From Streptomyces sp. NRRL S-646 (lineage in GTDB: Bacteria; Actinomycetota; Actinomycetes; Streptomycetales; Streptomycetaceae), in assembly GCF_000720765.1 (NCBI RefSeq), contig NZ_JODC01000040.1, forward strand, positions 1 to 31,737: a stretch of DNA of 31,737 bases. Direction: 5' to 3'. Shown here in pieces: positions 1-31,737 of the stretch. The notes beneath the pieces are model-generated. The model worked only from the letters and a program-made list of their open reading frames with translations. It was not told the origin of the DNA and did no database searches. Position 1 is the first letter of the stretch; every line of letters starts with the position of its first letter. The position numbers and the translations under genes were made by a program.

Positions 1-1442
<1,442 letters not shown>

Positions 1443-1636
1443 AGCTCGGCCCCCTGGCTCGGGTCGCGCACCTCGGCGGACATGACCGGCGGCAGGCCCG
1501 CTGCGCTCGGAACGGTAGACGACACCGGATCTCCTCAGGCTCGGACGCCCACCCGCTCGGCATGGCTCCTCTAACACCTCGAACCCGGCCCAGTCTGGGG
1601 CGCCCACCGCCGTCCACGGCCGCTTGACCTCCGACT

Positions 1637-1652
1637 CTGAAAAATCCCCTAG
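1637..1652 (+). promoter_or_regulatory. Candidate LuxR-type operator, site A
   Basis: CTGAAAAATCCCCTAG. It fits 12 of 16 positions of CTVGGGAWWTCCCBAG, the operator described for PimM-type LuxR regulators of polyene clusters. It lies 48 bases upstream of site B in the same orientation and about 195 bases from the PKS start. The reverse complement contains GGGGAT, reminiscent of MalT-type boxes, and MalT is the prototype of the LAL family. Function is inferred only. Confidence 0.4.
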
Positions 1653-1684
1653 TTGCCCCAGGTACCGGGCACACGGCGCCCGGC

Positions 1685-1700
1685 ACCGGCAAATCCCTAG
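1685..1700 (+). promoter_or_regulatory. Candidate LuxR-type operator, site B
   Basis: ACCGGCAAATCCCTAG. It fits 13 of 16 positions of CTVGGGAWWTCCCBAG. Its right end is 102 bases before the ATG of the first P450, almost the same distance and orientation as site D has to the LAL regulator start. CTAG is a rare tetranucleotide in Streptomyces-like DNA, which makes its recurrence in this motif more telling. Confidence 0.45.
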
Positions 1701-1801
1701 ATTCGCGCGGGTTTTCTGGCCTTCCCTTCCGCGAGCGTGCTGCGCTGGGGCCGCTCCCGGCCCGCCTCCACGGCGGCCTGCCCTATGAGAGGGGTTTCCC
1801 G

Positions 1802-3010
1802 ATGACTGCCGTGCCCCCTGCTGTCGGCCCTGAGGTGTCCGCGCCGCCCGAGGTGGGTCTCGACGGCGGCGCCACGCTGCTGGCCTGGCTGCGACGGATG
1901 CGTGACGAGCAGCCGGTGTGGCGCGATCCGGCGGGCCGCTACCACGTGTTCCGCCACGAGGACGTCCAGCGGATCACCGCCGACCCGGCGGGGTTCTCCT
2001 CGGACACGGTGAGCCGGTTGTCGGGCGGGGAACAGCAACCGCCGGGCGGCACACTGCTGTTGCTGGACCCGCCCCGGCACGGCAAGTTGCGGCGGCTGGT
2101 GAGCAAGGTCTTCACCGCGAAGATGATCAACGAGCTGACCCCTCGGATCACCGAGGTGGCCACGGACCTGCTCGACGGTCTCGACGGCAGCGACCGCTTC
2201 GACCTGGTCGAGGCATTCGCCAATCCGCTGCCGGTCATCGTGATCTCGTCCATGCTCGGTGTGCCGCCCTCCGACCGCCCGCTGTTCCAGGTGTGGGCCG
2301 ACAGCCTGCTGACCGTGGACTGGGAGACCCCTGAGGGCGCCGAGGTCCTGGGCAGGACCGTGCAGGAGCTGGACGCCTATCTGCGGCAGCACGTCGCCGA
2401 GCGGCGGGCGCGCGAGCACGACGACCTGATGAGCCTGCTGGTGCGGGCCGAGGTCGACGGGGAGAGCCTGAACGACGACGACGTGGTGAGCTTCGCCGCG
2501 CTGCTGCTGCTCGCCGGCCATGTGACCACCGCCGTACTGCTCGGCAACATGCTGCTGACGGTGGATCAGGAAGAGGGTCTGCTGGCCGAGTTGCGTGCGG
2601 ACCGCGAGAAGATCCCGGCGTTCACCGAAGAGGTGCTGCGCTGCCGGCCGCCGTTCCTGAAGATCGAACGGGTGCCCACGGCCCCGGTGGAGATCGCCGG
2701 GGAGAAGGTGCCGGAGAACACCATGCTGTACCTCTGGCTGTTGTCCGCCAACCGCGACGAGCGGGTCTTCCCCGAGCCGGACCGCTTCCTGCCGGGCCGG
2801 CCCAACGCCAAGCAGCTCGCGTTCGGGCATGGCATCCACTACTGCCTGGGCGCCCCGCTGGCCCGTATGGAGGGGCAGATCGCGCTCAATCTGATGCTTG
2901 ACCGCTACGCCGACATCCGGGTCGACCGCGACAGCCCGCTGTCCTACTTCGACAACCGCGTCAACGTCTTCGGTCTTCGGCAGCTGCCGCTCACCGTCCG
3001 GCGAGCCTGA
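1802..3010 (+). CDS. Cytochrome P450 with AGHVTT helix I
   Basis: A 402-residue soluble bacterial P450 (CYP105/107-like size), probably a hydroxylase or epoxidase acting on the polyketide. The heme loop is [10 protein letters not shown] with ligand Cys348 (codon 2843-2845), and the helix K ExxR motif is EEVLR. Helix I reads AGHVTT at residues 238-243: Val241 stands where most P450s carry Glu or Asp before the conserved Thr, so oxygen activation may use a water or substrate group instead. ATG at 1802 follows a GAGAGGGG ribosome site. The next gene, another P450, starts 42 bases downstream, so the two are likely co-transcribed. No ferredoxin or reductase gene is in the window, so electrons must come from elsewhere. 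P450 assignment is certain; substrate is inferred from context. Confidence 0.95.
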
Positions 3011-3052
3011 GTGGCGCGCCCGGGCGGACGGAACCCACCCGACGGAGGATTC

Positions 3053-4267
3053 ATGGCCTACGAGCCGAAACCACCAGTGATACCGACCAACCGCACCTGT
3101 CCCTTCGATCCCGACCCGGAGTACCGCCGGCTGCGCGAGGAAGATCCGATCAGCCCGGTCGCGTTCGACATCGCGCCGGGCCGCGAGGACGGCTGGCTGG
3201 TCACCCGGCACGAGCATGTGCGGGCCATCATGACCGACCCGCGGTTCAGCCACCGCGCGGAGCTGCTGGCACTGGTGGCATCGCCGCCGTTCGAGGTGGA
3301 GAAATACGAACCGCAGCCGTCGGGCCCGGGGTCCTTCGTACGGATGGACGCGCCGGACCACACGCACTACCGGCGGCTGCTGACGGGCTTCTTCACGGTC
3401 CGCAAGATCCAGGAGTACGAGCCGACACTGGCCGGGATCATCGACGACGTGCTGGAGGAGATGGCCGGTCTGGAGCCGCCGGTGGATCTGTTGCCGGCGT
3501 TCGTTCAGAAGGTCGTGTACCGGTCGGTGCACTCGGTGATGGGCGTGCCGGAGGAGGACATCGCCGAACTGGACAAGCACTTCTCGGCGATCATGCGGAT
3601 CGACTACACACTCGAAGAGTTCATCGAGCACAACACGGCGCTCGACCAGACGCTGGCCCGGGTCGTCAAGGACCTGTTCGCCGAGCCCAACGACAAGCTG
3701 CTCGGCAAGCTGGTGAAGACCGGTGAGCTGACCGAGGAAGAGCTGTCGAACATCGCCTGGATCACCATCGGCGGTGCCCTGGACACCACCCCGAACATGC
3801 TGGGCCTCGGCACGTTCGCGCTGCTGGAGCATCCGGAGCAGCTGGAGAAGATCCGCAAGCAGCCGGAACTGATGGAGCGGGCGGTGGAGGAGCTGCTGCG
3901 CTATCTGACGATCTCCCACATGGGCGCGAGCCGGGTGGCGTTGGAGGACGTGGAGATCGGCGGCAGGACCATCGAGGCCGGACAGACCGTGGTGCTGTCG
4001 TTGCCGGCCGCGAACCGGGATCCGGAGCAGTTCGAGGACCCGGAGGTCTTCGACGTCACCCGTCCCTCCCGACGGCACCTGGCGTTCGGTTTCGGCATTC
4101 ACCAGTGCCTGGGCCAGCATCTGGCCAGGGCGACCCTGCGCATCGGCTTCCAGAAGCTGTTCGACCGCTTCCCGGACCTCCGACTGGCGGCCGATCCGCA
4201 GGACATCCCACTGCGTGACAAGGCGATGCACTACGGCGTGTACGCCCTGCCCGTGACCTGGGGCTGA
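3053..4267 (+). CDS. Cytochrome P450
   Basis: A 404-residue class I P450, second gene of the rightward pair. The ATG at 3053 is preferred over an in-frame GTG at 3011 because GACGGAGG sits directly upstream and the protein then begins MAYEPKPP, followed by CPFDPDPEYRRLREEDP, the usual N-terminal P450 segment. Helix I carries GGALDTT with the normal acid-Thr pair, the ExxR motif is in EELLRY, and the heme loop is FGFGIHQCLG with Cys352 (codon 4106-4108). It differs strongly from the neighbouring P450 and from the one at 17648-18856, so the three are not recent duplicates. Likely a tailoring oxidase of the polyketide core or its sugar. Site of oxidation cannot be told from sequence. Confidence 0.95.
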   Translation: MAYEPKPPVIPTNRTCPFDPDPEYRRLREEDPISPVAFDIAPGREDGWLVTRHEHVRAIMTDPRFSHRAELLALVASPPFEVEKYEPQPSGPGSFVRMDAPDHTHYRRLLTGFFTVRKIQEYEPTLAGIIDDVLEEMAGLEPPVDLLPAFVQKVVYRSVHSVMGVPEEDIAELDKHFSAIMRIDYTLEEFIEHNTALDQTLARVVKDLFAEPNDKLLGKLVKTGELTEEELSNIAWITIGGALDTTPNMLGLGTFALLEHPEQLEKIRKQPELMERAVEELLRYLTISHMGASRVALEDVEIGGRTIEAGQTVVLSLPAANRDPEQFEDPEVFDVTRPSRRHLAFGFGIHQCLGQHLARATLRIGFQKLFDRFPDLRLAADPQDIPLRDKAMHYGVYALPVTWG

Positions 4268-4368
4268 CCGCACCGGCCCGCGGGGCGGCGGAACACGGTC
4301 ACGTACCCCTCGCCCTCGGGCCGGTCGCGCACGTACCGGTCGCCCCCGGCCGGTCGCGCGCGTGCACA

Positions 4369-4409
4369 GGCTGCGGGCGCCGTCTCTGTGAGAGGCGGCG
4401 CCCGCAGCC
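4369..4409. terminator. Strong bidirectional hairpin between convergent genes
   Basis: A 14-base arm GGCTGCGGGCGCCG (4369-4382) pairs perfectly with CGGCGCCCGCAGCC (4396-4409), with further CTC/GAG pairing inside the loop. It sits between the stop of the P450 pair (4267) and the stop of the GT39 gene (4436), where a shared rho-independent-type terminator is expected. The following GTCTTGCTTGG is only weakly T-rich, as is common in high-GC actinomycetes. Confidence 0.8.
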
Positions 4410-4435
4410 GTCTTGCTTGGCGCGGGGCGCCCGGC

Positions 4436-6019
4436 CTACTCCTTGGCCGAGTCGGCGTCCAGGTGTGACAAGCGGGGCCACGTGGTGTGCCACGGGTGGT
4501 GCAGGCCCTCGCAGATCCAGATGGGGGCGCCCCAGTTGAGGTTGTGCACCTGATCCTTGTTGGTCACCGTGCCACGCCGGTGGACGCTGCTGAAGAACTG
4601 CCGCAGATAGCGGGCGTCGGCGCCGACGAAGACGACGGGCGCCCGGTCGTCGGCCGGGCGGCGCAGGTACCAGTAGCCGCGGTGGCCGCTGTAGGGCCGC
4701 GGCAGGCCGAGTGCCGGGCCGAACCGGTCGAGCGCGCCCGCCTGGTCGTAGCGGTCGGTGATGAGCAGCGCCCGGCTGCGCCGGTCGGCGGGCAGTTCGC
4801 GGTAGACACGGGCCACCGATGTGGCGAGGTCGGGCCAGCCCACGCTCTCTCGCGCCAGCCGGTCCGAGGAGGGCTTGGTGAGCCGGTGGACGGGGTAGAT
4901 CGGCAGGACCTGGACCGCCAACGCCGCCGACAGCAGATACACCACGGCCGTCGCCCAGGCCCGCGGGCGGGTGGAGCGCAGCCGCTGAAGTCCCGTGGCG
5001 CCCGCCCCCCACAGGACGGCGAAGAGCCCGGAGACGTAGTAGGGCCGTCCGTGGACGACGAGGTAGCAGGCGCACAGTCCGGCGAAGGTCAGTCCCAGGA
5101 ACCGGTAGGGGCGGGCCTCGCGGGCGGCGAGCAGCCGCCACAACCCGTAACAGAGGAGTACGGCGCCCGCCAGCCCGGCGGCGGAGAGCACCGTGGGCAG
5201 GAACATGGCCCGGCCGCCCTCCTCTTCGGCGACCTCCTGGGCGATGACCTTGGTCATGGCCAGTTGGGGCCAGCCGTTGCGGGCCTGCCACAGCAGACCC
5301 GGGACCGCGGTGAGCAGGGCTCCCGCCGCAGACACCCACAGCAGGGGACGGCGCAGCAGGTCCCTGGGCCCCACCAGGAGCAGGGCCACGAGGAGCACGG
5401 CCCAGAAGCCGACGCTGAGGTACTTGACCTGCAGGGAGACCGCGGCCGTCAGGCCGAGCAGGAGCAGTAGCCGGTCGCGTCGGGTGCGCACCCAGCGCAC
5501 CAGCAGCCAGGCGCTCACCGTCGTGAGGAAGATGTCCAGGGTGGCGGTGATGAGCAGATGGCCCATCTGCACCATGACCGGCGAGACGGCGTACGCGCCG
5601 GCGATGGCGACCTGGGCGGCCCTTCTGCCGCCCATCTCACGGGCCGTCAGGGCGGCGGTCAGCACGCCGAGTGCGGTGACGACGGCGGCCGGTGCGCGCA
5701 GCCAGACCAGCGAGCCGTGGGAGACGGCGTCGATGGCGTGGGCCAGCAGAGGCAGCAGCGGCGGCTGGTCGGCGTATCCCCAGGCGGGATGGCGGCCCGC
5801 GGCGAGGAAGTACAGCTCGTCGCTGAAGTAGCCGAAGCGACCGGCGGTGAGCAGCAGCAGGGCTGCGGTGGCGCAGGCGATCGCGGCCACCGGCAGCAGG
5901 GCCAGGGGCGGGGGTGGGTCCGCCCACGGGGCGGTGGAGGTGTGAAGGCGGGGGAAGGTTCCCGGTCGGTCGTGTCCGCCGTCGCGGCGCACGGACTCGT
6001 CCCGGGCTGTGGGGGGCAT
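4436..6019 (-). CDS. GT39/ArnT-like polytopic membrane glycosyltransferase
   Basis: A 527-residue integral membrane protein of the PMT_2 / GT39 (ArnT-like) superfamily, which moves a sugar from a polyprenyl-phosphate donor onto an acceptor on the outer face of the membrane. A cytosolic tail of about 38 residues is followed by a first membrane helix (about 39-60) and then SDELYFLAAGRHPAWGYADQ, the first extracytoplasmic loop with the acidic pair Asp67-Glu68 expected for catalysis. Some ten further hydrophobic segments reach about residue 375, and the last 150 residues form a soluble extracytoplasmic part. ATG at 6019 follows GAGGA at good spacing. It is divergent from the ABC exporter. It could glycosylate the exported product or a cell-envelope acceptor. 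Sugar-transferase fold is sure; substrate is unknown. Confidence 0.85.
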   Translation of the reverse strand: MPPTARDESVRRDGGHDRPGTFPRLHTSTAPWADPPPPLALLPVAAIACATAALLLLTAGRFGYFSDELYFLAAGRHPAWGYADQPPLLPLLAHAIDAVSHGSLVWLRAPAAVVTALGVLTAALTAREMGGRRAAQVAIAGAYAVSPVMVQMGHLLITATLDIFLTTVSAWLLVRWVRTRRDRLLLLLGLTAAVSLQVKYLSVGFWAVLLVALLLVGPRDLLRRPLLWVSAAGALLTAVPGLLWQARNGWPQLAMTKVIAQEVAEEEGGRAMFLPTVLSAAGLAGAVLLCYGLWRLLAAREARPYRFLGLTFAGLCACYLVVHGRPYYVSGLFAVLWGAGATGLQRLRSTRPRAWATAVVYLLSAALAVQVLPIYPVHRLTKPSSDRLARESVGWPDLATSVARVYRELPADRRSRALLITDRYDQAGALDRFGPALGLPRPYSGHRGYWYLRRPADDRAPVVFVGADARYLRQFFSSVHRRGTVTNKDQVHNLNWGAPIWICEGLHHPWHTTWPRLSHLDADSAKE

Positions 6020-6347
6020 CGTGACGTCCTCGATCCTGTGGGTCCGCGCCCGAAGAACGGACGCGGATCAGTGAGGTGAACGTACGGTCGGCGACCGTAC
6101 TGGACCGGTTCCTTCCCTCTTTCGCGGACCGGAGTACGGGCGATTCCCTAGTCTTCGGCGTCATTGTTGGCCGTCGCCCGGGCGCCTGTGCTGGGCTGGG
6201 GTTCCGTACCGCACCGCCGCAGAGCGCCCGCGCTCCCGTCACTGTTTCGGCCGTTGCCGGCCGTCGGCGGTCGGACGCGAGGCCTGGCCGACTCCCCTGG
6301 CCGGACCTCGATCCCCCAACCGATCACGGAGAGACGGCAGTCGAGTG
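6020..6347. promoter_or_regulatory. Divergent control region between GT39 and ABC exporter
   Basis: About 330 bases between the leftward membrane glycosyltransferase and the rightward exporter. It carries one copy of the cluster motif (6136-6151) and the GAGGA ribosome site of the glycosyltransferase. No convincing protein-coding frame is seen; open frames crossing it lack ribosome sites and family resemblance. Promoter elements of the exporter could not be placed with confidence. Confidence 0.5.
6136..6151 (+). promoter_or_regulatory. Candidate LuxR-type operator, site C
   Basis: ACGGGCGATTCCCTAG. It fits 12 of 16 positions of CTVGGGAWWTCCCBAG and is close to site B (shared form ACSGGCRAWTCCCTAG). 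It is 117 bases from the GT39 start and 261 from the exporter ATPase start, so it could serve either gene. Confidence 0.45.
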
Positions 6348-6416
6348 ATGGACCTTCAGTTCATGTGCGGCGGGGCCGGGACACGGCCTCGCACGGTCAG
6401 GGCGGGCACGGTATGA
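6348..6416 (+). CDS. Possible 22-codon leader peptide ahead of exporter
   Basis: A short frame from ATG 6348 to TGA 6414-6416 encoding 22 residues (begins MDLQFMCGG). Its stop overlaps the ATG of the ABC ATPase in an ATGA junction, the arrangement typical of translational coupling. The ATPase itself has a poor ribosome site, so coupling would make sense. Against it, the only purine-rich stretch (GGAGAG near 6328) is about 14 bases from this ATG, longer than usual. Seen directly: frame and overlap. Translation is a guess. Confidence 0.3.
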   Translation: MDLQFMCGGAGTRPRTVRAGTV

Positions 6417-7330
6417 CGGCGGCGATCGTCGCGGGCGGCGTCCGCAAGCGGTACGGGGACATCCAGGCCGTCGACGGGGTCTCGCTGCGCATCGAGGCGG
6501 GCGAGTTCTACGGCATCCTGGGTCCCAACGGCGCGGGCAAGACGACCACTCTGGAGATTCTGGAGGGCGTCCGGGAGCCCGACGAGGGCCGTATCGAGCT
6601 GTTCGGCAAGAGCCCCTGGCCGCGCAACCACGAGTTGCTGACCAGGATCGGCGTGCAGTTCCAGGCGTCGTCGTTCTTCGACAAGCTGACCACGCGGGAG
6701 ACGATCCGTCTGTTCGCGTCGTTCCACCGGCTCGGCGCCCGGCAGGCCGACGCGATGCTGGAGCGCGTCGGCCTCACCGAGTTCGGCGGCGTGCCGGCCG
6801 ACAAGCTCTCCGGCGGGCAGGCGCAGCGGCTGTCCATCGCCTGCGGCCTGGTGCACGATCCGGAGATCGTCTTCCTGGACGAGCCGACCGCGGGTCTGGA
6901 CCCGCAGGCCCGCCGGAATCTGTGGGATCTGCTGCGGGACGTCAACCAGGAGGGCCGCACCGTGGTCCTCACCACGCATTACCTGGACGAGGCGGAGATC
7001 CTCTGCGACCGGGTGTCGGTCATGGAGCACGGCAAGGTGCTCAGGACCGGCGCTCCGGCGGCCCTGATCCGTGAGCTGGACCAGATGGTGCGGGTCAGCG
7101 TGGAGTCGGGGCTCGTAGCACCGGACGTGCTGCGGAGCCTGCTGGAGTCCGCGGGGGTGGAGAACACCATCGTGGAGGACGACGGGGTCTCGCTGTCGAT
7201 GGCCACCCACACGCCGGGACCGGTGTTGTCGATCCTGGCCGAACAGGGGGCCCTGCGCGGCCTGGAGGTACGCGGAGCCACTCTGGAGGACGTCTTCCTC
7301 CAGCTGACCGGACGGGAGTACCGCGCGTGA
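6413..7330 (+). CDS. drrA-like: ABC exporter ATP-binding protein (DrrA-like)
   Basis: A 305-residue ABC ATPase of the DrrA family, which powers export of antibiotics and lipids together with a DrrB-type permease. Walker A is GPNGAGKTT (about residues 37-45), the signature LSGGQ is near 132, Walker B is VFLDEPTAGLDP near 153, and the H-loop is in VLTTHYLDEAE. The C-terminal 80 residues are the regulatory tail seen in drug-export ATPases. The ATG at 6413 is chosen because the homologous region begins there; an in-frame GTG at 6365 would add 16 residues. The stop overlaps the permease start (GTGA at 7327-7330). Probably exports the cluster product and gives self-protection. Confidence 0.93.
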   Translation: MTAAIVAGGVRKRYGDIQAVDGVSLRIEAGEFYGILGPNGAGKTTTLEILEGVREPDEGRIELFGKSPWPRNHELLTRIGVQFQASSFFDKLTTRETIRLFASFHRLGARQADAMLERVGLTEFGGVPADKLSGGQAQRLSIACGLVHDPEIVFLDEPTAGLDPQARRNLWDLLRDVNQEGRTVVLTTHYLDEAEILCDRVSVMEHGKVLRTGAPAALIRELDQMVRVSVESGLVAPDVLRSLLESAGVENTIVEDDGVSLSMATHTPGPVLSILAEQGALRGLEVRGATLEDVFLQLTGREYRA

Positions 7331-8502
7331 GCATCGACGACACCACCGCGCCCACCATACGAACGGGCCCGTCCGACCGGAAGGAGCCCGCGGGGAAGGG
7401 CGGTCCGGCTGGCAGGCACACGGCCGGGGACGAGCGACTCAGCCCGGTCCGTGAGCTGTCCCGGACGATGATCCTCAGCGTGCTGCGGGACAAGGGCACG
7501 ATCTTCTTCCTGCTGATCTTCCCGATCCTGTTCCTGCTGTTGTTCGGCACACTCTTCAAGAGCGACGGCACCTCGCACATCAAGGTGGCCCAGGTCGGCG
7601 AGGTGCAGGTGCTGGACTCGCTCACCAAGGGCCAGCGGGAGCAGCTGTCCAAGGCCGCCACGATCACCAAGGCGAGCAGCGAGTCGACCGCACTGGAGAA
7701 GGTGCGCAAGGGCGACTACGACGCGCTGGTCGAACAGGACGGCGGCACCGTGGTGCTGCGCTACAGCGCCGCCGACGCCGTCAAGGGCGCCTCTGCCCGT
7801 GCGACGCTCAACGCGATACTGGAGCAGGCGAACCTGGCCGCGACCGGCAAGCCCGCCACGTACACGTTGAAGGCCAGTCAGGTCGAGGACCAGTCCGTCA
7901 AACCCATCCAGTACCTGACACCGGGTCTGATGGGCTGGGCCATCGCCTCCAGCGCGGTGTTCAGCACCGCGCTGACGCTGGTGACGCTGCGCCGCAAGAA
8001 GATCCTCCAGAGGATGCGGCTGTCGCCCATCCGGGCCTGGGAGGTGGTGGCCGCCCGCATCGCGATGACCATGGTCATGGCGCTCACGCAGACGGCACTG
8101 TTCCTGCTGGTGGCGACGTTGCCGTACTTCGGCCTGCAGCTCACGGGCAACTGGTGGCTGGTGGTTCCGCTGGTGATGTGCGGCACGCTGTCGCTGATGT
8201 CGCTCGGTCTGCTGATCGGCTCGGTCACGAAGACCGAGGAGTCCGCCGGCGGTCTCGCCCAGCTTCTGGTGCTTCCGATGTCCTTCCTGTCCGGGTCGTT
8301 CTTCTCCCTCGACGGCGCCCCGGACTGGCTCCAGGTGATCTCGTATCTGATGCCGTTGCGCTACCTCGTGACGGGCAGTGAGGACGTGCTCAGCCGCGGT
8401 GGCGGCGTGGTGGACGTGCTGCCGACGATGGGCGGCATGCTCGCCTTCACCGCCGTGGTGACCGCGCTGACGCTGCGCTTCTTCAAGTGGAACGACACCT
8501 GA
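7327..8502 (+). CDS. drrB-like: ABC-2 type exporter permease (DrrB-like)
   Basis: A 391-residue ABC-2 family permease paired with the preceding ATPase, its GTG start overlapping the ATPase stop by four bases. After a polar N-terminus of about 45 residues comes a first membrane helix (IFFLLIFPILFLLLFGTLF), then an extracytoplasmic region of about 120 residues rich in Lys and Ser, then a bundle of five more hydrophobic segments. The large outer loop is longer than in the classical daunorubicin DrrB and resembles the ABC2_membrane_3 group. LRRKKILQRMRLSPI is the usual coupling segment before TM3. Transport direction is expected to be outward; the substrate is inferred from cluster context. Its stop is only seven bases from the stop of the convergent nitroreductase-family gene. 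Confidence 0.92.
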   Translation: MSIDDTTAPTIRTGPSDRKEPAGKGGPAGRHTAGDERLSPVRELSRTMILSVLRDKGTIFFLLIFPILFLLLFGTLFKSDGTSHIKVAQVGEVQVLDSLTKGQREQLSKAATITKASSESTALEKVRKGDYDALVEQDGGTVVLRYSAADAVKGASARATLNAILEQANLAATGKPATYTLKASQVEDQSVKPIQYLTPGLMGWAIASSAVFSTALTLVTLRRKKILQRMRLSPIRAWEVVAARIAMTMVMALTQTALFLLVATLPYFGLQLTGNWWLVVPLVMCGTLSLMSLGLLIGSVTKTEESAGGLAQLLVLPMSFLSGSFFSLDGAPDWLQVISYLMPLRYLVTGSEDVLSRGGGVVDVLPTMGGMLAFTAVVTALTLRFFKWNDT

Positions 8503-8509
8503 GTCACCC

Positions 8510-9163
8510 TCAGGTCCGGTCGCTGCCCTGCCAGCCGTCGTGGTGCAGGACCTCCGCCAGCGGCAGCCGTGGCCCCGGCCGGAAGGTGGTGCGCAGCGGA
8601 TAAGCGGTCGGAAGCAGCGCGCCCTGGCGAACGGTGGGTGGCAGGCCCAACAGGTCTGCCACCTCCCGTTCGCGGTCCAGATGGACCGCCGTCCAGGCGG
8701 TGACCAGGCCACGGCTGCGGGCGGCCAGCGCGTAGCTCCAGGCGGCGGGCAGCAGCGACCCCCACACGCCGGCCTGGTTTCCCTGCGGCAGCCGGCCGTC
8801 GGGCAGTTCGAGGCAGGGGATGACGAGGACGGGCACGCGGTGCAGCCGGTCGGCCAGCAGCCGAGCGCCGGTGATCGCGGAACGGGTCCCCTCGGGAAGT
8901 TCGTCCAGCCGCTTCAGCGCGGCGGCGTTGCGGGCGTGGAATGCGGCCCGGTACACCTCGGCGACGTCCGCGCGGATCCGCGGGTCGGTGAGCAGGAGCC
9001 AGCGCCAGTTCTGCCGGTTGTTGCCGTTGGGTGCCTGCAGGGCGATGCGCAGGCACTCCTTGACGAGTTCCGGGTCCACCGCCCGCTCCAGGTCCAGGCC
9101 ACGCCGCACGCAGCGCGTCGTGGTCAGCAACTCGTCGCAGGAAAGGTTTTGTTGAGAGGTCAC
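8510..9163 (-). CDS. Nitroreductase-family FMN oxidoreductase
   Basis: A 217-residue flavoprotein of the nitroreductase fold, last gene of the nine-gene unit. The segment APNGNNRQNWRWLLLTD (about residues 44-60) matches the FMN-binding loop AP-GG-RQPW-F of the family, and the C-terminal GLVTAWTAVHLDREREVADLLGLP is the usual dimer/flavin segment. The GTG start at 9163 overlaps the stop of the UbiA-like gene (GTGA), so the two are translationally coupled. Family members reduce nitro groups, enones, quinones or other electron-poor double bonds. Given the AfsA-like neighbour, reduction of a butenolide-type double bond is one possible role, though known butenolide-phosphate reductases of A-factor pathways belong to another family. 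Substrate not shown by sequence. Confidence 0.85.
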   Translation of the reverse strand: MTSQQNLSCDELLTTTRCVRRGLDLERAVDPELVKECLRIALQAPNGNNRQNWRWLLLTDPRIRADVAEVYRAAFHARNAAALKRLDELPEGTRSAITGARLLADRLHRVPVLVIPCLELPDGRLPQGNQAGVWGSLLPAAWSYALAARSRGLVTAWTAVHLDREREVADLLGLPPTVRQGALLPTAYPLRTTFRPGPRLPLAEVLHHDGWQGSDRT

Positions 9164-10059
9164 GGCAGCAGCACCGCCCGTACCACCAGGGCGAGGTACG
9201 TCATCACGACGAAGCCCATCGCGGTGATCAGTGGCCAGCCGCCGTGACGCCGGGTCAGGAACCGCCGGGTTCCCCACAGGGGCAGGGCCACCGCCAGGCA
9301 GGGCAGCAGCCCCGGCGGGCCGGCCGGCGCGAACAGGACGAGCTGGCAGCCGACCGCCCCGGCCGCGAGACCCGCGGTGACCGACGCGCTGCGCCGGGGG
9401 CCGAGATCCGCGGAGTACAGGCGGGCGCCGGACGCCGCCTCCCAGGCCGTCTTCCGGGCGAACTCGAAGTGCAGGAACACACAGGCGCACAGGGCGAGCA
9501 ACAGCGCCCCGCGCCAGTCGGCGGCGACGGTCCCGGCGGCGGCGAGAGACCCGTACACATAGATGCCCAGCAGCACCTGCACCGGGTAGGTGACCGCGAG
9601 GTTGAGCAACTGCCGGTCGCGTACCGCCGGCGAGAGGCGTTCCAGGGCGGCGAGGAACAGTCCGTAACCGAGGGCCGCCAGGCTCAGCAGGACCGCTGTC
9701 ACCGACAGGGCCGCGTTCAGGCCGGCCACCAGCAGGGTCAGCGCGGCCATGGCGCCGCGCAGTTCGGCCACGGTGATCGCGCCGGTGACCAACGGCCGGT
9801 CCGGGTGGTGCACTCGGTCGTACTCGAGGTCCTTCTGTTCGTCCAGCATCCGCAGGAACAGCAGCGCCAGTACGACGCTGACGACCCGCACCCAGGTGGC
9901 TGCGGACGGCCGCCAGGCCGTGCCGGTCAGCGTCACCGCGGAGCCCTCCAGGGCGAGGACCCACAGCAGTCCGTAGGTGGCGTAGATGTGGGGCCGGAAC
10001 ATCCGCAGCACGAAACGGCCCAGCCGGGCGGGCACTTGGGGCAGGACGACGGTGCTCAC
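9160..10059 (-). CDS. UbiA-superfamily prenyltransferase-like membrane protein with variant motifs
   Basis: A 299-residue polytopic membrane protein with about eight or nine hydrophobic segments. The first Asp motif reads DEQKDLEYD (Asp73, Asp77, Asp81) followed by RVHHPDRPLVTGAIT, which matches UbiA enzymes in layout (NDxxDxxxD in classical members) with Asp-Glu replacing Asn-Asp. The expected second DxxxD motif is replaced by EFARKTAWEAASGARLYS, a pattern I associate with a subgroup of unassigned UbiA-like proteins. Classical members join a prenyl diphosphate to an aromatic or glycerol-type acceptor in the membrane. GTG at 10059 overlaps the AfsA-like stop (GTGA). It could prenylate a product of this operon or be a repurposed member. 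Fold fairly sure, reaction unknown. Confidence 0.8.
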   Translation of the reverse strand: MSTVVLPQVPARLGRFVLRMFRPHIYATYGLLWVLALEGSAVTLTGTAWRPSAATWVRVVSVVLALLFLRMLDEQKDLEYDRVHHPDRPLVTGAITVAELRGAMAALTLLVAGLNAALSVTAVLLSLAALGYGLFLAALERLSPAVRDRQLLNLAVTYPVQVLLGIYVYGSLAAAGTVAADWRGALLLALCACVFLHFEFARKTAWEAASGARLYSADLGPRRSASVTAGLAAGAVGCQLVLFAPAGPPGLLPCLAVALPLWGTRRFLTRRHGGWPLITAMGFVVMTYLALVVRAVLLP

Positions 10060-11033
10060 CGGGCCGCCCCCCGGCCGGCGAGTACGCCTGTCAGGCCGGC
10101 CGCGGTCCGCTCGGCGAGCCTGACGCGGGCCTCGGCGACCAGGGCGCCGGGCTGGTGCAGGGTGCACTCGATGTCGGCGCCGGGCAGCACCGCAGCGGCC
10201 CGGCACTCCAGGGGCAGGTCCATCTCGGCGAAGCGGCGGAACCGGACGGAGAGACCGACCGGCAGCGCCGTCGGGGTGCGGACCGTGCCCGCGGCCACGG
10301 CGGCGGTCAGCGCCAGCTGCCGAAAGGCCTCCAGCTCCACCATGCCGGGCACATGGTCGACCCAGTGGTCGTACAGGGTCGGGTGGCTGGTCTCGGCGAC
10401 CAGGCGTGCGGTGGTCACGCCTTCTTGCGAGGTGTACGGCGCTGAGACGACCACGTTGGCCTGGTTCCGCCGGCCCACCAGGGCGGGGTCGACGCGCGGG
10501 CCGGGCAGCGCGACCGGGGGCTCGGACAGGCCGAGTGCGTCGCGCTGCCCGGCCCGCAGACGCGTCCAGTCCTGCGCCGGCATCCACGAGTATTCGATGC
10601 GGGCGAGCAGAGCCTGGCGCGTGCCGATGGCCACAGTGAAACGCAGCCGGAGCCCCGTCACCCCTGACCGGCTCCGGATCCGGTGCTCGACACGGACGCC
10701 GATGACGGCTTCGGTGGGGCTGTCACCGGGCACCAGGGCGGCCGGGTCCGGCACCTCGAACTCCACCGTGCGGAGCAGGAACCTGTGGCCGAGGGGCACG
10801 TCGAGGTGGCGGTGGGCGACCACGTAGATGCCCTGCCGGCATGCCTCCAGCAACAGCAGGGGGTCGTGGTGGGTGCGGGGGCCGAGGACGTCGTCGTAGA
10901 AGGGGTGGAGGCGTGGCAGCTGCGCGGCGAGCAGTGTCTCGTCCTCGCTGAGGCGCTCCGCGTCGGTCAGGAAGACCTCGGCGATCGCTGCCCGGTGCAC
11001 CAGCTCCTTCGGGAGTGTCCGGGCGAACTGCAT
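10056..11033 (-). CDS. AfsA/ScbA/BarX-like acyltransferase (two hot-dog repeats)
   Basis: A 325-residue protein with the two tandem AfsA hot-dog repeats. AfsA proteins transfer a beta-ketoacyl chain from ACP to dihydroxyacetone phosphate, the first step of gamma-butyrolactone and related furan signals. The first repeat has DPLLLLEACRQGIYVVAH (Glu63, Arg66) and the second MVELEAFRQLALTAA (Glu235, Arg238): the LEAxRQ core recurs in both halves, as in true AfsA enzymes, so both sites look intact. ATG at 11033 has GAGGAG six bases upstream. It sits 14 bases after the NDPK-like gene and overlaps the UbiA-like gene. No TetR-type butyrolactone receptor gene is beside it, which argues for a structural or biosynthetic role rather than a simple signalling cassette. 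Confidence 0.88.
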   Translation of the reverse strand: MQFARTLPKELVHRAAIAEVFLTDAERLSEDETLLAAQLPRLHPFYDDVLGPRTHHDPLLLLEACRQGIYVVAHRHLDVPLGHRFLLRTVEFEVPDPAALVPGDSPTEAVIGVRVEHRIRSRSGVTGLRLRFTVAIGTRQALLARIEYSWMPAQDWTRLRAGQRDALGLSEPPVALPGPRVDPALVGRRNQANVVVSAPYTSQEGVTTARLVAETSHPTLYDHWVDHVPGMVELEAFRQLALTAAVAAGTVRTPTALPVGLSVRFRRFAEMDLPLECRAAAVLPGADIECTLHQPGALVAEARVRLAERTAAGLTGVLAGRGAAR

Positions 11034-11047
11034 GGGCTGCTCCTCGT

Positions 11048-11980
11048 TCAGGTCAAGTCGGCGCGGACGGCGTTGAGATGGCGGCGCCAGGCGTCGGTGC
11101 CGGCCCCGTCGAGGACCGGGGCGCGGCCGGGCTGCCGCATGGGCAGCACCTTGGAGCCGACGATGACGGTGTCCCACGGGTCGAGGTCGATCCCGAGGTC
11201 CCAGGCCGACTCCAGGAGCTGGCGCGGGGTGGCGGCCGGGTCGAGGCCGGGGTGGCGGGAGACGGCGGCGCGCAGCCGTTCGGCAGCGGGCTCGAAGTCG
11301 AGTTCACGGGGCTTGGTGGCGGCGTAGAGCTGGTCGGCCAGCTCCAGGGCGTGCCCGGTGCGGTCCTCGTCCGCAAGCGCGGAGCGGATGAGGCGGTCGC
11401 GTTCGGCGTCGTCGAAGTGGACGGCCAACTCGCGTAGGACGTCGGCGGGTTCGTCGGGGGTGTGCACCAGGTTGAGCAGGTAGCTGTAGCGGCCGAGGAG
11501 GTGGCGCAGCTGGCCGGGCCGGCGGGCCTCGGGGTCGGTGGGCCCCTTGAGCCGGGTGAGTTCGACCGAGGCGGGGACGTCGGGTTCGTGGGCGGGGCGG
11601 ACGAGCAGGACGAGGGCGTCGGCGTCCTCCAGGAAGAGGGCGGCGAGCCTCCTGCGGTAGGGGGTGGCGAGGTTCCACTGGAAGTACCACAGGGAGCGGA
11701 TCATGGTGCGGGTCAGCCGGGTGACCGCCGCGCCGACGATCCGGTAGCCCTGTCCGGTCAGCCAGTCCACGGCCGCGTCCAGCCTGCGGGCGACCACGGC
11801 GTCCGGCTTCAGCAGCAGGGCGGCGTGGCGGTGGGCGAATCCGGTGACGTCGTCGGTGAGGGCGGCGAGCTGTTCGTAGCTCTCCTGGTAGTAGGTGTCC
11901 GCGCCGTACAGCCGCAGTTTTTCGGTACTGCAGCTCAGCAGCGGCGATATCGCGATGCCGTGGTTCGGTTCGGCGGTCAT
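11048..11980 (-). CDS. Divergent nucleoside-diphosphate-kinase-like protein with C-terminal extension
   Basis: A 310-residue protein whose central part (about 50-195) follows the NDP-kinase fold: AALLLKPDAVVARRL (Lys58) corresponds to the N-terminal KPD motif, LKGPTDPEARRPGQLR to the GATNPxxAxPGTIR loop, and NLVHTPDEPADVLRELAVHF to the NIIHGSDSxExAxxEIxxxF helix. The phosphoacceptor His is therefore kept (His173), but much else has diverged, and there is an extra N-terminal segment of about 50 residues plus about 115 residues at the C-terminus. NDP kinases are normally about 135-150 residues. ATG at 11980 overlaps the preceding stop in ATGA. Possible roles are phosphoryl transfer to a pathway intermediate or binding of a nucleotide-activated one. 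Family link judged by eye. Confidence 0.7.
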   Translation of the reverse strand: MTAEPNHGIAISPLLSCSTEKLRLYGADTYYQESYEQLAALTDDVTGFAHRHAALLLKPDAVVARRLDAAVDWLTGQGYRIVGAAVTRLTRTMIRSLWYFQWNLATPYRRRLAALFLEDADALVLLVRPAHEPDVPASVELTRLKGPTDPEARRPGQLRHLLGRYSYLLNLVHTPDEPADVLRELAVHFDDAERDRLIRSALADEDRTGHALELADQLYAATKPRELDFEPAAERLRAAVSRHPGLDPAATPRQLLESAWDLGIDLDPWDTVIVGSKVLPMRQPGRAPVLDGAGTDAWRRHLNAVRADLT

Positions 11981-13077
11981 GGCCGGTGGCTCCCCTCCGG
12001 TCGGGCGGACGCGGCGGCGGTCTCCCTGCGCGCTGCGGCGCCCAGGTAGCCGGACCGCAGGCAGTGGTCCAGGAGTCTGCGCAGGTACGGGCTGCCGCCC
12101 GTGGGGGCGGGTCGGTGGCTGAAGGCCACGGTGTCGGTGTTGTCGAAGTGGATCCGGCGGCGCATGTAGGTGGCGTAGAGCGAGATGACCCGCTCGTGGT
12201 AGAGGCGTTCGCTGTCCGGGAGGGCGTCTGCGGAGAAGACGGCGGGTGGTATCCACCGCGGTACCTGGAAGGAGGGGTACTCGGCGAGCACGTCGGAGAG
12301 GTCACGCAGGGTCACGGCCCGGCCGCCGGTGGCGTGCAGGGTCCGGCCCCGGGCGTCCTCGAAGCGTGTCGCGGCCTCGACGATCAGATCCGCGACGTAG
12401 TCGACGGGCACCAGGTCGAGGAGGGCGTCGTAGTTCCCGGGGACGGTCCTGACCCGTCCGCTGGTCGTCAGCCGGACGACCGGGTACATGGTCTTGTAGT
12501 CGCGGACGCGGCCGGTACGCCGGTCGCCGGTGACGATGCTCGGCCGGACCACGGCGACGGGCAGGCCGTCCGCTGCCGCCCCGCGCACCAGGACCTCCGC
12601 GCGCAGCTTGCTCTTCTCGTAGTCGTTGCCGAACCGCTGGCCGACGTCGAGTTCGTCCTCACGGGCGGTGCCGTCCCGCTCCCCGCACACATAGGCGGTG
12701 CTCACGTGCACCAGCGGCACTCCATGGGCCTGTGCCAGGGCCAGGACGTTCTCGGTTCCGGTGACGTTGATGTCCTGGTAGATCTGTGCGGGGCGGCCGA
12801 AGTCGGTGATTCCGGCGCAGTGGACGATCCGGTCCGCGCCGGCGGCCAGGCGAAGCTGCTCGGCGTCCAGGCCCAGTGCGGGGCGGGTGATGTCTCCGGC
12901 GAGCCGGGTCAGGGTGCCCGGTCGCGGCTTCAGTGTTCTGCCGTTGTTGCGGACGATGTCGCCGTTGCTGTGCAGCAGGGCCAGCACCGAGTGCCCTGCC
13001 GTGATGAGCCTGGCGGTGACTTCGGCGCCCAGGAACCCGCTGGCGCCGGTGACCAGAACGGTCATCCCTGCGGTCAT
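11977..13077 (-). CDS. Extended SDR resembling thioester (acyl) reductases
   Basis: A 366-residue NAD(P)-binding protein of the extended SDR type. The dinucleotide motif is TGASGFLG (residues 10-17), the catalytic Ser/Thr lies in VHVSTAYVCGE (Ser126), and the YxxxK pair is Tyr153-Lys157 in NDYEKSKLRAE. The combination HVSTAYVxG plus YxxSKxxAE and VVRPSIVTGD is typical of the NAD_binding_4 group, which includes carboxylic acid reductase and NRPS/PKS release domains and fatty acyl reductases that turn a carrier-bound thioester into an aldehyde or alcohol. ATG 13077 is used; ATG 13065 is possible. The stop overlaps the NDPK-like start. Alternative: a sugar epimerase/dehydratase, less likely from the motif spelling. 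Confidence 0.8.
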   Translation of the reverse strand: MTAGMTVLVTGASGFLGAEVTARLITAGHSVLALLHSNGDIVRNNGRTLKPRPGTLTRLAGDITRPALGLDAEQLRLAAGADRIVHCAGITDFGRPAQIYQDINVTGTENVLALAQAHGVPLVHVSTAYVCGERDGTAREDELDVGQRFGNDYEKSKLRAEVLVRGAAADGLPVAVVRPSIVTGDRRTGRVRDYKTMYPVVRLTTSGRVRTVPGNYDALLDLVPVDYVADLIVEAATRFEDARGRTLHATGGRAVTLRDLSDVLAEYPSFQVPRWIPPAVFSADALPDSERLYHERVISLYATYMRRRIHFDNTDTVAFSHRPAPTGGSPYLRRLLDHCLRSGYLGAAARRETAAASARPEGSHRP

Positions 13078-13199
13078 CGGCTCTGCCTGCCGGGGGCGTG
13101 GGATGTCGAGTGCACGTGTTTCTCCAGTCGTCGGACGGTGGTCGGAGGGTCGGGCAGTCGGGCAGGAGGAGCGGGAGACCGCGGACCGCGGTCATGCCG
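13078..13199. other. Largest gap inside the nine-gene unit, with small hairpin
   Basis: A 122-base spacer between the nucleotidyltransferase stop and the SDR start; all other junctions in this unit are 55 bases or less. At 13177-13193 GACCGCG and CGCGGTC form a 7-bp stem with a 3-base loop just past the nucleotidyltransferase stop. It could attenuate or protect a processed transcript; it is too short to call a terminator. No reading frame of note. Confidence 0.3.
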
Positions 13200-14837
13200 T
13201 CATGCCGCCTGGTGGGGCTGGGCTCCGCTGCTGGCGACCAGGTCGCGGACCTCCTGGAGCGGCAGCTCCGCGTCGAAGTGGGCCGCGACACGCACCCAGT
13301 CGTGGCCGAGCTCCAAGGTGGCCCGCCAGGTGTCGGCGGAGTCGAAGGAGGCGGGGAAGGCGTCGGCCCCGGCGGCCTGCCGCACCAAGCCGATGAACTG
13401 CTCCAGTTCACGCAGTACGGCCTCGGCACGCTCGGGCGAGTCGATGCTGACCCGGGACAGGGTGTTCGCGAGCGTACGGATCGACTGGATGCCGGGGGGC
13501 AGCAGGGAGAGCCTGCGGACCAGGTCGCAGTCGGCGGGCAGCGGACTGACCCCGTAGGCGCAGAGCAGTCCCCGCAGTGCGCTCTGGGCCGCGCGGCGCG
13601 CACTGACCTCGGCGACCTTCCACTGCCCTTGGCGGAGGGCGCCCGCCAGGTCCTCCCGGGCGTTCTCGACCACCATGTTGGAGAAGGCCAGTGCCAAGGC
13701 GGCCGCGGCGAACCGGTCGGCGGGCAACGGGACCAGGTCGACGGCGTCGGGGCCGCTGACCGCTGCTCCGCGCAGCGACAGCAGCGGCCGGGCGGTGCCG
13801 GGGGGCGGGGTGAGGGGGCCGGGGGGCGAGGCCAGCGGCAGGGCCGGGGCGACCGTGCCGCCGCCCTTCCAGGCCAGCCGCACCAGTCCCAGCCGCAGGA
13901 AGTGCGCCAGAAGGGGGCCGGCTTCCGCCGCTCCGGTGGCACGGGCGTTCGCCAGCACCCGGGGCAGCGGTGTGCCCAGCACCAGCGAGCGCCAGACCTG
14001 GCCGGCCCGCTCGCCGAGCACGAACACATCGCGCCGGCCGCGGACGACATGGACGCGTTCCGACGTCTGCCAGGTGGTCACACCCTTCTGGCGTTCCACG
14101 GTCAGCCGCGCCGGATCCCGCTGTACGCCGGTGACGCCGAGTTCCGCGGCGAACTCCACACAGGCGCCGAGGTAGTCGTCCGCAGCCACGTCGGGTCCGG
14201 CGGACTCCAGTTCCCAGTAGCGGTCACGGACGTCGGGCCGGTCCGCCCGGTCCAGCTGCAGGGACAGCCACTTGGGCTCCAGATAGGTCTCGCCCCGCCC
14301 GGCGGCCCAGGCCTTGACCGCCTGCACCAGTCCGGCGCGGGCCCAGTCCATCGCCTCCTCGGGCTCGTCGAGGCACATCATCGCCGTCGCATGGCGCAGG
14401 GACTGTCTGGCGGAGTGCGCCCACCAGGCCGCGGCGATGCTGCCCAGCCGTTCGGCCGGGAGCAGGCTCTTGACCTCGTCGACCAGGGCGTGACCGCGCA
14501 ACGGGACGCTGTTGAGCAGTCGCTGACAGCGGTTCAGCAGATCCTCGGGGATCCTGCCGACGCGCTTGGCGCCGGTCTCCAGGGCGGCGAACTGCTCGGT
14601 GAGCTGGCGCAGCGAACGGGTGCGGATCTCGACCCGCCTGCCGTCGACGAAGAACAGCGACGGCATGGTCGGCAGGTCGTCCTCGTCACGGCCGATGAGC
14701 AGGAAGTCGATGTCCGACCCGGGATTGCCGAAGCCTTCGGCGATGGATCCTTCGAGCACCACGGCCCAGTCGCCGGTGCGCACCTGTGTCAGTGTCTTGT
14801 CGAGCAGGTCCTGCAGATATTCCTCGGTGAGGATCAA
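13200..14837 (-). CDS. Large protein with N-terminal nucleotidyltransferase domain
   Basis: A 545-residue protein whose N-terminus has a minimal nucleotidyltransferase (pol-beta superfamily) signature: VVLEGSIAEGFGNPGSDIDF, with Gly30-Ser31 and the metal-binding Asp42 and Asp44. Such domains transfer NMP groups to hydroxyls of antibiotics, proteins or metabolites. The remaining 400 residues are mostly helical, Ala/Leu/Arg-rich, with no family I recognise; residues about 110-200 could be a helical NTase substrate domain. The start is a TTG at 14837 with GAAAGG upstream and 31 bases after the PEP-enzyme stop; no other start gives a better fit. It follows the phosphohistidine enzyme in the operon, which suggests sequential work on one substrate. 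Activity and target are unproven. Confidence 0.75.
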   Translation of the reverse strand: MILTEEYLQDLLDKTLTQVRTGDWAVVLEGSIAEGFGNPGSDIDFLLIGRDEDDLPTMPSLFFVDGRRVEIRTRSLRQLTEQFAALETGAKRVGRIPEDLLNRCQRLLNSVPLRGHALVDEVKSLLPAERLGSIAAAWWAHSARQSLRHATAMMCLDEPEEAMDWARAGLVQAVKAWAAGRGETYLEPKWLSLQLDRADRPDVRDRYWELESAGPDVAADDYLGACVEFAAELGVTGVQRDPARLTVERQKGVTTWQTSERVHVVRGRRDVFVLGERAGQVWRSLVLGTPLPRVLANARATGAAEAGPLLAHFLRLGLVRLAWKGGGTVAPALPLASPPGPLTPPPGTARPLLSLRGAAVSGPDAVDLVPLPADRFAAAALALAFSNMVVENAREDLAGALRQGQWKVAEVSARRAAQSALRGLLCAYGVSPLPADCDLVRRLSLLPPGIQSIRTLANTLSRVSIDSPERAEAVLRELEQFIGLVRQAAGADAFPASFDSADTWRATLELGHDWVRVAAHFDAELPLQEVRDLVASSGAQPHQAA

Positions 14838-14868
14838 GGGGAGTGCCTTTCGTCCTGGGAGTGCGGAT

Positions 14869-17592
14869 TCAGGGCCGGCTGTCGGCCGGGGGCTCCGGCT
14901 CGGCCAGCACGGTGACGGTGCCGGCGGCGCCGTCGACCCGCACCCGGGTGCCGGAGCGGATCTCGGTGGTGACGTTCCTGACCTGGACCACGGTGGGGAT
15001 GCCCAGTTCCCGGGCCACCACGGCGACATGGGTGAGCGGGCTGCCGCGTTCGATGACCAGCGCGGCGGCCGAGGGCAGCGCGGCCACCCAGCCGGGGTCG
15101 GTGCGGTAGGTGAGCAGGATTCCGCCGCCGATGTCGCGCGGGGTGTCGGTGACGACCGCGGGTCCTTCGGCGACACCGGGGCAGCAGGGGGTGCCGCGCA
15201 GTTCCCGGGCGCCGCTGCGGGCGGCGGGCCCGCCGGTCCAGCCGGCCCGCTCGAGGTTGCCCGACCAGTACGGGGCGCCGTGGGTGGTGAAGCGGGCCGG
15301 GGCGTGCAGCTCGGCGTCGGCGGCGAGTTGCCTGCGGCGCAGTGCGGCCAGCTCCTTCAGCTCCGTGTGGGCGATCATGCCCTCGTAGGCGCCCCGGACC
15401 TCCTCCAGGCGCAGCATGAACACGTCGTCCCAGGTGTCGATGGCCCCGGTGCGTGCGAGGTCGCGGCCGATGGCGCGCAGCATGCGCTTGGCCGAGCCGA
15501 ATGCCCGGGTGCGGCAGAACCTGAGCCGTTCACGGTCGGTGAGCGCGGCCCGGGCCTTGTTCCGCACCCGTTCGTACAGCCGGCGTCGGGGACCGCGCAG
15601 ATGCTGGTCGAGATACGTGTCCGCCTCGCCGCCGCGGTCACCCGCGCCGCGGCCGGCGGCCCCGGGCTGTGCGTCACGCAGCAGGGTGAACAGCCCGGCG
15701 GGGTTCTCGTGCAGGTCGGGGACTTCGAGCTTGAGTTCGTCCGGACTGCGGTAACCGTAGTCGGCGACGTACGCGTCCACGGCGGCCAGGAACTCGCCGT
15801 GCCCCGCCTCGCGCAGCGCCCGGTAGGCGTCTGCGTCGGGGGTGCGGTCCAGTAGCTGTCGCACCTCGGCGTCGGCGCTCGCCTTCGCGGCCAACTCTGC
15901 CAGCGCCCAGGCGGGTTCGGCGGACTCGACATCCTGGCCCGGGGCCGCCGCGGCCCAGGTGAACCACTCGGGGGCGTCGGGCAGCCAGCGGCGGGTGAGC
16001 AGGGCCAGCAGGCCGACGGAGAGCAGGATGGTGGCGTCGAGGGCCTGCATCGGCCCCCACTTCTCGATGAGTTCCCGCTGCATCCGGCGGAAGCGGCGGT
16101 AGGTTTCGTCACCGGGCAGCGCGTCGTAATCGACGTTGTTGAACACCTCGTACGCCCGGTAGAAGTCCCGGTGGAAGGTGTCCATCGCTTTCCGGATCGT
16201 CAGGAACCGTCCGGTGAAGATCGCCGTGCGGACCAGTCGCGCCATTCGGCCGCGCAGCCCGGGCCGGGGTGTGAAGGGGTGGAGCGTGTCCGCGGTCTCG
16301 TCGGAAATGCTCTCCGCGACACCCAGCGATTTCTCCAGGACCCGGCGGTTGAGGGGGTACAGCGGTGCCAGGCGCACCATGCGGTACCAGTGGTGGAGGT
16401 TGTAGTAGACCCGTCCGTGGACATAGCCGAGCAGATGCGGGGTCCACTCCTGGACCTCGCGCAGCTTCTCGCCCCTGACGCCCAGGGCGCGGGCGTAGCT
16501 GTCGTACACCTTGGCGTAGGTGTCGGCGGCGAAGCTGTAGGTGAGCGGGGAGACGACGCCGCTGAAGCTCTCGATGATGTTGGAGTTGTCCCAGAGCCGC
16601 AGTTCGCCCTGGGGTTCCGGCGCGGGGCCGAGGGTGGTGACGGGGCGGCTCTGCAGCACCCACAGGGTGCCGTCGGCGATGGCCCACTCGATGTCCTGCG
16701 GGGCGCCGTAGTGTGCCGTGGCGCGCACTCCGACCGCGTGCAGCCGGGCCAGGTCGTCGGTGGTCAGGGACAGCGCCTTGCGGTCCTCGTCGGCGACCGG
16801 CGACACCTCGCAGCCGGGTCCGGTGCCGGCGTCGTAGCGCTCCTGCTTGTCGCCGATCACGGTGCTCAGCAGGTCACCGGTGGCGGCGTCGAGTACGACG
16901 GTGTCGGCGTCGACCGCCCCGGAGACCAGCCCCTCCCCCAACCCGTGGACGGCGCTGATCACATGGCGGTCCGTGCGGCCGGCCGTCGGATCGGCGGTGA
17001 ACAGCACGCCGCTGCGCTCCGCGGGCACCATGCGCTGGACGATGACGGCGACTCCGCCGGTACCGGGTGGCAGTCCCCGCTGCGCGCGGTAGCGCAGGGA
17101 CCGTTCGGAGAATCCGGAGGCCCAGCACCGGCGGACGTGGGCGGTGACCTGGTCGAGGCCCGAGATGTTGAGGAAGCTGTCGAACTGCCCGGCGAAGGAG
17201 TGCTCGGTGCCGTCCTCCTCCGCTCCGGACGAGCGGACGGCCACCAGGCCGCCGCCGGCCTGTGTGTAGGCCAGCGCGATGGCCGCGGCGATGTGCTCGT
17301 CGAGGGGCGCGGCCTCGATCAGTAGGGCGATCTCGGCGGCGATCTGTCCGGCCCTGCTCTCCCAGTCTTCGTCGAGCCGGCTTTCCAGACGCTCGTCCAG
17401 CCCGCTGCCGCGGGAGAACGCGGCGAAGGCATCGAGGCCGATCACCGACCAGCTCGGCACCTGGAATCCGGCGGCGGTGAGGGTGTGGAGGTTTCTTCCT
17501 TTGCCTCCGGACAGTTCGGCGATCACATCCTCCTCACTGGACGGAGTGAGAACGTGCGGGGGCGGGCGGTCCGATTCCGCGTGGTACGACAA
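14869..17592 (-). CDS. PEP-utilising phosphohistidine swivel enzyme (PEP synthase / rifampin phosphotransferase-like)
   Basis: A 907-residue protein with the order ATP-grasp domain, middle domain, C-terminal phosphohistidine domain. The N-terminal PPDK-type ATP domain shows GGKGRNLHTLTAAGFQVPSW (Lys31), VAVRSSGAEEDG, and QDIEWAIADGTLWVLQSRPVTT near residues 325-345. The middle begins LWDNSNIIESFSGVVSPLT, as in rifampin phosphotransferase-like proteins. Near the end GSPLTHVAVVARELGIPTVV carries the phosphoacceptor His855. The pyruvate-binding TIM barrel of true PEP synthase is absent, so the enzyme should pass a phosphate from ATP to a small molecule rather than make PEP. TTG start at 17592 has GGAGG eight bases upstream. 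Rifamycin itself is not implied. Probable role: phosphorylation of a pathway intermediate, or self-protection. Confidence 0.85.
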   Translation of the reverse strand: MSYHAESDRPPPHVLTPSSEEDVIAELSGGKGRNLHTLTAAGFQVPSWSVIGLDAFAAFSRGSGLDERLESRLDEDWESRAGQIAAEIALLIEAAPLDEHIAAAIALAYTQAGGGLVAVRSSGAEEDGTEHSFAGQFDSFLNISGLDQVTAHVRRCWASGFSERSLRYRAQRGLPPGTGGVAVIVQRMVPAERSGVLFTADPTAGRTDRHVISAVHGLGEGLVSGAVDADTVVLDAATGDLLSTVIGDKQERYDAGTGPGCEVSPVADEDRKALSLTTDDLARLHAVGVRATAHYGAPQDIEWAIADGTLWVLQSRPVTTLGPAPEPQGELRLWDNSNIIESFSGVVSPLTYSFAADTYAKVYDSYARALGVRGEKLREVQEWTPHLLGYVHGRVYYNLHHWYRMVRLAPLYPLNRRVLEKSLGVAESISDETADTLHPFTPRPGLRGRMARLVRTAIFTGRFLTIRKAMDTFHRDFYRAYEVFNNVDYDALPGDETYRRFRRMQRELIEKWGPMQALDATILLSVGLLALLTRRWLPDAPEWFTWAAAAPGQDVESAEPAWALAELAAKASADAEVRQLLDRTPDADAYRALREAGHGEFLAAVDAYVADYGYRSPDELKLEVPDLHENPAGLFTLLRDAQPGAAGRGAGDRGGEADTYLDQHLRGPRRRLYERVRNKARAALTDRERLRFCRTRAFGSAKRMLRAIGRDLARTGAIDTWDDVFMLRLEEVRGAYEGMIAHTELKELAALRRRQLAADAELHAPARFTTHGAPYWSGNLERAGWTGGPAARSGARELRGTPCCPGVAEGPAVVTDTPRDIGGGILLTYRTDPGWVAALPSAAALVIERGSPLTHVAVVARELGIPTVVQVRNVTTEIRSGTRVRVDGAAGTVTVLAEPEPPADSRP

Positions 17593-17647
17593 CTGACTTC
17601 CCTCCGAAGGGACTTGTCGAATTCTGAATTCCGTCGGCCGTTCACCC

Positions 17648-18856
17648 TCAGGACAGGACGATCGGCAGGGTCTCGTGGCCGCGCAGGAAGAGCCGGTCCC
17701 GGCGGGTCGGCGCGGCTCCGGGAGCGGGGCCGAGAGCGGGGAAGCGGCACAGCAGCCTGCCGAAGGCGGTGGTGGCCTCCAGCCGGGCCAGCAGGGCACC
17801 GAGGCAGTAGTGCGCGCCGCCGCCGAAGCTGAGCGGCTGGATGTCCTGACGGTGGGGATCGAAGCGATCGGGGTCGTCGTAGCGGGCCGGATCGCGGTTG
17901 GCGGCGCCCAGCAGCACCACCACATGGCTCCCCGCCGGAACCGGCAGGCCCCCGATCGAGACGCCGTCCGCCAGCACGACCCGGTGGCTGAGCTGCACCG
18001 GTGAGTCGTAGCGCAGCACCTCGTCGACGAAGCCCTGCAGCGGGACGGTCCCGGCCCGCAGACCGGCCATCACGTCGGGGTGCTCGCAGAGCAGGTGCAG
18101 GCCGTTGCCGAGGAGGTAGGTGGTGGTCTCGAAGCCGGCCAGCAGCACGGTGGTGAGGTTGGCGACGAGTTCGTCGTCGTCCAGCCGCGTCTCCTGGTCC
18201 GGTTCCCGTACGAGGGCGGTCACCAGGTCGTCGCGCGGATCGGTCCGGCGTGCCTCGGCGAGCGCGGTGAAGTAGTGACCGACCTCCACCGCCGCCCGGT
18301 CGGCGGCGTCGAGACCGGAGGGGTCGGCCAGCAGTTCCAGAATGGCCGACAGATCGGCGGCGAAACCGCGGAAGCGGTGACGGTCCGCGGTCGGCACCCC
18401 GAACAGTTCGCAGATGATCTGGACCGGCAGGGAGAAGGCGAAGGCGTCCATGAACTCCACCGGGGCGGAGCCGCCCTCCGCGAGGCCGTCGAGCAGGGCG
18501 TCGGTGGTGCGCACGATCTCCGCTTCCAGGGCGGCCACCCGGCGGGCGGTGAACACTTGGGACATCGACGACCGCAGCCGCCCGTGGTGCGGCGGGTTGG
18601 CCACCAAGAGGGACCGGCTCAGCAGGGCCAGCGAGGGATGCTCATCGATGTCGGCACCCCAGGTCATCATGGCGAGGTCGGCGCCCAGACCCGGGTGGCG
18701 CAGGGCCTGTCGACAGGCTTCGTAGCCGCAGACCAGCACCATGCCGTCGCCGGCCGGCATCACGGGCCCCAGTTCATGGGCGCGGGCGTACAGCGGGTAG
18801 GGATCGGCCCGTCCCTCGGGTGTCAGTAGGTGCGCGATGATCGACTCCGCGTCCAC
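17648..18856 (-). CDS. Cytochrome P450
   Basis: A 402-residue class I P450, second gene of the nine-gene unit. Helix I is AGFETTT with the usual acid-Thr pair, the ExxR motif is in DEVLRYDSPVQ, and the heme loop is FGGGAHYCLGALLAR. HHGRLRSSMSQVFTARRVAALE is the helix C region with the heme-propionate His/Arg pair. The GTG start at 18856 is set by AAGGAGG five bases upstream; 40 bases separate it from the KAS III stop. By position it should oxidise an acyl or butenolide-type intermediate of the unit rather than the finished macrolide, but the sequence does not decide this. Confidence 0.95.
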   Translation of the reverse strand: MDAESIIAHLLTPEGRADPYPLYARAHELGPVMPAGDGMVLVCGYEACRQALRHPGLGADLAMMTWGADIDEHPSLALLSRSLLVANPPHHGRLRSSMSQVFTARRVAALEAEIVRTTDALLDGLAEGGSAPVEFMDAFAFSLPVQIICELFGVPTADRHRFRGFAADLSAILELLADPSGLDAADRAAVEVGHYFTALAEARRTDPRDDLVTALVREPDQETRLDDDELVANLTTVLLAGFETTTYLLGNGLHLLCEHPDVMAGLRAGTVPLQGFVDEVLRYDSPVQLSHRVVLADGVSIGGLPVPAGSHVVVLLGAANRDPARYDDPDRFDPHRQDIQPLSFGGGAHYCLGALLARLEATTAFGRLLCRFPALGPAPGAAPTRRDRLFLRGHETLPIVLS

Positions 18857-18896
18857 GGGGCCTCCTTGACGTGGTGGGGGGGTTCGGGGCGTTGAT

Positions 18897-19904
18897 CTAG
18901 TTCCGGTGCGGTCCGAGACGGGGCCACACCAGGGCCAGCGACCCCCAGGTGAGGCCGCCGCCGAAGCCGGCCAGCACCACCTTGTGTCCGGGCCGCAACT
19001 CGCCGGAGGCGACACCGTCGGCCAGGGCGAGGGGGATCGAGGCGGCGACGGTGTTGCCCCGCGTACCGATGTTGGAGAGGAACCGCTGCGGCGGCAGCGC
19101 GAGCCGGCGGGCGACCGCGGTCAGGATCCGGGCGTTGGCCTGGTGCAGCACGAAGGAGTCGATCTCCTCCAGGCACCATCCGGTGCGCGCCGCGGTCTCC
19201 CGTACCGACTCCGTCATCCGCCGCACGGCCTGCGCGTAGACGGCCTGCCCCTGCATCGTGAAGTAGGTGTCCTCGGTCTTGGCGGGCAGTCCCGTGGACC
19301 GCTGCCGGGACCCGCCCGCCGGCACCTCGATCAGATCGCTGAGGCTCCCGTCACTGCCGAGGTTCAGCCCCATGAGCGCTCCGGGCTCGGCCGGCGACCC
19401 GGCACGCAGCACCACCGCACCGCCGCCGTCGCCGAAGATCACCCGGGTCGTGCGGTCGTCCGGGGCGAGGATGGTGGAGAACGCGTCCGCGCCGATGACG
19501 AGCACGCGGTCGGCGGCCCCGAGCGCGACCATGCCGGCGCCGGTCGCGAGGCCGTACACGAAGCCCGTGCACACCGCGGCCACGTCGAACGCGGCGACAG
19601 GTCCGAGTCCCAGTCGGCCGGCCACCTCGGGCGCGGTCGCGGGGCAGTGCCGGTCCGGGGAGCTGGTGGCGAGGACCACCGCGTCCACGGCCTCCGTACC
19701 GGCTGACGACAGCGCCCGTCGCCCGGCCTCGACGGCCAGATCGCCCGTGGACCGGCCCGGAGAGACCCAGCGTCGCTCGCGGATGCCGGTACGGCTGCGG
19801 ATCCACTCGTCGCTGGTGTCGAGGGCTCTCGCGAGTTGGTCGTTGGTGACGACCGTGGGGGGCACCCAGCCCCCGAGTCCCGTGACGACTGCCGCTCGTT
19901 CCAT
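18897..19904 (-). CDS. Beta-ketoacyl-ACP synthase III (FabH-like)
   Basis: A 335-residue thiolase-fold condensing enzyme. The triad is complete and in register with E. coli FabH: Cys112 in AAVCTGFVYG, His254 in LHQANARI, Asn284 in RGNTVAASIPLAL. SDEWIRSRTGIRERRW (residues 31-46) is the family CoA-binding loop. FabH enzymes join an acyl-CoA to malonyl-ACP. As first gene of the nine-gene unit it probably makes a beta-ketoacyl-ACP, the type of substrate that the AfsA-like enzyme in the same unit would consume. ATG at 19904 has AAGGAG nine bases upstream; further N-terminal extension lacks family resemblance. It is not a housekeeping fabH: no fabD, acpP or fabF lies beside it. Confidence 0.93.
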   Translation of the reverse strand: MERAAVVTGLGGWVPPTVVTNDQLARALDTSDEWIRSRTGIRERRWVSPGRSTGDLAVEAGRRALSSAGTEAVDAVVLATSSPDRHCPATAPEVAGRLGLGPVAAFDVAAVCTGFVYGLATGAGMVALGAADRVLVIGADAFSTILAPDDRTTRVIFGDGGGAVVLRAGSPAEPGALMGLNLGSDGSLSDLIEVPAGGSRQRSTGLPAKTEDTYFTMQGQAVYAQAVRRMTESVRETAARTGWCLEEIDSFVLHQANARILTAVARRLALPPQRFLSNIGTRGNTVAASIPLALADGVASGELRPGHKVVLAGFGGGLTWGSLALVWPRLGPHRN

Positions 19905-20417
19905 GGCCTCCGACTCCTTCCCAACCCGACAGCCACCCAGGACCGCAGGACGGGCCCGGATCAACGAATTCACCGAGGTGGACCGCGCGCCTGCGGGGTC
20001 CGGCGGCGCCTGGATGCCCTCTGTCTCGGGTCGCCCCGCTCGATGGCCGCGCTCGCCTCGCGCTCGCCACGTCCGGCGTCGTGCGGGCGAAAACGCCGCG
20101 GCCGGTGAGGCGAAGAGCCCAACTTCCTCGCGCGCCGGTTCTCCGGCCGTGGCAGTCGGCTCACATCGCATTGTCGAGTGCGGAGCCGCCGGGCGAATCC
20201 GTCAGGTGACTGCACTGCGCCGGATGCAGTCGCTGCGGTCACCGTCCGCCTTGCTCGCCGTGTCGTCGGAAGGGCGGTGGCGGCGACGCGGCGGACTTTC
20301 CAGGGGATTCCTTAGAGCCCCGTGACGAGGGACGAAGGCGCGCGGCAGGGCCGGGATATCGTCCGTCGATGTCACACGCCGCGCACGGAGCCAGAACTCA
20401 AGGAGGCGTTGTTGACC
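19905..20417. promoter_or_regulatory. Divergent control region between KAS III unit and LAL regulator
   Basis: A region of about 510 bases, the longest non-coding stretch here, driving the nine-gene unit leftward and the LAL regulator rightward. It contains operator-like site D (20300-20315), 103 bases before the LAL ATG and 396 from the KAS III ATG, and the LAL ribosome site AAGGAGG at 20400-20406. A GTG-started frame from 20322 is in frame with the regulator but lacks a ribosome site and abuts site D. I see no other repeat or RNA-like structure of note. Confidence 0.55.
20300..20315 (+). promoter_or_regulatory. Candidate LuxR-type operator, site D
   Basis: CCAGGGGATTCCTTAG, the most symmetrical of the four sites and a 13 of 16 fit to CTVGGGAWWTCCCBAG. 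It lies 103 bases before the LAL regulator start in the same orientation as site B before the P450. Autoregulation of the LAL gene or activation of the divergent KAS III unit are both possible. Confidence 0.45.
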
Positions 20418-23198
20418 ATGGGGACGTCATGGGGCGGCACACTCGTGGGCCGGAGCTCCGAGGCCGCCCGGGTGCGAGGGTTCGTCAGCTCTCCGGGCGA
20501 CGGCGGGCAGGTCCTGGTCGTGACCGGTGAGCCGGGCATCGGCAAGAGCGCCCTCATCGACAGCGAGGTCGACGGGCTCCGCGACACCGGGGTACGGGTC
20601 CTGCGGGCGGAAGGCAGCGAGAGCGAACGCGCGCTGGCCTTCGCGGGACTCCACCAGCTGCTGAGGCCCGTACTGGCGCAGGCGGAGAGCCTCCCGGACC
20701 GGCAGCGGGACGCGCTTCTGGGCGCGTTCGGCATCGCTGCCGGATCGGCCGAGTCCGACCAGTTGATCCTGCGCATCGCAGTGCTGACCCTGCTGTCGCA
20801 CACCGCGCGGCGGCACCCGGTGCTCATCGTCGTGGATGACGCCCAGTGGCTGGACCAGGACTCCCTGGACGTGCTCGCCTTCGTCAGCAGAAGGCTGGAC
20901 GGCGAGCAGATCAGGCTGCTCGGCGCGGTCCGCAGCGGTGCACCGCTCCCCGCGTTCGCACGGAGCCATCCGGTCCTGGAACTGGGCCCGTTGGAAGCGT
21001 CCGCCGCGGGCCGGCTCCTCGACGCACAACCGGGCCCTCCCGTCGGACCGCTGCGTGCGCGCGTCCTGGACGAGGCGGCCGGAAACCCACTGGCACTGAT
21101 CGAATTCGCCAAGCTGGAATCCGGCCCCGGGCTCTGGCCGGTGGAGCCGCTGCCGCTGACCGACCGGCTGGAGCAGGGCTTCACCAGCCGGCTCGATGGC
21201 CTGCCCGGAGCGACGAAACGCGCCCTGCTGCTGGCCGCGACCGGCACGGGCACCGTGGAAGGCATCGCGCCGGAGGTCTGGCGGCCGGCCGAGCAGGCGG
21301 AACTCATCCGTCTGCGCGGCGGTGACGTCCGGTTCCGCCACCCTCTGATCCGCTCCGCCGTCTATCACGCCGCGCCTCCCGCGGAGCGCCACGAAGCACA
21401 CCGCCGGTGGGCCGCCGCTCTGCGGGACGTCCCGGGCCGGCGGGCCTGGCATCTGGCAGCGGCCGGCACCGGCCCCGACGAGGCCGTGGCGCGGGAGATG
21501 GAATGCGCCGCCGAACAGACCGGGAAGCGGAGCGGTTTCGCGGCCGCGGCACTGGCGTTCCAGCGAGCAGCCGAACTCAGCCCGGACGAGCCGGACCGCG
21601 TCCGCAGATTCACCCGCGCCGCGGCGATGGCCGCGCTGACCGGCCAGGCGACCTGGGCGGAGGACCTCACCGCCCAGGTCGAGGCGCTCACCGACGACCC
21701 CGTCCAACTCGCTCTCATCAGGCTGCACAAGGGCCAGGCCCTCGCTCTCACCCCCCGCCGCAACGCCGCGTACACCCTGCTGCTGCGCGTCGCGGAGACC
21801 CTCGCACCGCACCACCCCGCACAGGCCCTGGAGGCTCTCGCCGCGGCGGCGCTGGTCTGCTACTACAGCGGGGACGCCGGAAGACGGGACGAGATACGGC
21901 GCGTCTACTCGCTGATCGCCGCGAGCCCCGGTCGGCGTCAGGAACACGAACTCGCATGCCTGTGGATCCGCGCCGCGACGGATCCGTCCGCGGACCGGGC
22001 CGGACTGCTGGCGGTGCTCCGCCGGCTGGCGGCCTTCGAACCGGCCGGCCCGGGGCTGCTGGCGGCTGCGGCCACCATCGCCTGGTTGCTCGACGAGACC
22101 ACGGTGGCCGTCCATCTCTTCGAGAGGATGAGCGGGCCCGCTCTCACCCCGGCGCCGCTGCCCGACGGGCTGCGCTGCGTCGAGGGATGGGTCTGTCTGG
22201 AGCACGGCCGCTGGTCGACGGCCCGAGCGGTGGCCGCCGCCTCGACCCGCGCGGCGGCCCTGAGCGATCCGCCCTTCACAGCGGCGGCGCCCCGGGCCCT
22301 CGACGCCTGTGTGCTCGCGCTGCAGGGCGACCCGGCCGCGGCCCGCGCGTCGGCCAGGGAGGCACTGGATCTCGCCGCCGCGCAGGAGAACCGGTTCGTG
22401 GCCGTCCGGGCCCGCTGGGCCATGGGCACGGCGGCCGCCGCGGAAGGCGACCACGATGCCGCTTTCGACCAGTTCCGCCTGATGTTCACCACCGACGGCG
22501 ACGAAGTCCACTACCACGTCTCCCGGTACGGCCTCGCCGACCTCGCGGCCGCCGCCGCCCGCACCGGACGGCAGGACGCCGCTCGTGCCGTCGTGGACCG
22601 GCTCGCCGACCGCCTGACGAACTCCTCGTCACGGCACCGGGCGCTGCTGTTCCGCGCCAGGGCGCTGCTGGCGGACGCCGACGAGGCAGAACAGTGCTTC
22701 CGTGCCGCACTTGACGAGCCGTATGCCGAGGACCGGCCGTTCGCCCACGCCCACACGCAACTCGACTACGGCGAGTGGCTGCGCCGACGCCTGCGGTCCG
22801 GTCAGGCAAGGCCGTTGCTGGCCGCCGCCCTGGAGACCTTCGGTCGCCTCGGCGCCGAGCCGTGGACCAGCCGTGCGCTGGCCGAACTGCGGGCGGCCGG
22901 GATTCGGCAGAGCCCCGGCGTATCCGACAGCCTGCCCGCGCTCACTCCCCAGCAGCAGGAGATCGTCCGCCTCGCGGCCCGGGGACTGACCAACCGTGAG
23001 ATCGGCGAGCGGCTCCAGCTCTCCCCCCGTACGGTCGGCTCGCACCTGTACCGGAGCTTCCCCAAACTGGGCGTCACGGCCCGCTCCCAGCTCCGTGACC
23101 TCGTCGACGGCCGGATGCCCCAGGTCGCAGAGTTGACCCAGGTCGAGGCCGGCGCCGGGAGGGAAGGCAGAGACGGCCCGTACGAGCACACCGGCTGA
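20418..23198 (+). CDS. LAL-family LuxR transcriptional regulator
   Basis: A 926-residue LAL (large ATP-binding LuxR) regulator, the usual pathway activator of macrolide clusters. The N-terminal AAA-type ATPase has Walker A GEPGIGKS (residues 37-44) and Walker B VLIVVDDAQWLD (about 135-146). The middle 600 residues are Ala/Leu/Arg-rich helical repeats of TPR kind. The C-terminal LuxR HTH (about 842-902) reads LTPQQQEIVRLAARGLTNRE followed by IGERLQLSPRTVGSHLYRSF. A ribosome site AAGGAGG at 20400-20406 leaves the start open: ATG 20418 is used, but in-frame TTG codons at 20409 and 20412 have better spacing. I saw no TTA codon, so bldA control of this gene is not suggested. Probably binds the motif found at sites A-D. 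Confidence 0.93.
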   Translation: MGTSWGGTLVGRSSEAARVRGFVSSPGDGGQVLVVTGEPGIGKSALIDSEVDGLRDTGVRVLRAEGSESERALAFAGLHQLLRPVLAQAESLPDRQRDALLGAFGIAAGSAESDQLILRIAVLTLLSHTARRHPVLIVVDDAQWLDQDSLDVLAFVSRRLDGEQIRLLGAVRSGAPLPAFARSHPVLELGPLEASAAGRLLDAQPGPPVGPLRARVLDEAAGNPLALIEFAKLESGPGLWPVEPLPLTDRLEQGFTSRLDGLPGATKRALLLAATGTGTVEGIAPEVWRPAEQAELIRLRGGDVRFRHPLIRSAVYHAAPPAERHEAHRRWAAALRDVPGRRAWHLAAAGTGPDEAVAREMECAAEQTGKRSGFAAAALAFQRAAELSPDEPDRVRRFTRAAAMAALTGQATWAEDLTAQVEALTDDPVQLALIRLHKGQALALTPRRNAAYTLLLRVAETLAPHHPAQALEALAAAALVCYYSGDAGRRDEIRRVYSLIAASPGRRQEHELACLWIRAATDPSADRAGLLAVLRRLAAFEPAGPGLLAAAATIAWLLDETTVAVHLFERMSGPALTPAPLPDGLRCVEGWVCLEHGRWSTARAVAAASTRAAALSDPPFTAAAPRALDACVLALQGDPAAARASAREALDLAAAQENRFVAVRARWAMGTAAAAEGDHDAAFDQFRLMFTTDGDEVHYHVSRYGLADLAAAAARTGRQDAARAVVDRLADRLTNSSSRHRALLFRARALLADADEAEQCFRAALDEPYAEDRPFAHAHTQLDYGEWLRRRLRSGQARPLLAAALETFGRLGAEPWTSRALAELRAAGIRQSPGVSDSLPALTPQQQEIVRLAARGLTNREIGERLQLSPRTVGSHLYRSFPKLGVTARSQLRDLVDGRMPQVAELTQVEAGAGREGRDGPYEHTG

Positions 23199-23226
23199 AA
23201 CCCGTACGCAGCCCCCCGCTACCCCG

Positions 23227-24219
23227 TTACTCCCCCGGAGAGTACCCGCCCCCGGCCGCGTCGCGCACCGCGTCGACCAGCTCCGCCTGCCGCAGGATGT
23301 CCTCCCCCGGTCCCTTCGGGTCGCCGCCGTCCAAGGCCGTGCGGGCGAACAGGGAGACCAGTGAGGCGAACTGGTGCCCTGCGGGCAGCGTCCGTTCCTC
23401 GAAGTGGTCCTGGCGCTGCAGGCGCAGCACGGGCCGCATGGTCGGCGGGGCGGAGAACGCCCGGTCGAGGGCGATGCTGCCCTCGCTGCCCCAGATGGTG
23501 CACGCACAGCGGTAGGACCGGTCGAAGCCGAAGGTCAAGTGCCCGGTCCGCCCGGCCGGATCGGCCACCAGCGCCGCCCCCGCGACGTCGACGCCCGTGC
23601 CGGGATCGGCACCCAGCACCGCCCCCCGCACGCTCACCTGCGGCCCCAGGTACAGGGAGGCGGCGCGCAGGGTGTACACCCCGGCGTCGAGCAGGGCGCC
23701 GCCGCCCAGCGCCGGGTCATAGCGGATGTCTCCCGGAGGCAGTGGCGGAAATCCGAACTCCGCGGTCAGGTGCCGCACTTCGCCGATCGCGCCCTGCTCG
23801 ATCAGGGCGCGTACGGCGTCGTGCTGGCCGTGGTGGAGAAACGCGAAGTTCTCCATCAGCAGCAGGCCGGCGGCGCGGGCCGCGGCGACCAGCTCGGCTG
23901 CCTCGGCCCGGGCGACGGTGAACGGCTTCTCGGCCAGGACGTGCTTGCCCTCCGTCAGTGCCCGCGCGACCCACTCGGCGTGCAGGGCGGGCGGCAGCGG
24001 CACGTACACGGCGTCGATGTCGTCCCTCGCGAGCAGGGCGGCGTAGCCGGTGACCGCCTCGCAGCCGAAGCGCCGCGCGACGGCCTCGGCCTTGGCGCCG
24101 CTGCGGCTGGCCACCGCGACCAGCCGCACCGACGGGTCGGCGACCAGCGCCGGAATGGTGGTGCGCTGGGCGATGGCGGCACAGCCGACCACCCCGACGT
24201 TCAACACCCGATCTGTCAC
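23227..24219 (-). CDS. Gfo/Idh/MocA oxidoreductase, probable NDP-hexose 3-ketoreductase
   Basis: A 330-residue two-domain dehydrogenase. The Rossmann motif is VGVVGCAAIAQRTTIPAL (residues 8-25), the catalytic Lys98 lies in HVLAEKPF, and LLDAGVYTLRAA holds Tyr182. The wording VYVPLPPALHAEWVxxAL, LLLMENFAFLHHxQH and GDIRYDPALGGGALLDAGVY closely follows NDP-hexose 3-ketoreductases of the KijD10 kind, which reduce a 3-keto-deoxysugar during 2,6-dideoxysugar synthesis. GTG at 24219 is chosen because homology begins there; an in-frame extension upstream is low-complexity and overlaps the PKS gene. It follows the PKS gene after 64 bases, likely same transcript. The other deoxysugar genes and a cytosolic glycosyltransferase are not in the window and are expected nearby. 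Confidence 0.87.
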   Translation of the reverse strand: MTDRVLNVGVVGCAAIAQRTTIPALVADPSVRLVAVASRSGAKAEAVARRFGCEAVTGYAALLARDDIDAVYVPLPPALHAEWVARALTEGKHVLAEKPFTVARAEAAELVAAARAAGLLLMENFAFLHHGQHDAVRALIEQGAIGEVRHLTAEFGFPPLPPGDIRYDPALGGGALLDAGVYTLRAASLYLGPQVSVRGAVLGADPGTGVDVAGAALVADPAGRTGHLTFGFDRSYRCACTIWGSEGSIALDRAFSAPPTMRPVLRLQRQDHFEERTLPAGHQFASLVSLFARTALDGGDPKGPGEDILRQAELVDAVRDAAGGGYSPGE

Positions 24220-24264
24220 GGTCTCGCTCTCTTCCGGCTCTTGCCAAGGATGCGCCGACGTGCC

Positions 24265-24300
24265 GTCACGCCGACCTGAACTGTCACGCCGACCCGAACT
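24265..24300. repeat. 18-bp tandem duplication across the PKS stop codon
   Basis: GTCACGCCGACCTGAACT (24265-24282) is followed at once by GTCACGCCGACCCGAACT (24283-24300), one mismatch in 18. On the coding strand the PKS ends QFGSA-stop and is followed by an in-frame QFRSA-stop copy. It therefore duplicates the last codons and stop of the docking tail. Confidence 0.85.
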
Positions 24301-27300
24301 GCTGGTCGATGAAGTCGAAGAGGTCGTCGTCGTCGGCCGCGTCGATCCGCTCCTCGACCGCCACCGCGGTGGCGCCGTCATGGTCACCGCTGCCGCCGTC
24401 GGCCGAGGTGAGTCCGGCCCCGGCGGGTCCGGCCACCTCCAGCGTGGACAGCAGCCCGCGCAGCCGGTCGGCCAGTGCGGTGCGGACCGCCTCGTCCCCG
24501 GCGATCGCTTCCAACACGCCCTCCAGCCGCTCGAGTTCGGCCAGCATCGGCTGTACGGTCGCCGCGGCCCCCGGCGAGGTCTCCTCCCGCAGATGGCGGG
24601 CCAGCCCGATGGGTGTCGGGTAGTCGAACAGCAGGGTGGCGGGCAGCCTGAGTCCGGTGGCCGTGCCCAGCCGGTTGCGCAGTTCGACGGCGGTCAGCGA
24701 GTCGAATCCCATCTCCAGGAAGCCCCGTTCGGTATCCACGGCGTCGGAGTCCGCGTAGCCGAGTACGGCCGCCGCCTGGTCGCGGACGACGTCCACCAGC
24801 ACCGCGAGCCGTGCCTCGGCGTCCAGCTCCGCGAGCCGGCGGCGCAGCCGCTCGGCGGGCGCGGCGCCTTCGGCCTTCGCGGTGGCCGTACGGCGGCCGG
24901 GGGCGGGCTTGACGAGGGACCGCAGCAGGGCCGGGACCTCCCCGTCGGGCGTCCGCAGCCCGGCGGTGTCGAAGCGGGCCGGGACCAGCACCGCCCGGTC
25001 GGCGGCGACGGCGGCGTCGAACAGGTCGAGGCCCTGCTCGGACGGCATCGGGACGACTCCGCCGCGCGCCATCCGCACCAGGTCGGCCTCATCCAGCTTG
25101 CCGGTCATCGCCGACCGCTGCTCCCACAGGCCCCACGCCAGCGACTGGGCGGGCAGCCCCTCGGCCCGGCGCCGTCGGGCGAAGGCGTCCAGGAAGGCGT
25201 TGGCCGCCGCGTAGTTGCCCTGCCCCGAGCCGCCGAAGATGCCGGCCAGCGAGGAGTACAGCACGAAGGCGCGCAATTCGCTGTCCCGGGTCAGTTCGTG
25301 CAGATGCAGCGCGGTGTCGACCTTGGCGGCGAGCACCGTGTCGAGGCGTTCCTGGGTCAGGGAGCCGATGACGCCGTCGTCGAGGACGCCCGCGGTGTGC
25401 ACCACCGCGGTCAGCGGGTGCTCGGCGGGGACCCTGGCGAGCAGGGCGGCCAGCGCCTCCCGGTCGGAGGTGTCGCAGGCGACCAGTTCCGCGCGGGCAC
25501 CGAGCGCGGTGAGGTCGTTTACGAGTTCCCGGGCGCCGGGCGCGTCCGGGCCACGACGGCCGACGAGCAGCAGGTGCCGGGCACCGTGCCGGTCCGCCAG
25601 GTGCCGGGCGATCAGGCCGCCGAGCGCGCCGGTGGCGCCGGTGACCAGGACGGTGCCGTCCGGGTCGAGCAGCCAACCGGTGTCGCCGTCCGCCGCCTGC
25701 GTCACCGGCATACGGACCAGCCTCGGCATCCGCGACTCGCCCTTGCGCAGGGCGACTTGCGGCTCTTCCTGTACGGCCGCCGCGGGTAGCGCGCGGTACG
25801 ACTCCTGGGCGCCGTCCCAGTCGAGGAGTACGAACCGCTCGGGGTTCTCGCTCTGTGCCGTGCGCACCAGGCCCCAGACGGCCGCGGCCACCGGGTCGGG
25901 CGCCCGGTCGCCCTCGTGCACGGTCACGGCATGCCGGGTGACCAGGACCAGCCGGGTGGCGTTGAAGGTGTCGTCGGCGAGCCAGCCCTGCAGCAGCCGC
26001 AGCACCCGCCCGGTCGTGCGGCGCACGGCGGCGGCCAGGTCGGTCCCCACCGGCTGTCCGGCATCGTCACCGAGGCCGGGTACGGCGGCGAGCACCGTGC
26101 CGGGCACCGGTATGTCCCCCGCGGTGACGGCGCGGGCGAGGTCGTCCAGGCCGGGGTGGTGGACGGCCGCGAGCCCGGCGGCCGTCAGGGCGTTCGCGAG
26201 GGCGGGGTCGCCGTCGCCGTCCAGGACGGCCCAGCCCGCGGAGGCGGGCCGGGCGGGTGCCGCGGCCGGGGTCACCCACTCCAGTTCATGCAGATGGCGG
26301 GCGGCGCTCCGGGCGTCCGCGAGCTGTCCGGCGGGCAGCGGGCGCAGGGTCAGCCCGGTCACCGTCGCGACGGGGGTTCCCGCCGGATCGGTGACGCTGA
26401 GCGCGACCGTGTCGGGTCCGGCCGGGGCGAGACGCACCCGCAGCTCGTCGGCTCCGGGGGCGTGCAGCCGTACGCCGGTCCAGCTGAACGGCATCACGGC
26501 GGTGCCGGCCGCGGCCGTCAGCCCGACGGTCTGCAGGGCGGCGTCCAGCAGGGCCGGGTGCAGCCCGTAGCGGGTGGCGTCGCCGGCCTCGGCGGGCAGT
26601 CGGACCTCCGCGTACACGTCCTCGCCCAGCTTCCAGGCGGCGGTCAGGCCCTGGAAGGCGGGGCCGTAGGCGAAGCCGCCCGTGGCGAAGCGGTCGTAGA
26701 GCCCGTCAATGGCGACCTCCTCGGCGCCCTGCGGCGGCCACACGTCGAGCGGGGCGCCGTCGGCCGGATCGGGCGTGCGGGTGAGCTGCCCGACGGCGTG
26801 GCGGGTCCAGGGCTCGTCGTCGGCCGCGTCGTCCGGGCGGGAGTGCACGGTCACCCCGCGCGCTCCCTGCTCGTCGGGCTCGCCGACGGTGACCTGGAGG
26901 TGGACGGCACCCTGTTCGGGCAGCACGAGCGGCGCCTCCAGGGTGAGTTCGTCGACGGCGGCGCAGCCGACCCGGTCGGCGGCCAGCAGGGCCAGTTCCA
27001 GGAAGGCGGTGCCGGGCAGGATCGCAGTGCCGGACACCGCGTGGTCGGCGAGCCAGGGATGGCTGTCGAGCGACAGCCGTCCGGTGAGCAGATAGCCGTC
27101 GCCGCCCGCGAGCGCCGTGCCGGCGGCGAGCAGCGGATGCTCCCCGGCGGCGAGCCCGGCCGCGGCGAGGTCCGGCGCGCCCGGGTCGGCGTCGAGCCAG
27201 TAGCGGGCGTGCTGGAAGGCGTACGTCGGCAGTTCGGCCCGGCGCACCGGCCGGCCGGCGAAGTACCCGGCCCAGTCGGGGCTCGTGCCGTGGACGTGCA

Positions 27301-30300
27301 GGGTGGCGAGGGCGGTGGTGACCGCGGTCTGTTCGGGCCGGTCACGGCGCAGCAGCGGGATGACCACGGCGGCCTGCGGGTCGGCGAGGCAGTCGCGGGT
27401 CACGGCGGCGAGCACACCGTCCGGGCCGAGTTCGAGGTACGTGGTCACGCCCTGCCGCTCCAGCGTGGCGACGGCGTCGGCGTACCGGACCGTGCCGCGC
27501 ACGTGGCGCACCCAGTAGTCGGCGTCCTCCAGCTGTCCGGAGTCGGCGAGTTCGCCGGTGAGGTCGCAGACGACGGGCACGGTCGGCGCGGCGTACGTCA
27601 TCTCGCGGGCGACGGCCGCGAAGCCGGCCTGCATCGGCTCCATCCGCGGTGAGTGGAAGGCGTGCGACACCGTCAGCCGCTTGGTGCGCAGCCCGGCCTC
27701 CCGCCAGGCCTCGGTCAGTTCCGCCACGGCGTCCTCGTCACCGGAGACGACCACGGACGCCGGGCCGTTGACGGCGGCGACGGACACCCGGTCCTCGTAG
27801 GTGCGCAGCGCCTCGGTGACCTGTGCCTCGCCGGCCTGTACGGCCAGCATGGCGCCGCCGTCCGGCAGTTGCTGCATCAGCCGCCCACGGGCGGCGACGA
27901 GACGGCAGGCGTCCGTGAGGTCGAGCACTCCGGCCACATGGGCGGCGGCCAGCTCGCCGATGGAGTGGCCGACGACGACGTCGGGGCGCAGCCCCCAGTG
28001 TTCCAGCAGCCGGAACTGGGCCACTTCCAGAGCGAACAGCCCGGCCTGTGTGTAGGCGGTGCGGTCCAGCAGCTCGGCGTCCGGGGTGCCGGCCGGGGCG
28101 AACAGCACCTCCTTCAGCGGCCGTTCGAGTTCGCGGTCCAGTTCGGCGCAGACGCCGTCGAGGGCGTCGGCGAACACGGGGTACGCGGCGTACAGATCAC
28201 GGCCCATACCCGGCCGCTGGCTGCCCTGGCCGCTGAAGAGGAACGCGGTGCGCCCGCTGCGGCGCCGCACCCCGCGTACCAGTCCGGGCGCCTCCCGTTC
28301 CTCGGCCAACGCCCTTACGGCGGTGAGGAGTTCGTCCCGGTCCTGGCCGACGAAGGCAGCCCGGTGGTCGAACGCGGCGCGGCCGAGGGCGAGTGAGTGC
28401 GCGATGTCGACGGGCGCAGCACCGCCCTGGCCCTCCGGGTCCGCCAGATGGGCCAGCAGACGGGCGGCCTGGGCGCGCAGGGCGTCGGCACTCCGCCCGG
28501 AGAGCACCCAGGGGACCACGTCGCCGGAGGGAACAGGGACGGGCGCCCCCTCCGGCGACGCGGCGTTCTCGGCGGGCGGCTGTTCCAGGATCACGTGGGC
28601 GTTGGTGCCGCTGATGCCGAACGCCGACACCCCGGCCCGGCGCGGGCGGCCGCTGTCCGGCCACTCGACGGCCTCCGTGAGCAGCGACACCGCCCCCTCG
28701 GTCCAGTCGATCTGTGTCGACAGCCGCTCCGCGTGCAGGGTGCGCGGCAGCATCCCGTGCCGCATCGCCAGCACCATCTTGATCACACCGCCGACACCGG
28801 CGGCGGCCTGGGTGTGCCCGATGTTGGACTTCAGGGCGCCGAGCAGCAGCGGCCGGTCCTCCGGCCGGTCCTGCCCGTACGTCGCCATCAGTGCCTGCGC
28901 CTCGATGGGGTCACCCAGCTTGGTACCGGTGCCGTGCGCCTCGACGGCGTCCACATCGGCCGGGGAGAGCCCGGCGGAGGCCAGCGCCTGCCGGATGACC
29001 CGCTGCTGCGCGGGTCCGCTCGGCGCGGTGAGGCCGTTGCTGGCGCCGTCCTGGTTGACCGCGGAACCGGCGAGCACCGCCAGGACGGGATGGCCGGCTC
29101 GGCGGGCGTCGGACAGCCGCTCCAGGAGCACCACACCGACGCCTTCGGCCCAGCCGGCGCCGTCGGCGTCGTCGGAGAAGGCCTTGCAGCGGCCGTCCGG
29201 GGACAGTGCCCGCTGCCTGCTGAACTCGATGAAGGTGTCCAGCGCGGAGATCACCGTGACCCCGCCCGCCAGCGCCATGGTGCACTCGCCGGTGCGCAGC
29301 GCCTGGGCGGCCATGTGCAGCGCCACCAGGGACGAGGAGCAGGCGGTGTCGACCGTGACGGCCGGACCCTCCAGGCCGAAGGTGTACGAGATCCGCCCGG
29401 AGGCCACGCTGCCGGCGCTGCCGGTGGCCAGGTAGCCCTCGAAGTCCTTCGGTGCGTGCTGCACGCGGGAGCCGTAGTCGTGGTAGTTGGAGCCGACGAA
29501 CACGCCGGTGCGGCTGCCGCGCAGCACGGCCGGGTCGATGCCGGCCCGCTCGATCGCCTCCCACGACGTCTCAAGGAGCAACCGCTGCTGCGGGTCGACG
29601 GCCAGCGCCTCGCGCGGGCTCATGCCGAAGAACTCAGGGTCGAAGTGGTGCGCGTCGTAAAGGAATCCGCCGCCGCGGGCGTAGAACGTGCCCGGACGGT
29701 CCGGGTCGGGGTCGTAGGTGCCCTTGAGGTCCCAGCCACGGTCGTCCGGGAAGACCGACACCGCGTCGCCGCCCTGCGCGAGCAGCCGCCACAGTTCGTC
29801 CGGGCCGTCCGCTCCGCCCGGGTAGCGGCAGGCCATCGACACGATCACCACCGGGTCGTCGTCCACCGCGACCGGCCGGGAGGAGGCCACCGGCACCGGG
29901 TCGGCGGCCGTGCCGAACAGGTCCTCGTGCAGCTTGGCCGCGAGAGCGGTGGCGGTGGGGTGGTCGAAGACCAGGGTGACCGGCAGCCGCAGCCCAGTGG
30001 CCTCGGCGATGGTGTTGCGCAGGGCCACCGCGGTGAGCGAGTCGAAGCCGAGGTCGCGGAACGCCCGCTCCTCGTCGACGTCCTCGGCACCGGAGTACCC
30101 GAGCGCCCCGGCGGCCAACTTCCTCACCAGAGCGAGGAGTTCACGCCGCTGCTCGTCGTACGGCAGGGCCGCGAGCCGTGCCGTGAGCGCGTTGCCGTCG
30201 CCGCCGGCGCCGTCTGTCGCGGACGTGGTGCGCGCCGCCAGGGCGGCCCGCACCTCGGGCAGGTCGGCGAGCACCCGGGCAGCCCCGTCGGAGTGGGCGA

Positions 30301-31737
30301 ACGCATACGTCTCCCACCGAATGTCGGCCACGGCCAGCACCGGCTCCTCGCCGGACACGGCCTGCTGAAGCGCCGTCAGAGCCGACTCCGGGTCCATGGC
30401 GGGCATACCGGAACGGGCCAGCCGCTCGCCCGTCTCCCCGGACGCGAGGCCACCGCCACCCCACGCACCCCAGCCGACCGACGTGGCGGGCAGCCCGTCG
30501 GCGTGCCGCTGCCGGGCGAGTGCGTCGAGGAAGGCGTTGGCGGCGGCGTAGCTGCCCTGGCCGGGGCCGCCGAGCGTGCCGGCGAGCGAGGAGAACAGGA
30601 CGAACGCGTCCAGTTCCAGGTCCCGGGTCAGCTCGTGCAGGTGCAGGGCGGCGGCCACCTTGGGCCGCAGCACGGTCTCGGCGCGCTCGGGGGTGAGGGC
30701 GTCCAGCACGCCGTCGTCCAGCACCCCGGCCGCGTGCACGACCGCGGTGAGCGGCTGGTCCTCCGGTACGGCGGCCAGCAGCGCCGCCAGCTGGTCACGA
30801 TCGGCGGCATCGCACGCGGCCAGTGTGACGCGGGCCCCCAACTCGGTCAGCTCCGCCTCCAGTTCGGCCGCGCCGGGCGTATCCGGGCCCCGGCGTCCGG
30901 CCAGCAGCAGATGGGCCGCGCCGTTGCGGGCCAGCCAGCGGGCCACCTGGGCACCCACGCCCCCGGTTCCGCCGGTCACCAGCACCGTGCCGCTCGGCTT
31001 CCAGTCGGCGGGCGCGGGCTCCGGCAGCGCGGCCCGCACCAGCCGCCGCGCGAACAGCCCGGAACCGCGTACGGCCACCTGGTCCTCTTCGGCGGCTCCG
31101 GACAGGGCGGCCACCAGTCGGGCGACGGCACGGTCGTCCAGCTCCTGCGGCAGGTCCACCAGCCCGCCGAAGCGCTGCGGGTACTCCAGAGCGGCGATCC
31201 GGCCGAGCCCCCAGGCCTGCGCCTGGCCGGGTGCGGCCAGCCGGTCGGCACGCCCCGTGGACACGGCGCCCCGGGTGGCGATCCACAGCGGAGCGGCCAC
31301 GCCGGCATCGCCGAGCGCCTGCACCAGGGCCGCGCTGAGGGCGAGTCCGTTGTCGAGCGGACTGCCGGGAGCGTACGGCGACTCGTCCAGCGCCAGCAGG
31401 GACAGGACACCGGCCGGCGTGCGGGGACCGTCGGCGCCGTTCACGGCGGTGCCGACCAGAGCGGTGAGCTGCTCCCGGTCGACGCCGGGGGCCACCTCGA
31501 TGGTGGTCACCTCGGCGCCGTGGCCGGCCAGACCGTTGGTGAGGGAGGTGGTGACGGTGGTGGTGAGGTCGGTGTCGGGGTGTCCCTGCGGGACGACGAG
31601 CAGCCAGCGGCCGGTCAGCGCCCCGGCGGCGGCACGCTTGTCCCGGCCCACGGGCTTCCAGACCACCTTGTACCGCCAGCCGTCCACCACCGACCGCGCC
31701 GCCCGACCCTTGTGCCAACTCGACAGCGCGGGAAGCA
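24284..31737 (-). CDS. Type I modular PKS, KR-ACP then complete KS-AT-DH-KR-ACP module and docking tail (5' part outside window)
   Basis: The frame is open at the right edge; the visible protein starts inside a post-AT linker ([11 protein letters not shown]), the form seen in modules with KR but no DH. Domains in transcription order, approximate bases: KR1 30995-30270 (GGTGGVG, LDD motif, Ser and Tyr present, B-type); ACP1 with Ser codon 30038-30040; KS 29870-28590 with Cys codon 29339-29341; AT 28510-27300 with GHSIGE (Ser codon 27962-27964) and HAFH, which predict malonyl-CoA; DH 27150-26300 with [10 protein letters not shown] (His codon 27041-27043) and [12 protein letters not shown]2 25660-24930 (GATGALG, LDD, B-type); ACP2 with Ser codon 24698-24700; C-terminal docking tail 24570-24287 ending [14 protein letters not shown]. 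There is no ER and no thioesterase. Predicted chemistry: one beta-hydroxyl from the first module, then a malonate-derived double bond. The docking tail hands the chain to another PKS protein. Confidence 0.96.

Follow-up and report, generated by a model that had tools for sequence, protein, structure and literature searches.

Salinipostins, butyrolactones that carry an unusual phosphate ester, are known from a marine bacterium; the product expected of an spt-type operon is a bicyclic enol-phosphotriester. The classical A-factor route is not known to involve phosphate-ester enzymes, and the chemistry of AfsA with dihydroxyacetone phosphate is established. To our knowledge, natural phosphotriesters are rare and their bacterial synthesis is not settled step by step; among the papers listed in literature searches, no title or abstract beginning spoke against this. 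In a table of a published account (PMC7888443), the spt cluster of Salinispora tropica is placed at RS20900-RS20940, with a length of 11.1 kb.

The DNA analysed here, referred to as the window, consists of 31,737 nucleotides of contig NZ_JODC01000040.1 from Streptomyces sp. NRRL S-646. Nine minus-strand genes were identified at 8510-19904 by Pfam, NCBIfam and start-site analysis, and all belong to the families that a sequence-only reading had assigned to nine leftward genes. The features of the window are as follows.

3-1607, minus strand: start of a second PKS subunit, docking domain and KS (Pfam), cut by the contig end
8510-9163, minus strand: nitroreductase-like flavoprotein (Pfam)
9160-10059, minus strand: UbiA-like membrane transferase, core gene (Pfam below cut-off, fold)
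10056-11033, minus strand: AfsA/ScbA-family butyrolactone synthase, core gene (Pfam, NF041195)
11048-11980, minus strand: NDPK-like (NDK-like) protein with a C-terminal extension, core gene (Pfam)
11977-13077, minus strand: thioester-reductase-like SDR, core gene (Pfam)
13200-14837, minus strand: nucleotidyltransferase (NT), NTP_transf_2, core gene (Pfam)
14869-17592, minus strand: PEP-synthase/rifampin-phosphotransferase-like dikinase, core gene (Pfam PPDK_N and PEP-mobile swivel domain)
17648-18856, minus strand: cytochrome P450, accessory gene (Pfam)
18897-19904, minus strand: KAS III (FabH-like), accessory gene (Pfam, NCBIfam)
20322-23198, plus strand: LuxR/LAL-type regulator (AAA_16 and GerE), divergent from the unit (Pfam)
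24284-31735, minus strand: modular PKS subunit, KR-ACP and then KS-AT-DH-KR-ACP (Pfam), open at the contig end

The start-site coordinates bore out the three 4-base overlaps that had been claimed, at 11977-11980 (SDR/NDK-like), 10056-10059 (AfsA/UbiA-like) and 9160-9163 (UbiA-like/nitroreductase). The remaining intergenic gaps are 40, 55, 31, 122 and 14 bases, and the proposed coupling of the genes was supported. The PKS context was likewise supported, with PKS genes on both sides and on the same strand as the unit (24284-31735 and 3-1607); the AT of the larger subunit has an HAFH motif. The open reading frame ORF1p (84-1574, plus strand) was rejected as a gene. It is antisense to the PKS KS, and its rows in the locus comparison therefore mean only that similar DNA is present.

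A nine-gene operon of about 11.1 kb was found within 4.714-4.726 Mb of a closed genome of 5,183,331 bp (G578). This operon (L157) encodes, in order, a dikinase, an AMP-ligase, an NT, an ACP, an SDR, an NDK, a UbiA, a luciferase-like protein (PF00296) and an AfsA. We infer that G578 is S. tropica CNB-440 and that L157 is the salinipostin (spt) cluster, whose published length it matches. G578 has a PF01887 (SalL family) gene at 1.163 Mb, and scaling of the sal locus tags gives an interval of 1.157-1.190 Mb that includes this position. Taken by itself, PF01887 is weak evidence for the identity of G578, as there is a second match at 1.578 Mb and the family was also present in 8 of 14 control genomes.

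Six homologues are common to the window and L157 (dikinase 55% identical, NT 47%, SDR 54%, NDK 39%, UbiA 40%, AfsA 33%), and the order dikinase-NT-SDR-NDK is kept. The sequence-only reading had known of no described pathway with this combination. Six of the nine genes have homologues in the inferred spt cluster of S. tropica, so a published pathway appears to use largely, though not exactly, this set, and the idea of a wholly undescribed set was rejected after the comparison with G578. Among the papers listed in literature searches, no title or abstract beginning described this gene set or a cyclophostin gene cluster.

The two operons also differ. In the window AfsA precedes UbiA, whereas in L157 their order is swapped; the luciferase-like (F420-type) oxidoreductase is replaced by a nitroreductase, and the KAS III, the P450 and the PKS embedding are additions of the window. 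No luciferase-like PF00296 protein, no AMP-binding match and no free ACP were found among the window ORFs scanned by Pfam, and gaps of 31 and 122 bases lie where L157 has its acyl ligase and ACP. The lack of the ligase and ACP was counted against the spt reading, as was the AfsA, which shares only 33% identity with the L157 protein and belongs to another clade. Nevertheless, because homologues of six genes are found in the approximately 11.1-kb inferred spt operon, we consider it probable that the nine genes represent a salinipostin-type pathway in variant form, embedded in a modular PKS cluster. The likeliest product is a gamma-butyrolactone phosphate ester or phosphotriester, and the pathway probably stands alone as the source of a signal or inhibitor rather than serving as a macrolide tailoring step. 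We know of no product of the window or its close relatives.

The conservation of the set was evaluated in 85 loci from Streptomyces, Kutzneria, Rhodococcus, Nocardia and others, comparing the 10 kb that flank the NDK gene on each side; three places seem to have been fetched twice. A search for AfsA, UbiA, dikinase and NT genes in this order had been suggested from the sequence alone, and the four co-occur in 80 of the 85 loci, across several genera. The same 80 loci also contain the SDR and NDK genes, the presence of NDK being given since all loci were fetched through it, and the six core genes keep a fixed order in the complete loci compared. Together with the nitroreductase, present in 54 of the 80 complete loci and with relatives in the PDB, they form a core of seven genes. 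The linked form occurs in S. griseoruber and S. bungoensis, among other relatives. Of the 80 loci, 56 contain both ligase and ACP, and the other 24 contain neither. The ligase-bearing loci, such as those of Kutzneria (L042), Rhodococcus rhodnii (L057) and Nocardia (L078), share the core order with the window, and 31 of the 56 have the nitroreductase. However, they place the AMP-ligase before NT and the ACP before SDR, and they have no window-type KAS III or P450 beside the core. The NDK profile matched in 0 of 35 genomes of the family of G017 (guessed to be Frankiaceae), a zero count that is no proof of absence.

Alignments and motif scans showed that catalytic motifs are largely kept across the core enzymes. 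The window dikinase scored 1110 bits against NF004881 (NCBIfam, cut-off 883). It has the features of the rifampin phosphotransferase/PEP synthase family, an ATP-binding domain and a swivel domain with the catalytic His in a TH motif (Pfam, PDB relatives, motif scan). Its PDB relatives 5hv2, 5hv1 and 5fbs are annotated there as PEP synthase and are presumably rifampin phosphotransferase. In a plasmid collection the dikinase gave 53 records, all partial matches below 60% identity, none of which spans 80%. The NT has the active-site pattern GS..SDxD (alignment) and is free in the window, while it is fused to the AMP-ligase in L019 and L021, the two loci checked by Pfam. Its best fold match was ANT(4')/kanamycin nucleotidyltransferase, and HEPN matches appeared only at E > 0.1; because the predicted model is of moderate confidence (pLDDT 77), only the nucleotidyltransferase match was relied on. 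The similarity of the SDR to TIGR01746 falls below the cut-off of that model, MxaA is its best solved relative, and YxxxK is kept in 83 of 83 proteins (motif scan). The NDK-like NxxH is kept, by pattern, in 84 of 86.

The UbiA-like protein scored 29.3 bits against Pfam UbiA, under the 34.2-bit cut-off, and the UbiA fold was confirmed by a model (pLDDT 93) and fold searches. In UbiA aromatic prenyltransferases two Asp-rich motifs are expected. Among the proteins compared, DxxxDxxxD was found in 84 of 84 (alignment, motif scan), but at the expected site of the second motif they carry ExxRK, as E[FL][AG]RK in 82 of 84. A structure search for AfsA found no solved structures. In the AfsA tree, the G578 protein groups with those of L124, L160 and L161 (support 96/90), apart from the window-type AfsA.

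The KAS III contains the catalytic CTG and HQAN motifs. Among 150 Streptomyces genomes it had four matches of 74-89% identity, one of them from S. griseoruber, which is also in the other locus set, and all four adjoin AfsA, UbiA and/or dikinase genes. This linkage supports the earlier proposal of KAS III as the source of a beta-ketoacyl-ACP for AfsA. Of nine next matches examined (63-67%), one has a neighbouring AfsA. KAS III and P450 each occur in 6 of the 80 loci, and the solved relatives of the window P450 include EryF and PikC.

A further ten loci combine dikinase, UbiA and AfsA, and in nine of these the partner genes are different. The trio recurs in at least three further gene arrangements. 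The clusters L124, L160, L161 and L181 share the trio with the window, and their KAS III is 67-75% identical to that of the window, but the core NT, SDR and NDK were not found in them; L124 has ACP and KAS II genes, and there are other genes without an assignment. The possibility that the L124 type is the spt cluster was rejected, as its gene content is unlike that of L157 and a UbiA-family search, in which about one quarter of the proteins were named, gave no Salinispora name. The dikinase alone was rejected as a marker of the set, since L128, L129, L130, L159 and L163 carry it without NT, NDK, UbiA or AfsA in the stretch compared; L128 has a weak SDR-like match. In L158 the dikinase is accompanied by NT, SDR and ACP only. 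Two Nocardia loci (L086 and L099) retain only dikinase and NDK of the core, with swivel domains that lack the TH motif, and L023-L025 have distant NDK relatives with the core partners absent within 20 kb.

Another possibility considered was that the product is an ordinary gamma-butyrolactone signal of the A-factor kind, acting as a regulator of the surrounding macrolide cluster, with the phosphate and nucleotide enzymes serving resistance or salvage. An AfsA-family synthase is indeed common to the window and the A-factor/ScbA butyrolactone clusters; the window protein passes the ScbA/BarX cut-off (NF041195, 225 bits against 200), a LuxR/LAL regulator diverges from the unit, and the unit lies between PKS genes. 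However, no TetR/ArpA-type receptor, of the kind expected beside the synthase in a classical A-factor locus, was found among the 18 window ORFs scanned with Pfam, on a contig that is short, and the dikinase, NT, SDR, NDK and UbiA, none of which a plain butyrolactone needs, stay with AfsA across genera. We regard this explanation as unlikely. Less likely still is a chance neighbourhood of independent small operons without a common product. The loose association of KAS III and P450 would fit such an arrangement, while for the core the shared order of six genes in 80 of 85 loci, across several genera, and the 4-base overlaps in the window speak so strongly against it that we give it hardly any weight.

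The sequence-only reading had also named a side group as one possible product. On this view the unit would build a group derived from a butyrolactone or glycerol phosphate, which is then added to the macrolide. The set does lie between same-strand PKS genes, the flanks ABC, P450a and P450b are common to seven of the 80 loci, and without the ligase and ACP an acyl donor from elsewhere is needed. Nonetheless, macrolide-type flanks (7 of 80) and a PKS KS (4 of 80) were seen in a minority of loci, counts that are lower bounds because the compared stretch is short; L179, which covers the L038 place but reaches further upstream, shows a KS. Furthermore, the macrolide-linked members do not form one clade in the tree, and some Streptomyces loci that lack such flanks within the compared stretch also have the ligase-free form. 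The side-group idea was thus unsupported and appears quite improbable, ranking between the other two alternatives.

For the preferred salinipostin-type variant, the following order of reactions is an inference. KAS III would make a short beta-ketoacyl-ACP, and AfsA would couple the beta-ketoacyl group to dihydroxyacetone phosphate, giving a butenolide phosphate that the nitroreductase may saturate to the butanolide phosphate. The SDR would convert a fatty acyl thioester to the alcohol. Dikinase, NDK-like protein and NT are candidates for phosphorylating and activating the alcohol or the butanolide phosphate, and the UbiA-like membrane enzyme would link the alcohol and butanolide parts by a phosphate bridge. 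The enol oxygen may then attack and form the ring of a bicyclic phosphotriester, and the P450 may oxidise the chain.

The recurrence of the trio, and the replacement of the second Asp-rich motif of UbiA by ExxRK, suggest from sequence that the dikinase and UbiA are the phosphoester-forming enzymes. A broader proposal, which we put forward tentatively and think somewhat less probable than not, is that dikinase, UbiA and AfsA form the smallest working set shared by a wider butyrolactone phosphoester class that includes the salinipostin branch. UbiA would then form the phosphate ester instead of prenylating, and the window would represent a branch without ligase and ACP, with recruited KAS III and P450 and a product not yet described.

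What is new here is the occurrence of the trio in further arrangements and the altered second motif of UbiA. The rest of the gene set varies from locus to locus, but dikinase, UbiA and AfsA recur as a group, so the two partners of AfsA are the first candidates, and the comparison yields a short list of candidates for phosphotriester-forming enzymes. Moreover, the example shows that a PKS cluster can harbour a pathway of this kind, whose genes might then be taken for part of the macrolide tailoring machinery.

The nine leftward genes proposed in the sequence-only reading were analyzed with Pfam and NCBIfam scans and by start sites. All nine were found where they had been placed, on the minus strand, and belong to the families that had been named:

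8510-19904, minus strand: KAS III, P450, dikinase (PEP-synthase-like), nucleotidyltransferase (NT), SDR (thioester-reductase-like), NDK-like, AfsA, UbiA-like, nitroreductase (NTR)

The three 4-base overlaps claimed between these genes are exact, and the remaining intergenic gaps are 14-122 bases. The window is an entire contig of 31,737 bases, in a genome of 10.7 Mb and 163 contigs, and carries PKS genes at either end on the same strand as the unit. The nearest named relative found was Streptomyces sp. HD, whose NDK-like protein is 99% identical.

A profile search with the NDK-like protein over genome contigs gave 122 relatives. The best 80 of the 122 were read and combined with five loci from a 394-genome class sample, giving 85 loci in which three places were fetched twice (L018/L051, L019/L078 and L020/L084). 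The core of dikinase, NT, SDR, NDK, AfsA and UbiA was complete, in one single order, in 80 of the 85. Three incomplete loci (L050, L058 and L065) are truncated at a contig end; in the other two, L086 and L099 from Nocardia, dikinase and NDK are the sole core genes. The swivel domains of these two Nocardia dikinases lack the TH motif, and the enzymes may be inactive. Of the 394 class-sample genomes, 8 match the NDK-like profile, and 6 of these, counting that of the window, have the core. NTR accompanies 54 of the 80 complete cores and lies either before or after UbiA. Genes for an AMP-ligase and an ACP occur together in 56 of the 80 and are both missing from 24; neither occurs alone, indicating that they probably act together as one step. 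The ligase is fused to NT in L019 and L021 and is a separate gene in L157, a locus of genome G578.

Within 10 kb of the NDK gene, a KAS III of more than 60% identity was found in 6 of the 80 profile-search loci, a P450 of at least 50% identity in 6 of 80 (one a 99-residue fragment), and a PKS KS in at least 4 of 80. The last count is a lower bound, as L179, the same place as L038 with more upstream sequence, does contain a KS. The window flanks (ABC transporter, P450a and P450b) recur in 7 of 80 loci (L038, L045, L046, L048, L049, L053 and L059); in L048 and L059 a LuxR gene directly adjoins the dikinase, with no window-type KAS III or P450 in between. Two P450 genes lie in the flank at 1802-8502, together with a DrrA/B-like pair of ABC exporter genes and a gene for a membrane protein of the PMT family. 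These genes are kept in the seven macrolide-linked loci, P450a and P450b at 88% identity or more, except that L048 lacks the PMT gene. A GFO/IDH/MocA oxidoreductase gene (23227-24387, minus strand) adjoins a PKS gene and has 81-86% identity to counterparts in L048, L059 and L180.

A tree was built from 25 concatenated cores; the macrolide-linked members did not form a single clade in it, and one inner fork had a support of only 0.215. The window and HD grouped with S. djakartensis (support 1.000), for which the stretch read shows no macrolide-type flanks; S. bungoensis clustered with other unlinked strains (0.855). HD aside, S. djakartensis is closest for the window NT (82%) and SDR (81%), and AfsA and NDK are closer to other strains; from these differing closest strains, the unit looks mosaic.

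The KAS III family is common in Streptomyces, since 74 of 150 genomes match at E <= 1e-90. After the window itself, the top matches (89, 85, 75 and 74%) all adjoin AfsA, UbiA and/or dikinase genes (L179, L180, L181 and L124), the 89% match being S. griseoruber, which is also in the 85-locus set. Among the next matches, nine of which were read (L182-L190, 63-67%), AfsA adjoins in one, L186. Outside Streptomyces, KAS III at 67-68% adjoins AfsA in L160 and L161.

A Micromonospora UbiA query matched 11 of the 394 class-sample genomes. All 11 are among the 14 that match the dikinase model at E <= 1e-100, and all 11 have an AfsA gene within the same 20-kb stretch. HMMs built in this analysis, trained partly on L123, L124, L125 and L157, were used to scan 21 loci, and the full trio was found in 10 (L123, L124, L125, L126, L127, L157, L160, L161, L162 and L181). 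The other 11 did not have the complete trio: L128, L129, L130, L158, L159, L163, L086 and L099 gave a dikinase without UbiA or AfsA, and L023-L025 gave the NDK relative only. In these samples, UbiA is thus always accompanied by the dikinase, but the dikinase also occurs without UbiA. At least three arrangements exist besides the core:

AfsA-dikinase-UbiA: L123
dikinase-UbiA-...-AfsA-KAS III: L124, L160, L161, L181
AfsA-dikinase-UbiA-P450-NTR: L125-L127, L162

Between UbiA and AfsA, L124 (12600-16121), a cluster of the second of these types, encodes P-loop kinase-like and HIT-like proteins, both recognized by eye, and a 414-residue protein; Pfam gave no hit for the three pieces of this stretch that were scanned. 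L158 (G712:C18) carries a half set alone, P450, ACP, SDR, dikinase and NT, with no NDK, AfsA or UbiA in 20 kb. The dikinases of L159 (G416) and L163 (G394) score above the NF004881 cut-off, and no core partner was found in the 20 kb read. The window's genome has four more AfsA genes (contigs C48, C11 and C10; L026-L028), with no dikinase or UbiA near them in the stretches read.

Among 397 genomes from the order to which genome G003 belongs, 10 score above the NCBIfam NF004881 cut-off, the highest being G578 with 1489 bits. This genome is one contig of 5,183,331 bases, which we take to be the length of S. tropica CNB-440. The salinosporamide cluster is expected at 1.157-1.190 Mb, scaled from locus tags, and genes of PF01887, the family of SalL, lie at 1.163 Mb and 1.578 Mb; the family is common, matching 8 of 14 control genomes. 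Locus L157 has nine genes (dikinase, AMP-ligase, NT, ACP, SDR, NDK, UbiA, luciferase-like oxidoreductase and AfsA) and spans 11,131 bases from the expected dikinase start to the AfsA stop, or 11.05-11.2 kb with the listed start codons. In PMC7888443, the spt cluster of S. tropica is listed with the locus tags RS20900-RS20940 and a length of 11.1 kb, annotated as butyrolactone and salinipostin. The nine genes, the span of about 11.1 kb, the genome length and the PF01887 gene at 1.163 Mb thus point to L157 as the spt operon.

Most genes of the unit recur in this putative salinipostin operon, and homology, gene order and motifs are retained. However, the unit lacks the ligase, the ACP and the luciferase-like oxidoreductase, and its AfsA falls in a different clade, so the unit would be a variant rather than a strict member of the salinipostin type. 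The L157 AfsA branches with that of another cluster type (support 96/90), apart from window-type AfsA; AfsA therefore seems to have been swapped between otherwise similar operons.

We infer from these sequence comparisons that the unit would work like the putative salinipostin operon; each reaction, the product and independence from the macrolide are likewise what we infer. According to PMC6681047, cyclophostin and the cyclipostins have a common bicyclic enol-phosphate core, the cyclipostins differ in the ester chain, and the salinipostins are structurally related. This common core, variable chain and structural relationship fit a phosphate-joining engine that is kept while the chain supply may be exchanged.
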